Assembly (NCBI RefSeq): GCF_036127095.1 | Contig: NZ_CP108006.1 | Location: forward strand, 806,001-870,000 | Length of the DNA stretch: 64,000 nucleotides | DNA from: Streptomyces sp. NBC_00335 | Lineage (GTDB): Bacteria; Actinomycetota; Actinomycetes; Streptomycetales; Streptomycetaceae | Direction: 5' to 3' | In this document: positions 1 through 64,000 of the stretch, piece after piece | Layout: the number at the start of each line of letters is the position of its first letter | Position numbering within the stretch: position 1 is the stretch's first letter | Made by a program: the position numbers and the translations under genes | The notes under the pieces: generated by a model | The model's input: the letters and a program-made list of their open reading frames with translations, nothing else | Told to the model about the DNA's origin: nothing | Databases searched by the model: none

Positions 1-190
1 CGTGGCATGGCGTGGTGGCGTGCCGCGGCAGGGCGTGGCACGCCACGGGCGCGGGCCGGGGCCGGAGGCCGACCCTAGGAGCCGGCCCGCGGCGCCGTCA
101 TTGACTGCGGCGGCCAACCCGTTGACTCTCCGGACCGGCCCCGGTGTCGTCCCGCGGGCGGTGTTGACGGGGGGCGTGCGCCCGCATTGA

Positions 191-206
191 CTGACCGATG
201 TGTCAG
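191..206. promoter_or_regulatory. TetR-type operator-like site over the araC-type start
   Basis: CTGACCGATGTGTCAG is an imperfect palindrome that matches 14 of 16 positions of the perfect palindrome at 10981-10996. It overlaps the GTG start of the AraC-type gene, so a repressor bound here could block transcription or initiation. The shared regulation is inferred from sequence similarity only. Confidence 0.5.
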
Positions 207-1255
207 CCACCGAGCCGCCCTTCGTCACCGCGTGCTACGCCCTCGCCGTCCTGAGCGCCACGGTGGAGGACTCCGGCGGGGCGGCCGCCCGGACCTTGCC
301 CACGGACCGGCCGGACCAGCCGGATCGGACGGACCAGCCCGACCGGCCGGCGTTCGGCGAGATGCAGGCCCTGTGGGACGACGTGCTCGGCGCCGTGGGC
401 GCCGGCCCGCACACCGGGCTCCTCGCGGGCGACCGCATCAGGCCCGAGGGCCTGCACATCCTGGGCCACCTCGTCCTCACCTGCGCCAGCCTCGCGGACG
501 CCGCGTGGGCGGCCGAGCGCTACCACCCCCTGATGAGCCGGTCGGGCAGGGTGACCCTGCACCGCCAGGACGGCGTCGGCCGGGTCTGCTACCGGCCGAC
601 CGTCGACCCGGCGGCCATGCACCCCCAGCGGGTCGAGGCGATCGTCAGCAGCATGGTGCGGGCGGGCCGCTGGATCGCCGGCGACGGCTGGGCGCCCCTG
701 GCCGTGTCGTTCGCCCACCCCCGCAGGGGCTCGGCGGAGCCCTACGCCCACGTCCTGGGCTGCCCCGTCGCCTTCGACGCCCCGGAGACCGCGATCACGG
801 TCGCCGACGAGGACCTCGACCGGCGCCGCCCCCTCTACGACCCGGCGCTCGACGCCCTGCACCGGGCCTACGCCGACCGCCTCCTGCAGAAGCTGTCCGG
901 GACCGTGACCGTCGCCGAGCGCGTACGGCAGTGGCTGGAGGACACCGCGCTCCAGGACGCGGGCCCCGAGGGCCCCGCCAAGGAGCTCAGCCTCAGCGTC
1001 CGGACCCTGCGCAGGGCCCTGCAGGCGGAGGGCACCTCGTGGCGCACGCTCCTCGACACCGCCCGCCACGACCGGGCCGGAAGGCTGCTGGATGCCACGG
1101 ACCTGCCGCTGGACCGGATAGCACCGCTCGTCGGCCTGAGCGGTGCGACGGCCCTGGTCCGCGCCTTCCACCGGTGGGAGGGCATGCCTCCGGGGGCGTA
1201 CAGGAGCCGGCAGCGGCCCGCGTCCGCGGATCCCCACGGGGCCGGCCGGGGGTGA
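200..1255 (+). CDS. AraC-family transcriptional regulator
   Basis: This 351-residue protein has an arabinose-binding-type N-terminal region (PF12625-like, roughly residues 10-210) and a C-terminal AraC/XylS double helix-turn-helix (roughly 255-340). The second helix region reads LDRIAPLVGLSGATALVRAFHRW, split here only by the motif LVGLSGATALVRAF, and is followed by the usual PGAYR tail. The GTG start at 200 has no strong ribosome site and lies inside a TetR-type palindrome. It is a monocistronic gene with a hairpin just downstream. The inducer is unknown. The shared palindrome hints that it belongs with the amine/acyl-CoA regulon at 2.5-19.6 kb. Confidence 0.88.
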   Translation: MSATEPPFVTACYALAVLSATVEDSGGAAARTLPTDRPDQPDRTDQPDRPAFGEMQALWDDVLGAVGAGPHTGLLAGDRIRPEGLHILGHLVLTCASLADAAWAAERYHPLMSRSGRVTLHRQDGVGRVCYRPTVDPAAMHPQRVEAIVSSMVRAGRWIAGDGWAPLAVSFAHPRRGSAEPYAHVLGCPVAFDAPETAITVADEDLDRRRPLYDPALDALHRAYADRLLQKLSGTVTVAERVRQWLEDTALQDAGPEGPAKELSLSVRTLRRALQAEGTSWRTLLDTARHDRAGRLLDATDLPLDRIAPLVGLSGATALVRAFHRWEGMPPGAYRSRQRPASADPHGAGRG

Positions 1256-1265
1256 GGAGGGTCAC

Positions 1266-1295
1266 CGCGGGCGGCGCCCCGGCCCGCCGCCCGCG
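1266..1295 (+). terminator. GC-rich hairpin after the AraC gene
   Basis: An 11-bp perfect stem (CGCGGGCGGCG pairing with CGCCGCCCGCG) closes an 8-nt loop just after the AraC stop at 1255. There is no T-run, which is usual for streptomycete terminators. Confidence 0.5.
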
Positions 1296-1452
1296 TTGCT
1301 AGATTGTCCGGCGGCCGACCCGATCCACGAGGCCCCGGACGAGATGCGCCGTACCCGGTTACGCACGACGACGCGCGAGGTGCCGCACGAGCGGCGCCTT
1401 CCGCTGTCCGCACCCGGGCAGCGTCCTCGTCGAGCAAGATGGGCCTTACGCC

Positions 1453-1905
1453 ATGACCGTGCCACTCACCCGCAGCCTGTACCGGACGACCGCGCACGCA
1501 GCCGGAGGCCGTACCGGGTCCGTCCGCACCGACGACGGCCGCCTGGACGTCCGCCTGGCCCCGCCGCGCAAGAAGGTCCCGGGCACCACCAACCCCGAGC
1601 AGCTGTTCGCGGCCGGTTTCGCCGCCTGCTTCACCTCCGCGCTCGCGGAGGTCGCCGCCGAGTTCGGGGCGGACGCCTCCGCCGCGCGCGTGGCGTGCGA
1701 AGTGCAGCTCGGCACCACGGACACGCCCGCGGGCTACGGCCTCGCGGTGGCCCTCACCGTCAGCCTGCCCGGGTGGCGGGCGGCGGACCTCCAGCCGCTG
1801 CTGCACCGGGCGGACGCCGTCTGCCCCTACTCGCAGGCCGTACGGGGCAACGTACCGCTGACGCTCCTGGCCCTGGACGACCTCGCTTCCGCCGACGGGG
1901 CCTGA
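1453..1905 (+). CDS. Ohr/OsmC organic hydroperoxide resistance protein
   Basis: At 150 residues this is the normal Ohr length. The two redox cysteines are visible: Cys59 in FAAGFAACF and Cys124 in AVCPYSQA. Ohr proteins reduce organic hydroperoxides in the cytosol, usually with lipoyl-dependent recycling. The residues SLYRTTAHAAGGRTG at the N terminus are typical. No OhrR gene lies beside it. The DUF1089-type gene follows after 20 nt and may be co-transcribed. Confidence 0.9.
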   Translation: MTVPLTRSLYRTTAHAAGGRTGSVRTDDGRLDVRLAPPRKKVPGTTNPEQLFAAGFAACFTSALAEVAAEFGADASAARVACEVQLGTTDTPAGYGLAVALTVSLPGWRAADLQPLLHRADAVCPYSQAVRGNVPLTLLALDDLASADGA

Positions 1906-1925
1906 GCAGCCGCTACGGTGACGGC

Positions 1926-2501
1926 ATGAGCGGATCCCGGCGCCTCGTGCGCACCTGGGAGGTCTTCCCCGGCTCGGGTTACTCGACCGCGTGGGTCGAC
2001 CTCACCCAGGGCGCCTTGACCGCGCGCGGTCGCTCCGTCGGCCTGGACCCCGAGCCGTACTGGCTCACGTACACCCTTGAGACCTCCGATGACTACGTGA
2101 CCTCGCGCCTCCACGTGACGGTGGAGACGGCGGCGTCCCCCCGCGAGCTGGACCTGCGCAGCGACCGCGGACGCTGGACCGTGGACGGTGCGCACCGCCC
2201 CGATCTCGACGGCGCGCTCGACTGCGACCTGGGCCTCTGCCCGCTGACCAACACCATGCCCGTGCTCCGCCACGGCCTGCACCGGCGGCCCGGAACCGGA
2301 CCGCACCACTTCCTCATGGCCTGGGTCTCGGTCCCGGACCTCGCCGTCAGCCCGAACCGGCAGACGTACACGCCTCTCGCGCGCGCCGAACACGGCGCGC
2401 GCGTGCGCTACGAGTCCGGCGGCTTCCGCGCGGACATCGGCTTCGACGAGGACGGTCTGGTCCTGGACTACCCGTCCCTGGCGGCCCCGCTCACAGCATG
2501 A
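1926..2501 (+). CDS. Putative glycolipid-binding protein (DUF1089/PF06475)
   Basis: This 191-residue protein matches the putative glycolipid-binding family: an N-terminal TAWVDL-like strand, a central LDCDLGLCPLTNTMPVLRHGL block and a C-terminal WVSVPDL segment followed by Y. The family fold is a beta-barrel and no reaction is established. ATG 1926 is preceded by a weak GGTGA. It may be the second gene of the ohr unit. Its stop overlaps the 3' end of the convergent aldehyde dehydrogenase gene by 11 bp, leaving no room for a terminator between them. Confidence 0.82.
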   Translation: MSGSRRLVRTWEVFPGSGYSTAWVDLTQGALTARGRSVGLDPEPYWLTYTLETSDDYVTSRLHVTVETAASPRELDLRSDRGRWTVDGAHRPDLDGALDCDLGLCPLTNTMPVLRHGLHRRPGTGPHHFLMAWVSVPDLAVSPNRQTYTPLARAEHGARVRYESGGFRADIGFDEDGLVLDYPSLAAPLTA

Positions 2502-3915
2502 CGTGCTTGGCCTGGGTGTAGTCCAGGAGGCCGGACAGGGAGAGGTCGCTGCCGTAGCCGGAGTGTTTGACTCCGCCGTGGGGCATCTCCGAGACCGTGG
2601 TGCCGTGGGTGTTCACCCAGACGATGCCGGTGTGCAGGGCGCGGGTGGCGCGCATCGCGCGGTCGTGGTCGGTGGTCCACACGCTCGCGGCCAGGCCGAA
2701 GCGCACCCCGTTGGCGAGGTGCAGGGCCTCGGCCTCGTCCGTGAAGGACTGGACGGTCACGACGGGTCCGAAGATCTCCTCCTGCACGATCTCGTCGTCC
2801 TGGCGGACGCCCGCGACCACGGTGGGCTCGTGGAAGAAGCCGGGGCGCGGGAGCCGGCCGCCGCCGGTGACGATTCCGGCGTGCGCTGGCAGACGGTCCA
2901 ACAGCCCTCGTACAGAGGCCAGTTGGGCGGCGTTGTTGAGGGGGCCGAAGTCGGCGCCGGCCCGGAGCGCGGCCGCCTCGGCGGCGAAGGCCGCGAGGAA
3001 CGTGTCGTGGATCCGGCGGTGGACCAGGAGCCGGGTGGGCGCGGTGCAGTCCTGGCCGGCGTTGTAGTAGGCGACCGCGGCGAGGGCGGCTGCGGTGGCC
3101 TGCACGTCCACGTCCTCGTGGACGACGACGGGGGCGTTGCCGCCGAGTTCCAGGTGGACCCGCTTGAGGCCGGCCGCGGCGGCCGCCGCGATCTCCTGTC
3201 CGGCCCGGACGCTGCCGGTGACGGCGATCAGGGCGACCGCCGGATGGGCGGTGAGGGCCCGGCCGGTGTCGCGGTCCCCGCAGACGACGTTGAGCACGCC
3301 CGGCGGCAGGTGGTCCGCGGCGATCCGGGCCAGGAGCACGGACGAGGAGGGGGTGGTGTCGGCGGGCTTGAGCACGGTGGTGTTTCCGGCGGCGATGGCC
3401 GGAGCGATCTTCCAAGCGGCCATCATCAGCGGGTAGTTCCAGGGGGTGATCTGGGCGCAGACCCCGACCGGTTCGCGGCGCAGCAGGGAGGTGCGGCCCT
3501 CGGTGTACTCGGCCGCGGCGGCGCCCGGGAGGTTCCGTGCGGCTCCGGCGAAGTAACGGAAGGCGTCGGCGATCCCGGGCAGCTCGTCGTCCCGGAACTG
3601 CCCGGCCGGCTTGCCGGTGTCCCCGGTCTCGGCGGCGGTGAAGGCCTCCGCGTGCGCCTCGATGGCGTCGGCGATGCCGAGGAGGGCGCGCTGGCGTACC
3701 GCCGGGGTGGTGGTGGACCAGTGTCCGTACGCGGCCGCCGCCGCGAAGCAGGCCGCGTCCGTGTCGGCGGGGCCCGAGCGCGGGGCGTGGCGGTGCACGC
3801 GGCCGGTGGCGGGGTCGGTGAGGGCCATGGTGGCGCCCGAGGCGGCGGGCCGGTCCACTCCCCCGATGTGGTTGTGCAGGGGCGCTGCGCCGGGGTCGTG
3901 CGGGGTGTCAGCCAC
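2491..3915 (-). CDS. Aldehyde dehydrogenase, gamma-aminobutyraldehyde type
   Basis: This NAD(P)-dependent aldehyde dehydrogenase has 474 residues. The ELGG catalytic-glutamate motif (VHLELGGNAPVVV) and the catalytic cysteine in NAGQDCTAPT are present; the GQDC form is typical of aminobutyraldehyde and betaine-aldehyde-like enzymes. PITPWNYP-like substrate loop (QITPWNYPLMMAAWK) is intact. The GTG start at 3915 overlaps the stop of the amine oxidase by 8 nt, so the two are probably translationally coupled. With an amine oxidase upstream and a polyamine importer before that, the likely job is oxidation of the aminoaldehyde released from putrescine or a similar amine. Much longer in-frame extensions are spurious. 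Confidence 0.88.
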   Translation of the reverse strand: MADTPHDPGAAPLHNHIGGVDRPAASGATMALTDPATGRVHRHAPRSGPADTDAACFAAAAAYGHWSTTTPAVRQRALLGIADAIEAHAEAFTAAETGDTGKPAGQFRDDELPGIADAFRYFAGAARNLPGAAAAEYTEGRTSLLRREPVGVCAQITPWNYPLMMAAWKIAPAIAAGNTTVLKPADTTPSSSVLLARIAADHLPPGVLNVVCGDRDTGRALTAHPAVALIAVTGSVRAGQEIAAAAAAGLKRVHLELGGNAPVVVHEDVDVQATAAALAAVAYYNAGQDCTAPTRLLVHRRIHDTFLAAFAAEAAALRAGADFGPLNNAAQLASVRGLLDRLPAHAGIVTGGGRLPRPGFFHEPTVVAGVRQDDEIVQEEIFGPVVTVQSFTDEAEALHLANGVRFGLAASVWTTDHDRAMRATRALHTGIVWVNTHGTTVSEMPHGGVKHSGYGSDLSLSGLLDYTQAKHVML

Positions 3916-5224
3916 GGCGCAGGGCCTCCTCGGCGGCGGCGCGTCCGGTGCGTACGGCGCCTTCCATGTAGCCGGCCACCCACTGGTCGGATCCGCAGAC
4001 GTAGAAGGGGGGTTCGTGGGTGCCGTGCCGGGGGCCGACGGCCATGACGTCGCCGGGGGTCCACTGGGTGACGTACCCCTGGGTCCACGGATCGGTGCCC
4101 CACATGCGGATGAACGTGGCGAGCGGCCGGTGCGCCTCGTCGCCGTAGAGGCGTGCGATGTCGGCCAGCAGTTCGGTGGTGCGCAGGGGTGCGGGCGTGC
4201 CGAGGAGGACGCCGTAGCGTTCGGGCGGTACGAGGGCCGAGAGGATGCCTTCGCTCTGCGGCCAGGTGCTGCCGAGGATCCCTTCGCTTTCGGAGAGGCC
4301 GCTGAGGCCCCGGTCGCGCCAGAAGGGTCTGGCGTACGCGGCGGTGAATTTGGCCGCGAGGGCGTGGCGCTGGCGGTGCAGGGAGGCGAGCCGCTCGTCG
4401 GAGACCCCGGTGACGGCGACCGAGCGGAGCGGGCCGGCCGGAAGGGCGCTGACCACGGCGTCGGCCGTGAGGGTCTCACCGCCGGCGAGGCGTACGGAGC
4501 TGCGGCCGGGCCGCCGTATCGCGACCTGCTCGACGGGTGAGCCCGTACGGATCCGGCCGCCGAGGGCCTCGGCCATGCGCAGGGCCACGGTCGCCGAGCC
4601 CTCGGCGACGCGCAGGCCCTCCCAGGCCTCGTACTCGTAGTGGCCGGTGCCGGGTACGGCGGCGTGTTTGCGCAGGGCCGCGAGCAGGGAGGTCCGCTCG
4701 CAGGAGCCGTCGGCGAGGGCGAGTTGGCCGATCTCCCAGAGGCGTACGACGGCCGGGGTGGCGCCCTGGGCGCGGAGCCAGTCGCCGACGGACAGCCGGT
4801 CGAGGTGCGCGGCCTCGGGGTGGGACCAGGGGTCGGCCGGGTCGACGGTGGCGGCGAGCGCCGTGAAGGCGGCGGTGACCTTGGTGCGGCAGGCGTCGTC
4901 GCCGGGGCCGAACCAGTGGGGCGGGTCGGTGGCGGAGACTCCTTCGGGGGTGGCGCGGACGAGGGCGCCGGGCTCGGCGACGTAGCTGGGGATCAGGGTG
5001 AGGCCCAGTTCCGCGGCGAGGCCGGTGTAGGCGGTGTGGGCCCGGCCCACCACCTCCCCGCCGAGCTGGACCAGCCGGCCGTCGGGGAGGGTGGTCTGCT
5101 CGACGCGTCCGCCGACGCGGTCGCGGGCCTCGACGACGAGGACGTCGGCCCCGCCCGCGGCCAGGTCCCGCGCGGCGGCGAGACCTGCCAGTCCGGCGCC
5201 GAGCACGATGACGTCGTGGTTCAT
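3908..5224 (-). CDS. Flavin amine oxidase (NAD(P)/FAD-dependent oxidoreductase)
   Basis: This 438-residue flavoprotein begins with a dinucleotide-binding GAGLAG at residues 9-14, followed by VEARDRVGGR, the hallmark of monoamine/polyamine oxidases. The C-terminal FAD-contact segment VAGYMEGAVRTGRAAAEE is present. Members oxidise primary or secondary amines to aldehydes with H2O2 release. It lies 101 nt downstream of the potA-like gene and overlaps the aldehyde dehydrogenase, giving an uptake, deamination and aldehyde-oxidation series. The substrate could be putrescine, another polyamine or a different amine. The ATG start at 5224 begins exactly at the Rossmann strand. Confidence 0.87.
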   Translation of the reverse strand: MNHDVIVLGAGLAGLAAARDLAAGGADVLVVEARDRVGGRVEQTTLPDGRLVQLGGEVVGRAHTAYTGLAAELGLTLIPSYVAEPGALVRATPEGVSATDPPHWFGPGDDACRTKVTAAFTALAATVDPADPWSHPEAAHLDRLSVGDWLRAQGATPAVVRLWEIGQLALADGSCERTSLLAALRKHAAVPGTGHYEYEAWEGLRVAEGSATVALRMAEALGGRIRTGSPVEQVAIRRPGRSSVRLAGGETLTADAVVSALPAGPLRSVAVTGVSDERLASLHRQRHALAAKFTAAYARPFWRDRGLSGLSESEGILGSTWPQSEGILSALVPPERYGVLLGTPAPLRTTELLADIARLYGDEAHRPLATFIRMWGTDPWTQGYVTQWTPGDVMAVGPRHGTHEPPFYVCGSDQWVAGYMEGAVRTGRAAAEEALRRG

Positions 5225-5325
5225 GGGTGTGCTTCCTTCGGTCGGTGACGGAGCCGAACGGCAGTGGGGGGCAGAGGGGCCGGGGGGTCCGGGGACCACC
5301 CGGCCCAGGGACCACCAAGGTCGAG

Positions 5326-6444
5326 TCAGTCGAGGACCAGGCAGTGTTCGGGGTTCCAGCCGATCTCGACCTGCTCGCCGCCGCTCCAGCGGTCCTCCAT
5401 GCGGGAGCGGACGGTGTTCTGCTCCAGTACGGACACCGTGACCCCGGGGGCCAGTTCGATGAGGTAGGTCGTGGTCGGGCCGGAGTAGACGGTCTCCCGG
5501 ACGACTCCGCTGACCTGGGCCATGCCCGGTTCGAAGCCGGAGAGCCAGATCTTCTCGGGGCGGATCGAGAGGCTGACCCGGCTGCCGTCGGGGACGCCGG
5601 ACCGGGGGCCGACGGGCAGGGCGGGGCCCTGGTCGAGGAGGACGCGGCCGGAGCGGTAGGTCCCCGGTACCAGGTTGGAGGTTCCCATGAAGGAGGCGAC
5701 GAAGCTGCTCGTGGGGCGCTCGTACACGTCCTCCGGCGTGCCGCACTGCTCGATGCGGCCCTCGTTCATGACCGCGAGGCGGTCCGACATGGTCAGGGCC
5801 TCGTCCTGGTCGTGGGTGACGAAGACGAAGGTGATGCCGACCTCCCGCTGGATCTGCTTGAGCTCGACCTGCATCCGGCGCCGCAGTTTCAGGTCGAGGG
5901 CGGCCAGCGGCTCGTCCAAGAGCAGGACTTGGGGCCGGTTCACCAGGGCGCGGGCCAGGGCGACGCGCTGGCGCTGGCCGCCGGAGAGCGTGGGCGGTTT
6001 GCGGCCGGCCAGTTCTCCGAGCTGTACGAGGTCCAGCATGTCGCCGACCCGTTGGCGGATCTCGGCGCGGGGCACGCCGCTGCGCTTGAGGCCGAAGGCC
6101 ACGTTGTCGGCGAGCGAGAGGTGGTCGAAGAGGGCGTAGCTCTGGAAGACGGTGTTGACGTTGCGCTTGTTGGGCGGCAGACCCGTGACGTCCTCGCCGT
6201 CGAGCAGGACGCTGCCCTCCGAGGGGTCGATGAAGCCGCCGATCATGCGCAGCAGGGTGGTCTTCCCGCAGCCGGAGGGGCCGAGGAGGGAGAAGAACTC
6301 GCCCGGGGCGATGTCGAGGGTGACGTCGTGGACGGCGTAGGTGTCCGTGGTGCGGTACTGCTTGGCGACCCGGTCGAGGCGGACGGCGGGGTGCGCGTCC
6401 ACGGCGTTCGGTTCCGCGGGCGGATCAGGGTTCGGGTGCTGCAT
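5326..6444 (-). CDS. Polyamine-type ABC transporter ATP-binding protein (PotA-like)
   Basis: This 372-residue ATPase has Walker A (GPSGCGKTT), signature (LSGGQRQRVALARAL), Walker B (VLLLDEPLAALD) and the H-loop (VTHDQDEA), then a C-terminal TOBE domain (about residues 280-370), the PotA arrangement. It powers the importer formed with the two permeases and the binding protein just upstream. I chose ATG 6444 because GGGAAG lies 8 nt before it. The GTG at 6453 overlaps the permease stop but sits directly on that ribosome site. Confidence 0.9.
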   Translation of the reverse strand: MQHPNPDPPAEPNAVDAHPAVRLDRVAKQYRTTDTYAVHDVTLDIAPGEFFSLLGPSGCGKTTLLRMIGGFIDPSEGSVLLDGEDVTGLPPNKRNVNTVFQSYALFDHLSLADNVAFGLKRSGVPRAEIRQRVGDMLDLVQLGELAGRKPPTLSGGQRQRVALARALVNRPQVLLLDEPLAALDLKLRRRMQVELKQIQREVGITFVFVTHDQDEALTMSDRLAVMNEGRIEQCGTPEDVYERPTSSFVASFMGTSNLVPGTYRSGRVLLDQGPALPVGPRSGVPDGSRVSLSIRPEKIWLSGFEPGMAQVSGVVRETVYSGPTTTYLIELAPGVTVSVLEQNTVRSRMEDRWSGGEQVEIGWNPEHCLVLD

Positions 6445-6449
6445 GGGTG

Positions 6450-7400
6450 TCACTTCCCCGGAAGCAGATCGAGGCCGCCCCGGCGGCCGAAGAGGCGCGG
6501 GATGGCGAGGGCGAACGCGATGAGGGCGATGGAGCCGACGAGCATGAGGGTGCCGACGGCGTTGATGGTGGGCTGGACGCCGAACCTGATCGCCGAGTAG
6601 ATGCGGACGGAGAGCGGTTGGGGGTCGACGCCGGTGGTGAAGTAGGCGAGGACGAAGTCGTCGAAGACCAGGGCGAAGATCAGTACCCCGGAGGCGAGGA
6701 TGCCGGGGAGCAGCGCGGGCAGGGTCACCAGGCGCAGGGCCTGCCCGCGGGTGGCTCCGAGGTCCATCGCCGCCTCCTCGACCTCAGGGTTGAGGGCGGC
6801 GATGCGGGAGCGCAGGATGACCGTGACGTAGGAGATGGAGAAGGTGATCTCGGCCAGCATCACGGTGGTGGTGGACAGGGTGATGCCGAGGCCCTTGAAG
6901 AGCATCATCGCGGCGACGCCGGTGACGATCTCCGGGGTGATCAGCGGTACGAGCATGACCAGGCCGGCGAAGGACCCGAGGCGGCTCCGGCCCCGGACCA
7001 GTCCGAGGGCGAGGGCCACTCCGAGGACGAGCGAGACGGCCATCGCGACCAGGGACACCCGCAGGCTCATGCCGAGGGAGCCGATGAGCGCGTCGTCGCG
7101 GAGGAACGCGCGGTACCAGCGCAGGCTCACGCCGTCGAAGACGGTGAGGGACTTCTGCGCGTTGAAGGAGAACAGGACGACGACGCCGACGGGGAGGTAG
7201 AGCAGCGCGAAGAAGACCGCGGTGACGGCGATGGCGAACCGGGGCCGGCGGTCGGCTCCGCGGCGCCGCCTCCCGGGGCGGCGCGGCCGGGTGGCGGGCC
7301 GCTTCTCCGCCTCGCCGGCGGTCCGCGGGGCGGTGGCGCGTACGGTCGGCGCACCGCTCGGCGCGGAAGGTGCGGTACGGGGAACGGGGCGCGGGTTCAT
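6450..7400 (-). CDS. Polyamine-type ABC transporter permease (PotC-like)
   Basis: This 316-residue inner-membrane permease has six predicted hydrophobic helices and the EAA-type cytoplasmic loop EEAAMDLGATRGQALRLVTLP, which couples to the ATPase. The charged, arginine-rich stretch of about 45 residues before the first helix is longer than usual. The ATG at 7400 overlaps the upstream permease stop by 4 nt. It pairs with the PotB-like subunit to form the pore. Confidence 0.9.
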   Translation of the reverse strand: MNPRPVPRTAPSAPSGAPTVRATAPRTAGEAEKRPATRPRRPGRRRRGADRRPRFAIAVTAVFFALLYLPVGVVVLFSFNAQKSLTVFDGVSLRWYRAFLRDDALIGSLGMSLRVSLVAMAVSLVLGVALALGLVRGRSRLGSFAGLVMLVPLITPEIVTGVAAMMLFKGLGITLSTTTVMLAEITFSISYVTVILRSRIAALNPEVEEAAMDLGATRGQALRLVTLPALLPGILASGVLIFALVFDDFVLAYFTTGVDPQPLSVRIYSAIRFGVQPTINAVGTLMLVGSIALIAFALAIPRLFGRRGGLDLLPGK

Positions 7401-8320
7401 CGGACCGCCTCCGCCTCGTCCTTGCGGGTGCGCTTCAGGTAGCCGAGCATCCCGAGCAGCAGGACCGCCATGAGCAGGATGGTCAGGGCCGAGCCGAGCG
7501 GCCAGTTCTGGCCCTGGAAGAACTTGTCCTGGATCAGGTTGCCGATCATGATCTGGTCGGGGCCTCCCATGAGCTGTGCGCTGACGAAGTCGCCCATGGC
7601 GGGCAGGAAGACGAGGACGCAGCCGGCGGCCGCGCCCTGGCGGGTGGCGGGCACGGTGACGAAGAGGAAGGTCCTCAAGGGGCCGCCGTAGAGGTCGCGT
7701 CCGGCTTCGATGAGCGAGGTGTCCATGCGCTCCATGGCCGCGTACAGCGGAATGATCATGAAGACGACGAATCCGTAGACGAGTCCGGCGATGACCCCCG
7801 GGGCGGTCTGGAGGATCTTGCTGTCGCCGTCGGCGAGGCCGATCGCGCGCAGGGCCTTCAGCGCCGGCCCGTCGTCGGAGAGCACGACGGACCAGCCGTA
7901 CATCCGTACCAGGTAGTTGGCGAAGAACGGGACGACGATCGCGGCGATCAGCAGGTTCTTGAAGCGGCCGCCGCGCAGGGCGATGGCGTAGGCGACGGGG
8001 TAGCCCACGGCCAGGCAGATGAGGCAGGTGATCAGCGCGTAGCCCAGCGAGCGCAGCAGGACGGTGCGGTAGGCCGGATCGGCGAGCGCGGCGAAGTTCT
8101 CGAAGTTGAGCCCGAAGCGCGGATTGCCGAGCGGGTCGGTGGTGCCGAAGGCGAGGGTGGCCACCAGGAGCAGGGAGGCGAGGAGGAAGCCGGTCATCCA
8201 CAGGGTGCCGGGGAGCATGAACCAGGTCCACAGCCTCCCCTCCGACGCGGCCCGGCCCCTGCGGGGCGGACGGTCCGGGCCGGATCGGTCCTGCGGATCC
8301 CGGGGATCAGGTCGTGCCAT
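7397..8320 (-). CDS. Polyamine-type ABC transporter permease (PotB-like)
   Basis: This 307-residue membrane protein has the PotB layout, including PYMVRMYGW-like segment (FFANYLVRMYGWSVVL) and an EAA loop (SLIEAGRDLYGGPLRTFLFVTVP is the coupling region). It starts 1 nt after the stop of the binding-protein gene and overlaps the PotC-like gene by 4 nt, so the importer genes form a tightly coupled D-B-C-A operon. Confidence 0.9.
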   Translation of the reverse strand: MARPDPRDPQDRSGPDRPPRRGRAASEGRLWTWFMLPGTLWMTGFLLASLLLVATLAFGTTDPLGNPRFGLNFENFAALADPAYRTVLLRSLGYALITCLICLAVGYPVAYAIALRGGRFKNLLIAAIVVPFFANYLVRMYGWSVVLSDDGPALKALRAIGLADGDSKILQTAPGVIAGLVYGFVVFMIIPLYAAMERMDTSLIEAGRDLYGGPLRTFLFVTVPATRQGAAAGCVLVFLPAMGDFVSAQLMGGPDQIMIGNLIQDKFFQGQNWPLGSALTILLMAVLLLGMLGYLKRTRKDEAEAVR

Positions 8321-8321
8321 G

Positions 8322-9452
8322 TCAGCCGGCCTTCACATCGGTCCAGGCGGCGTCGCGGAGCTGCTCGCCCTTGGCCGTGCCGTTGCGGAAGTAGAGGTCG
8401 TTCTTGAGGTCGGCCGCCGTCACCTGGCACTGGGGGAAGGGCTCCACGAGCGCGGCGTACGTGTCCTCGCTGCCGCGGACCGGCATGGGGTAGCCGATGT
8501 ACTCGATGTTCCTCTTCACGTTTTCCGGGCGGAGCATGTAGTCGATGAAGAGCATCGCGGTCCCGGGGTGCTGCGCGTTGACGGGTATCGCGTAACAGTC
8601 GGAGTTGAGGGGAGCGCCCTCGCGGGCGACTTCGAAGCCGAAGACGGACGGGTCCTCCGCCTGGGCGAGCATGGCGGCCATGTCCCCGCTCCACGCCTGG
8701 GTCATATCGGCGTTGCCGTTGAGCAGGTTGTTGTAACTGTCGCTGGAGAAGCCGCGCAGGCGGGGGCGGAGCGAGCGCAGGGTGTCGGTGACGCGCGAGA
8801 GATCGCCCTGGTCGTCGGTGGTGAGGCCGAGGCCGAGCTTGAGCGCGCCCAGGCCGAGCACCTCGTCGCGGTCGTCGAGTACGAAGACCTTGCCCTTGGC
8901 CTGCTCGTTCCACAGGTCGTCCCAGGAACCGGTCAGTTCGCCGAGCCGGTCGCGGCGCCAGCCGATGCCGGTCTTGTACATGGTGAAGGGCACGGTGTGC
9001 CGGGAGCGGGGGTCGTACCAGGGGTCGGCGAAGTAGTCGTAGCCGCCGAACACGGCCTCGGCGTTCTTCAGCCGGGTGTGGTCGATCGTGCGCAGCCTGC
9101 CCCCGGCGGCGAGGCGCTGGGACCACTTCGCCGTGGGGAAGATGATGTCGTACTGGTTCCCGGAGTTGAGCTTGGCGGCCATGCCTTCCATCGAGTCGAA
9201 GTTCGACTGGACGACCTTGACGCCGTACTCCTTCTCGAAGCCTTGGAAGACGGCCGGGTCGACGAAGTCGGCCCAGTTGAAGTAGACGAGGTCGCCGTCG
9301 ACCTTGACGTCGATCGGCGCCTCCTCGGCCGCTGTGCCGGCCGGATCGTCACCGGACGCGAATCCGCAGCCGGCTGCCGCGAGGCCGAGGGCGGCGGCGG
9401 TGCCGGCGCGGAGGAGGGAGCGTCTGGACAGGGGGTGTGCCTCGGGGGACAT
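8322..9452 (-). CDS. Polyamine-type ABC substrate-binding lipoprotein (PotD-like)
   Basis: This 376-residue extracellular binding protein carries a twin-arginine-like signal (SRRSLLRAG) ending in a lipobox (LAAAGC, Cys29). It should therefore be a Tat-exported lipoprotein. The mature part follows the PotD pattern: VYFNWADFVDP near the start, YDIIFPT and the W-S-G-D-M substrate region. PotD-like proteins bind spermidine or putrescine, but relatives bind choline-type amines and other cations, so the ligand is open. It is second in the operon after the Rieske gene. Confidence 0.9.
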   Translation of the reverse strand: MSPEAHPLSRRSLLRAGTAAALGLAAAGCGFASGDDPAGTAAEEAPIDVKVDGDLVYFNWADFVDPAVFQGFEKEYGVKVVQSNFDSMEGMAAKLNSGNQYDIIFPTAKWSQRLAAGGRLRTIDHTRLKNAEAVFGGYDYFADPWYDPRSRHTVPFTMYKTGIGWRRDRLGELTGSWDDLWNEQAKGKVFVLDDRDEVLGLGALKLGLGLTTDDQGDLSRVTDTLRSLRPRLRGFSSDSYNNLLNGNADMTQAWSGDMAAMLAQAEDPSVFGFEVAREGAPLNSDCYAIPVNAQHPGTAMLFIDYMLRPENVKRNIEYIGYPMPVRGSEDTYAALVEPFPQCQVTAADLKNDLYFRNGTAKGEQLRDAAWTDVKAG

Positions 9453-9570
9453 GCGGGGTCCTCTCCGTAGGGGGCCGTGGGGGGACGGCGGTTGGGACGA
9501 CGTGCGGGGGGCGGCGTAGCGGGCGTGACGTGGAGGGCGCAGGGCGAACGAAGGGTGTCTCAGGGGTGGT

Positions 9571-10821
9571 TCAGCGCTCGGCGCCGGCCGCGTCGGCCGC
9601 GTCGGGATCGGCGCCGGCGTCCAGGTCCGCCCGGATGCGGCCGGCGAACCAGGCGACCGCCGACTCGCGGCGGGACAGCGGGCCGGGTTCGAAGCCGGGG
9701 GTGGAGAGCCCCTTCTGTACGCGGGCGACCAGCTCGACGTCCTCGTCGTTGGTGATCCAGCCGATGTGGATGTTCAGGCGCCGGGCGAGGCGGGTGCGCA
9801 GGCCCGTACCGCGCCGGGTGTAGAACGCGCCGGGGACGGCGACCCGGTCCACGGCCGTCGGGATCGCGGTCCAGGCCAGGACGTGGTCGGGGTAGAAGTC
9901 GATGAGGGTGTTCGGGTAGATGACCGCGTACCGCCAGATCCGCCGGTCGGCTTCGGTGAGGCCGGGCATGGGGGCGGCGATGCGCTGGTAGAGGCGTTCG
10001 GCCCAGTTCGAGGACGGCTTGTCCCGCAGGGGCGAGGCGAAGAGTGCGTAGGACTCCTCGATCTCGCAGGTGTAGGCCTGGTAGTCGAGCAACCGCATCA
10101 GGCCGGGGTGGGCCACCGGCACGTGGTAGCCCTCCAGGTAGTTGTCGACCGTCACCTTCCAGTTGGCCTCCTGGACCTCGGCTCCGGCCAGGTCGTGGAT
10201 CCGGGCGCGGCCGACCGGCACCAGGCCGGCCCCGGCGTAGTGACCGACGGCCTCGGCGAGCCCGGCGCACTGCTGCGCCAGGGGCACGGCATCGAGGTCG
10301 AGGTTGACGAAGACGAAGCCGAGGAAGGATTCGACGCGGGCCGGGAGCAGGCCGAGCGCGGGCTTGTCGAGGCAGGGGATCTGCCGCGCCTCCGGGGCTC
10401 CGACCAGGCTTCCGTCGAGGCGGTAGGTCCAGCCGTGGTAGGGGCAGCGGATCGCTTTCCCCTCCGGTTCGGGGGCCGTGACCAGGCGCGTTCCGCGGTG
10501 GCGGCACACGTTGAGGTGGGCGGCGAGGGCGCCGTCCTCGGTGCGGACCACGAGTACCTCGCGGCCCGCGACGGTGGCGGCGAGCCGGGCGCCCGGGTTC
10601 GGCAGGTCGGACTCGTGGCAGACGAGCTGCCAGGCCTTGGCGAAGACCTGGCGGACCTCCTCGGCGGCCGTGTCGGGATCGGTGTAGTAGCGGGCCGACA
10701 GGGCGGGCCCGGGGACATCGGGGACCGGCGGGGCGGCGGGGACCGGCTGATCGGTGGGGACCGGCTGGTCGGTGGGGACCGGCTGATCGGTGGGGGGCTT
10801 CTCGGGGGCTCTGGAGTGCAT
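9571..10821 (-). CDS. Rieske non-heme iron oxygenase alpha subunit, choline-monooxygenase/GbcA-like
   Basis: This 416-residue protein has the Rieske [2Fe-2S] ligands CRH (Cys106, His108) and CPYHGW (Cys126, His129). Its mononuclear-iron signature DNYLEGYHVPVAHPGL (His233, His238) is of the type seen in choline monooxygenase, glycine-betaine and carnitine Rieske enzymes. Such enzymes hydroxylate or split quaternary amines. Start ATG 10821 is preceded by GGAGGAG. The first 30 residues contain a threefold PTDQPV repeat that looks disordered. It heads the operon with the PotDBCA importer, 118 nt before potD. No classical GbcB-type reductase is adjacent; the NuoF-like/ferredoxin pair across the promoter is the best candidate electron source. 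Confidence 0.88.
   Translation of the reverse strand: MHSRAPEKPPTDQPVPTDQPVPTDQPVPAAPPVPDVPGPALSARYYTDPDTAAEEVRQVFAKAWQLVCHESDLPNPGARLAATVAGREVLVVRTEDGALAAHLNVCRHRGTRLVTAPEPEGKAIRCPYHGWTYRLDGSLVGAPEARQIPCLDKPALGLLPARVESFLGFVFVNLDLDAVPLAQQCAGLAEAVGHYAGAGLVPVGRARIHDLAGAEVQEANWKVTVDNYLEGYHVPVAHPGLMRLLDYQAYTCEIEESYALFASPLRDKPSSNWAERLYQRIAAPMPGLTEADRRIWRYAVIYPNTLIDFYPDHVLAWTAIPTAVDRVAVPGAFYTRRGTGLRTRLARRLNIHIGWITNDEDVELVARVQKGLSTPGFEPGPLSRRESAVAWFAGRIRADLDAGADPDAADAAGAER
10741..10794. repeat. Three 18-bp tandem repeats inside the Rieske gene
   Basis: The unit GACCGGCTGATCGGTGGG occurs three times in a row, with one changed base in the middle copy. It encodes the threefold PTDQPV repeat at the N terminus of the Rieske protein. 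The unit length keeps the reading frame. Confidence 0.85.
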
Positions 10822-10922
10822 CGGGTGACTCCTCCGTACCGGCGGTGCGGCGGTCGGTCTCGGCGGTGGACATCGAGACGACACGGCGGTGGGCAGCGGG
10901 CCGGGGCGGACGCCGAGGCCTT

Positions 10923-10940
10923 GCTGACCGATTGGACAGC
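10923..10940. promoter_or_regulatory. TetR-type operator O2
   Basis: GCTGACCGATTGGACAGC matches 16 of 18 positions of operator O1 at 10980-10997. It lies just downstream of a leftward promoter candidate, so it would cover the transcription start of the Rieske-pot operon. Its centre is 57 bp from that of O1. Confidence 0.65.
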
Positions 10941-10941
10941 C

Positions 10942-10970
10942 AGATTGCTGGCTGATTTCCGCCGGGTCAA
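10942..10970 (-). promoter_or_regulatory. Leftward promoter candidate for the Rieske-pot operon
   Basis: On the minus strand TTGACC (10970-10965) is followed after 17 nt by CAATCT (10947-10942). The box abuts operator O2. This is a by-eye match to a housekeeping-type promoter. Confidence 0.45.
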
Positions 10971-10973
10971 GAC

Positions 10974-11003
10974 TTGTACGCTGACCGATCGGTCAGCTAG
11001 CGT
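10974..11003 (+). promoter_or_regulatory. Rightward promoter candidate for the NuoF/acyl-CoA operon
   Basis: TTGTAC (10974-10979) and TAGCGT (10998-11003) are separated by 18 nt. The spacer is exactly the perfect operator palindrome O1, the classic arrangement for TetR-type repression. A long leader of about 220 nt then precedes the first gene; nothing recognisable is seen in it. Confidence 0.55.
10980..10997. promoter_or_regulatory. TetR-type operator O1 (perfect palindrome)
   Basis: GCTGACCGATCGGTCAGC is an 18-bp perfect palindrome of the form typical for TetR-family operators. It fills the -35/-10 spacer of the rightward promoter. The TetR gene that ends this operon (18962-19594) is the natural candidate for binding it, although that is inferred. 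Confidence 0.75.
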
Positions 11004-11229
11004 AATTCTCGTCGCTGCACCGGAGTTCATCCACTTCTGGGCCCTTTGTCTGGCCGGACGCAGCCCCGCCGCCCTGGCACCCGCCCGGGCCGGCACCCCC
11101 TCCTCCATCCCTTCTTGCCGCACGCCGTCGGCGTCCCCCGCGGTGAGCCCGGGGCATCTCCTCCCCGCCCCGGGCTCCCCGTCACCGGCCCGGCGGCCCA
11201 CGGCACCCCCATCCCTCCCGGAGGCACGC

Positions 11230-11703
11230 ATGAGCGGTCGTCGCCGTCTGGACTGGCTCGGGCTCACCCCCGAACCGGAGCGGGAACTGCCCGCTGCGGT
11301 CGCCGCCCTCCGCGCCTCCTCGCGCCATCCCCCTACGAAGCCCACGGGGCCCAGGGAGCCCCCCGGCCCCGCCCGTCCCCTGAATCCCGAACCGCCGGCA
11401 GAGCTGGTGGCCTCCGAGCGGCGCCGCCTGGAGCGCCTGATCCTGCGGGGCAGCCGGCGCGGCTGGCTGCGCTACCTGGCCGAGGTCACCACCCTGGTGA
11501 CCGCCGTTGCCGACGGTGCCGACGGCCCCGGGCAGGGCGACCGCCCGGCCGCCCTCCTCGCCGGCGAGGTGGTCCTCGACCACCACCGGATGCTGATCGG
11601 CCTCCCGGGAACGGGCTACGCCACCGCCGCCGGGGACCGCGCCGCACTTGAGCGCGCCGTACGGACCCTGCGCACCAACTCCCCGACAGGAAGCAGCCGA
11701 TGA
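11230..11703 (+). CDS. Hypothetical protein, first gene of the NuoF/acyl-CoA operon
   Basis: I do not recognise this 157-residue protein. It begins SGRRRLDWLGL, has a Pro-rich stretch around residues 35-55 (a likely linker) and an alpha-helical C-terminal half with few hydrophobic segments and no cysteines that could hold a cluster. ATG 11230 follows a good GGAGG. The stop overlaps the NuoF-like start by 4 nt (ATGA), so it is probably coupled to it and may be an accessory or partner of that flavoprotein. Confidence 0.7.
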   Translation: MSGRRRLDWLGLTPEPERELPAAVAALRASSRHPPTKPTGPREPPGPARPLNPEPPAELVASERRRLERLILRGSRRGWLRYLAEVTTLVTAVADGADGPGQGDRPAALLAGEVVLDHHRMLIGLPGTGYATAAGDRAALERAVRTLRTNSPTGSSR

Positions 11704-13016
11704 CCACGATCCGATTCCCGACGGGGCGGCCGACGGGCTCCGTGCTCGGGGCCGCACCGGACACGGCGGAGGACGCGGAGGCGTACCTCGCCACCGGCGG
11801 CTACGCCGACGCCACCGGCCCGGACGAGCTGCTGCGCCACCTCGCCGCATCCGGTCTGCGCGGGCGCGGCGGGGCCGGCTTCCCGGCCGCCGTCAAGCTC
11901 CGTGCCGTCCGCGAGCACGGCGGGGTCCCGGTGGTGGTGGCGAACGGCGAGGAGGGCGAGCCCGGTTCGGTCAAGGACCGCTGGCTGCTGCGGGCCAGAC
12001 CCCACCTGGTCCTCGACGGCCTCGCCCGCGCCGCAGCCATCACCGGGGCCACCCGCGGCTACGTCTACGTCTCGGACCCGGTGGCCGCAGCCCGCGTCCG
12101 CCGGGCCCTCGCCGAACGGGAGCCGTGGCTGCCCGTGGAGGTCGTCGAGACCGCCCACACCTACGTCGCCGGGGAGGAGAGCGCGGTCGTCCGCCGGATC
12201 GACGGCGGGCCCGCCCTGCCGACCGCCAAACCGCCCCGCCCCTTCGAGCGCGGTGTCGGCGGCGCGCCGACCCTGGTGTCCAACGTCGAGACGCTCGCCC
12301 GCATCGCCCTCACCGCCACCCGCCCCGGCCTGCGGCAGGCGATCGCCCGCTCCACCCTGGTGACCCTGTCCGGCGGGAGCGCGGTCCCCCTCCTGGCCGA
12401 AGTCGCCTACGGAGCCCCCCTGCGCACGCTGGCCGCCTCGCTCGGCGTCCCGGACCCGGCCGGGGCCCTGATGGGCGGACTGTTCGGCGGACTCGTCCAC
12501 GCCCGCGCCCTGGACCTCCCCCTCGAACCGGGCGCGCTCGCCGCCGCGGGCACCGGGCTGGGCTGCGGAGCGATCCGCTTCCTCGCCGCCGGAGCCTGCC
12601 CCGTGAGCACCGCCGCCGACGCCGTCGGCCACCTCGCGGCGGAGAGCGCACGGCAGTGCGGGGTCTGCGTCTCGGGCACCGCGGCGGTCCGCGACGCCGT
12701 GTACGCCCTCGCCGCGGGCACCGCCGCGCCCGACATCCCCGCCCGGTTGGAGCGGTGGTCGCTGGGGCTGCGCGGGCGCGGCGCGTGCGGCCTGCTCGAC
12801 GCTGCCGCCGGCCTCGCCGGCAGCCTGCTGACCGCCTTCCCCGGACCCGTCCGGTCCCACCTGCGGGGGTCCTGTCCGAGCTGCGCCGCCGCCCTGCCCG
12901 GGCGTGGCCACGGGGGCCGCCTCGCCGTGGCCGTACCGGAGGTCGCCGGGGCGGCCTTGGACGCCGCGGACGCCGTGACCGTACCCCGCTCGCCCGTGCT
13001 GAAAGGAACACCGTGA
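11700..13016 (+). CDS. NuoF-like NADH:acceptor flavoprotein
   Basis: This 438-residue protein resembles the NADH/FMN-binding subunit of complex I. It has GLRGRGGAGFPAA (residues 52-64, NADH/FMN loop), ANGEEGEPGS (81-90), YVAGEESAV, an SLBB-like middle region and a C-terminal iron-sulfur domain. In NuoF the [4Fe-4S] ligands follow a CxxCxxC plus distant C pattern. Here the first position is Ala317, with Cys320, Cys323 and Cys363 kept, so the cluster may be altered; extra Cys392 and Cys395 follow. It is not in a nuo operon. With the next-door ferredoxin it could pass electrons from NADH to the Rieske oxygenase or take electrons from the acyl-CoA dehydrogenases. Confidence 0.82.
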   Translation: MTTIRFPTGRPTGSVLGAAPDTAEDAEAYLATGGYADATGPDELLRHLAASGLRGRGGAGFPAAVKLRAVREHGGVPVVVANGEEGEPGSVKDRWLLRARPHLVLDGLARAAAITGATRGYVYVSDPVAAARVRRALAEREPWLPVEVVETAHTYVAGEESAVVRRIDGGPALPTAKPPRPFERGVGGAPTLVSNVETLARIALTATRPGLRQAIARSTLVTLSGGSAVPLLAEVAYGAPLRTLAASLGVPDPAGALMGGLFGGLVHARALDLPLEPGALAAAGTGLGCGAIRFLAAGACPVSTAADAVGHLAAESARQCGVCVSGTAAVRDAVYALAAGTAAPDIPARLERWSLGLRGRGACGLLDAAAGLAGSLLTAFPGPVRSHLRGSCPSCAAALPGRGHGGRLAVAVPEVAGAALDAADAVTVPRSPVLKGTP

Positions 13017-13204
13017 AACTCCTGCTGGACTCCACCCGCTGCCAGGGCTACGGACTGTGCCAGGAACACGCACCCCACCTGGTCGAACTCGACGAGTGGG
13101 GCTACGCGAAGGTCATCGCCGTCGCCGTCCCGCCCGGTGGCGAGGAAGCGGCGCGCGCCTGCGCCGAGAGCTGCCCCAATTCCGCGCTCCGAGTGGAGAA
13201 GTGA
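13013..13204 (+). CDS. Small ferredoxin ([3Fe-4S]-type)
   Basis: This 63-residue ferredoxin starts at GTG 13013, overlapping the NuoF-like stop by 4 nt. Cysteines lie at Cys10 and Cys16 (CxxxxxC) and at Cys50 and Cys54, the latter followed by Pro (ESCP), the usual pattern of short actinobacterial ferredoxins that often serve P450s and oxygenases. The protein is acidic. No P450 gene is in the window, so its partner is more likely the NuoF-like protein and the Rieske enzyme or the acyl-CoA dehydrogenases. Confidence 0.88.
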   Translation: MKLLLDSTRCQGYGLCQEHAPHLVELDEWGYAKVIAVAVPPGGEEAARACAESCPNSALRVEK

Positions 13205-13205
13205 C

Positions 13206-15290
13206 ATGGGACGCGATCTGACCGCCCTCTTCGACCCGTGCTCGGTCGCCGTGGTCGGCGCCAGCGACGATCCGGCGAAGTACGGCCACGCGGTGGCCTC
13301 CCAGGCGCTCCGCGCCGATGGCCGGCGCCCGGTGCACCTGGTGAACCGGCGCGGCGGCACCGTACTCGGCAGACGGGCGGCCCCGTCCCTGGCCGCGATC
13401 GGCGAACCCGTCGAGCTGGTGGTGATCTCCGTCCCCGGCAGCGGCTTCGAGGCCGCCGTGGAAGACGCCCTGGCCTGCGGGGCGAAGGCGATCGTCGGCA
13501 TCACCGCCGGCTTCGCCGAGGCCGGACCGGAGGGAGCGGCCCGCCAGCGCGCGGTCGTCGCCCGGGTCCGGGAGGCCGGAGCCGTGCTCGTCGGCCCCAA
13601 CTGCCTGGGCATCGCCGACAACACGACCGAGCTGTACCTCGCCTCGGACCGTTTCGCGCCCGGCGGCACCGCCCTGCTGAGCCAGAGCGGCAACCTCGCC
13701 CTCGAACTCCAGCTGCGCGGCGCTCCGCACGGCCTGGGCTTCTCCCGGTTCGTCTCCCTCGGCAACCAGGCCGACGTCACCCTCGTCGACCTCGTCGAGG
13801 ACTGCGCCCGGCACGAGGCCACCACGGCGATCGCCGTGTACGCCGAGGACTTCGGCGACGGCAGGGCCTTCGCCGCGGCCGCCGCCGCGGCGGGCAAGCC
13901 GGTGGTCCTGCTCACCGCCGGGCGCGGCTCCGCCTCCGCCCGCAGCGCACAGTCGCACACCGGGGCGCTCACCACCTCGGCCGACGTCGTGGCCGCCGCC
14001 TGCCGCGACGCGGGGGTGGAACTCGTACGCACTCCACGGGAGATGACCGTCGTACTGGCAGCCGTGAGCAGCCGGCCCGGACCTCTTGGGGGAGGCCGCC
14101 GGACCGCGGTCTTCACCGACGGCGGCGGCCACGGGGCGATCGCGGCCGACGCCGCCGAGGACGCCGGGCTCGACGTGCCGGAGCTCGCCGAGGCGACCCA
14201 GGCAGGGCTGCGGACCGTGCTGTGGCCGCAGTCCGCGGTCGGCAATCCGGTCGACCTGGCGGGGATGGGCGAGCAGCAGCCCCTCTCGTACGCCGACGCG
14301 GTCGGGCACCTGCTCGCCGCCGAGGAGGTCGACGCGGTCCTGATGACGGGCTACTTCGGCGGGTACGCCGCGTCCGAGGGCGGCCTGGGCGGCGGCCAGG
14401 CGACCGGCTCCGTGCTCGCGGAGGGCGAGACCCGGGCCGCCGAGAAGATCGTCACCCACCTCGCGGAGTCGCCCAAACCCCTGGTCGTGCAGTCGATGTA
14501 TCCCGGGTCGCCGAGCTGCCGGGTGCTGGCCGGGGCCGGGATACCGGTGTTCGCCGCCACCGAGGACGCCGCCCGCGCGCTGTCGGCGATGACCGGCCGG
14601 GCGGCGGGCTCCGCATCGCGACTGGCCGCGCTGCCCGCACTCCCCGCCGCCGCCGCGCCGCTGCGGGATCCGGGGTACCACGCGGTGCGCGGGCTGCTCG
14701 GCGCCGCCGGTGTGCCCTTCCCGGCCGCGCGGGAGGTCACCGACGAGGCCGGAGTGCTGGCCGCGGCCGCGGAGTTCGAGGGTCCGTACGTACTGAAGGC
14801 CCTGCACCTCCTGCACAAGTCCGACGCGGGTGGCGTGGCGCTGCGCCTGGCCGGCCGGGAGGAACTCCTCGCCGCCTACCGGGACATGCGCGCCCGGCTC
14901 GGCGCCGGCGCGTACTCGGTCGAGGCGATGGCGGACCTCTCGGACGGGGTCGAACTGATCGTGGGCGTGAACCGCGACCCCCGCTTCGGACCGGTGGCCA
15001 TGGTCGGGCTCGGCGGGGTCCTCACCGAGACCCTGCGCGACGTGGCCTTCGCGCTGGCGCCCGTACCGGCGCGGCGGGCCGAGGAGTTGCTGCGGGGGCT
15101 GCGGAGCGCCGCCCTGCTCGCGGGTGTCCGCGGCCGGCCCGCCCTCGACGTGGCCGCCGCAGCCGCCGTGATCGAACGCATCACGACGGTGGCCGCCGCG
15201 CATCCCGAGATCGCCGAGCTGGAGGTCAACCCGCTCCTGGTCCGCCCGGACGGCGCCCTGGCACTGGACGCGCGGGCCGTCCTGGGCTGA
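13206..15290 (+). CDS. NDP-forming acyl-CoA synthetase (acetate-CoA ligase family)
   Basis: This 694-residue protein has the fused layout of ADP-forming acyl-CoA synthetases: an N-terminal CoA-binding Rossmann domain (VAVVGASDDPAKYG, residues 14-27), a succinyl-CoA-ligase-like domain with GPNCLGI and the phospho-histidine region AQSHTGAL, and a C-terminal ATP-grasp domain (about 480-694). It would activate a carboxylic acid to its CoA thioester for the dehydrogenases that follow. ATG 13206 lies 1 nt after the ferredoxin stop. The substrate cannot be read from sequence. Confidence 0.88.
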   Translation: MGRDLTALFDPCSVAVVGASDDPAKYGHAVASQALRADGRRPVHLVNRRGGTVLGRRAAPSLAAIGEPVELVVISVPGSGFEAAVEDALACGAKAIVGITAGFAEAGPEGAARQRAVVARVREAGAVLVGPNCLGIADNTTELYLASDRFAPGGTALLSQSGNLALELQLRGAPHGLGFSRFVSLGNQADVTLVDLVEDCARHEATTAIAVYAEDFGDGRAFAAAAAAAGKPVVLLTAGRGSASARSAQSHTGALTTSADVVAAACRDAGVELVRTPREMTVVLAAVSSRPGPLGGGRRTAVFTDGGGHGAIAADAAEDAGLDVPELAEATQAGLRTVLWPQSAVGNPVDLAGMGEQQPLSYADAVGHLLAAEEVDAVLMTGYFGGYAASEGGLGGGQATGSVLAEGETRAAEKIVTHLAESPKPLVVQSMYPGSPSCRVLAGAGIPVFAATEDAARALSAMTGRAAGSASRLAALPALPAAAAPLRDPGYHAVRGLLGAAGVPFPAAREVTDEAGVLAAAAEFEGPYVLKALHLLHKSDAGGVALRLAGREELLAAYRDMRARLGAGAYSVEAMADLSDGVELIVGVNRDPRFGPVAMVGLGGVLTETLRDVAFALAPVPARRAEELLRGLRSAALLAGVRGRPALDVAAAAAVIERITTVAAAHPEIAELEVNPLLVRPDGALALDARAVLG

Positions 15291-15357
15291 GCCCGGTACG
15301 CCCCTTCCAATCCTCAACTCACCTGCTACTTACGACCCTTAGGCACCGGAGCACGCC

Positions 15358-16533
15358 ATGGACTTCCGCTACACGCCCGAGCAGGCCGATCTCAAGGCCC
15401 GCGCCGCCGCCTACGCACGACTCCTGATGGGGTACGAAGACCAGTCCGAGGAAGCGGGCGGCCCGCTGCCCGCCGAGACGGTCCGCGAACTGACCCGCGC
15501 CGCCATGGACGCCGGGGTCTACGCGATCAACATGCCCGCCGCCTGGGGCGGGGCCGGCCTGTCCCTGCTGGACCAGGTCATCGTCGAGGAGGAGTTCGGC
15601 AAGGTCACCAACTGCCTCTGGGACATCCCCTGGCGGCCCGCGAACGTCCTCGCCCACGGCACCGAGGCGCAGCGCGAGAAGTACCTCCTGCCCGTGATCC
15701 GGGGCGAGCGCTTCGATGCGTTCGCGGTCACCGAACCCGGTGCGGGCTCGGACCCCGGCTCGTGCACGAGCACGGCGACACGCACCGAGGGCGGCTGGCT
15801 GCTCAACGGTGAGAAGTGGTTCGTGACCTGCGGTGACATCGCCGACTTCCTGCTGGTGCAGGCCGATGCGGGCCCGGAGCGGGCCGCGACCCTGTTCTTC
15901 GTGGACAAGGGGGCCGCGGGCGTCGAGATGACGCGGGTCCCCCGGTTCATGCACTCGGCGGTGAACGGGCACCCCGAGTTCACCTTCACCGATGTCTTCG
16001 TCGCCGACGAGGACGTGCTCGGCGGGGTCGGCAACGGCTACGAGCTGACGAAGGAGTGGTTCACGGACGAGCGCCTGATGATCGCCGCCCGGACCGTCGG
16101 AGCGGCGGAGCGCGCCCTGGAACTCGCCCGCGACTGGGCCGTCGGCCGCCGCCAGTTCGGCTCCCCCATCGCCGACTTCCAGCTGATCCAGGGCATGCTC
16201 GCCGACTGCGCCGTCGACATCGCCGTCAACCGCGCCTACACCCACCAGGTCGCCTGGGAGGCCGACCAGCCGCACACCGACCCCAAGACCCTGCACGCCA
16301 AGGCCTCGACGGCGAAGCTCGCCGCGAGCGAGGCCGCGGGACGGGTCATCGACCGGTGCGTCCAGATCTTCGGGGGCCGCGGCTACGACCGCTCGTACCC
16401 CGTCGAGCGGATGTACCGGGAACTGCGCGTCGACCGGATCTGGGAGGGCACCTCCGAGATCCAGCGCCTGATCATCGCCAACGAGCTCGTCAAGCGGGGT
16501 ACGGGGGCGCTCGCGCTGCCCGGCCGCTCCTAA
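15358..16533 (+). CDS. Acyl-CoA dehydrogenase 1
   Basis: This 391-residue flavoenzyme has the acyl-CoA dehydrogenase domains in order: alpha-helical N domain, beta middle domain with FAVTEPGAGSDPG and NGEKWFVTCGD, and a helical C domain ending in IWEGTSEIQR, which holds the catalytic-base glutamate. It oxidises an acyl-CoA to the 2-enoyl-CoA using FAD. A second copy of the same length follows at once. The C-domain DNA shares a 115-bp identical stretch with that copy. The two may form a heteromer or act on successive substrates. Confidence 0.92.
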   Translation: MDFRYTPEQADLKARAAAYARLLMGYEDQSEEAGGPLPAETVRELTRAAMDAGVYAINMPAAWGGAGLSLLDQVIVEEEFGKVTNCLWDIPWRPANVLAHGTEAQREKYLLPVIRGERFDAFAVTEPGAGSDPGSCTSTATRTEGGWLLNGEKWFVTCGDIADFLLVQADAGPERAATLFFVDKGAAGVEMTRVPRFMHSAVNGHPEFTFTDVFVADEDVLGGVGNGYELTKEWFTDERLMIAARTVGAAERALELARDWAVGRRQFGSPIADFQLIQGMLADCAVDIAVNRAYTHQVAWEADQPHTDPKTLHAKASTAKLAASEAAGRVIDRCVQIFGGRGYDRSYPVERMYRELRVDRIWEGTSEIQRLIIANELVKRGTGALALPGRS

Positions 16534-16612
16534 CGGGCCCCGCGCCACCGCCTGCCACCGCCTGCCACCCCGCAACCACGATCACGATCTCAAGGACGAG
16601 GACGAACAGACC

Positions 16613-17788
16613 ATGGACTTCCGCCTCACCGCCCGTCAGGAAGAGCTCCGCGACTCGGCGCGCGCCCTCACCGGGTTCATCATGAAGTACGAGCTCGACT
16701 GCGAGGAGAACAACGGACTGCCCCCGCAGGCCCACACCGAGATCCGCGACGCCGTCCTCGACAGCGGCCTCCAGGCCGTCAACATGCCCGCGGAGTGGGG
16801 CGGCGCCGGGCTGAGCATCCTGGAGCAGGTCACCGTGCAGGCCGAACTCGGCCGGCTCACCGGCGCCCTGTGGGACATGGTGTGGCGTCCGGCCAACGCC
16901 CTGTCCTTCTGCACGCCGGAGCAGCGCGAGCGGTACCTCGTCCCGGTGATCCGGGGACAGCGCCGCGACTGCTACGCGGTGAGCGAGCCCGAGGCGGGCT
17001 CCGACCCGCAGAGCCTGCGGACCACGGCGACGCGTACGCAGGACGGCGGCTGGGTGCTGAACGGCGAGAAGTGGTTCGTCACCGTCGGCGACCACGCGGA
17101 CTTCATGATCGTGCTCGCGGCCGCCGGGGAGGAGCGGGCACCGACCCTGTTCCTCGTCGACAAGGACACCCCGGGCATCGAGATGACCCGGGTGCCCCGC
17201 TGGATGCACACCTTCGTCTACGAGCACCCCGAGTTCACCTTCACCGAGGTCCGTCTGCCCGCGGACGCGGTGCTCGGGGAGGTCGGCTCCGGCTACGACA
17301 TCACCCGCTCCTGGTTCACCGAGGAACGGCTGATGATCGCCGCGCGCACGATCGGAGCGGCCGAGCGCGCCCTGGAACTCGCCCGCGACTGGGCCGTCGA
17401 ACGCCGCCAGTTCGGCTCCCCCATCGCCGACTTCCAGCTGATCCAGGGCATGCTCGCCGACTGCGCCGTCGACATCGCCGTCAACCGCGCCTACACCCAC
17501 CAGGTCGCCTGGGAGGTCGACGAAGGCGTCCTCGACCGCAAGACGCTGCACGCGAAGGCCGCCATCGCCAAGCTGTCGGCGAGCGAGGCGTCCGGCCGGG
17601 TCATCGACCGCTGCCTGCAGATCTTCGGTGGCCGCGGCTACGACCGCTCGTACCCCGTCGAGCGGCTCTACCGCGAACTGCGCGTGGACCGCATCTGGGA
17701 GGGCACCTCCGAGATCCAGCGCCTCATCGTCGCGGGCGAACTCGTCAAGCGCGGCACCGGTGTGCTGCGGATGCCGTCCTCGGTGTGA
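16613..17788 (+). CDS. Acyl-CoA dehydrogenase 2
   Basis: This paralogue is also 391 residues and keeps YAVSEPEAGSDPQS, NGEKWFVTVGD and IWEGTSEIQR with the catalytic glutamate. The N-terminal halves of the two paralogues differ clearly, while the C-terminal halves are almost identical at the DNA level. It lies 79 nt after its partner and before the 3-hydroxyacyl-CoA dehydrogenase, suggesting one beta-oxidation-like series. No enoyl-CoA hydratase is in the operon. Confidence 0.92.
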   Translation: MDFRLTARQEELRDSARALTGFIMKYELDCEENNGLPPQAHTEIRDAVLDSGLQAVNMPAEWGGAGLSILEQVTVQAELGRLTGALWDMVWRPANALSFCTPEQRERYLVPVIRGQRRDCYAVSEPEAGSDPQSLRTTATRTQDGGWVLNGEKWFVTVGDHADFMIVLAAAGEERAPTLFLVDKDTPGIEMTRVPRWMHTFVYEHPEFTFTEVRLPADAVLGEVGSGYDITRSWFTEERLMIAARTIGAAERALELARDWAVERRQFGSPIADFQLIQGMLADCAVDIAVNRAYTHQVAWEVDEGVLDRKTLHAKAAIAKLSASEASGRVIDRCLQIFGGRGYDRSYPVERLYRELRVDRIWEGTSEIQRLIVAGELVKRGTGVLRMPSSV

Positions 17789-17850
17789 CCCGGAGCGGCG
17801 GTCCGGGCCACGCCCGCGGGCCACTGCCCGGACCGCCGCCGCGTCCGCCC

Positions 17851-17937
17851 GTACGCGAAGCCCCGTACGAGAAGCCCTGTACGCGAAGCCCCGTACGCGA
17901 ACCGCTCGTACGAGAACCGTCCGTACGAGAACCGTCC
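17851..17937. repeat. Tandem GTACG(C/A)GAA repeats between genes
   Basis: Six imperfect copies of a 14- to 15-bp unit (GTACGCGAAGCCCC, then GTACGAGAACCGTCC) fill the gap between the second acyl-CoA dehydrogenase and the next gene. Each copy contains a GTAC. The array ends just before the GAGGGAGAA ribosome site at 17947-17955. Confidence 0.85.
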
Positions 17938-17958
17938 GAGTCCGAAGAGGGAGAACCG

Positions 17959-18819
17959 ATGACCGATGTCGAACGCGTCGGGATCGTGGGCTGCGGCCTG
18001 ATGGGCTCCGGCATCGCCGAAGTCTGTGCCCGCGCCGGGCGGGACGTGGTGGTGGTGGAGACGAGCCGGAGTGCGGCGGACGCCGGCCTGGAGCGGATCA
18101 CCCGCTCCCTGGCCCGCGCCACGGCGGCCGGAAAGCTGACCACCGCCGAACGCGACGCCGCCGCGGGCCGGATCGCCATGACCACGGACATGGACCGGAT
18201 GGCCGACCGGGACCTCGTCGTCGAGGCGGTGGCCGAAGACGAGCGGGCGAAGCTGGAGGTCTTCGCCCTGCTCGACCGGACCGTCGAGCGCAGGGACGCG
18301 GTGCTCGCGACGAACACCTCCTCCATCCCGGTCATCCGGGTGGCGGCGGCCACGTCCCGGCCGGAGCAGGTCGTCGGCCTCCACTTCTTCAATCCCGTCC
18401 CGGTGCTTCCCCTGGTCGAGCTGGTGCCCTCCCTGCTCACCTCCGCGGAAACCGTCCGGCGCGCGCGGGAGTTCGCCTCCGGCGTGCTGGGCAAGCAGGT
18501 CGTCCACGCGGAGGACCGGGCAGGGTTCGTGGTGAACGCGCTCCTCGTCCCGTACCTGCTGGCCGCCGTACGGATGGCCGCGTCGCGGACCGCGTCGGCC
18601 GAGGACATCGACCGCGGCATGACCCTGGGGTGCGCGCACCCGCTCGGGCCGCTCGCCCTGGCCGACCTCATCGGACTGGACACCGTCCAGGCGATCGCCC
18701 GGTCGATGTACACGGAGTACCGCGAGCCGCTGTACGCACCTCCGCCCCTCCTGGCCCGGATGGTGGACGCGGGCCTGCTCGGCCGCAAGACCGGCCGGGG
18801 CTTCCACACCTATTCCTGA
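17959..18819 (+). CDS. 3-hydroxyacyl-CoA (3-hydroxybutyryl-CoA-type) dehydrogenase
   Basis: This 286-residue enzyme has the N-terminal NAD-binding motif GCGLMGSGIAEV (residues 11-22), the catalytic-histidine region VGLHFFNPVPVLPLVELV and the serine motif NTSSI. It is the single-domain short form of the family, which oxidises 3-hydroxyacyl-CoA to 3-ketoacyl-CoA. ATG 17959 follows GAGGGAGAA. It is the last metabolic gene of the operon; the regulator follows after 142 nt. Confidence 0.9.
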   Translation: MTDVERVGIVGCGLMGSGIAEVCARAGRDVVVVETSRSAADAGLERITRSLARATAAGKLTTAERDAAAGRIAMTTDMDRMADRDLVVEAVAEDERAKLEVFALLDRTVERRDAVLATNTSSIPVIRVAAATSRPEQVVGLHFFNPVPVLPLVELVPSLLTSAETVRRAREFASGVLGKQVVHAEDRAGFVVNALLVPYLLAAVRMAASRTASAEDIDRGMTLGCAHPLGPLALADLIGLDTVQAIARSMYTEYREPLYAPPPLLARMVDAGLLGRKTGRGFHTYS

Positions 18820-18961
18820 CCTGGGACGGCCCAGGTGCCCCGACAGCCGCGGCCCGGACGCCCCATGCGCGAGGATGGGGGTCCGGCGGGCGGGGCCGCC
18901 GGGGCCCTTCCACTTACCCATGCACCCCTTCCGACGGGTGCCGACACGGGGAGCAGCCCAC

Positions 18962-19594
18962 GTGACCAAGGCCGAACGGGCACTCGAAACGCGTGAGCGG
19001 ATCCTCACGGCCGCGTGCGAAGTGATCGCCGACATCGGTTTCGAGCACGTCAGCATGCGCAAGGTCGCCGAGGCCGCCGGTGTCTCGAAGGCCCTGCTCC
19101 ACTATCACTTCGAGACCCGCGAGAAGCTCTTCGCCGAGGCGATGACGCATTCCTTCGCCAAGACCGGTACGGATACGGGCAGCGAGGACGATTCGCTCCC
19201 GGCCGCCGCCGTGCTGGCCCGGATCGTACGGAGCATGCTGCCCACGGACGAGGAGCTCCGCCAGGACTGGAAGCTCTGGCAGGAGTTGTGGGTGCGCGCC
19301 CTGCGCGACGGCACGGCCCGTGACCTCGCCGTCGACCTGTACGACCAACTGCACGCCTGGGTCGCCGGAGTCGTGGAACGGGGCATCGCCTCCGGGGAGT
19401 TCACCGACTGCGACGTCGCCGAGGTCGGCACGCTGGTGCTGGCCCTGTGCGACGGCCTCGGCAACCGCCTGATGCTGGAGGACCCCCGGATCGACCTCGC
19501 CACGGCCCAGTCGACGATCTGGCGGGCGATCGCGCCGGCCCTCGGGATCGCCCCCGTCTTCCCCGAGGTCGCTCCGGTGGCCCCGGCGGTCTGA
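18962..19594 (+). CDS. TetR/AcrR-family regulator, BetI-like
   Basis: This 210-residue repressor has the N-terminal helix-turn-helix (MRKVAEAAGVSKALLHYHFETREKLF, residues about 36-61, of which SKALLHYHF is the recognition part) and a helical ligand domain that resembles the BetI C-terminal family. GTG 18962 is preceded by GGGGAG. It ends the acyl-CoA operon and is the best candidate for binding the palindromes at 10923, 10980 and perhaps 191. Its own upstream region holds no such palindrome, fitting control through the operon promoter. The ligand might be an acyl-CoA or a quaternary amine. Confidence 0.88.
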   Translation: MTKAERALETRERILTAACEVIADIGFEHVSMRKVAEAAGVSKALLHYHFETREKLFAEAMTHSFAKTGTDTGSEDDSLPAAAVLARIVRSMLPTDEELRQDWKLWQELWVRALRDGTARDLAVDLYDQLHAWVAGVVERGIASGEFTDCDVAEVGTLVLALCDGLGNRLMLEDPRIDLATAQSTIWRAIAPALGIAPVFPEVAPVAPAV

Positions 19595-19618
19595 CGGCGC
19601 GGGCGGAACCCGGGCGCC

Positions 19619-19652
19619 CCGGGCCTGGGTCGCCCCCGGGCCTGGGTCGCCC
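19619..19652. repeat. 17-bp perfect direct repeat
   Basis: CCGGGCCTGGGTCGCCC is present twice in immediate succession (19619-19635 and 19636-19652) in the 65-bp gap between the convergent TetR and histidine kinase genes. Confidence 0.9.
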
Positions 19653-19659
19653 CTGGCCT

Positions 19660-21063
19660 TCACCGCCCGCGCGGCCGTCCCGTACGCCGCCGGGAGGCGC
19701 GCGGCCCGCGTCCGGACGGCAGGGGCGCCGCCAGGCCGAAGACCACGGTGATCCGGGCGCCGCCGCGGGGTCCGCGGGCGATGCGCACCGAGCCGCCCGT
19801 GACGGAGCCGGCCCGGCGGGCGATGTCGAGGCCGAGGCCCGAGGAGCCGCTGCTGCTTCCGCGGGAGAGTGCCTGGTCCGGTTCGGGGATGCCCGGACCG
19901 TCGTCCTCCACGACCAGTTCCACGGCCTGGGCGGTACGGGCGACACGTACGGCGAACGGGGTACCGGGCGGGGTGTGCCGGAAGACGTTGCCGATGAGCG
20001 CGTCCACCACGGCGGCGACGTCGTCCTCGCAGAGGCCGACGGCCGCGGACTCCTGGGTGAGGTCGAGGGAGCAGGGGCGGTCCTGCTGCTCCGCCAGGAC
20101 CGCCCAGAAGGCGGTCCTGCGGCGTACGACGTCCGCCGCCTCGCAGCGGGGGCCGGCCGGTCCCGGGCCCGTGGCCTGGTGCGCCGTGCCCGCTTCCGGG
20201 CCGAGCATGCCCTGTCCCATGGGGCCCACGGCGAGCGGGGTGCGGGCCGCGGTGATGATGGCCCGGAGTTCCGTCTCCAGTGCGCAGACGGCCGCCTCGA
20301 CCCTGGCCGACTCCGGTGAGCCGGCCATGCGTTCCGTGGCCAGGTGCAGGGCGGTCAGCGGGGTGCGCAGCCGGTGGGACAGGTCGGCGACCAGTTCGCG
20401 TTCGACGGCGAGCAGCTCGGTCATCCGGTGGGCCATGGTGTTGAAGGCGATGCCCGCCTCACGCAGTTCCCTGGGCCCCATGGGGTCCACGCGGGCGTCC
20501 AGATTGCCCCGGCCCAGGGCCTGGGAGGCGTGGGCGAGCCTCTTGGAGGACCGGACGACCTTGGCGCCGAGGCGGTCGGCGACCAGGACGGAGCCTCCGA
20601 CCAGTCCGACGGCGAGGAGGAGCATGACCGCCCAGGAGGCCGTGACCCCGCGGGTCAGCTCCTGTTCGGGGACGAAGTTCTCGATGACGGCGACCTGGTC
20701 GCCGGGCAGTACCACCGGCTGCAGGCAGATCCAGCCGCCGGGGATCCGTTCGGATATGGACTCGCGGCCCTGCTGGGCGCGTTCGAGCAGCGCCGCGGGG
20801 GCCCGGGACGTGCCGAGGGCGGGGGCCTCCGGCAGGTGGACGACCACGTACTCGGCCGCGTCCAGGCTGGCGGCGGATTCCCGCAGGGCGGACGGATCCG
20901 TGGTCAGGGTCAGTACGGGGGCCAGGGCGGCGGCCCGCTGCTCGGCGGCGGTGACACTCTGCTCCTTGACGAGCGACATGACCAGGGCGGCCAGCGGGAT
21001 GAGGAAGGAGAGGGCGACCATGGACGTGACGGCGAGCGCCACTCCGGCCAGGGAGCGTCTCAC
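19660..21063 (-). CDS. Membrane sensor histidine kinase
   Basis: This 467-residue kinase has a first membrane helix (residues about 7-32), an extracellular sensor of roughly 120 residues, a second helix, HAMP, then the H-box DLSHRLRTPLTALHL, an N-box (DALIGNVFRHTPPGTPF), DDGPGIPE and GLGLDIARR. GTG 21063 overlaps the response-regulator stop by 4 nt (GTGA). It follows a set of extracytoplasmic thiol-redox genes in the same direction, which suggests it senses envelope redox or folding stress. The apparent 849-residue frame is a spurious upstream extension. Confidence 0.9.
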   Translation of the reverse strand: MRRSLAGVALAVTSMVALSFLIPLAALVMSLVKEQSVTAAEQRAAALAPVLTLTTDPSALRESAASLDAAEYVVVHLPEAPALGTSRAPAALLERAQQGRESISERIPGGWICLQPVVLPGDQVAVIENFVPEQELTRGVTASWAVMLLLAVGLVGGSVLVADRLGAKVVRSSKRLAHASQALGRGNLDARVDPMGPRELREAGIAFNTMAHRMTELLAVERELVADLSHRLRTPLTALHLATERMAGSPESARVEAAVCALETELRAIITAARTPLAVGPMGQGMLGPEAGTAHQATGPGPAGPRCEAADVVRRRTAFWAVLAEQQDRPCSLDLTQESAAVGLCEDDVAAVVDALIGNVFRHTPPGTPFAVRVARTAQAVELVVEDDGPGIPEPDQALSRGSSSGSSGLGLDIARRAGSVTGGSVRIARGPRGGARITVVFGLAAPLPSGRGPRASRRRTGRPRGR

Positions 21064-21794
21064 CGCGGCGCCACCAGCTTGATGCCGACGCCGCGGACGG
21101 TCAGCAGGTAGCGCGGGGCGGCCGCGCGTTCGCCGAGCTTGCGGCGCAGCGAGGACAGGTGCACGTCGACGGTCTGGTCGTCGACGTACGGCTCGCGCCA
21201 GACCTCGGTCAGCAGCCGCCGTTTCGAGACGACCTGGCCGGTGTGGTGGGCGAGGAAGGCCAGGAGGTCGAACTCGCGGCGGGTGAGCCGGAGCTCTCGG
21301 CCGGACAGGTACGCCGTGCGCGCCCCGGGGTCCACCGCCAGCTCGCCCACGGTGGTGGGGCGCAGCGGTTCGGCCGCCGCCGGCAGCTGGCCCCGGGCGC
21401 CGTGCGCGGCGTGGGCGGGCGGCAGGTGGCTGGTGCGCCGCAGGACGGCGGAGAGGCGTGCGATGAGCTGTCCCCCGGAGAAGGGTTTGACCAGGTAGTC
21501 GTCGGCGCCCGCGTTGAGGAGCCGGATGATCTCCGCTTCGTCGTCGCGGGCGGTGGCGACCAGCACGGGAACGGAGGAGATGCCGCGGATCATGCGCAGT
21601 GCGTCTCCTCCGTCCAGATCGGGCAGCCCCAGGTCGAGGACCACGGCGTCGACGGGCGACTGGGTGACCTCGCGCAGGGCGCCGAACCCGTCGCCCGCGC
21701 TGCGTACGGCATACCCGTGCTCCGTCAGGACTTCGATGAGTGACTGGCGGATGCTGGGGTCGTCTTCGACGACCAGGACGCTCGGCATGGGCAC
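21060..21794 (-). CDS. OmpR/PhoB-type response regulator
   Basis: This 244-residue regulator has the receiver acidic pair, phospho-acceptor Asp54 in VVLDLGLPDL and the lysine motif YLVKPF, then a winged-helix DNA-binding domain (about 150-240) with LTRREFDLL and DQTVDVHLSSLRRKLG. The gene begins 21 nt after the nDsbD-like lipoprotein gene ends, so it is likely the distal part of the redox operon. ATG 21788 is a possible alternative start two codons in. Confidence 0.92.
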   Translation of the reverse strand: MPMPSVLVVEDDPSIRQSLIEVLTEHGYAVRSAGDGFGALREVTQSPVDAVVLDLGLPDLDGGDALRMIRGISSVPVLVATARDDEAEIIRLLNAGADDYLVKPFSGGQLIARLSAVLRRTSHLPPAHAAHGARGQLPAAAEPLRPTTVGELAVDPGARTAYLSGRELRLTRREFDLLAFLAHHTGQVVSKRRLLTEVWREPYVDDQTVDVHLSSLRRKLGERAAAPRYLLTVRGVGIKLVAPR

Positions 21795-21815
21795 ACCTTA
21801 GGTGAACGTTCGTTC

Positions 21816-22379
21816 CTATCGGTCCCCGAAGGCCGGGCCCCCGTCGCCGACGCGCAGGTGGACGGGGCGGTCGGAGACCGGAATGGTGCAGCCTTCCTCC
21901 GCGCTGCAGCTCGCGTACCCGAGCAGTACGGTCGCGTCGCCGTTGCCGTCCAGGCGGACGGGCAGCGTGGTGGTGACGGGCCCGTCCGGGTAGACGGGGA
22001 GCGGGGCGTCGACGCCGGGCACGCTGATCGTCCGTACGTCCGCCGCGGCCGTGAGCTTCCCGTCCGCCCGCAGGACGCCGATGACGTCCATCGAGGTCGG
22101 CCGGCCCACGCCGTCGATTCCGGTGGCCGGCAGTTCGGTGCTGTAGAGGTGGAACCCCTTCTCCTCGGGGGTGAAGACCGCGGTCAGGGTGGCCCTCGGC
22201 GGATGCCACTCGGACACCGAGAGCGTGACGGTGACCCCGTTCTCGGAGAAGCTCGTCGTGGGCGCGGAGGCGGTCTCGGCGGGCTGCTCGCCGCAGGCCG
22301 TGACCGCGGCCAGACAGAGCAGGGCGGCGGCGAGGCGGGCCGTGCGGGAGGAGGGGTGCGCGTACGGGGACACGTTCAT
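21816..22379 (-). CDS. nDsbD-like secreted lipoprotein
   Basis: This 187-residue lipoprotein has a signal peptide ending in the lipobox AAVTAC (Cys29). The rest is beta-rich. Near the end lies YASCSAEEGCTIP, with Cys158 and Cys164 separated by five residues, the same Cx5C spacing as the active pair of the N-terminal domain of DsbD, and followed by Pro as there. I therefore call it a free-standing nDsbD-like reductase that would take electrons from the CcdA/thioredoxin components and pass them to extracytoplasmic substrates. The family call is by eye. Confidence 0.68.
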   Translation of the reverse strand: MNVSPYAHPSSRTARLAAALLCLAAVTACGEQPAETASAPTTSFSENGVTVTLSVSEWHPPRATLTAVFTPEEKGFHLYSTELPATGIDGVGRPTSMDVIGVLRADGKLTAAADVRTISVPGVDAPLPVYPDGPVTTTLPVRLDGNGDATVLLGYASCSAEEGCTIPVSDRPVHLRVGDGGPAFGDR

Positions 22380-22448
22380 GGCCGTGCTTTCGTCAGGGGA
22401 GGGAGGGAAGGCGAGGGGGGAGGGAAGGCGGGGGGGGAGGGCCGCGGT

Positions 22449-23291
22449 CTAGACGGCTGTGGTGTACGCCGCGCTCCACAACTGGAGCCGGTACACCAGG
22501 TCGTTCCACACGCCGGTGGCCAGCAGTACGCCGACGAGGACGAGCATGCCGCCGCCGATCCGCAGGACCCACTGGTAGTGCCGTTTGACCAGGCCGAAGG
22601 CGCCCAGGGCCCGGCGGAAGGCCAGGGCGGCGAGGATGAACGGCAGGCCCAGCCCGAGGCAGTAGGCCGCCATCAGCAGGGCCCCGCGGGCCGCGCTCGC
22701 CTCGCTCCAGGCGAGCGCCTGTACGGCGGCCAGCGTCGGGCCGATGCACGGGGTCCACCCGACCGCGAACACCGCCCCCAGCAGCGGTGCGCCCGCCAGA
22801 CCGAGCACGGGCCGCCGGTGGCTGCGGAACTCCCGCTGGGTGAAGCCCGGCAGGAACCCCATGAAGGACAGCCCCATGAGCACGGTGAAGACGCCGAGCA
22901 CCTGCGTGACCACCTCCTGGTGGGCCAGCAGGGTGCGGCCGACGTACCCGAACAGGGCTCCCCCGGAGACGAGGACGGCCGTGAAGCCCAGGACGAACAG
23001 CAGCGCGCCGGCCGCCATGCGGCCGCGCCGCCCGCCGCGGGCGTCCGCCAGGTCGGACACCGACAGGCTGGTCACGTAGCTCAAGTAGCCCGGCACGAGG
23101 GGCAGTACGCACGGGGAGAGGAAGGAGACGAGTCCCGCGAAGAACGCCACGGGGGCGGCGACGGCCGGCGTGCCGTGGAGGAGGGAGGGGGTCGCGTCGG
23201 TGGGGGCGAGCGCCATCGTTTCGGCGACCGTCGTCATGCCGGTGAGCGCCGTCATCTCCATGAGCGCCGCCATGGCGGTGAGCGCCGTCAC
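22449..23291 (-). CDS. CcdA-like thiol-disulfide transmembrane protein
   Basis: This 280-residue protein has six predicted helices and the two membrane cysteines of the CcdA/DsbD-beta family: Cys61 in SFLSPCVLPLVPGYLSY and Cys182 in GWTPCIGPTL. It moves reducing power from cytosolic thioredoxin across the membrane. GTG 23291 overlaps the TlpA-like stop by 4 nt. The N terminus contains an odd methionine/alanine-rich stretch (TALTAMAALMEMTALTGM), so a start further in is possible. Confidence 0.9.
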   Translation of the reverse strand: MTALTAMAALMEMTALTGMTTVAETMALAPTDATPSLLHGTPAVAAPVAFFAGLVSFLSPCVLPLVPGYLSYVTSLSVSDLADARGGRRGRMAAGALLFVLGFTAVLVSGGALFGYVGRTLLAHQEVVTQVLGVFTVLMGLSFMGFLPGFTQREFRSHRRPVLGLAGAPLLGAVFAVGWTPCIGPTLAAVQALAWSEASAARGALLMAAYCLGLGLPFILAALAFRRALGAFGLVKRHYQWVLRIGGGMLVLVGVLLATGVWNDLVYRLQLWSAAYTTAV

Positions 23292-23917
23292 GACGTCTCC
23301 TGCGCCACGCGGGCGACCAAGGGCCGCAGTTGCTCGTCGGTGACCGCTCCCCCGATGCTGACGGCGATCCGGCCGCGGCGGTCGATCACCAGCGTCGAGG
23401 GGATGGTCTGCGGGTTGAGGAGCGCGGGCGGGAAGCGGAGCAGGAGCTCGCCGGAGGGGTCGTGGAGGCTGGGGAATCCCAGGCCGTGCGCGCGTACGAA
23501 GGACTGCGCCGCCGCGCGGTCCCGGTCGCGGGTGTTGATCCCGAGGAACCGGACGCCCTGCGCCCGGGTCTGCGCGCTGAGCCGCTCCAAGTCGTCGGCC
23601 TCCGCGCGGCAGGGCCCGCACCACGATCCCCAGACGTTGAGGACGACGACCTGGCCCCGGAACCCGGCGAGGCCGACCGGCTTTCCGTCCAGGTCGGCGC
23701 CCGCCAGCGCGGGCGCCTGCGGTCGGGCGCCCGCGTCCACGACCGCCGCCGCGGCCATGGGTCTGACTGCAACGCTCCCCGGTCCGGACGGCTGCCCACC
23801 GCCGCCGTCGCCGTCGTCGTCGGAGGCCGCGCCCGCAGCGGCGTAGAGGCACCCGGCGAGGGCCACCGCGAGCGCGGCACCGGCCAGGGCGGTGGGGCGC
23901 GGGACCGCTCGTCTCAT
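23288..23917 (-). CDS. TlpA/ResA-like thiol-disulfide oxidoreductase lipoprotein
   Basis: This 209-residue protein has a signal peptide with lipobox (VALAGC, Cys23), an Asp/Gly-rich linker and a thioredoxin-fold domain with WCGPC (Cys100, Cys103) in NVWGSWCGPCRAE, then the cis-proline segment TIPSTLVID. Such proteins reduce apocytochrome c or other extracytoplasmic thiols using electrons from CcdA. It overlaps both neighbours by 4 nt (ATGA and GTGA). Confidence 0.9.
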   Translation of the reverse strand: MRRAVPRPTALAGAALAVALAGCLYAAAGAASDDDGDGGGGQPSGPGSVAVRPMAAAAVVDAGARPQAPALAGADLDGKPVGLAGFRGQVVVLNVWGSWCGPCRAEADDLERLSAQTRAQGVRFLGINTRDRDRAAAQSFVRAHGLGFPSLHDPSGELLLRFPPALLNPQTIPSTLVIDRRGRIAVSIGGAVTDEQLRPLVARVAQETS

Positions 23918-24708
23918 GACGCCCACTGGCGGAGGAAGGAGCCGATGCCGTCCGCGGTCAGGGCGGGGTTGCCGGTGACGTGCGTGTCGGTGCGCACGGT
24001 GCCGGACGGCGAGACCACGACCAGCACGGGCATCTTGTAGGTCCCGCCCGAGGGGCTGTACTTGCGCAGGAGGGCGGAGTTGGCGGAGCTGTTGCCGCCG
24101 ATGTCCACCTTGACCAGGTGGTACGAGGCTCCGAGGATCGATGCCGTCTTGGGCTGGGCGAACACCTTGTCGGCCGCCTTGCAGTTGCCGCACCAGTTGG
24201 CGCCGAAGTCGAGCAGCACCATCCGCCCGTCGGTCTTGGCCGCGCGCAGCGCGGCGTCGATCAGCTTCTGCGCGTCGGCCGAACTGTCGTAGCCGGGGCC
24301 GGGTATCCGGGCCGCCGGGGCGGGCGCGGCGGAGGTGCGGGACGGCTTGGGGGCGGGCTTGGCGGGCTGGGCGCGCGAGGGGGTGGGCGAGGCGCCGGCG
24401 GCGGTACTGGCCGACGCGGATGCGGACGGCGACGGCGACGGCGACGCGGACGGCGTGGCGGACCCGGTCGAGGACGCCTCGGCGGACGCCGACTCCGTGC
24501 CGGCCGGAAGGGCCTGCGAGGACTGTCCGGCCGTCGTCGGCGCGGCGGCGCCGACGGACTGGGTGGACGAAGGACCGCACGCTGCGGTCAGCCCGGCGGC
24601 GAGCACGGCCGCGGTCACCAGGGGGAGCCGCACGCCCAGCGGCACGGCGGAGCGCGGGCTCGTCGTACGGCGGGCTGCGCGGACGGGTCGGAGTATGCGA
24701 GAAGTCAT
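23914..24708 (-). CDS. Thioredoxin-like lipoprotein with Pro/Ser linker
   Basis: This 264-residue lipoprotein (lipobox GLTAAC, Cys44) has an 80-residue Ser/Pro/Ala-rich linker that would span the cell wall, then a thioredoxin-like domain with FGANWCGNCKAAD (Cys173, Cys176). The GANWCGNC form is close to the C-terminal domain of DsbD. Together with the nDsbD-like and CcdA-like proteins it makes a three-piece DsbD. ATG 24708 is preferred over 24729 because the signal peptide then begins with basic residues. It is the first gene of the operon. Confidence 0.88.
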   Translation of the reverse strand: MTSRILRPVRAARRTTSPRSAVPLGVRLPLVTAAVLAAGLTAACGPSSTQSVGAAAPTTAGQSSQALPAGTESASAEASSTGSATPSASPSPSPSASASASTAAGASPTPSRAQPAKPAPKPSRTSAAPAPAARIPGPGYDSSADAQKLIDAALRAAKTDGRMVLLDFGANWCGNCKAADKVFAQPKTASILGASYHLVKVDIGGNSSANSALLRKYSPSGGTYKMPVLVVVSPSGTVRTDTHVTGNPALTADGIGSFLRQWAS

Positions 24709-24888
24709 GACGAAGACACCCCAAGGCACGGTTCGGACTACGGGAAGCGCGAGACGCCTTCCGGATCGGTGGAGCCGGTGGCGCGACGGCTCGTCGGGCG
24801 CCGGGGCAGGTGTGCCCGGGCGCCGGAGGCCGCTCGGCTGACGCGAGCATAGGACGGCCGGGGGCCACCGGAACCGGATGCGCGTGAT

Positions 24889-24909
24889 CTTGAGGTTCCC
24901 CTAAGGAAC
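24889..24909. promoter_or_regulatory. Candidate response-regulator site upstream of the redox operon
   Basis: CTTGAGGTTCCCCTAAGGAA (plus strand) resembles the site at 26755-26775 upstream of the CAP gene. Both contain two AGG-type half-sites about one helical turn apart and both precede leftward genes. Binding by the OmpR-type regulator of this operon is inferred. Confidence 0.45.
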
Positions 24910-25004
24910 AGCTCACCTTCCGCTTCACCGGGGTCCGGGCGATGGGCGTGCAGAAGGGGGTGAAATCCGTAAAGGGGATCAGGGGGGCGAGTGGTGCGGA
25001 CCGG

Positions 25005-25568
25005 TCAGAAGGAGGTCTCGCGCACGCTGGCCCGCGCCGACGGGGTGATCGTCGCCGTGATGACCGAGCGGTGGTTCGCGCTGGTGAAGGTGACGGTCAG
25101 GGTGTCGTCCGCGGTCTGCGACGTGCCGGCCTTGTATCCCCGGCCGGGTACGGCCGAGATCAGGCACACGCCGCGGCTGCCGTAGCGCACGGTGACCTTG
25201 CCGCCCTCCGAGGGGACGGTGTGCAGGCCCGGTCCGCCCTCGGCGCAGTCGACGGATGGCTTGGGCGCTGTCGGCCGGGGCGTTCCCGGCGAGGCCTTGA
25301 CCGAAGTGGGCGTCGCGGCCGGGGAGGACGGCCGAATGGTCGCGGAGGGCGAACCGCTGGGGGTGGGGCTCGGGGACTGCGGGCTCGGCGACTGCCCCTG
25401 CGACGCCTGCCAGGCCGGCGGAGTGTCGACGACCATGGGGGCGGACCGCGCGACCGGAGGCGTGTGCCTGGTCGAACCGACCACGAACTGGACCGTGGCG
25501 AGCACGGCGGTCACGCTGGCGGCGGTGCACGACAGCCATATGAGCAAGTAGCGCGGAATTCGGGGCAC
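25005..25568 (-). CDS. Secreted or membrane-anchored Pro/Ser-rich protein of unknown function
   Basis: This 187-residue protein has an N-terminal hydrophobic segment (residues 7-30), a Pro/Ser/Thr-rich linker (about 45-105) and a small beta-rich C-terminal domain with two cysteines, one in SVDCAEGG and one in GSRGVCLIS, that could form a disulfide. I do not recognise the domain. GTG 25568 has only a weak GGGG ribosome site. The linker is similar in style to those of the thioredoxin-like and CAP proteins on either side, so all three probably act in the cell wall. Confidence 0.75.
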   Translation of the reverse strand: MPRIPRYLLIWLSCTAASVTAVLATVQFVVGSTRHTPPVARSAPMVVDTPPAWQASQGQSPSPQSPSPTPSGSPSATIRPSSPAATPTSVKASPGTPRPTAPKPSVDCAEGGPGLHTVPSEGGKVTVRYGSRGVCLISAVPGRGYKAGTSQTADDTLTVTFTSANHRSVITATITPSARASVRETSF

Positions 25569-25674
25569 GGCCCCATAGTGACCGACCCGGCGGGCCGCCC
25601 GTCACCGCCTCCCCCGTAAGAACGCGGCCTGCCGGCCGGACCCCGGCCGGACCCCGATCCGGCCGGGAACGCCG

Positions 25675-25710
25675 ACGTCCTCCCGGCCCGCGTACGGGCC
25701 AGGAGGACGT
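25675..25710 (-). terminator. Long hairpin downstream of the CAP gene
   Basis: ACGTCCTCC and GGCCCG pair with CGGGCC and GGAGGACGT around a CGTA loop, with a single C-A mismatch. A second 10-bp hairpin (25642-25667) lies just beyond. Both sit after the stop of the CAP gene in its direction of transcription. Confidence 0.6.
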
Positions 25711-25815
25711 GTTGCCGGGCCCCGTGGGGGCGGGCCCGGAGGAGAGTGGCAGGTGGGGGTGACGGGCGGGAGTGAGGGGTGGGAGCGAGAGGGTGGGAGC
25801 GAGAGGTGGGAGTTC

Positions 25816-26670
25816 CTACCTCGGCGCTCCGAAGTTCTGTGTCCACCAGGGGCCGCCGTCGCCCTTGTGGAAACCTATGCCGATCTCCTTGAACCCGCAG
25901 TTGAGGATGTTGGCCTTGTGGCCGGGGCTGTTCATCCACGCGTTCATGACCGCGGCGGCGTCCGACTGCCCGCGGGCTATGTTCTCCCCCAGCCGGGACC
26001 AGCCGTATCCGGCGGCTTCCACGCGGGTGGTCATGGTGGAGCCGTCGGGGCCGGTGTGGGACATGACCCCGCTGCGGGCCATCGTGTCGCTGTACGCCCG
26101 CGCCGCGGCACTCAGCTTGGCGTTCACGGTCAGCCCACCGCAACCGGCGGCGGCCCGCTCCTTGTTGACCAGGGACAGGACCGCGGACTCCACGCCGGAC
26201 GCACCGGAGGAGCCGCCCGAACCGCCGGAACCACCGGACCCACCGGAACTGCCCGAACCGCCGCCGCCGGTGGTCGCGGCGGGCGTACGGGTCGGCGGCT
26301 TCGGCTTGGCGGCCGGGGTGGATGCCGCGGAGGCCGGGCGGCTCTCCGTCGCCGTCTTCGTGGGCGAGGCCGATCCCGAGGCGGAGGGGGTGGGCGTCGC
26401 GGACGGCATCGCACCCGTCGCCGACGCGGCGTCGGCGGAGAGCGTGGGGGCGGCGGACGAGGGACTTGCCGTCGCCCGCTCACCACCGGAACCCGCCGCC
26501 GCGGCCTTCGCCCCGGTCGCACGTGCGCCCTCGCCGGAATCGGCCACCGCGACTCCGACCGCCACCACCGCGGCCGCCGTGCCGAGGGACAGCACGATGC
26601 GCGTGCGCACCGTCTTCTTCCGTCGCGCCTCGACGCGGGACGGGGCTCCGGGGGTTCGGCTGCGGCTCAT
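25816..26670 (-). CDS. Secreted CAP (SCP/PR1)-domain protein
   Basis: This 284-residue protein has an arginine-rich N terminus, one membrane or signal helix (about 22-42), a long Ser/Pro/Ala and Gly/Ser-rich region (45-165) and a C-terminal CAP domain. CAP motifs visible are VNKERAAAGCGGL, SHTGPDGSTM, GENIARGQ and MNSPGHKANILN. Bacterial CAP proteins of this YkwD type are extracellular, with no firm biochemical role. ATG 26670 has GAGAGG upstream. A motif like that of the redox operon lies 85 bp before the start. Confidence 0.9.
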   Translation of the reverse strand: MSRSRTPGAPSRVEARRKKTVRTRIVLSLGTAAAVVAVGVAVADSGEGARATGAKAAAAGSGGERATASPSSAAPTLSADAASATGAMPSATPTPSASGSASPTKTATESRPASAASTPAAKPKPPTRTPAATTGGGGSGSSGGSGGSGGSGGSSGASGVESAVLSLVNKERAAAGCGGLTVNAKLSAAARAYSDTMARSGVMSHTGPDGSTMTTRVEAAGYGWSRLGENIARGQSDAAAVMNAWMNSPGHKANILNCGFKEIGIGFHKGDGGPWWTQNFGAPR

Positions 26671-26754
26671 GCCTGTGGCACCTCTCGGCGAGAAGGGAGG
26701 ACGGGTCCCTGAGCGTAGGCCGATGACCAGCGAAAACGGGGGTCCGGAGGCGTT

Positions 26755-26775
26755 CTTCAAGGTCCCTTAAGGAAG
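26755..26775. promoter_or_regulatory. Candidate response-regulator site upstream of the CAP gene
   Basis: CTTCAAGGTCCCTTAAGGAA (plus strand) parallels the site at 24889-24909. CAAGG and TAAGG half-sites are 10 bp apart, as OmpR/PhoB-type dimers prefer. The regulator is inferred. Confidence 0.45.
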
Positions 26776-26884
26776 CCCGCAGACTCGGCACAGGAACGCC
26801 GTAGGAACTCGACCGTCCGGGCACCCGCCGGCCCGCGCGGCAGCACGGCCACCTCACCCCGCGCGAGGGCCTACGCCTGCGGCG

Positions 26885-28171
26885 TCATCGCCGCTCACCG
26901 GCCTGCTTCGCCTTGGCGGCTATGTCTTCGAGCACCACCTTGGGGTCTCCGCCCGGTTCCACGGCGCGGCCGATGTTGCGCTTGATGGTGTCGCTGACCG
27001 CCATCCACGACGGGTCGTTGACCGGGTAGAGCCGGGCGCTGCGCAGCGCGGTGAGGAACTCGGCGTCGGTCTTGTCCATGCCGTCGCTGCCGGCCAGGGC
27101 TCGCGAGGCCGAGACGGTCGACGGCAGCAGGTGGTAGCGGCCGGCGAACTCCGACAGGTTCTCGTCCTCGTAGACGAACTCCAGGAACTTGCCGATCTCG
27201 GCGCGCTTTCCGTTCTGCTTGAACGCCATCATCCAGTCGGCCACCCCGACCGCCGGCGGTGTCTCGTCGGAGCCGAGGGTGTCCGAGACCGGCATCGGAA
27301 CGGTGCCGACGCCGATGCCCTTGGCGCGCGCCTCGTGGTAGAGGGAGGGGTAGCCGTTGAGCATGCCGACCTCGCCGCGCAGGAAGGCGGCGAAGGCGTC
27401 GGCGCGGTTGAGCTGGGACGGCGGGGTGGGGCCGGTCAGGCCGGGGGTGACCAGTTGGTCCTTCACCCAGTTCCACGTCTTGACGTTGCGGTCGGACGCC
27501 AGGCTGTAGTCGCCGCTGCTGTCGGCGTACCCGCCTCCGTTGCTGAGCTCCCAGATCATCGTCTCGGCGTGCGCCTCCTCCGGGCCCAGCGGCAGGGCGT
27601 ACGGGTACTTCACGCCCTTGGCCTTCAACGCCTTGGCGGCGGCCTTGAGTTCGCTCCAGGTTTCGGGGGCCTTGATGCGGGCCTTGTCGAACAGGGCCTC
27701 GTTGTAGAAGAGCAGGCGGCTGCTCGCCACGAACGGCAGGCCGTAGAGGCTGCTGCCGACGGAGCCCGCGTCGGCGAGCGGGGCGAGGAAGTTCGCCTCG
27801 GCGTTGACCGAGAGGAGTTCCTCCGCGGAGTAGAGCCGGTCCTGCGCGGCGAAGTCCGAGTAGGAACCCATGAGGGCCATGTCCGGCGCCTTGCCGTCCC
27901 TGACCATGGCGGTGACCTCGCGGTCGATGTCGGCCCACGGAAGCAGCCTGACCTCGATCTTGATACCGGGGTTGGCGGCGGTGAAGTCACTGGTCACCTT
28001 GGACCAGAAGACCTCGGAACTGGTGGCCGGAGTGTCCCCGTACTCGGCGGCCACCAGGAACAGGGTCCCGTCGTCGCCCGCACCGCCCGGGGAGGTCCCG
28101 CATCCGGAGAGTGGTACCAGCAGACCGAGTACGGCCGCGGTGGCGGCCCGCACGAGGATCCTTCGTCGCAT
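26885..28171 (-). CDS. ABC transporter sugar-type substrate-binding lipoprotein
   Basis: This 428-residue family-1 binding protein has a signal peptide with lipobox LSGC (Cys near residue 24), then the standard MalE-like fold: FTAANPGIKIEVRLLPW, PDMALMG, YGLPFVASSRLLFYNEALFDKA and PETWSELKAAAKALK. It would bind a sugar or oligosaccharide outside the cell. ATG 28171 follows AAGGGAA. No permease or ATPase is adjacent, so it must use partners encoded elsewhere or act as an extra receptor. Confidence 0.9.
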   Translation of the reverse strand: MRRRILVRAATAAVLGLLVPLSGCGTSPGGAGDDGTLFLVAAEYGDTPATSSEVFWSKVTSDFTAANPGIKIEVRLLPWADIDREVTAMVRDGKAPDMALMGSYSDFAAQDRLYSAEELLSVNAEANFLAPLADAGSVGSSLYGLPFVASSRLLFYNEALFDKARIKAPETWSELKAAAKALKAKGVKYPYALPLGPEEAHAETMIWELSNGGGYADSSGDYSLASDRNVKTWNWVKDQLVTPGLTGPTPPSQLNRADAFAAFLRGEVGMLNGYPSLYHEARAKGIGVGTVPMPVSDTLGSDETPPAVGVADWMMAFKQNGKRAEIGKFLEFVYEDENLSEFAGRYHLLPSTVSASRALAGSDGMDKTDAEFLTALRSARLYPVNDPSWMAVSDTIKRNIGRAVEPGGDPKVVLEDIAAKAKQAGERR

Positions 28172-28440
28172 GGGTGTGTTCCCTTGATGTTCTTCGGATT
28201 CCGTCACTGCTCACGTCGCATCGGGCCGGAGGCTGTTCCGTCGCTACCCGATGGCCGGGATTCTCTCCACGTCATGACGCGTTTGGTGTACCCGGACGAA
28301 CATGTGTGGGAGATGACCCAAACCGGGCGCTTCCGGATTGTGCGTTCCCACGAGTACTTGACGGATCGGACGCGCGTAGAACACTGGAACACTCGTTTCA
28401 GGCAAGCAAGTGGGCTTCGGTGCACCCAGACCCTGGGGCA

Positions 28441-29541
28441 TCAGTCGGTCCAGATGTCCAGCAGTTCGTTTGCCGCACGGAAATGGTCGGGCGCATCCAC
28501 GTTGCACACGACGGTGACGGCGGTACTGCGGTCCGGGCTCACCTTGAAGGTGCTGTGAAACCCCTCCCAGTCGCCGCGGTGCACCAGGCTCTTGTCGGGG
28601 AGGACGAGGATCCCGGCTCCGTACCGCCCTTCCTCGATGCCGCGCGGACGCAGGACGTCGCCCACGCTCACCGATCCCTGCGTGACCCCGGTGAGCAGTT
28701 CCGGTCCACCGATGCGACCGGTGCGGTAGTTGTCGGCCCAGCGGACCATTTCCCCGGGGTCGGTCTGGACGGACCCGTCTCCGTACTGTTTCCAGGGGGA
28801 GGAAGTGGGAGTGAAGGAGCCGTCCTTCTCCTCGTACGACTTCGCCTTCCCGGGAACGTCCACCGCCGGGGACAACGTCATGCGCAGCTGCAGTGGGGTG
28901 AAGAACTCCTGCTGGACGAAGGTGGGGAACGGCTTGCCGGTGACCCGTTCGACGACGTGCGCCAGGAGGATGTAGTTGGAGTTGGAGTAGGAGAAGCGCT
29001 TGCCCGGCGGATCTTCCGGCTGCGAGGCGAGGATGGCGGCGATCGCTTCCTTCTGACCGGCCGGATCCGTCAGCTGGACTCCCTTGGCCTCCAGCAGATC
29101 CTGGTAGTCGGTTATGCCGCTGGTGTGACGCATGAGGTCGCCCAGGGTGACGTTCCGCATCCAGGCTGGCGGGTCATCGAAGAACTCGGACAGCGGGTCG
29201 CTCAGCGCGAGTTGGTGCCGTCCGGCCAGCAAGAGGACGGCATCCGAGGTGAATTGCTTGGAGTTGGATGCCATGTCGAAGACCGTCTTCGAGGTGATGG
29301 CGCGCCCTGTCGCCAGATCGGCCTTCCCCTTCCCCGCTTCCCAGACGACGTTCCCCCGCACGCCGACAGCTGCCGCACAGCCCGGGCCGTCAGGAGAAGG
29401 CACCAGCTGCCGGAGAACATCCGCGCTGCGCTTCTCCCGGTCATCGCCGGTCGCGTAGGCCTGCTGCGGACTTGCGGCACCGGTCAGCAGGACCACGACC
29501 ACGGCGCCCCCGGCCGCGCACCATGACGCCATCCGATTCAC
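28441..29541 (-). CDS. Secreted serine hydrolase, beta-lactamase/D-Ala-D-Ala carboxypeptidase family
   Basis: This 366-residue exported protein has a signal peptide and class C beta-lactamase motifs: SNSK (Ser92, Lys95; SxxK), the YSN in FSYSNSNYILLAHVVE and HRGDWEG as the third (KTG-like) motif. Close relatives are streptomycete D-alanyl-D-alanine carboxypeptidases and esterases. Several starts are possible: GTG 29550 and GTG 29541 or ATG 29532. I chose 29541 because AAGG lies 8 nt before it. It is a single-gene unit. Confidence 0.88.
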   Translation of the reverse strand: MNRMASWCAAGGAVVVVLLTGAASPQQAYATGDDREKRSADVLRQLVPSPDGPGCAAAVGVRGNVVWEAGKGKADLATGRAITSKTVFDMASNSKQFTSDAVLLLAGRHQLALSDPLSEFFDDPPAWMRNVTLGDLMRHTSGITDYQDLLEAKGVQLTDPAGQKEAIAAILASQPEDPPGKRFSYSNSNYILLAHVVERVTGKPFPTFVQQEFFTPLQLRMTLSPAVDVPGKAKSYEEKDGSFTPTSSPWKQYGDGSVQTDPGEMVRWADNYRTGRIGGPELLTGVTQGSVSVGDVLRPRGIEEGRYGAGILVLPDKSLVHRGDWEGFHSTFKVSPDRSTAVTVVCNVDAPDHFRAANELLDIWTD

Positions 29542-29897
29542 GGACACCACCTTCTTCTTCCGCCGGGACGTCCACGAGCCACGAGCGGAGCCGCCTTGGC
29601 TATCGGAAGGTTCAGCGATGCGGCGCCGCCGAAGAAGGGACGACCGTCACCGGGTCTCCGCCCTGCGGTGGCCGGGGCGCAACACACACCATCAACGCTA
29701 CCGGGTGGCCCGAAGACGCGCGCGCCTGCAACACGGCCGCGAAGACGTCCTCTCAGGCTGCGGCCGACGTGCGCGCGGGCACGCGCGCGGATGCGCGTAC
29801 GAGCGCCCCGCAGTAGCGTGGAAGAGGTGCGTTCCGCCCAAAACGCTGCGGCCTGGCCCCGGCAGGGCCGCCGATGCCGGCAGAGGAACGGGATCAC
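29542..29897. other. Intergenic region without a recognised gene
   Basis: About 350 bp separate the divergent serine hydrolase and aminopeptidase genes. Frames here lack streptomycete third-position bias and overlap each other. A run of GCGCGC-rich alternating sequence lies at 29770-29805. I see no clear promoter or operator. Confidence 0.6.
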
Positions 29898-31448
29898 ATG
29901 CCAAAGCACAGCGTCCCCGCGGTGACTGCCGCAGCCGCCCTGCTCTGTCTGGCGGCACTCGGCTCCACACCCAGCAGCGCCGCGCCACGAGCATCCCAGC
30001 CCGTTGGGCAGCCCAGCCCGGTGGCCCCGCGCTTCGTACCCGGTGCCTGTCCGAAGACACCCGAGCCGATCGAAGCGCTGAGTACCGCGCAGTGCGGCCG
30101 CCTCCAGGTCCCCGAGAACCGCTCCACCCCCGGGAGCCGCACCATAGACCTGGCCGTTGCACGGATTCCGGCCGCCTCCGCGAAGCCCGGCGCCGACCCG
30201 GTGGTGTTCATGGCGGGCGGCCCCGGTGCCGATACCTTCGACGACATCCCCTTCCTCGTCGACTCCGGCCTGAACAAGGACCGCGAGCTGATCGTCATGG
30301 CCCAGCGCGGCAACCTCTACGACCGGCCGAACCTCGCCTGCCCGGAGGTCGACCGGTTCAACGCGCAGGCCGTGGGCCTGGGTTACGACGCACAGGAGGC
30401 GGAACAGCTCTTCCTGAAAGCGGTGAAGGAGTGCCGGGACCGCCTGACGGCCGACGGCACCGACCTCAGCGCCTACAACAGCACCGAGAACGCCGCCGAC
30501 TTCGCCGACCTACGCAAGGCGCTGGACATCCCCCGGTGGAACGTCTACGGCTACTCCTACGGCAGCAACCTGGCCCTCACGTACCTGCGCCTGCACCCCG
30601 AGGGGATCCGCGCGGTGGCGCTCGACTCGGTCGCGCCCTCCCAGTTCGTGACCCTGCCGTGGACATGGGGCAGCACCGCCGAGGGCATCCGCAACATCTT
30701 CGAGGCGTGCGCTGCCCAGCCCGCCTGCAAGGACCGGTACCCGGACCTCCCGGGCCTGCTGACGGAGCAGGTGAGCAAGCTGGAGGCCGCCCCCCTGACG
30801 CTCGACGTCACACCGAAGGACGGGGGGCAACCGGTCAAGACCGTCCTCGACGGGGGCGCCCTGCTGAATCTGATCGTCGCCTTCACCCCCCGGCCCAAAG
30901 ACATCCCGGCGGCGCTCGATGAACTGGGCAACGGAAACCCGGAGCGGTTCGCGCAGGCCCGCGCGGCCGGTTCGGTGCAGAAGGTCGGCGAGTTCGCGCA
31001 CGGCCTGACGAACTCGATAGCGTGCAGCGAATGGGCTCCGGGGTACTCGGAATCCGACGTGCTCAAGGCGGGGCAGAAGGCCTACCCGGGGTGGCCGGAC
31101 TCGGTCCTGGCCCAGGCGCCGCAACTTCCCTTCCAATATCCGGCATGCGGAGTCTGGAACGTTCCGGATCGCGCGGAGATCCAGCGGGTGCCCACCTTCA
31201 GCTCGGTGCCGGCGCTCGTCGTCTCCGGCACGTTCGACGTGAAGACCGGAGCGAGTTGGGCGCAGGGCGTAGCCCGGAACCTGTCCGGCTCGACCGCCGT
31301 GCAGGTGCCCGGAATCGGCCACTGGGTGGTCCCGCAGTCGCCTTGCGCGCAAAGCGTGCTGGCCTCGTTCTTCGTCAACCCGACGGCCCCCGACACGAGT
31401 TGCGTGGACGATCTGGAGCCCCAGCCGTTCACGATCATCCCGAAGTAA
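29898..31448 (+). CDS. Secreted alpha/beta hydrolase, tripeptidyl-aminopeptidase-like (1)
   Basis: This 516-residue exported enzyme has a signal peptide (about 1-29) and an alpha/beta-hydrolase fold with C-terminal TAP-like region. The nucleophile is Ser220 in YGYSYGS. A catalytic aspartate candidate lies in GTFDVKTGAS and the histidine in GIGHWVV. Streptomycete tripeptidyl aminopeptidases of this family trim peptides outside the cell, but related members are esterases. A paralogue follows 12 nt later. ATG 29898 is preferred over ATG 29874 as the signal peptide begins there. Confidence 0.88.
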   Translation: MPKHSVPAVTAAAALLCLAALGSTPSSAAPRASQPVGQPSPVAPRFVPGACPKTPEPIEALSTAQCGRLQVPENRSTPGSRTIDLAVARIPAASAKPGADPVVFMAGGPGADTFDDIPFLVDSGLNKDRELIVMAQRGNLYDRPNLACPEVDRFNAQAVGLGYDAQEAEQLFLKAVKECRDRLTADGTDLSAYNSTENAADFADLRKALDIPRWNVYGYSYGSNLALTYLRLHPEGIRAVALDSVAPSQFVTLPWTWGSTAEGIRNIFEACAAQPACKDRYPDLPGLLTEQVSKLEAAPLTLDVTPKDGGQPVKTVLDGGALLNLIVAFTPRPKDIPAALDELGNGNPERFAQARAAGSVQKVGEFAHGLTNSIACSEWAPGYSESDVLKAGQKAYPGWPDSVLAQAPQLPFQYPACGVWNVPDRAEIQRVPTFSSVPALVVSGTFDVKTGASWAQGVARNLSGSTAVQVPGIGHWVVPQSPCAQSVLASFFVNPTAPDTSCVDDLEPQPFTIIPK

Positions 31449-31460
31449 CCGGGAGAGCAG

Positions 31461-33065
31461 ATGACACGCCACCACGCGCCCCGTCGTCGGCGCACCGTAC
31501 GACGACTCCTCGCCCCGTCGGCCGGCATGGCGGCCGGTCTCCTCGTCACCGGCATGCTCACGGCGCCCGCCCAGGCACAGCCCCGCGCCGACGACGGCGC
31601 CGGAGCGCCGATCGGCACGGTGGCCCGGACGGTGGGCGACGCCACCTTCACTCCAGGGCCCTGCCCGAAGACCACGGAACCCATCGAGGAACTGAAGGAC
31701 GCCCGCTGCGGAACGCTCACCGTGCCCGAGAACCGCGCCGAGCCGAGCAGCCGAACGATCAAGCTCGGTGTCGCGATCGTGCCCGCGGTGGCCGACACGC
31801 CCAAACCCGACCCCGTCGTGTGGCTCGCGGGCGGACCGGGCGACGACGCGGTGGGAGAGGCGAAGATGGCCGTCGACGGCGGCCTGAACCGCGACCGTGA
31901 CCTGATCCTCATGTCCCAGCGCGGTACGTACTCCGCCGACCCGGAGCTCCTCTGCCCCAACGTCGACGAGTTCAACGGACAGGTGATCAGCCTCGTCTAC
32001 GACGCTCCGTCCACCGAGCGCCTGCACGTCGAGGCCACGAAGGCCTGCCGCGACAAGCTGGCGGCCCGCGGGGTCGACCTCAGTGCCTACAACGACACCG
32101 AGAGCGCCGCCGACTACGACGCCCTGCGCACGGCGCTGGGCATCAAACAGTGGAACCTGTACGGCATTTCCTACGGCACCCACTTGGCGCTGGTCTCCAT
32201 GCGCCTGCACCCCGAGGGACTCCGCTCGGTGGGCATCGACGGCATCCTGCCGCCGTCCCGGTCCGGGTCGGCCTCGACCTGGAGCAGCTTCCGGCAGGGC
32301 GTCGAGGGCCTGTTCAAGGCCTGCGCGGACCAGCCGGCCTGCAACGAGCGCTATCCGAACCTGCCCTCCACCTTCGAGAAGCTCGTCAGCGACCTCGAAG
32401 CCAAGCCGGTCACCACCACCGTCACGCGCCCCGGCAGCGAGGAGCCGGTCAAGGTCGTGATCGACGGCGGAACCCTGGTGAACTGGCTGACCTCCGCCAC
32501 CCACACGGCCGAGGCCGTACCGCTCTCCCTCGACGAGCTGGCGAACGGCAACCCGCAGCGGATCGCCCAGCAGTGGGCGGGCTGGAGGCTCAACCCCAAG
32601 GGCATCGGCGTGGTGTCGCACGGCCTCGCTTACGGCATCTTCTGCAGCGAGTGGACTCCGTACGAGAGCAAGGACGCGGCGCTCCAGGGCGGGCGGAAGG
32701 AGTTCCCGTCGTTCCCCGCCTCGGTGCAGGCCCAGGCCCCGCTGCTGACCTTCCTCCCTGCTGACTGCGAAGCCTGGAACGTCCCCGCGGCCGCGCCCTC
32801 GATCCGTGACGTCACGACGAGCGACATCCCCACCCTCGCCCTGTCGGGTTCGTTCGATGCCCAGACCGGCGCCGACAACGGCCCGTACGTCGCCCGGACG
32901 TTGAGCAAGGCGAAGGTCGTCACGATCCCCTACGAACCCCACGTGGTGATCGCCACGTCGAAGTGCGCCCAGGAGATCGCCGTCTCGTTCTTCGACACCC
33001 CCGACACCCCGAAGACCGAATGCCTGAAGGACCTCGCCCCACCCAAGTTCGAGACCACTCCCTAA
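31461..33065 (+). CDS. Secreted alpha/beta hydrolase, tripeptidyl-aminopeptidase-like (2)
   Basis: This 534-residue paralogue of the preceding gene has an arginine-rich signal (RRRRTVRRLL then a hydrophobic core and AQA cleavage site), nucleophile Ser237 in YGISYGT, and conserved blocks shared with its partner such as GPCPKTTEPIEEL and NDTESAADYDALR. The C-terminal histidine is in YEPHVV rather than GHW, so the active-site neighbourhood differs and the substrates may too. The stop codon is the first unit of an 11-bp threefold repeat. Confidence 0.88.
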   Translation: MTRHHAPRRRRTVRRLLAPSAGMAAGLLVTGMLTAPAQAQPRADDGAGAPIGTVARTVGDATFTPGPCPKTTEPIEELKDARCGTLTVPENRAEPSSRTIKLGVAIVPAVADTPKPDPVVWLAGGPGDDAVGEAKMAVDGGLNRDRDLILMSQRGTYSADPELLCPNVDEFNGQVISLVYDAPSTERLHVEATKACRDKLAARGVDLSAYNDTESAADYDALRTALGIKQWNLYGISYGTHLALVSMRLHPEGLRSVGIDGILPPSRSGSASTWSSFRQGVEGLFKACADQPACNERYPNLPSTFEKLVSDLEAKPVTTTVTRPGSEEPVKVVIDGGTLVNWLTSATHTAEAVPLSLDELANGNPQRIAQQWAGWRLNPKGIGVVSHGLAYGIFCSEWTPYESKDAALQGGRKEFPSFPASVQAQAPLLTFLPADCEAWNVPAAAPSIRDVTTSDIPTLALSGSFDAQTGADNGPYVARTLSKAKVVTIPYEPHVVIATSKCAQEIAVSFFDTPDTPKTECLKDLAPPKFETTP

Positions 33066-33086
33066 CCACTCCCTGACCACTCCCTG
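33054..33086. repeat. Three 11-bp repeats carrying stop codons in all three frames
   Basis: ACCACTCCCTA, ACCACTCCCTG and ACCACTCCCTG follow one another. Each repeat yields a stop (TAA at 33063, TGA at 33074 and 33085), and the 11-bp step puts these in three different frames. Confidence 0.9.
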
Positions 33087-33110
33087 AGGTCCCACCTCGC
33101 CGGAGTCACC

Positions 33111-33995
33111 ATGACGCCCACCTGGGAAGCACGTCACCCACCTCGCTCCGGGGCTTCGCTCCTGGCGGTCCTGCTCCCCCTCGCGGTCCTGATCGTGATG
33201 GCGGTGGCCCTGGGGTCGTGGTTGCAGTACACCGAGCGGCAGCGGCTCGACACGGTCCACACGGTCGGATCCCAGGCCACCGACCGGGTGGACGTGGAGG
33301 CCGACGTCCAACGCGTCGACGCCGCGGCCAGAGAACTGGCGCTACGGGTACGGGTCACCGCGCGCGGGACCCTCGGCGAGGAGGCGGGGACCGCCCCGGT
33401 GGCCGATCTCAGCCTCCAGACCTCCGCGCAGACCCTCGGCGACCTGGATTTCACGGCGCACGAGCGGCTCACGATCAGGGACGTGCGGGTGGCGCTCACG
33501 GACGGATCGATCAGCGACTATCCGTTCGACACCTACAAGACCGACATCGCCTTCTGGGCGCAGCTGGACGGCGAACAGGTGCCGGTGCGGGTGCTGTTCT
33601 CCAACGACGACCCGCTCTTCTCGATCTCCGCGACACCCGCCCCGGCCGGGCAAGAGGCCGCCGGCGTGGCGCTGGGGCTGTCCCGATCGGGCAGCCTGCT
33701 CGTCTTCACGGTCTTCATGATGATCGTGATGTGGGCGCTGGCGGCGTCCGTGCTCATCGGCGCCTGGTACGTGACGACCCGCAGGGAAGGCCTGGTCTGG
33801 GCCGCCCTGGGCTGGATGGCCGCCACCCTGTTCGCCCTCTCGGCCTTCCGCAACAACGCCCCCGGCACGCCCCCGATCGGCTGCGTACTCGACTGGTTCG
33901 CCTTCCTGTGGGCCGAAACCATCATCGCCCTCTGCCTCATCACCGTAGTCATCACGGGCGTCCACACCGCCCTCCAACACGACGACCCCCCATAG
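33111..33995 (+). CDS. DUF4436-type membrane protein
   Basis: This 294-residue protein has one N-terminal helix (about 18-40), an extracytoplasmic beta-rich domain with the ISDYPFDTYKTDI block, then three or four C-terminal helices (about 195-290). This matches the DUF4436 family, whose role is unknown. It is 45 nt after the second hydrolase gene and in the same direction, so it may be part of the unit. A strong terminator follows. Confidence 0.82.
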   Translation: MTPTWEARHPPRSGASLLAVLLPLAVLIVMAVALGSWLQYTERQRLDTVHTVGSQATDRVDVEADVQRVDAAARELALRVRVTARGTLGEEAGTAPVADLSLQTSAQTLGDLDFTAHERLTIRDVRVALTDGSISDYPFDTYKTDIAFWAQLDGEQVPVRVLFSNDDPLFSISATPAPAGQEAAGVALGLSRSGSLLVFTVFMMIVMWALAASVLIGAWYVTTRREGLVWAALGWMAATLFALSAFRNNAPGTPPIGCVLDWFAFLWAETIIALCLITVVITGVHTALQHDDPP

Positions 33996-34010
33996 CGACT
34001 CACGGGACGC

Positions 34011-34050
34011 GCCGAGGCCCCGCCAGAACGAATTCTGGCGGGGCCTCGGC
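34011..34050. terminator. 18-bp perfect hairpin, probably bidirectional
   Basis: GCCGAGGCCCCGCCAGAA pairs perfectly with its inverse across a CGAA tetraloop. It lies between the convergent DUF4436 and MarR genes. Confidence 0.88.
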
Positions 34051-34161
34051 CTTCGGTCCGGCTGCTCGGGTCATCAGCGATCCCCGCGGCCACGACGGCT
34101 CGTACAGCGATCACCACCCGTCCACGACCAACACGAACCCGGCCGCAGGGGTCGGCAGTGC

Positions 34162-34605
34162 TCAGGGCGCTTCGACCAGCGGGGGCTCCCCCATGGGGAT
34201 GGTCAGCGCCTCGCGCAGGGCGCCGACCGCGTCGGCGCCGATGCGTTGCGCCAGGACGCCTTCGATGACGGTGAGGGTCTCCCGGGCGCGTCGGTGTACG
34301 CGCGCGCCCTCCGCCGTCGGGCGGATCAGGCGGCTGCGGGCGGAGGCGGGGTCGGGTGTCTGCTCCAGCAGGCCCAGGCCGATGAGGGCGTGCACCGCCT
34401 GGTGGGCGGTCTGCCGGGTGACGCCCATCCGGCGGGCCAGGCCCGAGACCGTGGTGCCCTCTTCGTCGAGGGCGGCGAAGACGGCCGCCTGCCCGACGGT
34501 GACCGGCTGCTCGCCGGCGGCCCGCATGCTGGCCAGCAACGCGTCGTCGAACCAGCGCTTGGCCTCGGTGAGCAGCTGGGGCAGGTTGGGTGCGGGGGTG
34601 GTCAT
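34162..34605 (-). CDS. MarR-family regulator of the quercetinase unit
   Basis: This 147-residue regulator has a winged-helix core: VSGLARRMGVTRQTAHQAVHAL (about residues 54-75) as helix-turn-helix and SRLIRPTAEG as the wing. It is divergent from the quercetin dioxygenase gene, and a palindrome lies between the two starts. Flavonoid-responsive repressors of this kind are known; ligand identity here is inferred from context. Confidence 0.88.
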   Translation of the reverse strand: MTTPAPNLPQLLTEAKRWFDDALLASMRAAGEQPVTVGQAAVFAALDEEGTTVSGLARRMGVTRQTAHQAVHALIGLGLLEQTPDPASARSRLIRPTAEGARVHRRARETLTVIEGVLAQRIGADAVGALREALTIPMGEPPLVEAP

Positions 34606-34666
34606 GGTTCCTCGGGGGACGGGGATTCGAGGATAGCGACCGTACGGGGACTCCCCCCGAGATTAA

Positions 34667-34683
34667 TGTCAGGTAACCTGACA
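34667..34683. promoter_or_regulatory. MarR-type operator in the marR-quercetinase gap
   Basis: TGTCAGGTAACCTGACA is a palindrome with 8-bp arms around one central A. It lies 62 bp before the MarR start and 30 bp before the dioxygenase start, well placed to repress both. Confidence 0.7.
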
Positions 34684-34712
34684 CACCTCGTCCCGTCGTG
34701 CCGGAGGTTCTC

Positions 34713-35273
34713 ATGACCATGGAGTTCGCCCGTCCCAGCCGCCCGCGGTCGCACATCCCGGCCGAGCCCGGGAAGCCGTACTTCATCGAGAAGGGCATGG
34801 GCGACCGCGCCCACCTGTTCACCGACCTGGTCACCGTCTACGCGGGCGGCGAGCAGACCGAGAACGCCTTCAACTTCTTCACCGTCGAGGGGCCCAGGGG
34901 CGAGGTGATCCCCGCGCACGTCCACTCCGACACCTACGAGGTCTTCTACATCACCGACGGCGCGGTGCGGCTGTTCGTCGAGGACCTCGCGGGTGAGCAG
35001 CACGAAAGGCTGCTCACCGCAGGCGACTTCGGCTTCGTACCGAAGAACTGCCCGCACGCCTACCGCATCGAGCGCCACCACAGCCGGGTCGTCGGCGTGG
35101 CCGCGGGACCCGGCGGCACCTTCGAGCGGTTCTTCGAGAGCCTCGGCGTCCCGACCGAGGAACTCGGCCTGCCCCCCGAGCCGTACGTACCGCGGCCGCA
35201 GCAGTTCGCCACCGTGCCGGAGCGGTACGACGTGCGCTTCCTGCCCGGACACCAGTGGCGCACGGGGAGCTGA
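34713..35273 (+). CDS. queD: Quercetin 2,3-dioxygenase (monocupin QueD type)
   Basis: This 186-residue monocupin has the metal ligands of streptomycete quercetinase: His69, His71 and Glu76 in PAHVHSDTYEVFY, and His115 in KNCPHAYRIE. Quercetinase opens the flavonol C ring with O2, releasing CO and a depside. ATG 34713 follows GGAGG. The esterase gene starts 5 nt after its stop, and that pair could turn quercetin into protocatechuate, which the downstream pathway uses. Confidence 0.85.
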   Translation: MTMEFARPSRPRSHIPAEPGKPYFIEKGMGDRAHLFTDLVTVYAGGEQTENAFNFFTVEGPRGEVIPAHVHSDTYEVFYITDGAVRLFVEDLAGEQHERLLTAGDFGFVPKNCPHAYRIERHHSRVVGVAAGPGGTFERFFESLGVPTEELGLPPEPYVPRPQQFATVPERYDVRFLPGHQWRTGS

Positions 35274-35277
35274 TCCC

Positions 35278-36192
35278 GTGCCGCTGACGCCCGGCCTCGC
35301 CGCGTTCCTCGCGCCGCCCGCCCCCGAGCGGCTGCCGCTTCCGCCCGCCGCGCACCCCGCTCCCGGCGTACGGGTGCTGCGCGGGGTCCCGTACGCCTAC
35401 CGTGCGGGCATCCGGCCGCTCGAACTCGACCTGTGGCTGCCCGACGGGGCGCACGGGCCGCCCCTGCCGGTCGTGCTCTACCTCCACGGCGGGGGCTGGC
35501 GCGCGGGTTCCCGGGCGGAGCTGGGACCGCGCTTCCGGCACTGGAGCCCCGACCCCTTCGCCCGTCTCGCCCGGGCCGGTTTCGCGGTCGCCTCCGTCGA
35601 CTACCGGCTCAGCGGCGAGGCCGTCCATCCGGCTCAGCTCGACGACGCGACGGCCGCGCTGGGCTGGCTGACCGCCCGGGCCGGCGAACTCGGCCTCGAC
35701 GCACACCGCATCGTGTCGTGGGGCGAGTCGGCCGGCGCCCACCTGGCCGCCCTGCTCGCCCTCACCGCTCCCGTGAGCGGCTGCGTCGTCTGGTACGGGC
35801 CCACCGACCTGACCACCCTGCCCGGCCAGTGCCCGCCCGGCGCCTACGACGCCGCCGACCCCACCACCCGTGAGGCGCTGTTGATCGGAGCCGCGCTCGC
35901 CGACGCACCGGACCGGGCCCGCGCCGCGAGCCCGGTCGCCCATGTGCACGCCGGCGCACCGCCGTTCCTCGTCCTGCACGGCGCCGAGGACACGCTCATC
36001 CCGCTCGCCCAGGGCGAGCAACTGGCCGCAGCCCTGCACCGGGTGGGCGCCCGGGTCGACTTCCGGCCCGTACCCGGCGCCGACCACGGCTGGGCCGGTC
36101 TGCCGGACGAGGAGGCCGAGCGGATCTTCAGCGCGTCCGTGGACTTCGCCCTGGCTTGCACCGCGGGCCCGGCGGGGCCGGCGCACCCGTAG
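35278..36192 (+). CDS. Alpha/beta-hydrolase esterase (HSL/BD-FAE-like)
   Basis: This 304-residue cytosolic hydrolase has the oxyanion motif YLHGGGWRAGS, the nucleophile serine in SWGESAGAHLA, an aspartate in HGAEDTLIPL and the histidine in GADHGW. It begins at GTG 35278, 5 nt after the quercetinase stop, so it is coupled to it. Its likely job is hydrolysis of the depside ester made by quercetinase, giving protocatechuate (from quercetin) or 4-hydroxybenzoate (from kaempferol). Another ester substrate remains possible. Confidence 0.82.
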   Translation: MPLTPGLAAFLAPPAPERLPLPPAAHPAPGVRVLRGVPYAYRAGIRPLELDLWLPDGAHGPPLPVVLYLHGGGWRAGSRAELGPRFRHWSPDPFARLARAGFAVASVDYRLSGEAVHPAQLDDATAALGWLTARAGELGLDAHRIVSWGESAGAHLAALLALTAPVSGCVVWYGPTDLTTLPGQCPPGAYDAADPTTREALLIGAALADAPDRARAASPVAHVHAGAPPFLVLHGAEDTLIPLAQGEQLAAALHRVGARVDFRPVPGADHGWAGLPDEEAERIFSASVDFALACTAGPAGPAHP

Positions 36193-36222
36193 GCCGGGCG
36201 CCCTTCAGCGGCGGCGGACCGA

Positions 36223-36921
36223 TCACCGGTCCCCGAAGGCCCGCATGCCCTTCGCGCGGGCGGTCTTCCACGCCGGGCCGGAACCGAGGAAGTCGAGGAC
36301 TTCGCGGGCCCGGCCCGGCTGGGAGGAGACGGCCAGGACTCCCCCGCCGAACGTCGAGCTGATCGCGTGCTCGCCCGGCAGCGGGCCGACCACGACCACG
36401 CCCGGCAGGTCCATCAGCTCGCTGTGCTGCTGGAAGGCCAGGTCCGCCCGGCCGGACGACAGCAGGCTGCCCGCGGGTACGCCGGGTGGCGCCTGCACGA
36501 GCCGGTCCCCCAGCGCGTCGGCGAGGTCCAGCCGGGTGATCAGATCGACGAGGGCCGTACCGCTGGGGCCCGTGGAATAGGCGATCCTCTTCGCCGACAG
36601 GAGCGCCGCCCGCAGGTCGGATTCCGAGCGCAGTGCCGGGACCGGTGTCCCCTGCGGCACCGCGGCGACGACCTGCGAGACCCACAGCGGGCGCAGCGAA
36701 TCACCGAGGACGTACCCCTCCTCGGCCAGCGCGGCCAGCGCCCCCTCCGCGAGCACGAGCACGTCGGCCCCGGCGCCCTCGCGCACCCGCCGCGCGATCT
36801 CGACGCCACCCGCGGAGTCGAAGCGCACCACGAGCCCTTCGGCGAGCCGGATGTGTTCGGTGAGCTCGGCGAGCACGGGCCGCGTCGCCATCGAGGACAG
36901 CCCGGAGATCTCTCGGTCCAC
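36223..36921 (-). CDS. Cytosolic ModA-like substrate-binding-domain protein
   Basis: This 232-residue protein resembles molybdate-type periplasmic binding proteins (GADVLVLAEGALAALAEEG, KRIAYSTGPSGTAL, LSSGRADLAFQQHSEL) but has no signal peptide or lipobox, so it should stay in the cytosol. GTG 36921 follows GGAGGAG. It is divergent from the IclR gene and flanks the protocatechuate genes. It may sense or act on a pathway acid. I cannot assign a reaction. Confidence 0.72.
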   Translation of the reverse strand: MDREISGLSSMATRPVLAELTEHIRLAEGLVVRFDSAGGVEIARRVREGAGADVLVLAEGALAALAEEGYVLGDSLRPLWVSQVVAAVPQGTPVPALRSESDLRAALLSAKRIAYSTGPSGTALVDLITRLDLADALGDRLVQAPPGVPAGSLLSSGRADLAFQQHSELMDLPGVVVVGPLPGEHAISSTFGGGVLAVSSQPGRAREVLDFLGSGPAWKTARAKGMRAFGDR

Positions 36922-36943
36922 GTCTCCTCCTTGGTTTCCGGCA

Positions 36944-36967
36944 GATGGTACGGCGGATGGTACGGCG
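36944..36967. repeat. 12-bp perfect direct repeat between divergent genes
   Basis: GATGGTACGGCG occurs twice without a gap, in the 87-bp region between the ModA-like and IclR genes. It may be a regulator site. Confidence 0.8.
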
Positions 36968-37008
36968 CACGGACGGGCAGCTCAACGCGGGTCTGCGAGA
37001 CTGACCGC

Positions 37009-37776
37009 GTGAGCGCAACCCGGAACACCGCGGCCGGAAAGGTCCTTCTCGTCCTGTCGGCCTTCGACCGCGAACACCCCTCGCAGACCCTGTCGGAGAT
37101 CGCCCAGCGGACGGGTCTGGCCCTCAGCACCACCCATCGCGTGGTGGCGGAGCTCGCGGCGTGGGGGGCTCTGGAGCGGGTCGAGGACGGGTCGTGGCAC
37201 GTCGGGCTGAGGCTCTGGGAGATCGCCTCCGGTTGCCCGCGCACCCAGATCCTCCGGGACGCCGCCCTGCCGTTCATGCAGGACCTCTACGAGGCGACGC
37301 ACGAGAACGTCCAGCTCGCGGTGCGCGAGGGCCTGGAGCTCGTGTTCGTGGAACGGATCGCCGGACACCGGTCGGTGCAGCTGCTGACGATGGTCGGGAG
37401 CCGGTTCCCGATCGGTTCCACCGGAATGGGCCGGGTGCTGCTGGCGCACGCGCCGCGGGAGGTCCAGGAGGAGGTCCTGGAGTCGCCGTTGCGGGCCTGG
37501 ACCCCGCACACCGTCACGGACCCGAAGACGCTGCGCGCCCAGCTGGACGCCATCCGCCGCGAGCAGGTCTTCGTGAGCGACCGGCAGCTCTCCGAGGACA
37601 CGGTCGCGGTGGCCGCGACCGTACGGATCGGCCGGACCGGGCCGGTCAGCGCCGCCTTGGGGATCGTCGTGGCGGCGCGTAGTGCGAACCGTGCGCGGGG
37701 ACTTCGGGAACCGCTGCTCAGGGCGGCGTACGCGATCTCCGACGAGCTCGGCCGGCGGGCCCGCACCGCGGACTGA
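37009..37776 (+). CDS. IclR-family regulator of the protocatechuate pathway
   Basis: This 255-residue protein has an N-terminal winged helix (TLSEIAQRTGLALSTTHRVVAELAAWG) and a C-terminal effector domain with GSTGMGRVLLAHAP. IclR proteins such as PobR and PcaR control aromatic catabolism. GTG 37009 lies 87 bp from the divergent ModA-like gene. The pobA-lig operon starts 103 nt after its stop, with a palindrome in between. Confidence 0.9.
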   Translation: MSATRNTAAGKVLLVLSAFDREHPSQTLSEIAQRTGLALSTTHRVVAELAAWGALERVEDGSWHVGLRLWEIASGCPRTQILRDAALPFMQDLYEATHENVQLAVREGLELVFVERIAGHRSVQLLTMVGSRFPIGSTGMGRVLLAHAPREVQEEVLESPLRAWTPHTVTDPKTLRAQLDAIRREQVFVSDRQLSEDTVAVAATVRIGRTGPVSAALGIVVAARSANRARGLREPLLRAAYAISDELGRRARTAD

Positions 37777-37788
37777 CGCCCGAGGGGC

Positions 37789-37803
37789 TTCCGCCTGGCG
37801 GAA
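37789..37803. promoter_or_regulatory. IclR-type operator candidate before pobA
   Basis: TTCCGCCTGGCGGAA is a palindrome of 7-bp arms around one T, the form common for IclR sites. Two AACGTTCG direct repeats follow at 37835 and 37853, just before the pobA ribosome site. Confidence 0.6.
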
Positions 37804-37879
37804 ACACCGGCGACCGGCACGGGCTCCGGCTGCCAACGTTCGGGGTGTCCGGAACGTTCGCAGCCGCTCAGGAGATGCC

Positions 37880-39091
37880 ATGGCCGAAGCCCCCGTCGAC
37901 ACCGTCGCCTCGGTACCCGTTGCCGTCATCGGGGCCGGGCCGGCCGGACTGATGCTGGCGCACCTGCTCGGGCGGGCCGGAGTCGAGGCGGTGGCGGTCG
38001 ACACCCGCTCCCGCCACGAGATCGAGACGACGCAGCGGGCGGGCATCCTCGAAGCCGGCGCCGCCCGCGACCTGGTCGAGACCGGAGTCAGCGACCGGAT
38101 CCTGCGCGAGGGCCACGAGCACGAGGGCATCGAGCTCCGCTTCGGCGGCCGGCCGCACCGCATCCACTTCAAGGAGCTGGTGGGCGCCTCCGCGTGGCTC
38201 TACCCGCAGACCGACGTGTTCGTCGATCTGGCCGATGCCCGGGCCCGCGACGGCGGCACGGTCCATTTCGGGATCAGGGACACCGAGGTCCTCGACGTCA
38301 CCACCGGCGCCCCCCGGGTCCGTTTCACCGCGCCGGACGGCTCCCGCCACGAGATCCGGGCCCGGTACGTGGTCGGCGCGGACGGCTCGCGCAGCATGTG
38401 CCGCGATCTGGTGCCCGAGGAGCGACGGGTGCGCTACGGCAAGGAGTATCCCTTCGCGTGGTTCGGCATCCTGGCCGAGGCGCCCACGAGCGCGCCCGAG
38501 CTGGTCTACGCCCACTCCGAGCACGGTTTCGCGCTCATCAGCCAGCGCACCGAGAGCGTGCAGCGGATGTACTTCCAGTGCGATCCCCAGGCGTCCCCCG
38601 AGGACTGGCCGGACGACCGCATCTGGGAGACGCTGCAGGCCCGCGTGGCCGGCCGGGACGGCTTCCGCCTCCATGAGGGGCCGGTCCTGGAGAAGACGGT
38701 GCTGCGGTTCCGCTCGTTCGTCCAGGAGCCCATGCGCTGGGGGTCCATGGCCCTGGCGGGCGACGCCGCGCACACCGTGCCGCCGACCGGTGCCCGCGGG
38801 CTCAACCTCGCGCTGCACGACGTGAAGGTGCTCGCCGACGTCCTGCTGAAGGCGCTCGGCGGCGCCGGCGAGGCCGCGCTGGACGAGTACGAGCCGCGGG
38901 CCCTCCAGCGGATCTGGCGGGCGCAGAACTTCTCCTACTGGATGACCCGGCTGTTGCACACGACGGCCGGCGCGACACCGTTCGACCTGCGCCGCCAGCT
39001 CGGCGAGCTCGACAACGTGGTGGGCACCCGCGCCGGGCGCACGTACCTCGCCGAGCAGTACACGGGCTGGCCGGCCGGCTCCTCCGGCTGA
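37880..39091 (+). CDS. pobA: 4-hydroxybenzoate 3-monooxygenase
   Basis: This 403-residue flavoprotein hydroxylase has GAGPAG at residues 18-23, the DG motif in YVVGADGSRSMCRD and the second FAD motif in ALAGDAAHTVPPTGARGLNLA. TTQRAGILEAGA and the conserved PHBH blocks support 4-hydroxybenzoate as the substrate, converting it to protocatechuate with NAD(P)H and O2. ATG 37880 follows AGGAG. It opens a six-gene operon that ends with the ring-cleavage pathway. Confidence 0.9.
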   Translation: MAEAPVDTVASVPVAVIGAGPAGLMLAHLLGRAGVEAVAVDTRSRHEIETTQRAGILEAGAARDLVETGVSDRILREGHEHEGIELRFGGRPHRIHFKELVGASAWLYPQTDVFVDLADARARDGGTVHFGIRDTEVLDVTTGAPRVRFTAPDGSRHEIRARYVVGADGSRSMCRDLVPEERRVRYGKEYPFAWFGILAEAPTSAPELVYAHSEHGFALISQRTESVQRMYFQCDPQASPEDWPDDRIWETLQARVAGRDGFRLHEGPVLEKTVLRFRSFVQEPMRWGSMALAGDAAHTVPPTGARGLNLALHDVKVLADVLLKALGGAGEAALDEYEPRALQRIWRAQNFSYWMTRLLHTTAGATPFDLRRQLGELDNVVGTRAGRTYLAEQYTGWPAGSSG

Positions 39092-39119
39092 CCCCGACCG
39101 CACCACCTGGAGCACGCAC

Positions 39120-40145
39120 ATGATCATCGACTGCCACGGACACTTCACCACCGCACCGCCGCAGCTGGCCCACTGGCGGGACCGCCAGATAGCGGCGGTC
39201 GGAGCGCCCCAGGACGCGCCCCGTCCCGACGAGCTGGTCATCACCGACGACGACCTGCGCCACGCGATCGAGGACAACCAGCTGCGGCTCATGGACGCGC
39301 GCGGCTGCGACCTGACGGTCTTCTCCCCCCGGGCCAGCTTCATGGCCCACCACATAGGCGACTTCGCCGTCTCCTCGACGTGGGCGCGGATCTGCAACGA
39401 CCTGGTCCACCGCGTCGCCGCGCTCTATCCCACCCGCTTCGCGATGGGCGCGATGCTGCCGCAGTCGCCGGGGGTCGATCCGGCGACCTGCCTGCCCGAG
39501 CTGCGCCGCGCGGTCGAGGAGCTCGGCGCGGTGACGGTCAACCTCAACCCCGACCCGTCGGGGGGCAAGTGGACCGCGCCACCCCTGACCGACCGCAGCT
39601 GGTACCCGCTCTACGAGGCGATGGTCGAGTACGACGTACCCGCCATGATCCACGTCAGTACCTCGTGCAACCCGGCCTTCCACACCACCGGCGCCCACTA
39701 CCTCAACGCCGACACCACGGCGTTCATGCAGCTGGTCCAGGGAAACCTGTTCGCCGACTTCCCGACCCTGCGGTTCGTGATCCCGCACGGCGGGGGTGCG
39801 GTGCCCTACCACTGGGGACGGTTCCGCGGTCTGGCGATGGCGCTGGGCAGGCCGGATCCCGAGACGCTGCTGGACAACGTCTTCTTCGACACCTGCGTCT
39901 ACCACCAGCCCGGCATCGACCTGCTCACCCGGGTGGTGCCCAGCCGTTCCGTCCTGTTCGCCAGCGAGATGATCGGCGCGGTCCGCGACATCGACCCGCG
40001 CACCGGCCACCACTTCGACGACACGAAGCGGTACGTCGAGGCCACCCCGCACCTCTCCGACGAGGAACGCGCCGCCGTCTACGGCGGCAACGCCCTTCGC
40101 GTCTACCCCCGCCTCGCCGCCCGCCTCGCCGCGGCCGGCCACTGA
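39120..40145 (+). CDS. ligJ: 4-oxalomesaconate hydratase, amidohydrolase type
   Basis: At 341 residues this matches LigJ of the protocatechuate 4,5-cleavage pathway. Metal ligands are seen in DCHGHF (His6, His8), in MIHVST, in VIPHGGG and in ASEMIGAV. LigJ hydrates 4-oxalomesaconate to 4-carboxy-4-hydroxy-2-oxoadipate, the substrate of the next enzyme. It lies 28 nt after pobA and 19 nt before ligK. Confidence 0.88.
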   Translation: MIIDCHGHFTTAPPQLAHWRDRQIAAVGAPQDAPRPDELVITDDDLRHAIEDNQLRLMDARGCDLTVFSPRASFMAHHIGDFAVSSTWARICNDLVHRVAALYPTRFAMGAMLPQSPGVDPATCLPELRRAVEELGAVTVNLNPDPSGGKWTAPPLTDRSWYPLYEAMVEYDVPAMIHVSTSCNPAFHTTGAHYLNADTTAFMQLVQGNLFADFPTLRFVIPHGGGAVPYHWGRFRGLAMALGRPDPETLLDNVFFDTCVYHQPGIDLLTRVVPSRSVLFASEMIGAVRDIDPRTGHHFDDTKRYVEATPHLSDEERAAVYGGNALRVYPRLAARLAAAGH

Positions 40146-40164
40146 ACTCCCAGGAGGAGAAGGC

Positions 40165-41845
<1,681 letters not shown>

Positions 41846-41868
41846 TCCACCCACCACCGGAGACCACC

Positions 41869-43176
41869 ATGTCGCTGGACAAGACCTACAAACTGGTGCC
41901 GGGGACCACGGTCTTCGACGCCGAGCAGTCCGCCAAGGGCTACCACCTCAACCAGTTCTGCATGTCGCTCATGACAGCGGAGAACCGCGCCCTGTACCTC
42001 GCCGACGAGCACGCCTACCTGGACTCCTGGCCGCTGCGCGAGGACCAGAAGCGGGCCCTGCTCGACCGGGACCTCAACGCCGCCGTGCGCGCGGGCGGCA
42101 ACATCTACTTCCTCGCCAAGTGGGGCGCGACCCTGGGGCTCTCGTTCCAGCAGATGGCCGGTTCGATGACGGGCATGACCGAGGAGGAGTACCGCGCCAT
42201 GATGGCCGGCGGCGGCCGCTCCGTGGAGGGCAACCGCATCGACCACGCCGTTCTGGAGGCGGCGCACGCCGACCCGGCGCCCCCGGCCGAGCACGCCGTG
42301 GTCACCGGCGCGGTCTTCACCTCCCACGTACCGGCGATCGGCGCGGCGATGGACCACGCCAAGACCGAAGAGCCTTACTGGCGACCGGTCTTCGAGGGGT
42401 ACGAGTACTCCCGGCGGTGGGAGCGGGAGAACCTCCCCGACGTGATCTTCCTGGTCTACAACGACCACGCCTCCGCCTTCGACCAGTCCCTGATCCCGAC
42501 CTTCGTGCTCGGGACGGGCGCCTCCTTCCCGACCGCCGACGAGGGGTACGGGCCGCGCCCCGTCCCCGGCGTCGAGGGCGAACCCGACCTGGCCGCGCAC
42601 ATCGCGCACACGCTCATCAGGAGCGACTTCGACCTCACGCTCGCCAACGAGATGGCCGTCGACCACGGACTCACCGTCCCGCTGTCGCTGATGTTCGGCG
42701 ACGTCGAGAAGTGGCCGTGCAAGGTGATCCCCTTCCACGTCAACGTGGTGCAGTACCCCGTCCCCTCCGGTTCCCGCTGCTTCGAGCTGGGCCGGGCGCT
42801 GCGCCGGGCGATCGAGTCGTACGACCGGCCGCTGAAGGTCCAGGTGTGGGGCACCGGAGGCATGAGCCACCAGCTCCAGGGCCCCCGCGCCGGCCTCATC
42901 AACCGCGCGTGGGACAACGCCTTCCTCGACCGCCTGATCACCGACCCGGCCGGCCTGGCGCAGGTCCAGCACCTCGAATACGTCGAGGAGGCCGGGTCGG
43001 AGGGCATCGAACTGGTCATGTGGCTCATAGCCCGGGGCGCCATGAGCGACGTGGACGGCGAGGGCCGGGCCGAGGTCAAGCACCGCTTCTACCACGTGCC
43101 GGCGTCCAACACCGCCGTCGGCCACCTGATCCTGGAAAACCACCCGGGGGCCGAGACGCCCGCCGTGAAGGAGTGA
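41869..43176 (+). CDS. ligAB: Protocatechuate 4,5-dioxygenase, alpha-beta fusion
   Basis: This 435-residue protein joins a LigA-like small domain (about 1-125) to a LigB-like catalytic domain (about 140-435). Iron ligands by homology are His153 (TSHVPAIG), His200 (VYNDHASAF) and the glutamate in EGIELVMWL; the second-sphere histidine is in GTGGMSHQLQGP. It opens protocatechuate between C4 and C5. The order alpha then beta is opposite to gallate dioxygenases DesB/GalA, which are beta then alpha. It starts 23 nt after ligI and ends 1 nt before ligC. Confidence 0.9.
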   Translation: MSLDKTYKLVPGTTVFDAEQSAKGYHLNQFCMSLMTAENRALYLADEHAYLDSWPLREDQKRALLDRDLNAAVRAGGNIYFLAKWGATLGLSFQQMAGSMTGMTEEEYRAMMAGGGRSVEGNRIDHAVLEAAHADPAPPAEHAVVTGAVFTSHVPAIGAAMDHAKTEEPYWRPVFEGYEYSRRWERENLPDVIFLVYNDHASAFDQSLIPTFVLGTGASFPTADEGYGPRPVPGVEGEPDLAAHIAHTLIRSDFDLTLANEMAVDHGLTVPLSLMFGDVEKWPCKVIPFHVNVVQYPVPSGSRCFELGRALRRAIESYDRPLKVQVWGTGGMSHQLQGPRAGLINRAWDNAFLDRLITDPAGLAQVQHLEYVEEAGSEGIELVMWLIARGAMSDVDGEGRAEVKHRFYHVPASNTAVGHLILENHPGAETPAVKE

Positions 43177-43177
43177 C

Positions 43178-44158
43178 ATGACTGACGACCGAACCCTGAG
43201 GGTGGCCCTCGCCGGAGGCGGCGCCTTCGGAGCCAAGCACGCCGCCGCGCTCCGGCGGATCGAGGGCGTCGAGGTGGCCGCCGTGGTGAGCGGCTCCCTC
43301 GACAGCGCACGGAAGTTCGCCGATGAGCAGGACGCCGGCCGCGGCGTCGCCACCCTCGACGAGGTGCTGGCCATGGACGACATCGACGCCGTCATCCTCG
43401 CCACGCCCACTCCGCTGCACGCCGAGCAGACGCTGGCCTGCCTGGAAGCGGGCAAGCACGTCCAGGTCGAGATCCCGCTGGCAGCCTCCCTCGGTGACGC
43501 CGAGGCCTGCCTGAAGGCCCAGCAGGGCAGCGGGCTGGTCGGGATGGTCGGGCACACCCGGCGCTTCAACCCCAGCCACCAGTGGGTGCGGGGACGGATC
43601 CGGACGGGCGAGTTCTCGCTCCAGCAGCTGGACGTGCAGACGTACTTCTTCCGCCGCACCAACCTCAACGCCCTTGGTCAGCCCCGGTCCTGGACCGACC
43701 ACCTGCTGTGGCACCACGCCGCACACACCGTCGACCTCTTCGCCCACCAGACCGGTTCGCCGATCGTGCAGGCGAACGCCGTCCAGGGTCCGATCCACCC
43801 CGAGCTCGGCATCGCGATGGACATGTCCATCCAGCTGCGTGCGGAGAACGGCGCCCTCTGCACCCTGTCGCTGTCGTTCAACAACGACGGGCCGATCGGC
43901 ACCTTCTTCCGCTACATCGGCGACACCGGCACCTACCTCGCCCGGTACGACGACCTCGTCACCGGCAAGGACGAGCCGATCGACGTCAGCGGCGTCGACG
44001 TGTCGATGGACGGCATCGAGCTCCAGGACCGCGAGTTCGTCGCCGCCATCCGCGAGGGCCGCGAGCCCAACTCCTCCATCGCCCAGGTGATGGCCTGCTA
44101 CCGGACGCTGGCCGCTCTGGAACAGCAACTCGACCCCTCGGCCCGCCCGGTGGGCTGA
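43178..44158 (+). CDS. ligC: 4-carboxy-2-hydroxymuconate-6-semialdehyde dehydrogenase
   Basis: This 326-residue protein is of the Gfo/Idh/MocA fold, with an N-terminal Rossmann motif (LAGGGAFGAKHAAAL), the VEIPLAAS loop in place of the common EKP and the HTRRFNPSHQW block characteristic of LigC. It oxidises the ring-cleavage product, as its hemiacetal, to 2-pyrone-4,6-dicarboxylate with NADP+. It is the last gene of the operon and is followed by a 21-bp hairpin. Confidence 0.9.
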   Translation: MTDDRTLRVALAGGGAFGAKHAAALRRIEGVEVAAVVSGSLDSARKFADEQDAGRGVATLDEVLAMDDIDAVILATPTPLHAEQTLACLEAGKHVQVEIPLAASLGDAEACLKAQQGSGLVGMVGHTRRFNPSHQWVRGRIRTGEFSLQQLDVQTYFFRRTNLNALGQPRSWTDHLLWHHAAHTVDLFAHQTGSPIVQANAVQGPIHPELGIAMDMSIQLRAENGALCTLSLSFNNDGPIGTFFRYIGDTGTYLARYDDLVTGKDEPIDVSGVDVSMDGIELQDREFVAAIREGREPNSSIAQVMACYRTLAALEQQLDPSARPVG

Positions 44159-44165
44159 AACAGAG

Positions 44166-44210
44166 ACGAGGGAGCGGTACCGACCCGGTGGGTCGGTACC
44201 GCTCCCTCGT
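44166..44210. terminator. 21-bp perfect hairpin, probably bidirectional
   Basis: The arms 44166-44186 and 44190-44210 are perfectly complementary around a GGT loop. The hairpin lies between the convergent ligC and MaoC-type genes. Confidence 0.9.
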
Positions 44211-44227
44211 CTTACTGCCCGGTGTCG

Positions 44228-44686
44228 TCAGGCGTAGTGGCGGTAGACCGCCTGGGCGACGCAGGCCGGCTTGTCGTTGCCTTCGACCTCGATGGTGAAC
44301 GTCAGGGGCATCTGCACGCCGTTGCCCTTGACCTCCTCCACGGTGCCGACGGCGCCGTGCAGGCGTATCTTCGCGCCGACCGGCACGGGACTGGGGAAAC
44401 GGACCTTGTCCAGGCCGTAGTTGACGCTCATCTTGGTGCCGGTGATGGTGAGGAGCTCGCCGAAGAGCGGGATGATCAGGGCGAGGGTGAGGTAGCCGTG
44501 GGCGATCGGGCCCCCGAAGGGGCCGTCCTTGGCCTTCTCCGGGTCCGTGTGGATCCACTGGTGGTCGTCGGTGGCGTCGGCGAAGGTGTTCACCCGGTTC
44601 TGGGTGATGTCGAGCCATTCGGTGCGGCCGAGGTCGGCTCCGCTGAGGGCTTTGAGTTCGTCGAGGCCGTGGGTGAGCGTGGGCAT
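44228..44686 (-). CDS. MaoC-type enoyl-CoA hydratase (CouM-like)
   Basis: This 152-residue hot-dog-fold hydratase has the catalytic Asp/His pair in FADATDDHQWIHTDPEKA and the downstream GPIAHGYLTLAL block. In the p-hydroxycinnamate pathway the equivalent CouM adds water to p-coumaroyl-CoA. Start ATG 44686 is favoured over 44707, with AAAGGAA before it. It is the last gene of a four-gene leftward operon. Confidence 0.88.
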   Translation of the reverse strand: MPTLTHGLDELKALSGADLGRTEWLDITQNRVNTFADATDDHQWIHTDPEKAKDGPFGGPIAHGYLTLALIIPLFGELLTITGTKMSVNYGLDKVRFPSPVPVGAKIRLHGAVGTVEEVKGNGVQMPLTFTIEVEGNDKPACVAQAVYRHYA

Positions 44687-44754
44687 GGGAGTTCCTTTCG
44701 ATGGCAAGGGCCTTGGTGTGCAAGGCCCTTGAGGCTGTGCCGCTCGGACTTCCG

Positions 44755-46332
44755 TTACGGGTGCGGGCGCGCGGTGGGACCGGGTGCGTGGGCGTCGCGC
44801 ACCGCGGGCTTGATGATCTTTCCGGAGGCCGTACGGGGCAGTGCGCCGGTCACGACGAGGGACCTGGGGATCTTGTACTTGGCCAGCCGGCCCCGGAGAT
44901 GGCCGAGGATCGCGTCCTCATCGGTGCGGGCGAACGGCCTGAGGACGACCACGGCGCGGCCGACCTCGCCCCAGACCGGGTCGGGCACGCCGATGACCGC
45001 GCACTCGGCGACGGCGGGGTGGGTGAGGAGGACCTCCTCCACCTCGGCCGGGTAGACGTTCTCCCCTCCCGAGACGAACATGTCCTTCACCCGGTCGACG
45101 ATGTAGGTGTAGCCGTCGTCGTCCGTGCGTGCGACGTCGCCCGTGCGCAGCCAGCGGCCGTCGGCGAAGGCGGCCTCGGTGTGCCCGGGCAGGCCCCAGT
45201 AGCCGGTCATGACGTGGGGCCCCTCGACCAGGATCTCGCCGCGCTGTCCCGGCCCGGCCGCACTGCCGTCCGGCAGCACGAGGCGGGTGTCGGTGAAGAA
45301 GTGCGGCACCCCGGCGGAGCCCGCCTTGGCCGAGGTCTGCTCGCGGTCCAGGAAGAGGACCCCGGGGGACGCCTCGGTCATGCCGTAGCCCTGGCTGAAG
45401 GCCAGACCGCGGGCGAGGTAGGCGGCGATGGTGTGGGCGGGCACGGGGGCGCCGCCGCAGTTGACGGTGCGCAGGCTGGAGAGGTCCGCGCTGTGCCAGC
45501 GGGGCCGGGCCGCCATGGCGTCGTACATCGTGGGGACGCCGAACATGTACGTCACCCGCAGCTCCTCGACGAGTTCCAGGACGCGGTCGGCGTCGAAGGC
45601 GCCGAGGAGGACCACGCGGCCGCCCTTGAGCAGGGTGGGCAGGCAGGTCATGTTGAGGCCCGCGGTGTGGAACAGCGGGGCCACCACGAGGGTCACCTCG
45701 TCGCCGGCCAGGTCGGTGTCGACGAGGACGTTGACGCTGTTCCAGGTGATGTTGGCGTGGGAGAGGACGGCGCCCTTGGGCCGGCCCGTGGTCCCGGAGG
45801 TGTACATGATCATGCACGGGTCCTCGGGCGCCACGACCTCGTCCAGCGGGCCGCTCCCGGCGCCCGCGAGCAGCGCCTCGTAGTCGAGGGCGCCCTCCTC
45901 GCCGGAGCCTGAGCCGGAACCGGAGCCGGAACCGGACCCGCCGACCGCGATCCGGTGCCGTACGCCCGACTCGGCCGCGGCGGCACGGGCCACCTCGGCC
46001 TGTTCGGGCGCGTGGATGAGGAGGGTGCTGCCCGAGTCGGCCAGGTTGTACGCCAACTCCGGCGCGGCCAGGCGGGTGTTGAGCGGGACGAAGACCGCAC
46101 CCACCGTCCCGGCGGCGAACAGGGCCTCCAGGAAGGCCGGATGGTTGGGCCCCAGGTAGGCGATCCGGTCCCCCGGCGCCACTCCCAGCGCGCGCAGGGC
46201 GTGGGCGAGGCGCAGGACCCGCCCGTGCAGCTCCCGGTAGGTCCAGGTGCGGCCTTCGTGGACGACGGCGATCCGGTCGGGGGTCTTGCGGGCCCTGCGG
46301 GCCGGCCAGGAGCCGATGCCTTGGTTCAACAC
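44755..46332 (-). CDS. AMP-forming acyl-CoA ligase (CouL-like, p-hydroxycinnamate-CoA ligase candidate)
   Basis: This 525-residue ANL enzyme has the P-loop MYTSGTTGRPKGA, the acyl-binding GYGMTEASPG, the hinge VKDMFVSGGENVYPAEVEE and the catalytic lysine in RTASGKIIKP. The GTG start at 46332 follows GAAGGAA. A (Gly-Ser)7-like insert lies near residue 140, in a surface loop. Context with MaoC, SDR and amidohydrolase genes points to a phenylpropenoic acid such as p-coumarate or ferulate; the sequence alone would also allow a fatty acid. Confidence 0.87.
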   Translation of the reverse strand: MLNQGIGSWPARRARKTPDRIAVVHEGRTWTYRELHGRVLRLAHALRALGVAPGDRIAYLGPNHPAFLEALFAAGTVGAVFVPLNTRLAAPELAYNLADSGSTLLIHAPEQAEVARAAAAESGVRHRIAVGGSGSGSGSGSGSGEEGALDYEALLAGAGSGPLDEVVAPEDPCMIMYTSGTTGRPKGAVLSHANITWNSVNVLVDTDLAGDEVTLVVAPLFHTAGLNMTCLPTLLKGGRVVLLGAFDADRVLELVEELRVTYMFGVPTMYDAMAARPRWHSADLSSLRTVNCGGAPVPAHTIAAYLARGLAFSQGYGMTEASPGVLFLDREQTSAKAGSAGVPHFFTDTRLVLPDGSAAGPGQRGEILVEGPHVMTGYWGLPGHTEAAFADGRWLRTGDVARTDDDGYTYIVDRVKDMFVSGGENVYPAEVEEVLLTHPAVAECAVIGVPDPVWGEVGRAVVVLRPFARTDEDAILGHLRGRLAKYKIPRSLVVTGALPRTASGKIIKPAVRDAHAPGPTARPHP

Positions 46333-46343
46333 GAGCTGTTCCT

Positions 46344-47231
46344 TCAGTCGGTGAGCAGGCCGAGCAGGCGGGCGGCGTTCTCCTTGAGGATCTTCGGCCG
46401 GACCTCGGGCTTGATGTCGAGGTTCTCGAAGTCGGCGAGCCAGCGGTCGGGGGTGATGACGGGGTAGTCGGAGCCGAAGAGCACCTTGTCCTTGAGCAGG
46501 GTGTTGGCGTAGCGCACGAGTTGCGGCGGGAAGTACTTCGGGGACCAGCCGGACAGGTCGATGTACACGTGCGGCTTGTGGGTGGCCACCGCCAGGGCCT
46601 CGTCCTGCCACGGGAAGGAGGGGTGGGCGAGGATGATCCGCAGTTCGGGGAAGTCCACGGCCACGTCGTCGATCAGCATCGGGTTCGAGTACTTGAGCCG
46701 GATGCCTCCGCCGCCCGGTACGCCGGCGCCGATGCCGGTCTGACCGGTGTGGAAGAGGGCGGGCACGCCGAGTTCCTCGATGGCCTCGTACAGGGGGTAG
46801 GCGAGCGGGTCGTTCGGGGAGAACGCCTGGATGCTGGGGTGGAACTTGAAGCCGCGAACGCCGTGTTCCTCGACCAGCCGACGGGCCTCGCGCACGCCCG
46901 CGCGGCCCTTGTGGGGGTCGATGCTGGCGAAGGGGATCAGCACGTCGGCGTGAGCGGCGCAACTTTCGGCGATCTCCTCGTTGGAGATCCGCGGATGGCC
47001 GGTGGCGTGCTCGGCGTCGACGGTGAACACCACGGCCGCCATGCGGCGTTCGCGGTAGTGGCCGGCCATCTCCTCGATGGTCGGCTGCCGGTGTCCGTGC
47101 GCCTTGAAGTAGGTCTCGGAGGCACCGAACAGCTCGGGGCTGAGCGCCCCGTGGCCGTCCTTGGAGACCTCCGCGTGCGTGTGCATGTCGATGGCGGTCA
47201 GCCGCTCGACGTCCAGCGCGAGGGCGCCCAT
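46344..47231 (-). CDS. Amidohydrolase-family beta-ketoacyl-CoA hydrolase candidate (CouO-like)
   Basis: This 295-residue TIM-barrel protein has metal ligands in DMHTHAE, a lysine/histidine pair in GFKFHPS, PALFHTG, ILAHPSFPW and the aspartate in FGSDYP. It belongs to the amidohydrolase-2 group. In the actinobacterial Cou pathway a protein of this kind (CouO) cleaves the 4-hydroxyphenyl-beta-ketoacyl-CoA to 4-hydroxybenzoate and acetyl-CoA. The start is 1 nt beyond the SDR stop and the stop is 11 nt before the ligase start. Confidence 0.8.
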   Translation of the reverse strand: MGALALDVERLTAIDMHTHAEVSKDGHGALSPELFGASETYFKAHGHRQPTIEEMAGHYRERRMAAVVFTVDAEHATGHPRISNEEIAESCAAHADVLIPFASIDPHKGRAGVREARRLVEEHGVRGFKFHPSIQAFSPNDPLAYPLYEAIEELGVPALFHTGQTGIGAGVPGGGGIRLKYSNPMLIDDVAVDFPELRIILAHPSFPWQDEALAVATHKPHVYIDLSGWSPKYFPPQLVRYANTLLKDKVLFGSDYPVITPDRWLADFENLDIKPEVRPKILKENAARLLGLLTD

Positions 47232-47232
47232 C

Positions 47233-48144
47233 TCACGCCCCCGGGATCTGGGGCGCGGGAATGCCGTAGGTCTCGGGCTCGGCTCCGACGCCGCCCGGCC
47301 ATTCGGCGGCGATGGCGTCGGCGCTCCAGCCGCCGCCGGCGAAGGCGACCGCCTTCTCCTGCGGGTGCGTCCAGAGGGCGAGCCGGTCGCCGCCGATGCC
47401 GATGGCCTGTCCGGTGACTCCGTCGGAGGCGTCCGAGGCGAGGAAGGCGATGAGCGCGGCGACGTCCTCTACGGTGCCGAGACCCTCGTCCTTGCGCAGC
47501 CAGTCGGGCAGCGGCTCGCCGGTGCGCTCGGACTCCTCGATCAGCGGGGCGAAGGCCGGTATGGACTTGGTCATCTCGGTGGCCGCGACGGGCACGACGG
47601 CGTTGACGGTGATGCCGGCGCGGCCCAGCTCCATGGCCCAGGTGCGGGCCATGGCGACGATGCCCGCCTTGGCGGCGGCGTAGTTGGTCTGCCCGAAGTT
47701 GCCGCGCTGTCCGGCGGGCGAGGAGATGAGGACGAGCCGGCCGCCGGTCCCCTGTTCGCGCATGCGGACGGCTGCCGCACGGGCGCAGGTGAAGGTGCCG
47801 CGCAGGTGGACGCGGACGACGTCGTCGAAATCTTCGTCGGTCATCTTCCACAGCACCCGGTCGCGCAGGATGCCGGCGTTGGTGACGAGCACGTCCAGCC
47901 GGCCGAACTCCTCGACCGCCGTGTCCACCAGCTGCTGCGCCGATCGGCTGTCGCCGACCGCCGCGACGACGCCGGTCGCCGTACCGCCCTCGGAGGTGAT
48001 CGAGGCGACGGCGGCGTCGACGACCGCCCGGTCGACGTCGTTGACGACGACGGCGGCGCCTGCCGCGGCGAGGGCCCGGGCGTATGCCAGACCGAGACCT
48101 CGTCCGCTGCCGGTGACGACGGCGACCTTGCCGTGGAGATTCAT
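47233..48144 (-). CDS. SDR-family 3-hydroxyacyl-CoA dehydrogenase (CouN-like)
   Basis: This 303-residue short-chain dehydrogenase has GSGRGLGLAYA (residues 12-22), the NAGI motif, catalytic serine in ISSPAG and YAAAK, as in the multifunctional-enzyme-2-type hydroxyacyl-CoA dehydrogenases. It would oxidise the 3-hydroxy intermediate made by the MaoC enzyme. ATG 48144 follows GAGAGG; the longer start at 48189 lacks a ribosome site. It is first in its operon and divergent from the MarR gene. Confidence 0.88.
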   Translation of the reverse strand: MNLHGKVAVVTGSGRGLGLAYARALAAAGAAVVVNDVDRAVVDAAVASITSEGGTATGVVAAVGDSRSAQQLVDTAVEEFGRLDVLVTNAGILRDRVLWKMTDEDFDDVVRVHLRGTFTCARAAAVRMREQGTGGRLVLISSPAGQRGNFGQTNYAAAKAGIVAMARTWAMELGRAGITVNAVVPVAATEMTKSIPAFAPLIEESERTGEPLPDWLRKDEGLGTVEDVAALIAFLASDASDGVTGQAIGIGGDRLALWTHPQEKAVAFAGGGWSADAIAAEWPGGVGAEPETYGIPAPQIPGA

Positions 48145-48216
48145 GAGAGGGGCCTCTCGTAGGTACGGGAAGGGGGGAAGGGGATACACCGAGGTGCCGG
48201 CCCGAGCCGGGATCGA

Positions 48217-48227
48217 CAGGAATCCTG
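48217..48227. promoter_or_regulatory. MarR-type operator site 1 (CAGGAATCCTG)
   Basis: An 11-bp palindrome of 5-bp arms overlaps a CAGGAT -10-like box on the minus strand (TTGATT at 48251-48246, 18-nt spacer). The longer 13-bp arms at 48215-48227 and 48252-48264 are inverse copies of each other. Confidence 0.65.
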
Positions 48228-48251
48228 ATGAACGTCAGTCTGTGCAATCAA

Positions 48252-48262
48252 CAGGATTCCTG
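48252..48262. promoter_or_regulatory. MarR-type operator site 2 (CAGGATTCCTG)
   Basis: This second palindrome lies 35 bp from site 1 and upstream of a TAGTCT -10-like box (48272-48277) for the MarR gene. One regulator bound to both sites would control both directions. Confidence 0.65.
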
Positions 48263-48309
48263 TCAATGCCCTAGTCTGGGCGTCCTGTCACCACCACGGG
48301 AGGACGAAC

Positions 48310-48723
48310 GTGAGCACCTCATTGCTCTACCTGCTCAAGAGGACGGAGCTGGCGGTCCGCGCCCGCCTGGAGGAGCTGGTCAGGCCCGCCGGGATCACGG
48401 CGTTGCAGTACACCGCCCTGACGGTGCTGGAGCGGCACGACGGCATCTCCGCCGCACAGCTCGCCCGCGACTCGTTCGTCACCGCACAGTCGATGGCCGA
48501 CATGGTCCGGGCACTGGAGAGCCGCGAACTGATCCGGCGCGAGCCCAATCCCGCCAACCGCCGCGAACGCCTCATCCTGCTCGCCGACCCCGGGCGGCGA
48601 CTGCTCGCCGAGTACGCCGAGCCGGCCCGCCTCCTGGAGGAGCGCATGGTGGCCGACCTGAGCGCCGAGGAGATCGGCGTGCTCCGCCAGGCCCTGGTCG
48701 GGGCCTGGCGGTCCCTGTCCTAG
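48310..48723 (+). CDS. MarR-family regulator (CouR-like)
   Basis: This 137-residue regulator has the winged-helix core ISAAQLARDSFVTAQSMADMVRALE and wing PANRRERLI. GTG 48310 follows GGGAGGAC. It is divergent from the CouNOLM-like operon with two palindromes between. In the known Cou and Phd systems a MarR protein releases DNA when it binds p-coumaroyl-CoA; the same is expected here by analogy. Confidence 0.88.
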   Translation: MSTSLLYLLKRTELAVRARLEELVRPAGITALQYTALTVLERHDGISAAQLARDSFVTAQSMADMVRALESRELIRREPNPANRRERLILLADPGRRLLAEYAEPARLLEERMVADLSAEEIGVLRQALVGAWRSLS

Positions 48724-48751
48724 GGGGTCCCCGCCGATCGGGCCGGGCCCG

Positions 48752-49213
48752 CTACTTGAGCGCGTACATGCGAATGACCACGGCATTGTCGCCGTCCGGG
48801 CGGGCGAGCCCGACGAAGACCGTCTCCGCGAGCCAGCGGTGGGCGGGGGCATCCGTACGGAAGACCGGCGAGGTGCGGTAGTAGTGCCCGGCCTCGGAGA
48901 CCTGGAGCTCCCCGTCGAACTGGTCCGGGGTGTCGGCCTTGGGGCTGTAGTAGCCGCGGTTGACGATGTCGATCACGGCGCCGTCCTCGGCCTGGAGCAG
49001 GTAGCGGGCCTCCAGCTCGCACACCGCCCCGCGCGTACTGCTCCAGTCGCCTCCCCCGGGAAGGACCTTGCCCCGCAGGCGGGGCCCGTCCACGCTGCCC
49101 CCGGTGATGGGGGTGAACTCGGCGACCTCCCCGTCGCCGTGGCCGATGTGCAGCGTGTCGGCCACCTCGGCCCGGATCTCGAACGCGAAGTCGAGGGCGG
49201 GAGTGAAGGACAT
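48752..49213 (-). CDS. DUF3237-family protein
   Basis: This 153-residue beta-barrel-type protein matches DUF3237, for example in GGSVDGPRLRGKVLPGGGDW and VNRGYYSPKAD near the middle, and RTSPVFRTDAPAHRWL near the end. ATG 49213 follows GGAGAA. Members are often found with aromatic or ester catabolic genes and have no proven reaction. It converges on the MarR gene with 28 nt between stops. Confidence 0.82.
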   Translation of the reverse strand: MSFTPALDFAFEIRAEVADTLHIGHGDGEVAEFTPITGGSVDGPRLRGKVLPGGGDWSSTRGAVCELEARYLLQAEDGAVIDIVNRGYYSPKADTPDQFDGELQVSEAGHYYRTSPVFRTDAPAHRWLAETVFVGLARPDGDNAVVIRMYALK

Positions 49214-49404
49214 GGCGGTTCTCCGATTCTGTGAGGGAGCACGACGGGCCCGCACGGTCGACGACCGAGGGTGCGGGGCCGCGCGACATCGCCGCCGGTC
49301 AGGCCGATCGCGGCGCCGGGCCGGGCCAGACGGGGCGAATGCCCGATCCGGGAGAGAGTCGCGCCTTGCTCTTGACGCCCTAGCTCACCAGATGCAAGCG
49401 TGAC

Positions 49405-49427
49405 ATGCAACAACGTTATATGACGTT
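49405..49427 (+). promoter_or_regulatory. Shared 23-bp site upstream of the dpp-type SBP
   Basis: ATGCAAC, 3 nt, GTTATAT, 1 nt, ACGTT: the same pattern with the same spacing occurs on the minus strand at 58259-58281. Nineteen fixed bases are identical between the two copies. The AT-rich core stands out from the surrounding GC-rich DNA. It probably binds the TetR protein encoded next to the other copy. Confidence 0.7.
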
Positions 49428-49517
49428 CGTTTATGACGGCTCGCGGGCGGCCTCCCCCACACCCCCCGTGTCGAGCGTCCCCCTCCTTCTCACTCCCCTC
49501 GGCAAGGAGCATCAGCC

Positions 49518-51170
49518 ATGGCTGCGAAAAGATCGGTGCTGATCGTGCTGACGAGCGCAGGACTGCTGGCTGCCACAGCATGTAGCGGCTCGACGACCGG
49601 AAACGGCGCAACCCCCACGGCCTCGGCCGCACGTCTCACCACCACCACGGCGCCCGGCAGCTCCGAGGTGGACCGGATCGCCTGGGCCCTGCCCTACGGC
49701 GAACCGACGACCCTCGACCCGGCCAAGATCGGCGACTACTCGCCCCAGACGGTCGAAGCCAACCTCTGCGACACCCTGACCCGGATGAACGCGGACTTCT
49801 CCCTGAGCCCCGGCCTCGCCCAGAAGGTCGCCTGGACCGACGACCACAACCTGGTCCTCGACCTTCGCCCGGACGTCACCTTCTGGGACGGCTCGCCCAT
49901 GACCCCCGTGGACGTGATCCACAGCCTGGAGCGACAGCGGGACCCGAGGACACAGGCCCTCTACGGCAACTACCTGGCCGCCGTGACCTCGATCGAGGCC
50001 ACCGGCCCCCACCAGGTGACACTGCGGACCGAGAAGTACGACCAGACCCTCCCCAAGGCCCTGTCCACGTCGTTCGGCGCGGTCGGCCAGAAGGCGTACA
50101 CCGAGAAGGCCGGCGCCGCCTACGGCAGCCCCAAAGGCGGCCTGATGTGTACGGGGCCCTTCAAGCTGGGGTCCTGGAAGTCCGGCACCGGCATCACCCT
50201 GGAACGCAACGACGCGTACTGGGACACCGGGCTCAAGCCGAAGGTGAAGCAGATCGAGTTCCGGTTCATCACCAACAACAACACGCTGACCAGCGCCCTG
50301 CTGTCCGGCGAGATCGACGGCACGTACGAACTTCCGCCCAGCAGCGCCACCGCGCTCGCCAGGGCGGACAACGGCGAGGTGCACCTGGGCCCGTCGACCC
50401 AGAACGTCCTGCTGATCCCCGGCAACGCCGAGTCGCCCGCGGCCGACCGGAAGCTCCTGGACGCCCTGTCCCTGGTCATCGACCGCGACGCGCTGATCAG
50501 ACACGTCTTCGGGGGCGACGCCACCACCCTGAAGTCCCTCGTCCCGCCCCTGACCTGGAGCGGTGACAAGGCCGCCGCCCAGTTCGACGCGGCCTACGCG
50601 GCGCTGCCCGAGGTCCCCCGGCCGGACGTGGAGAAGGCGAAGGCACTGGTCGCACGGGCCCGCCCGGCCGGGCGTCCGCTGGTGGCCGCCATTCCCGCCG
50701 GGGACCAGCGCTCGCTGCAGGCCCTGACCTTCATCCAGGCCGCGGCGAAGAAGATCGACGTGGACATCGAGATCAAGCAGCTCCAGCCCACCGAGATGTC
50801 CTCGCTCTTCTACGACCCCTCGGTCCGCAAGGGCCTCGACCTCATCCTCACCTTCGGCTACGTCACGATGCCCGACCCGGCGTCCTACGTGGCCGAGAGC
50901 GTCACCCCCCGCGGCATCTTCAACTGGACCGGCTACGACAACCCCGACGTGAACCGGCTGCTCGACCAGGCCCGCACCTCCTCCGACCCCGCTGCCTCGG
51001 CCGCGGCGTACGCGCAGGCCCAGGCCCTCTTCACCCCCACCACCCCGGCCGTGTTCCTGGCGACCACGCACGAGCGGATGTTCATGAACGAGCGCATCAG
51101 CGGTGCGCCGACCTCCTTCGCGTACATGGGCATGCCGTGGGCCGCCCACCTCGGCGGGACCGCCAAGTGA
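49518..51170 (+). CDS. Peptide-type (family 5) ABC substrate-binding lipoprotein
   Basis: This 550-residue binding protein has a lipobox (LLAATAC, Cys22) and the SBP-5 pattern: TLDPAKIGDYSPQTVEANLCDTLTR, the LDLRPDVTFWDGSPMTPVDV block and GTGPFKLGSW-like CTGPFKLGSWKSG. ATG 49518 follows AAGGAG. The permeases and ATPases are encoded leftward at 52.9-56.5 kb, with the amidase between, so the importer is split over two convergent units. The ligand could be a peptide, an amide or another amphiphile. Confidence 0.9.
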   Translation: MAAKRSVLIVLTSAGLLAATACSGSTTGNGATPTASAARLTTTTAPGSSEVDRIAWALPYGEPTTLDPAKIGDYSPQTVEANLCDTLTRMNADFSLSPGLAQKVAWTDDHNLVLDLRPDVTFWDGSPMTPVDVIHSLERQRDPRTQALYGNYLAAVTSIEATGPHQVTLRTEKYDQTLPKALSTSFGAVGQKAYTEKAGAAYGSPKGGLMCTGPFKLGSWKSGTGITLERNDAYWDTGLKPKVKQIEFRFITNNNTLTSALLSGEIDGTYELPPSSATALARADNGEVHLGPSTQNVLLIPGNAESPAADRKLLDALSLVIDRDALIRHVFGGDATTLKSLVPPLTWSGDKAAAQFDAAYAALPEVPRPDVEKAKALVARARPAGRPLVAAIPAGDQRSLQALTFIQAAAKKIDVDIEIKQLQPTEMSSLFYDPSVRKGLDLILTFGYVTMPDPASYVAESVTPRGIFNWTGYDNPDVNRLLDQARTSSDPAASAAAYAQAQALFTPTTPAVFLATTHERMFMNERISGAPTSFAYMGMPWAAHLGGTAK

Positions 51171-51199
51171 CCGCCACCCCTTCGAATCAGGAGACGACG

Positions 51200-52648
51200 A
51201 TGACCGACACCACCGGTGGCACCCCCCTGTGGGACCACTCGGCCGCCGAACTGGCCGCCGGCATCCGCGCGAAGACCTTCTCGGCGACCGAGGTCGCGCA
51301 GGCCTTCCTCGCACGCATCGAGGAGACCAACCCCGCGCTGAACGCCCTCGTGGACATCCGGCCCGAGGAAGCCCTCGCCCAGGCGGCGGCCGCCGACGCC
51401 GCGGTGGCCGCGGGCGGAGAACTGCCCCCGCTGCTCGGCGTCCCGGTGTCCACCAAGATCAACACCTCGCAGCGCGGGTACGCCAGCTCGCACGGGGTCG
51501 CCGCCTGGGCCGGCGCCGTCGCCCAGGACGACGCCGTCTGTATCGCCGGCCTGCGCGACGCGGGGGCGACCCTGCTGGGCCGCAGCAACAGCCCGGCCTT
51601 CGCCGTGCGCTGGTTCACCGGAAACGAACTGCACGGCACGACCCTCAACCCCTGGGACCCCACCCGCACGCCGGGCGGCTCCTCGGGAGGCGCCGCCGCG
51701 TCGGTCGCCGCCGGCATGACCCCCATCGCGCAGGGCAACGACATCGGCGGCTCCGTCCGCTTCCCCGCGTACTGCTGCGGCGCCGTCGGCCTGCGCCCCA
51801 CCATGGGACTCGTCTCCGGTGTGGAGCCGCGCGGCGCGGAGGAGTTCGACAGCCCGCTGTCCTTCCAGACCATGGCCGTCCACGGGGCGCTCGGCTGGAC
51901 CGTCGACGACGTCCGGCTCGGCCTGCACGCCATGGTGAGCCCGGATCTGAACGACCCCGTGGGCCTCCCGGTGCGGCCGCCGCTGGGCACCCCCGGCCGG
52001 GTCAAGGTCGCGGTCGTCCGTTCCGTCGGAGGCACCAAGCCGCACCCCTCCGTCGACGCGGCCATCGACGACGCGGCCCGGTGGCTGAGCGAGGCCGGCC
52101 ACGAGGTGGAGGAGATCGAGCTTCCTCTTCTCGGCGAGGCCGCCCGGCTGTGGTCGCTCCTGATCTACCAGGAGCTGAAGACGATGATGTCCGAGATCGA
52201 GATGTTCGGCGACGAAGCCGTACGCGTCTCCCTCGCGTCCTGCTTCGCCGCGGCCGCGGAGATGTGGGGCGCGCAGCCCACCCTCGCCGAGTACATCCGC
52301 GGGTACGCCCGCCGCGGCACCCTCATCAGCCGCTTCCAGCAGTTCCTGGGCCAGGACCGGGTCGTGCTGACGCCGGTCTGCGCCGAGCCGCCCTTCGAGC
52401 AGGACGCCGACCTCGCCGGCGACGCCCGGGTGGGCGAACTGCTGGCCTCACAGTGGCCGATGCAGGCCGTACCCGTCCTCGGGTTCCCCGCCATCTCCGT
52501 GCCCACCGGCCTGCGCGACGGGCTGCCGTCGGGCGTACAGCTGATCGGCGGCCGCTTCCAGGAGGACCTGCTGCTGCACGTCGCCACGGCGATCGAGACC
52601 CGGGCCACCCGTACCCGGCCGACCCTCTCCTGGGCAACGACCGGCTGA
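51200..52648 (+). CDS. Amidase signature enzyme
   Basis: This 482-residue cytosolic amidase has the Ser-cisSer-Lys machinery: lysine in GVPVSTKINTSQRG, TPGGSSGGAAASVAAGM and the nucleophile in GNDIGGSVRFPAYCCG. It hydrolyses an amide to acid and ammonia or amine. It starts 29 nt after the binding-protein gene and shares its promoter site, so its substrate is probably what the importer brings in or a product of it. A strong hairpin follows. Confidence 0.9.
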   Translation: MTDTTGGTPLWDHSAAELAAGIRAKTFSATEVAQAFLARIEETNPALNALVDIRPEEALAQAAAADAAVAAGGELPPLLGVPVSTKINTSQRGYASSHGVAAWAGAVAQDDAVCIAGLRDAGATLLGRSNSPAFAVRWFTGNELHGTTLNPWDPTRTPGGSSGGAAASVAAGMTPIAQGNDIGGSVRFPAYCCGAVGLRPTMGLVSGVEPRGAEEFDSPLSFQTMAVHGALGWTVDDVRLGLHAMVSPDLNDPVGLPVRPPLGTPGRVKVAVVRSVGGTKPHPSVDAAIDDAARWLSEAGHEVEEIELPLLGEAARLWSLLIYQELKTMMSEIEMFGDEAVRVSLASCFAAAAEMWGAQPTLAEYIRGYARRGTLISRFQQFLGQDRVVLTPVCAEPPFEQDADLAGDARVGELLASQWPMQAVPVLGFPAISVPTGLRDGLPSGVQLIGGRFQEDLLLHVATAIETRATRTRPTLSWATTG

Positions 52649-52671
52649 CCGACCCGTGTCCCCGGCACACC

Positions 52672-52717
52672 AACGGCGTGCCCCGGCGGTCTTCCCAGAC
52701 CGCCGGGGCACGCCGTT
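52672..52717. terminator. 21-bp perfect hairpin after the amidase
   Basis: Arms 52672-52692 and 52697-52717 pair perfectly around TCCC. It lies 24 nt after the amidase stop. Confidence 0.9.
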
Positions 52718-52829
52718 TCCCGCTTCCTCCAGCGCGCCGCACGGCTCGCCGGGGGCCTGGAACCTCGCCGGGGAAGGCCTCACCGATACCGGGACCCGGG
52801 CGCACGAACCCGAGCGCACGAACCCGGGT

Positions 52830-52885
52830 GCACAACGACGAAGACGCCCGCCCCCTCACCGGGGCGGGCGTCTTCGTCGTTGTGC
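52830..52885. terminator. 25-bp perfect hairpin between convergent units
   Basis: Arms 52830-52854 and 52861-52885 are perfectly complementary around CTCACC. It lies 20 nt past the stop of the leftward OppF-like gene and is likely that operon's terminator. A 14-bp direct repeat (GCGCACGAACCCG plus one base) lies just left of it. Confidence 0.9.
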
Positions 52886-52905
52886 GCCGCGTGGCACGCG
52901 GGACG

Positions 52906-53697
52906 TCAGGGGGCGGCAGCCCTGTCCGCCATCCTCCGCGGCTTCCAGCCCGGCTTCGGGATGGAGTCGATGAGGCGCCGGGTGTACGGGGCCTGCGGAG
53001 CGCCGAGGACCCTCGCGACCGGGCCTTGTTCGACGACCCTTCCCGCCTGCATCACCAGGACGTCGTCGCTGATGTGCCGGACGGCGCCGAGGTCGTGCGT
53101 GATGAACAGCAGGGCGGTGCCGGTGTCCGCACGGATACGGGCGAGCAGGGCCAGTACCTGCGCCTGGATGGACACGTCCAGGGCGGCGATGGCCTCGTCG
53201 AGGATCAGTACCCGTGGTTCGGCGGCCAGGGAGCGGGCGATGGCGACGCGCTGGCGCTGTCCGCCGGAGAGGGCCTTCGGCAGCGAGCGTGCCTGCCGCT
53301 CGTCCAGGCCCACCATGTCGAGCAGTTCGGTCACCCGGGCGCGCAGCCGGTCGGCGGGCAGCTGCCGGTGCAGCGCGACCGCCTCGGCGACGGCGTCCCC
53401 GACCCGCTGACGCCGGTCCAGGGAGGAGTAGGGGTCCTGGAACACCATCTGGATCTGCCGGCCACGGACGTGGCGCTCGCGAGAACGCGCCCGCCCGGCC
53501 CGGCGCTCGTCCCCGTCGACGACGACGTGTCCGCCGCTCGGCGCTTCGAGCCCGGCGATCATGCGGGCGGTGGTCGTCTTGCCCGATCCCGACTCGCCGA
53601 CGATCGCCAGGGAACCGTGCTCCGGGAGCGAGAACGTCACGTCGTCCACGGCGACGAAGTCACCGAACTCCTTGCGGAGGTTGCGTACCTCAAGCAC
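52906..53697 (-). CDS. Peptide-type ABC transporter ATP-binding protein (OppF/DppF-like)
   Basis: This 263-residue ATPase has GESGSGKTTTAR (Walker A), ALSGGQRQRVAIARSL, VLILDEAIAALD (Walker B, with Ile-Ala in place of the common Pro-Thr) and the C-terminal PYTRRLIDSIPKP segment of the family. It is the last gene of the leftward operon and overlaps the OppD-like gene by 8 nt. Confidence 0.9.
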   Translation of the reverse strand: MLEVRNLRKEFGDFVAVDDVTFSLPEHGSLAIVGESGSGKTTTARMIAGLEAPSGGHVVVDGDERRAGRARSRERHVRGRQIQMVFQDPYSSLDRRQRVGDAVAEAVALHRQLPADRLRARVTELLDMVGLDERQARSLPKALSGGQRQRVAIARSLAAEPRVLILDEAIAALDVSIQAQVLALLARIRADTGTALLFITHDLGAVRHISDDVLVMQAGRVVEQGPVARVLGAPQAPYTRRLIDSIPKPGWKPRRMADRAAAP

Positions 53698-54685
53698 GGC
53701 TACCGGCCTCCTCGGTCGAGGGTGTGTGCGGGAAGTGGCAGGCCGCCGTGGCGTCGGCGGTGGTGCTCGGGTGCGGTCGGTCGCTGCGGCACAGGTCCCG
53801 TACGCGCGGACATCGTTCCCCGAAGGCGCATCCGTCGGGCGCTTCGAAGCCGGACAGGGGTCTGCCCGGGATCGAGCGGAGTTCCGCGGTGGTGTCGGAG
53901 ACCGAGGGACGGGAGGCCAGCAGGGCGCGCGTGTAGGGGTGGGCGGCGCCGGAGCGCAGGCGGCCGGCGGGGAGTTCCTCCACGGTCGAGCCCGCGTACA
54001 TGACCACGACCCGGTCGCACACGGCTGCCGCGAGTTCCAGGTCGTGGGTGATGAACAGCATGGCCAGCCCGCGGGCTTCGCGGGCCTCGCCGATGATGGC
54101 CATGACCTCTTCCTGCGTGGTCACGTCGAGGGCGGTCGTCGGCTCGTCCGCGAGGAGCAGGCGTGGTTCGGCGGCCAGCGCGGCCCCGATCATCACCCGC
54201 TGGAGCAGACCGCCCGACAGCTCGTGGGGCCGTTGGCGCATGCGCCGGTCGGCATCGGCGATGCCGACTTCCCGCAGGATTCCGGTGACCTTCCGGACCG
54301 CCTCGGCGGCCGGCACGCGGCGTGTGGTGGTGAGTCCTTCGATCAGGAAGTCGCCGACGCTGCGGGCGGGGTTGATGTGGGCGCGGGGGTCCTGGAACAC
54401 CATGGCGACCTCGCCGGCGCGGAAGGCGCGCAGGCGCTCGGGGCTCATCCGCGGGACGGACTCCCCCGCGAACAGCACGTCTCCGTGGATCCGGGCGGTC
54501 CGGGGCAGCAGCCCCATGACGGCGCGGGCGGTCAGGGACTTGCCGGATCCGGACTCGCCGACCAGGGCGACGGCCGTTCCCTCGTGGATGGCGACATCGG
54601 CGCGGTGGACGACGGTGCGGGCGGCCCCGTCGACGGGCAGGTCGATGCCGAGCGCGTCGATCCTCAGCAGCGGTGTGGAAGTCAT
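53690..54685 (-). CDS. Peptide-type ABC transporter ATP-binding protein (OppD/DppD-like)
   Basis: This 331-residue ATPase has GESGSGKSLTAR, a signature of the form ELSGGLLQRVMIGAAL, LLADEPTTALD and the C-terminal cysteine-containing tail (GCAFGERCPRVRDLC) found in OppD proteins, which can hold an iron-sulfur cluster. ATG 54685 overlaps the upstream permease stop by 4 nt. Confidence 0.9.
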   Translation of the reverse strand: MTSTPLLRIDALGIDLPVDGAARTVVHRADVAIHEGTAVALVGESGSGKSLTARAVMGLLPRTARIHGDVLFAGESVPRMSPERLRAFRAGEVAMVFQDPRAHINPARSVGDFLIEGLTTTRRVPAAEAVRKVTGILREVGIADADRRMRQRPHELSGGLLQRVMIGAALAAEPRLLLADEPTTALDVTTQEEVMAIIGEAREARGLAMLFITHDLELAAAVCDRVVVMYAGSTVEELPAGRLRSGAAHPYTRALLASRPSVSDTTAELRSIPGRPLSGFEAPDGCAFGERCPRVRDLCRSDRPHPSTTADATAACHFPHTPSTEEAGSRA

Positions 54686-55539
54686 GCGTTCTCTCCGAGC
54701 AGACGTCGGGACAGGCCCGTCCCCAGCAGGTTGAACGCGATGACGACGACCAGGATGGCGAGGCCCGCGTACAGCGACTGCTCTGGTTGTCCCGCGAGGA
54801 TGGAGGGGGCCCCGTTGGAGACCATGAGTCCCCACTCCGGGTCCGGGGGCTGGCTGCCGAGTCCGAGGAAGGAGATCGCCGCCACGTCGAGCAGGGCGTA
54901 GCCGAATCCGATGGTGGCCTGGACCAGGACGAGCGGGAGCAGGTTCGGCAGGAGGTGCCGCAGCCAGATGCGGGCGGTGGGCGCGCCGAGGAGCTGGAGC
55001 GCCGAGACGTAGGGCAGGTGGCGCTCCTTGATCGCGGCGGACCGTACGACACGGGTGATCAGGGGCAGGTAGGCGATCGACAGGGCGACGATCGGTGCGA
55101 CGAGTCCGGCGCCGAAGACCGCGGCGACGAGGACGGCCATGATCAGCCCCGGGAAGCCGAAGACGATGTCCAGGGCTCCGGAGACGAACCGGTCGAGCCG
55201 GCCTCCGCACCACGCCGCCGCCAGCGCGAGGAGGGTGCCGAGCGTGGTGGACACGGCGATCACGACGGCGGGGGCGCAGAGGCTGGCGCGGGTTCCGGCG
55301 ATCAGCCGGGACAGCAGGTCGCGTCCGGTGTCGTCGGTGCCCAGGAGGTGGGCGGCGGAGGGTCCGGCGTTGACGTTCAGCGGGTCGACGGCATTGGGGT
55401 CGTGCGGGGCGAGCAGGGGGCCGAGCACGGCCAGCAGGACGAACAGGGCGACGACGCAGGCCGCCGCGAGCGTCAGGTGGTCGCGCGGGGGGCCGGTGCG
55501 CCGTGCGGGCACCGTACGGGTGGACAGGGCGGTGGTCAT
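54682..55539 (-). CDS. Peptide-type ABC transporter permease (OppC/DppC-like)
   Basis: This 285-residue permease has the family LLGTDDTGRDLLSRLIAGTRASL segment and an EAA-type coupling loop near YVSALQLLGAPTARIWLRHLLP. It overlaps both neighbours by 4 nt. Six hydrophobic helices are apparent. Confidence 0.9.
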   Translation of the reverse strand: MTTALSTRTVPARRTGPPRDHLTLAAACVVALFVLLAVLGPLLAPHDPNAVDPLNVNAGPSAAHLLGTDDTGRDLLSRLIAGTRASLCAPAVVIAVSTTLGTLLALAAAWCGGRLDRFVSGALDIVFGFPGLIMAVLVAAVFGAGLVAPIVALSIAYLPLITRVVRSAAIKERHLPYVSALQLLGAPTARIWLRHLLPNLLPLVLVQATIGFGYALLDVAAISFLGLGSQPPDPEWGLMVSNGAPSILAGQPEQSLYAGLAILVVVIAFNLLGTGLSRRLLGENA

Positions 55540-56486
55540 CGGACCCCCTTCTGCGCGGTTCGGGGGTCGAGCGCGGCGCTGACCAGGTCGACGGTGGTGT
55601 TGAGGACGACGAAGACCACCACGAAGACCAGCGACACGGCCTGTACGACGGCCATGTCCTGCTTGGACGCGGCCTCGATCATGAGGGCTCCGAGCCCTCC
55701 GGTGCCGAACGCCTGCTCGGCGACGGCCGCGGTGGCGATGAGCCCGGCGACGCCGACGCCGGAGACGGCGAAGACGGGGCCCGAGGCGTTGTGCAGCACG
55801 TGCCGCCTGATCACCGTGCGCTCGGGGACGCCGCGGCTGCGGGCGGTCTCGACGTGCTCGGAGCGCATCTCCGCGCGGACGGCGGTACGGGTCACCTGGG
55901 CGACGTAGCCGATCCAGGTCAGCGCCAGGGCGACGGCCGGGAGCGTCAGGTGCGTGAGGGTGCCGCCGAAGCCCTCGCCGGAACCGTAGACGGGAAACCA
56001 CGGCAGCTGCACGGCGAAGAGCCAGATGAGCAGCACCGCCATGATGAAGGTCGGTACCGCCATCGCACCCGCCGTCAGGGTCGTGGCCAGGGTTTCCGTA
56101 CGTCCGCCGCGCAGGGCGGCGACGGTGCCGATGACGGTGCCGCCGACGAGGACGAGGACGGAGGCGTAGGAGACGAGCGCGAGGGTGTCTCCGGCGCGGG
56201 CGCCGATGAGTCCGGCGACGGAGTCGCGGTAGACGAGGGACTTCCCGAAGTCCCCCTGCAGGCAGTTGCTCAGCCAGTGCCAGTAGCCCTGGATGAAGGG
56301 GTCGTCCAGGTGGTACTCGCGGTGGATCTGGGCCAGCACCGCGGGGTCGGGGTTCCGGCTGCCGCCGACGAGCAGCGTGGCCGGATCGCCGGGAGTGAGG
56401 AACATCGCGCCGTAGATGGCCAGGCTGGAGACGAGCACGGTCACGACGAGCATGCCCAGCCGGGTGGTGGCGAATCGCAGGCTCAT
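55536..56486 (-). CDS. Peptide-type ABC transporter permease (OppB/DppB-like)
   Basis: This 316-residue permease begins with the usual first helix and MFLTPGDPATLLVGG block and has the coupling loop RSEHVETARSRGVPERTVIRRHVL. It overlaps the CocE-type gene by 4 nt at its start and the OppC-like gene by 4 nt at its end, so the enzyme and importer are one transcription unit. Confidence 0.9.
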   Translation of the reverse strand: MSLRFATTRLGMLVVTVLVSSLAIYGAMFLTPGDPATLLVGGSRNPDPAVLAQIHREYHLDDPFIQGYWHWLSNCLQGDFGKSLVYRDSVAGLIGARAGDTLALVSYASVLVLVGGTVIGTVAALRGGRTETLATTLTAGAMAVPTFIMAVLLIWLFAVQLPWFPVYGSGEGFGGTLTHLTLPAVALALTWIGYVAQVTRTAVRAEMRSEHVETARSRGVPERTVIRRHVLHNASGPVFAVSGVGVAGLIATAAVAEQAFGTGGLGALMIEAASKQDMAVVQAVSLVFVVVFVVLNTTVDLVSAALDPRTAQKGVR

Positions 56487-58225
56487 CTCGGACCGCCCCC
56501 TTCACGGCGGAGCCGCTCCGCGGCCGGGTGGTGCACGGCCGGGTGGTGCACGGCCGAGCCGTCGGGCAGGACGGTCAGGCACAGCCGGGAAGGGTGGGCG
56601 GAGCCGGTCCGCAGCGTCTGCAGGCTCGCCTTGGGCGAGGTCGTCAGCCAAGGGCTCTCCAGCGAACCGGAGTTGGGCAGGTGGTTCGGGAAGTCGCTGC
56701 CTGCGATCATCAGCGCGAGACGGTGCCCCGGGCGCACCCGGTAGCCGGTGTGCCCGAGGGTGATGTCCAGCTCGCCCGCCCTGTCGGCCTGGGCGCAGCC
56801 GCGCACGATCAGGCGCGCCGTGCCGTCCGGGGCCAGGTCGAGGAGACGGACGAACACGTCGAAGGTGGGCGCCGTGCTGTCCACGTGCAGCACCGCGCGT
56901 ACGGGGCCGGCAAGGTCCAGCGGCCGGTCTGAGGCGGGGCCGGTGAACACGAGGACGTCGTCCCGGTCGAGGGTGCGGCGCTCGTCGGCGTGGTCGCGCA
57001 ACTGCAGGAAGGTGTCGGCCGCGGCGGACGGCACGAGATCGTCGGGGTCGTACCGCCACCGGGCCGATTGCGGCGGGCCGGCCTGGCCCGGGGCCAGTCT
57101 GCCCCCGGGGACCGTTCCGGCCGCCTCGGCCGGATCCGTCAAGTACAGCTCGGCGGACGTGGCTTCGGGCAGCGGCCAGGTCTCCGCGGTGCGCCAGCCC
57201 TCGTGGCCGAGCTTCCAGCGCACCCGGGGCAGGGAGTCGGGCCGTGCGGCGCCCTTCAGGAAGATGTCGAAGAACTCGATCGCGGTCCCGGCGTAGGAAT
57301 CGAGCATGCGCTCAAGGGCGGCATCGCCTTCCCCGTGGTCGGTCTCGGGCGTAGCCGGGGCGTCCTCCAGGAAGTAGTTCTCGTGGTCGATCGTGTCGGC
57401 GACCAGGTACTGGACGGCCGCCCACCCGGGGCGCTCGGCCAGCTCCGTGTAGTCGCGCATGTGCGCGATGCCGAGGTTGTCGAACCAGCCCACGCAGTGC
57501 AGCACGGGCACGGGGCGGGCGTCGTAGGGGTGCGGACCGTTGTACGGGGCGAGGGGGATGCCGCCGACGATGAGGTCGAAGCCGGCCGAACGCTTCCCGA
57601 TGGCGGTGAACGCCTCCTCGTAGGCGGCGACGATCGGGCGCCGGGTGAGATCGACGTCGAACTCGTAGGTGTCGTTGTCCGTCCACACCTGCGCCTGATA
57701 GGTGGCCCCCTCCAGCCACAGGGGCTGCCGGCCCGAGCCGGAGTCGTAGGCGGCGACGCCGGGGGCGTTCGCGGTGCAGGTCACCCGGGGGACGATGGCG
57801 CGCAGCGCGGGATGCTGGCTGGAGACCGCCGACCACTGGGTGAATCCGTAGTACGAGTCGCCGAACATGCCCACGACCCCGTCGGACCAGGGCTGGTGGG
57901 TGATCCAGTCGAGGGTGTCGTAGCCGTCGTCGACCTCTCCGGTCCAGCCCAGGGTCCGGCCCTGGGAGCGGAACTTGCCCCGGACGTCCTGGACCACCAC
58001 GACGTACCCGCGCGCCGTGAACCGCTCCGCGATCCGGTCGAAGAAGACGTACCGGCTGTTCTTGTCGTAGGGCAGGCGGGCCAGGACGGTCGGCGCCGGC
58101 GCCGACCCCCCGGCGGCGGCGTACACGTCGGTGGCCAGCCGCACGCCGTCGCGCATCCGGACCATGTGCTGCCGTGCGGACGGAGGGACGGGTTCCGACG
58201 TGACCTGTCGGACGGCAAGGTTCAT
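56483..58225 (-). CDS. CocE/NonD-family hydrolase
   Basis: This 580-residue cytosolic hydrolase has the X-prolyl dipeptidyl-peptidase/CocE layout: an alpha/beta-hydrolase domain with MVRMRDGVRLATDVY near the start, the nucleophile serine in GMFGDSYYGFTQW, and a C-terminal jelly-roll domain (about 350-580). Family members cleave esters (cocaine esterase), acyl-amino acids or X-Pro peptides. ATG 58225 has GGAGG 5 nt upstream. The unit also carries the importer, so it probably acts on the imported compound. The C terminus has a duplicated VHHPA. Confidence 0.88.
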   Translation of the reverse strand: MNLAVRQVTSEPVPPSARQHMVRMRDGVRLATDVYAAAGGSAPAPTVLARLPYDKNSRYVFFDRIAERFTARGYVVVVQDVRGKFRSQGRTLGWTGEVDDGYDTLDWITHQPWSDGVVGMFGDSYYGFTQWSAVSSQHPALRAIVPRVTCTANAPGVAAYDSGSGRQPLWLEGATYQAQVWTDNDTYEFDVDLTRRPIVAAYEEAFTAIGKRSAGFDLIVGGIPLAPYNGPHPYDARPVPVLHCVGWFDNLGIAHMRDYTELAERPGWAAVQYLVADTIDHENYFLEDAPATPETDHGEGDAALERMLDSYAGTAIEFFDIFLKGAARPDSLPRVRWKLGHEGWRTAETWPLPEATSAELYLTDPAEAAGTVPGGRLAPGQAGPPQSARWRYDPDDLVPSAAADTFLQLRDHADERRTLDRDDVLVFTGPASDRPLDLAGPVRAVLHVDSTAPTFDVFVRLLDLAPDGTARLIVRGCAQADRAGELDITLGHTGYRVRPGHRLALMIAGSDFPNHLPNSGSLESPWLTTSPKASLQTLRTGSAHPSRLCLTVLPDGSAVHHPAVHHPAAERLRREGGGPR

Positions 58226-58258
58226 GAAGCCCTCCATGGAAGCAAACCTTTAGAAAAC

Positions 58259-58281
58259 AACGTGATATAACAGCGTTGCAT
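58259..58281 (-). promoter_or_regulatory. Shared 23-bp site between CocE and TetR genes
   Basis: On the minus strand ATGCAAC, 3 nt, GTTATAT, 1 nt, ACGTT repeats the pattern found at 49405-49427. It lies 34 bp before the CocE start and 45 bp before the TetR start, in an AT-rich patch, and is likely the TetR operator. Confidence 0.72.
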
Positions 58282-58325
58282 TTAGATGAGTTCAGCGTCA
58301 ACCCCCTCTGAGCTAGGTTGCTTCC

Positions 58326-58892
58326 ATGCCGATCGACGTCGACGAAGTCCAGCGCCGCAAGGCAATCGCCCACGCGACCCTCGCGGTCGCCGCCCGGGAC
58401 GGTGCGCGCGCCGTCACCATCCGCGCCGTGGCCAAGGAGCTCGGCGGGTCCACGGCCATGGTCACCAACTACGTGCCCACCCGCACCGAGCTGATCACCA
58501 ACGCCGTGCGCGCCGCGGAATCCCGCTGGCGCGCCGACCTGGAGGCCCACCTGGGCGAACTGGCCGGCCCGGACCGGCTGCGCGCCACGGTGGAATGGCA
58601 CCTCAGCACGGAGCCGGAAGACCTGCTGCTCCGTTCGCTCTGGATCGAGATGCTCTCGTCGGCACACTCCGACCCGGGCGGCGTAGACCACCACGAGCCG
58701 CGCGAATCGCGCCAGGAGTTCCTGGAGGCGTCCATCGCCGCGGGAGTACCCGACGCCGGCCTCGCGGCCGACCTCCTCTCACTGCTGACCCGCGGCTACT
58801 ACGTCTCATCAGTGGAAGAGCCGTCCCACTGGACACCGGAGCGCGCGAGCCGCGTCGCCAGGGCCGTCGTGGACGCTCTGATCGAGGCCTGA
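58326..58892 (+). CDS. TetR-family regulator of the CocE/dpp/amidase regulon
   Basis: This 188-residue repressor has an N-terminal helix-turn-helix (TIRAVAKELGGSTAMVTNYVPTRTELI, of which GGSTAMVTNYVPTR is the recognition part) and a helical C domain. It is divergent from the CocE-importer operon across 100 bp that contain the shared 23-bp site. It likely controls itself, that operon and, through the second site, the SBP-amidase unit. The ligand is unknown. Confidence 0.88.
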   Translation: MPIDVDEVQRRKAIAHATLAVAARDGARAVTIRAVAKELGGSTAMVTNYVPTRTELITNAVRAAESRWRADLEAHLGELAGPDRLRATVEWHLSTEPEDLLLRSLWIEMLSSAHSDPGGVDHHEPRESRQEFLEASIAAGVPDAGLAADLLSLLTRGYYVSSVEEPSHWTPERASRVARAVVDALIEA

Positions 58893-58937
58893 GCGAGGCT
58901 TGATCAAGGCCTGAGCGAGGCCTGACCGAGGCCGGAA
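58883..58937. repeat. Five 11-bp repeats carrying stop codons in all three frames
   Basis: CGAGGCCTGAG is repeated five times with small changes, beginning inside the last codons of the TetR gene. TGA appears at 58890, 58901, 58912 and 58923, stepping through all three frames. Confidence 0.88.
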
Positions 58938-59161
58938 CCGCCGAGGGGGCACCTGAACCGCCGAGGGTGGTGCCTGAGCTGCCGAGGTCGGGCCTCGGTG
59001 TCCGCCATATCGGCCGACACTCAACGGAGTTGGGCAGCCCCGGGACTGCCCGAGCGAGTGGCCGGCGGACCCGTGGTCCCCGCCCGGGGTGCGCCGGCAC
59101 ATCTGACCGGATTGACCGGAAGACCTGGTGCGCCCCGCCCCGCCTGTGGTTCCCTGGGCCC

Positions 59162-59236
59162 ATGACCGTACTCGTGACCCGTCGCCACGTCGACTACGCG
59201 CGCGTCACGACCACGGGTTGTCCCGTCACCGGCTGA
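59162..59236 (+). CDS. Short leader peptide upstream of metY (RRHVD...C type)
   Basis: A 24-codon frame reads MTVLVTRRHVDYARVTTTGC followed by PVTG and TGA. RRHVD, an arginine four residues on and a cysteine near the end are the pattern of the short leader peptides found before sulfur-assimilation genes in Streptomyces. These are thought to sense cysteine supply through translation. It lies 327 nt before metY. No classical Shine-Dalgarno is close. Confidence 0.7.
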   Translation: MTVLVTRRHVDYARVTTTGCPVTG

Positions 59237-59563
59237 CGCGGCGCCGCGCGGCACAGCCCGCGCTTCCCCTCCCGCACCACGCACCTCGCACCGCTCGCTC
59301 CCGCGTACCCGTCGTACGCCGTCCCGTCCTGCCTGGACGCAACGGCCGCCGGGCGGGAGCCGTCGGGCGGGAGCCGTCCGGTGCCGGGGCCTTCGCTCCA
59401 CGGTGAGCCCCGACGCGCTGCCGCCCACACCGGCTCCCCCGCGCCCGTACCCGTACCGGCCCGCAGGGTGCCGCGCCTCCCTTCCGCGTACCAACGGCCG
59501 CCTGCCACCGCTGCCACCGCACCGTTCCGCACCTCCGAGTCACCCGCACCTCCGAGGAGACCC
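59237..59563. other. Leader region between the short peptide and metY
   Basis: This 327-nt stretch holds no gene. It is Cys/Pro-codon rich by chance frames, has a GGGCGGGAGCCGTC direct repeat at 59352-59380 and could fold into GC-rich hairpins, which would suit attenuation. I could not recognise a SAM or cobalamin riboswitch in it. Confidence 0.5.
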
Positions 59564-60925
59564 ATGAGCCAGCCCATCGACGCCGTCACCGCAGGGCACA
59601 CCCCCGAGAGCGAGCCCGCCGGATCCGCGACGCCCGCCTGGTCCTTCGAGACCAAGCAGCTCCACGCCGGCTCCGCTCCCGATCCGGCCACCGGCGCCCG
59701 CGCGGTCCCGATCTACCAGACCACCTCGTTCGTCTTCCGCGACACCCAGCACGCCTCCGACCTCTTCTCCCTGGCCGAACCCGGGAACATCTACACCCGC
59801 ATCCACAACCCCACCCAGGACGCCCTGGAGCAGCGCGTCGCCGCCCTCGAAGGCGGCGTCGCCGCCGTCGCCCTCGCCTCCGGGCAGGCCGCGGAGACCC
59901 TCGCGATCCTGAACCTGGCGTCGGCCGGCGACCACATCGTCTCCAGCGCCTCCCTCTACGGCGGTACGTACAACCTGTTCCGGCACACCCTGCCGAAGTT
60001 CGGCATCGAGGTGTCGTTCGTCGAGGACCCCGACGACCTCGACGCCTGGCGGGCCGCCGTACGGCCGCAGACCAAGGCCCTGTTCGCGGAGACCCTCGGC
60101 AACCCGCGCGGCAACGTCCTCGACGTCCGGGCCGTGGCCGACGTCGCGCACGCGGCGGGCCTGCCGCTCATCGTCGACAACACCGTGCCCACGCCGTACC
60201 TGCTGCGCCCCATCGAGCACGGAGCCGACGTCGTCGTCCACTCGGCCACCAAGTTCCTCGGCGGACACGGCACCACCCTCGGCGGGGTGGTCGTCGACGC
60301 GGGCACCTTCGACTTCGGCGCGCACCCCGAGCGCTTTCCCGGGTTCACCGAACCCGACCCCAGCTACCACGGCCTGCGCTACTGGTCCGCCCTGGGACCG
60401 GGCGCGTTCGCGGTCAAGCTGCGCGTGCAGCTGCTGCGCGATCTCGGTCCCGCCATCGCGCCGCACTCCGCGTTCCTGCTCCTGCAGGGCGTGGAGACGC
60501 TGAGCCTGCGCCTGGAGCGGCACTCGTCGAACGCCCAGGAGTTGGCCCAGTGGCTCGAACAGCGCGACGAGGTCTCGGCGGTGCACTACCCCGGCCTGCC
60601 GTCGAACCGCTGGTACGAGGCGGCGCGCCGCTACCTGCCGCGCGGCGCCGGGGCCGTGCTCTCGTTCGAGTTGCGGGGTGGCGTCGAGGCGGGCCGCCGT
60701 TTCGTGGACGGACTGGAGCTGTTCAGCCACCTCGCGAACATCGGCGACGTACGCAGCCTCGTCATCCACCCCGCCTCCACCACCCACAGCCAGCTCGACG
60801 AGGCGCAGCTGGCCGCCACCGGCACCACCCCGGGGCTGGTGCGCCTGTCCGTCGGCATCGAGAACCTCGCCGACCTGAAGGACGATCTGGAGGCCGGCTT
60901 CCGCGCCTCGAAGGAAGCGTCCTGA
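59564..60925 (+). CDS. metY: O-acetylhomoserine sulfhydrylase
   Basis: This 453-residue PLP enzyme of the Cys/Met metabolism family begins with a 25-residue extension, then [31 protein letters not shown]. The PLP lysine is in [16 protein letters not shown], and YTRIHNPT and ASGQAAE are conserved. It makes homocysteine from O-acetylhomoserine and sulfide. ATG 59564 follows GAGGAG. It overlaps the metX start by 4 nt. Confidence 0.92.
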
Positions 60926-62112
60926 ACCCCGCCACAGCGGCCCCGGACACCGCGGCCCTCCCTCCGGCCACCGGCGCGTGGCGGGAGGGGGACCCGCCGG
61001 GCCGCCGCAAGTGGCACCGGCGCACGCAACCGCTGGCGCTGGAGGCGGGCGGTGTGCTGCCGGAGGTGCGGCTGGCGTTCGAGACCTGGGGGCGGCTCGC
61101 ACCCGACCGTTCGAACGCGGTCCTCGTCCTGCACGCGCTGACCGGCGACAGCCACGTCGCGGGCGCCGCCGGGCCCGGTCACCCGACCTCCGGCTGGTGG
61201 GACGCGCTGGTCGGCCCGGGCCGGGCGCTCGACACCGACCGGTGGTTCGTGGTGGCGCCGAACGTCCTGGGCGGCTGCCAGGGAAGCACGGGGCCCGCCT
61301 CCCCGGGCCCCGGCGGGCGCCCCTGGGGCGGTTCCTTCCCGCGCCTCACCCAACGCGACCAGGTCCGTGCCGAGGCCGGGCTCGCGGACGCACTCGGCGT
61401 CGACCGCTGGGCCCTGGTGATCGGGGGATCCATGGGCGGGATGCGGGCGTTGGAGTGGGCCGTCGGTGAACCCCGGCGCGTGGCGGCGCTGTTGCTGCTC
61501 GCCTGCCCCGCGGCGGCGAGCGCGGACCAGATCGCGTGGGCCACCACCCAGATCCACGCCATCCGCGCCGACCCCCATTGGCGGGGCGGCGATTACCACG
61601 ATGCCGGGCCCGGGCGGGGGCCGCACGCGGGGCTGGGCATCGCCCGCCGCATCGCGCACATCACCTACCGGTCGGCCGGGGAACTGCAGACCCGCTTCGG
61701 CCACGAGGCCCAGGAGGGAGAGCAGCCCCGGCTCGGCGGCCGCTACCGCGTCGAGTCCTATCTCGACCACCAGGCCCGCAAACTCCCCCGGCGCTTCGAC
61801 GCGGCCAGCTACGTCGCTCTGGCCGAGGCCATGAACACCCACGACATCGGGCGGGGCCGGGGCGGCCCGCGCGCGGCCCTCGGCCGGGTACGGGCCCGCA
61901 CGGTGGTGGCCGGCGTGGACTCCGACCGCCTCTACCCCCTGGCACAGCAGGAGGAACTGGCGCACGGGATCCCGACCGCGGACGGAGTCCGGGTCATCAG
62001 CTCCCCGTACGGGCACGACGGGTTCCTGCTGGAGACGGACCAGGTCGGCGCACTGGTACGGGAGCTCCTCGACGGCGCCCCGGATCCGCGCGCCGGTGTC
62101 ACGAACTACTGA
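60922..62112 (+). CDS. metX: Homoserine O-acetyltransferase, with CTG start
   Basis: This 396-residue alpha/beta-hydrolase-fold acyltransferase has the nucleophile serine in VIGGSMGGMRALEWA, an aspartate in GVDSDRLYPL and the histidine in PYGHDGFLLET. It supplies O-acetylhomoserine to MetY. No ATG or GTG lies near the expected N terminus. CTG 60922 overlaps the metY stop (CTGA) and has AAGGA 6-7 nt before it, so I take it as the start. The last codon and stop (TAC TGA) come partly from an inserted transposon end; without it the gene would end one codon earlier at TAA. Confidence 0.88.
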   Translation: MNPATAAPDTAALPPATGAWREGDPPGRRKWHRRTQPLALEAGGVLPEVRLAFETWGRLAPDRSNAVLVLHALTGDSHVAGAAGPGHPTSGWWDALVGPGRALDTDRWFVVAPNVLGGCQGSTGPASPGPGGRPWGGSFPRLTQRDQVRAEAGLADALGVDRWALVIGGSMGGMRALEWAVGEPRRVAALLLLACPAAASADQIAWATTQIHAIRADPHWRGGDYHDAGPGRGPHAGLGIARRIAHITYRSAGELQTRFGHEAQEGEQPRLGGRYRVESYLDHQARKLPRRFDAASYVALAEAMNTHDIGRGRGGPRAALGRVRARTVVAGVDSDRLYPLAQQEELAHGIPTADGVRVISSPYGHDGFLLETDQVGALVRELLDGAPDPRAGVTNY

Positions 62113-62166
62113 GGTTTCCGGGTTGTCGTCGGGTGGTGACGGGTCATGATCCCTGCGGTATGACGG
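62109..62166 (+). repeat. Left terminal inverted repeat
   Basis: This 58-bp end begins CTGAGGTTTCC right after a TA and overlaps the metX stop codon. Its inverse complement matches the right repeat at 48 of 58 positions. Confidence 0.85.
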
Positions 62167-62300
62167 TGTGCGGTTCGTGGTGGGTGAGAAGACCGTGGTG
62201 ATCGCGAAGGATCTGCGGGTGAGTGTCCGATCGGTGGAACCGGCGCCGTGCCTGGCGCGAGGGCGGAATGGAGGCCCTTCGCTCGAGTGGGCCGGCGAAC
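62167..62300 (+). pseudogene. Remnant of IS630-type transposase helix-turn-helix domain
   Basis: One frame reads GEKTVVIAKDLRVSVRSVE, then after a shift near 62238 another reads RRRAWREGGMEALRSSGPAN. Joined, these match the winged helix-turn-helix of streptomycete IS630-type transposases (AKDLRVSVRSVERWRRAWREGG-like). The rest of the transposase, including its DDE domain, is absent. It sits directly inside the left inverted repeat, where the transposase N terminus would be. Confidence 0.75.
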
Positions 62301-62509
62301 TGCCCGACCGCTGTCGGTGGCGACGGCAGAAATCCGTGGACGGACCCGCGGAAGATCACGTACCGTGTGGCTCCACGCCCTGAGATGAACGGAAGGAGGC
62401 GAGTGCCGTGTGGTTCACACCTTTCCAGCGCTCCCTCTTCCAGCATCCCGGCGTGGTTTCTCAGTTCTGACCGGGGGCGCTCCAAGCAGCCTGTATCCCG
62501 GAGGAATCC

Positions 62510-63409
62510 ATGACCGATCTGGTCATCCGTACGCTCTCCGCGAGCGACGCACATCTCTTTGACGCACTTCCCGACCCCCTGGGCGCCCGTGAGGGTCATC
62601 GGCGTACTCGGTTCCGCCCCCACTGGAAGCGCGTCGCCCTGCGCGATGGCGAAGTCGTTGCACGCGGCGCTTGGTGGGGCGGCCCCGACGACTCGGAGCC
62701 CGTCAACATCAACTGGTTCGACGTGGCCGAGGGGGAGGAGGAGGCCGGAGCCGAACTCCTGCGCTCCGCTCCCTGGCAGGTCGAACTCGAGATCAACCTG
62801 CCCAGCGGCTGGCGGGACGACCCCGAACTGCGGGCCGGCGCCGAGACGCGCTTCGCCGCCGCACGAGCCGCTGGGTACGAACTCCTGGTGGAACGCTTCC
62901 TGTACCGCTGGACCCCGGAGCAAGGTCTGCCCGAGCGGCCCGGACGCCTGCGCTTCAGCGCCGAACCCGACGACGCCGTGTTCTTCGACGCGTTTCGCCG
63001 CATCCATTCCGTCACCCTGGACGCCCACGCGCTCAGGGCCATCGAGGAGGGCGGTCTCGACCAGGCCGCCCAGGAGGAACTCGACTTCCTCCACTGGTGC
63101 CCCTCCCCACGGGAGTGGTGGCAGATCGCGCACACGCCCGAGGGCGACCTGGCCGGCATCCACATACCGGCCCACAACCCCTCCGGCCCGACCATCGGCT
63201 TCATCGGAGTCCTGCCGGAGCAGCGCGGTCACGGCTACGCCTACGACCTCCTCGCGGAGTGCACCCACCTCCTCGTCGAGCACGGCGCGGAGGTCGTCAC
63301 CGGATCGACCGACCAGGGCAACTTCCCCATGGCCGCCAACTTCACCAAGGCCGGCTTCCCCGTCATCAAGGAACGCATCAACTTCCACGCAGCGGGCCGG
63401 GAGGCCTAG
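62510..63409 (+). CDS. GNAT-family N-acetyltransferase (transposon cargo)
   Basis: This 299-residue protein has two GNAT-like halves. The C-terminal one holds the acetyl-CoA motif IGVLPEQRGHGYAYDLLAE, followed by GSTDQGNFPMAANFTKAGF, a typical motif-B region. The N-terminal half is degenerate. ATG 62510 follows GGAGGAAT. It is the only intact gene between the 58-bp inverted repeats. Acetyl acceptors are unknown; such enzymes modify small molecules, antibiotics or peptides. A hairpin follows the stop. Confidence 0.85.
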   Translation: MTDLVIRTLSASDAHLFDALPDPLGAREGHRRTRFRPHWKRVALRDGEVVARGAWWGGPDDSEPVNINWFDVAEGEEEAGAELLRSAPWQVELEINLPSGWRDDPELRAGAETRFAAARAAGYELLVERFLYRWTPEQGLPERPGRLRFSAEPDDAVFFDAFRRIHSVTLDAHALRAIEEGGLDQAAQEELDFLHWCPSPREWWQIAHTPEGDLAGIHIPAHNPSGPTIGFIGVLPEQRGHGYAYDLLAECTHLLVEHGAEVVTGSTDQGNFPMAANFTKAGFPVIKERINFHAAGREA

Positions 63410-63430
63410 CGAGGAGTAGCACCCGGTGCG

Positions 63431-63463
63431 AGCGGTCCGGTCCGAGGGCAGGTCCGGACCGCT
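63431..63463. terminator. 10-bp hairpin after the GNAT gene
   Basis: AGCGGTCCGG (63431-63440) pairs with CCGGACCGCT (63454-63463) around a 13-nt loop. It lies 21 nt past the GNAT stop, between the gene and the right inverted repeat. Confidence 0.65.
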
Positions 63464-63465
63464 TG

Positions 63466-63523
63466 CCGTCATACCGAAGGGACCATGAACCGTCACTGCC
63501 CGACGCCGAACAGAAAACCTCAG
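63466..63523 (-). repeat. Right terminal inverted repeat
   Basis: This 58-bp end finishes with AAACCTCAG immediately before TA. It mirrors the left repeat without gaps. Confidence 0.85.
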
Positions 63524-63564
63524 TAACGGGCCGGTCCGCACCTCGCACCCCCCGGAGACCGCGC

Positions 63565-64000
63565 TCAACTCCGGCAGACGCGTTCCACCAGGTCCTGCCA
63601 GGCCTGGGCCATGCGCTCGACGTGATCGGTGGGCTCTTCCTCCGTGGAAGCCGTCAGGTAGAGCAGGAAGGGGCCTTCGAGGGCGGCGGTGAGCTGTACG
63701 GCCAGCATGTCGAGGTCCGCGCCGTGGAGTTCCGCCTGCCCGAGCAGCATGCGGATGTGGACCCGGGAGATCGTGCCCTCGCCGGCCGGTACCGGCCGGG
63801 ATCCGTCCAGGGCGGCGCGGGCGACGGCGTAGTGCCTCAGCTGGAAGTCGATCCGGGTCCGGCCGTAAGCGACCAGCCGCTCCACGGGGCCCGCTCCCGG
63901 TCCCAGCGGCGGCGGACCGGACAGCACCTGTTCCTGGAGGGCGCGTTCGTCGTCGTCCAGCAAGGCCTGGAAGATCCCCGCCCGGCTGCCGAACCTCCGG
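63565..64000 (-). CDS. TetR/AcrR-family regulator, 5' end beyond the window
   Basis: The visible C-terminal 144 residues begin with a segment reading RRFGSRAGIFQALLDDDERALQEQ, the end of a TetR helix-turn-helix (compare YYRFGSKAGLYRALL). The frame stays open to the window edge, so the start lies outside and an internal methionine is not the true start. The rest is a helical ligand domain. It converges on the transposon. Confidence 0.82.
   Translation of the reverse strand, partial: RRFGSRAGIFQALLDDDERALQEQVLSGPPPLGPGAGPVERLVAYGRTRIDFQLRHYAVARAALDGSRPVPAGEGTISRVHIRMLLGQAELHGADLDMLAVQLTAALEGPFLLYLTASTEEEPTDHVERMAQAWQDLVERVCRS

Follow-up and report, generated by a model that had tools for sequence, protein, structure and literature searches.

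A GNAT gene between inverted repeats behind metX

The window analysed here, a 64,000-nucleotide stretch of the Streptomyces sp. NBC_00335 genome, carries at the end of a metX-like gene a short element that is bounded by inverted repeats and holds a gene for a GNAT-family N-acetyltransferase. The features that define the locus are the following.

60550..62112, + strand: open reading frame holding metX (with its true start internal to the frame; the final codon and the stop, TAC TGA, are supplied by the element)
62107..62108, no strand: TA, left boundary, read from the sequence
62109-63523: the element, 1,415 bp between the two outer TA
62109..62166, + strand: left terminal repeat, an IS630 left end by comparison with six complete IS copies
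62109..62326, + strand: IS630 left remnant, by alignment to a 1,148-bp IS copy of genome G054
62327..63468, + strand: putatively captured GNAT cassette, from promoter box to hairpin, by the alignment limits in named loci
62510..63409, + strand: intact GNAT-family N-acetyltransferase gene, 299 aa, by Pfam and a predicted tandem-GNAT fold
63428..63466, + strand: terminator-like hairpin 3' of the GNAT gene, by inverted-repeat search and sequence reading
63466..63523, - strand: right terminal repeat, by the same six-copy comparison an IS630 left end in inverted orientation, from a second and diverged copy
63524..63525, no strand: TA, right boundary, read from the sequence

The first reading frame encodes an alpha/beta hydrolase (PF00561, E=4.3e-17 in Pfam), which we take to be MetX. 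The single intact GNAT gene that a preliminary description of this DNA had placed within the repeats is there, with a match of its product to PF00583 (E=7.9e-6). The cargo protein is predicted to have a fold like that of mycothiol synthase (MshD) and other tandem-GNAT enzymes; its score on the NCBIfam model mycothiol_MshD is 12.5 bits, with a cut-off of 163.1. Elsewhere in the same genome, a second GNAT-like stretch (G000:C1:115693-116458) is 67% identical. Beyond the element, a gene convergent to the GNAT gene occupies 63565-64000; it is presumably TetR-like, from the look of its relative in G012.

An inverted-repeat search of the window pairs 62107-62177 with 63455-63525 over 71 nt at 80% identity. 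Within this pair lies an ungapped core, 62109-62166 against 63466-63523, that is identical at 48 of 58 positions, as first described; the match is far beyond chance, the best score in 20,000 shuffles of one repeat arm being 32/58. The TA dinucleotides noted outside each repeat are present as well. However, because every IS630 end brings its own TA, their occurrence at both sides is weaker evidence of insertion as a unit than it looks. In the 9.0-Mb genome of the strain, a 154-bp left-end query matches itself and the right end alone (E<=0.1; 40 of 44 candidates scored).

Both outer ends resemble IS630 left ends

Comparison of a 2.1-kb query from the window with 100 genomes led to three identical IS630 copies in G054, which run from TACTGAGGTTTTC to GAAAACCTCAGTA and measure 1,148 bp counting both TAs. 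Complete relatives share the layout TA|CTGAGG...CCTCAG|TA with two overlapping transposase reading frames. In the G054 copies these frames encode 179 and 207 aa and, against a cut-off of 100 bits on NCBIfam transpos_IS630, score 96.2 (slightly below; E=2.3e-27) and 100.5 (slightly above; E=1.1e-28); the second contains the DDE_3 domain. The IS630 type proposed for the repeats is thereby supported, and full-length relatives, for which a search with the 58-bp repeats had been suggested, are present in other genomes, matching at the left end only.

This last point shapes our view of the element. Compared with six complete IS copies, the left repeat of the element is identical to their left ends at 51-54 of 58 positions and to their right ends at 33-36; for the right repeat the corresponding ranges are 45-50 and 29-34, and within the same six copies the left and right ends agree at 30-35 positions. 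These ranges describe complete, in-register copies. Two copies are left out: L086 is one base out of register and agrees with the two element ends at 29 and 26 of 58 left-end positions, and L050 is a deleted 646-bp copy (left end 47 and 43 of 58, right end 31 and 28). When inverted, the right end of the element aligns to IS positions 1-60 (85%), whereas its alignment to the IS right end is limited to 26 bp (81%). In every locus printed with transposase matches, moreover, the match to the element ends lies on the orfA side. Since both ends match IS left ends over right ends, the element has two left ends and no IS right end, and the inner parts of both copies are lost. The two ends differ at 10 of 58 bases and are therefore not products of one recent duplication; by this comparison they come from two diverged copies.

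The left remnant corresponds to positions 1-62 (92%), 136-284 (85%) and 413-428 (16/16) of the G054 IS, with two internal deletions and a further 2-nt deletion in the transposase frame, which is broken; its orfA matches comprise 25 and 28 aa (L083). The decayed IS630-type helix-turn-helix fragment reported earlier is real in this sense: reading frames across the region give no Pfam match, and the fragment is recognizable solely by aligning complete relatives. From IS position 429 to the right-end repeat there is no significant match on the left side of the element, so that the DDE part is absent, and on its right side only the IS left end is matched, with no transposase part.

The cargo as a self-contained cassette

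We compared the cargo with 80 named GNAT loci (L143-L222), all of which carry it without these ends; 45 of them represent 35 surroundings. The idea that the acetyltransferase is a passenger with other neighbours elsewhere is thus well founded. Alignments of the cassette start at 62315-62337 in 68 of the 80 loci and extend to 63462-63468 in 26 of them. No separate match to the IS-derived parts was found in any of the 80 loci (E<=1e-5), and none shares flanks with the window. Among 392 sampled genomes (two candidates each), no listed match spans both sides of a junction, the largest overhang being 14 bases, and neither the strain's own genome nor the matches listed for these 392 contain a second copy of the whole unit. 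By alignment, the cargo is a separate segment whose promoter box and hairpin lie only a few bases from the joins to the IS-derived parts.

In three genomes chosen for high GNAT identity, the GNAT genes are 91.5, 90.9 and 86.7% identical to that of the window, against 77, 78 and 76% for metX, a difference that speaks for transfer of the cargo. Across nine genomes listing both genes, the two identities lie within 3 points of each other in eight (for example 76/75 in G003 and 73/73 in G052), the pattern that vertical descent would give. The GNAT gene seems to wander between Streptomyces genomes as a self-contained unit of promoter box, leader, putative attenuator, gene and hairpin.

A leader peptide and an attenuator-like RNA

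The interval between the IS630 remnant and the GNAT start codon contains these features, of which the attenuator segments are putative.

62329..62366, + strand: candidate WblC/WhiB7-type promoter with GAAATC box, TGGACG and TACCGT, by sequence reading
62391..62406, + strand: attenuator segment 1, the Shine-Dalgarno region of the leader, by fold and pairing counts
62408..62470, + strand: leader reading frame VWFTPFQRSLFQHPGVVSQF*, with a comparable leader in 79/80 loci
62428..62435, + strand: attenuator segment 2, GCGCTCCC, exact in 76/80 loci
62471..62480, + strand: attenuator segment 3, CCGGGGGCGC, CCGGG[AG]GCGC in 78/80 loci
62496..62505, + strand: attenuator segment 4, TCCCGGAGGA, containing the GNAT Shine-Dalgarno, C[CT][CT]GGAGGA in 77/80 loci

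In the window the GAAATC box stands 2 nt before TGGACG, against the 3 nt that separate GAAAWY from the -35 in the WblC consensus, as given in the part of the source available (PMC7157823). Exact GAAAWY occurs in 40 of the 80 loci, and AAAWY with TGGAC in 44. The leader frame, found in the window and in all but one of the loci, has 15-20 codons, begins 7-8 nt 3' of GGAGG and encodes peptides of the pattern MxFTPFQRSL.., and 78 of the 79 have RS near codons 8-9. In some leaders (for example L147 and L157) the frame shifts after codon 10, and the first ten codons alone are kept. Because codons 7-10 overlap segment 2, RNA pairing may account for part of this conservation.

Pairing was counted in an alignment of 25 of the 81 sequences, on a four-segment layout derived from the window's own fold (z=-2.1). 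For segments 2 and 3, all 200 of 200 cells are paired, with at most 63% in slid controls; segments 3 and 4, at the GNAT ribosome-binding site, are paired in all cells (helix 6), and segments 1 and 2 in 90%. RNAalifold favours the 2:3 pairing. Covariation values among the 25 aligned sequences equal those of shuffles, because the segments hardly vary, and Rfam gives no match at 60000-64000.

In ermC-type attenuators a leader peptide is followed by four complementary segments, the fourth of which contains the Shine-Dalgarno of the gene. The window has a similar layout, with a leader, four complementary segments and the Shine-Dalgarno in segment 4, although its putative switch precedes a GNAT gene and the pairing shows no covariation. 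By analogy, ribosome stalling near the start of the leader would leave segment 2 free to pair with segment 3, which would release the GNAT ribosome-binding site. The ermC-like layout and the WblC-type box together make induction of the gene by translation-targeting drugs plausible, and the GNAT gene seems to come with an on-off switch of its own. The cargo in this way shows hallmarks of inducible resistance genes, namely a leader peptide, a switchable-looking ribosome-binding site and horizontal transfer, and the inducer and acetylation substrate of the enzyme are directly testable questions. On a broader and distinctly tentative view, the GNAT gene could be a widespread drug-inducible Streptomyces resistance determinant, a promoter-leader-gene-hairpin unit that travels in many vehicles, here a two-left-ended IS630 movable only in trans.

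The metX junction

The 3' codons of metX read GTC ACG AAC TAC TGA. With the element and one TA removed, the joined flanks read ACG AAC TAA, so that metX would end with AAC TAA and be followed by CGGGCCGGTCC; this codon reading agrees with the earlier proposal that the present stop, TAC TGA, is borrowed from the element. In G307, the MetX protein (88% identical in the part that aligns) ends at exactly the codon where that of the window would without the element, its final residues being TD* and those of the window protein TN*. The position of the G307 stop supports AAC TAA as a putative original stop.

A search with the joined flanks in 392 genomes of the genus and 394 of the family (two candidates scored each) gave no listed match that contains both flanks. 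Among the matches listed for the genus, the one extending furthest past the join does so by 13 bases, in G307, and weak matches in the family genomes (E 1e-4 or worse) extend about 21 bases across it. The comparison of metX 3' ends that had been proposed therefore yielded an agreeing stop in G307 and no two-sided empty site. G307 itself was considered as an empty site and withdrawn, since its bases past the stop score like shuffles (p 0.19-0.22). The sequence 3' of metX was read at 25 separate places (29 rows, 36 loci given) and differs between species; two other places, L134 and L140, reach p 0.017, about as expected from 25 trials. None of the further-downstream genes of the window genome that were tested, a set without metX and the TetR-like gene, was found behind metX in those places. 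Around relatives of the TetR-like gene in G012, G323 and G707, the gene that precedes metX in the window has no match within 14-16 kb of sequence.

The preliminary description had held that conservation of the unit at this locus in all relatives, or repeats without another genomic copy together with the lack of an empty site, would speak against an inserted element. The outcome is mixed. The unit is not conserved at the locus; the repeats lack a further copy in the strain's own genome, but their relatives are abundant elsewhere.

Origin and mobility

The element looks like the residue of two IS630 copies in inverted orientation, with their left ends facing outward and a foreign GNAT segment between them. 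We consider it probable, with real room for doubt, that a GNAT cassette between two outward IS630 left ends was moved in trans into the metX stop codon. A self-contained cassette would have come to sit between two related, oppositely oriented IS630 copies with their left ends outward, and a transposase supplied in trans could then treat the two left ends as a single element. Cut-and-paste at TA, of the IS630/Tc1 type, would insert this element at the TA within the metX stop codon, and MetX would gain one tyrosine with the frame kept. For ISY100, an IS630/Tc1 element, the accessible part of one report states that 30 bp of each end suffices for movement and that the affinity of binding is similar at the two ends (PMC2170065).

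The strain's own genome contains one DDE_3 match, at locus L223, which matches neither the element ends (E<=1e-3) nor, at E<=1e-5, the IS transposase. As a partner transposase with these ends was not found in the strain's own genome, the element is at present probably immobile. The most fitting label is that of a putative mobile insertion cassette, derived from IS630 and probably unable to move, for which we infer transposition as a unit.

Three other readings have to be weighed. The unit might never have been mobile, the GNAT gene having already stood 3' of metX when two IS630 copies landed separately in opposite orientation and decayed. Transposase-less left-end fragments do exist (L045, L046 and L052), a TA comes with any IS630 end, and a second copy of the whole unit was not found in the searched genomes. 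Against this, both outer ends are retained and both inner ends gone, the junctions adjoin the cargo within a few bases, the joined flanks restore a MetX stop at the G307 position, and none of the 80 named GNAT loci has the flanks of the window; we regard this account as unlikely. The outward look of inverted repeats, TA and a transposase fragment would also fit one IS630 whose transposase was replaced by the GNAT gene, a classical mobile insertion cassette and in essence the single IS630 minus transposase of the preliminary description. We rejected this very improbable reading, because comparison with complete IS copies shows that the right terminus of the element is a left end, so that the ends derive from two diverged copies. 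Finally, that the cassette entered an older two-left-ended miniature IS630 by its own means is scarcely credible: it is sharply bounded in many surroundings, but no short two-left-ended miniature occurs among 42 left-end matches in 20 genomes picked for IS copies, many of them drafts, and in 8 of the 80 loci the only listed inverted repeats bracketing the cassette have 15 nt (L156) and 14 nt (L165), a chance size.

Relation to known mobile elements

A transposase-less element with a passenger had been taken for an undescribed cargo unit. Such elements are known as mobile insertion cassettes, in which, according to the accessible parts of two reports, inverted repeats bracket a passenger without a transposase, usually with a target duplication (PMC3913671, PMC5444012); for MIC231A1, the first also reports movement in trans by a cognate transposase (PMC3913671). 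Like MIC231/MIC231D of Bacillus cereus, mic-qnrD and MICE-qnrS2, as far as those sources describe them, the element has a passenger gene within inverted repeats, no transposase gene (an orfA remnant only) and TA on both sides as putative short target repeats. It differs in that its ends are of IS630 type, both of them left ends of two diverged copies, in that a transposase remnant is kept, and in that no second copy or partner transposase was found. With IS630/Tc1 insertion sequences such as the 1,148-bp G054 copies and ISY100 it shares terminal CTGAGGTTT.., TA flanks and the orfA remnant, but it lacks the catalytic domain and a right end. The element is not a new kind of cargo element; it differs from known cassettes by its two-left-ended IS630 build.

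In the literature on mobile insertion cassettes and Streptomyces, no Streptomyces mobile insertion cassette appears by title. The matches listed on IS630 passengers, composite transposons, MITEs, insertion cassettes and GNAT leader peptides or uORFs, a scope mostly outside subscription journals, contain nothing on this element or its leader. The structure suggests a route to cargo elements, in which an inverted IS630 pair loses all but its outward left ends.

Facing left-end pairs elsewhere

As in composite transposons, two related IS in opposite orientation surround unrelated DNA in the window, though as remnants and with no intact IS to supply transposase. G213 has a half-decayed counterpart made of the same type of IS, the only facing pair less than 15 kb apart among the 42 left-end matches (contig 38, L246). 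Here a 202-bp left-end remnant (1477-1678) faces an inverted full-length copy (11939-13096, 1,158 bp), with left ends outward, 11.6 kb apart, and a TA at each outer end; the two are 98% identical across the shared 202 bp. The pair looks like a half-way stage in the decay of an inverted IS630 pair, and the element at metX like a point further along this path, where both copies have been reduced. For ten left-end fragments a strict motif search gave no partner ends, a motif that missed the L050 right end and the G213 partner outside L080.

Five reading frames were scanned in or at the G213 segment, and four have domains, three of them an ABC transporter, a MacB/FtsX permease and another transposase. 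The fourth belongs to a different GNAT reading frame (Acetyltransf_9, L246:1448-2356) that overlaps the left-end remnant at the edge of 1477-13096. On contig 43 of G199 (L088), two IS630 left ends lie on the same strand, 424 bp apart, as a nested or tandem truncated copy.
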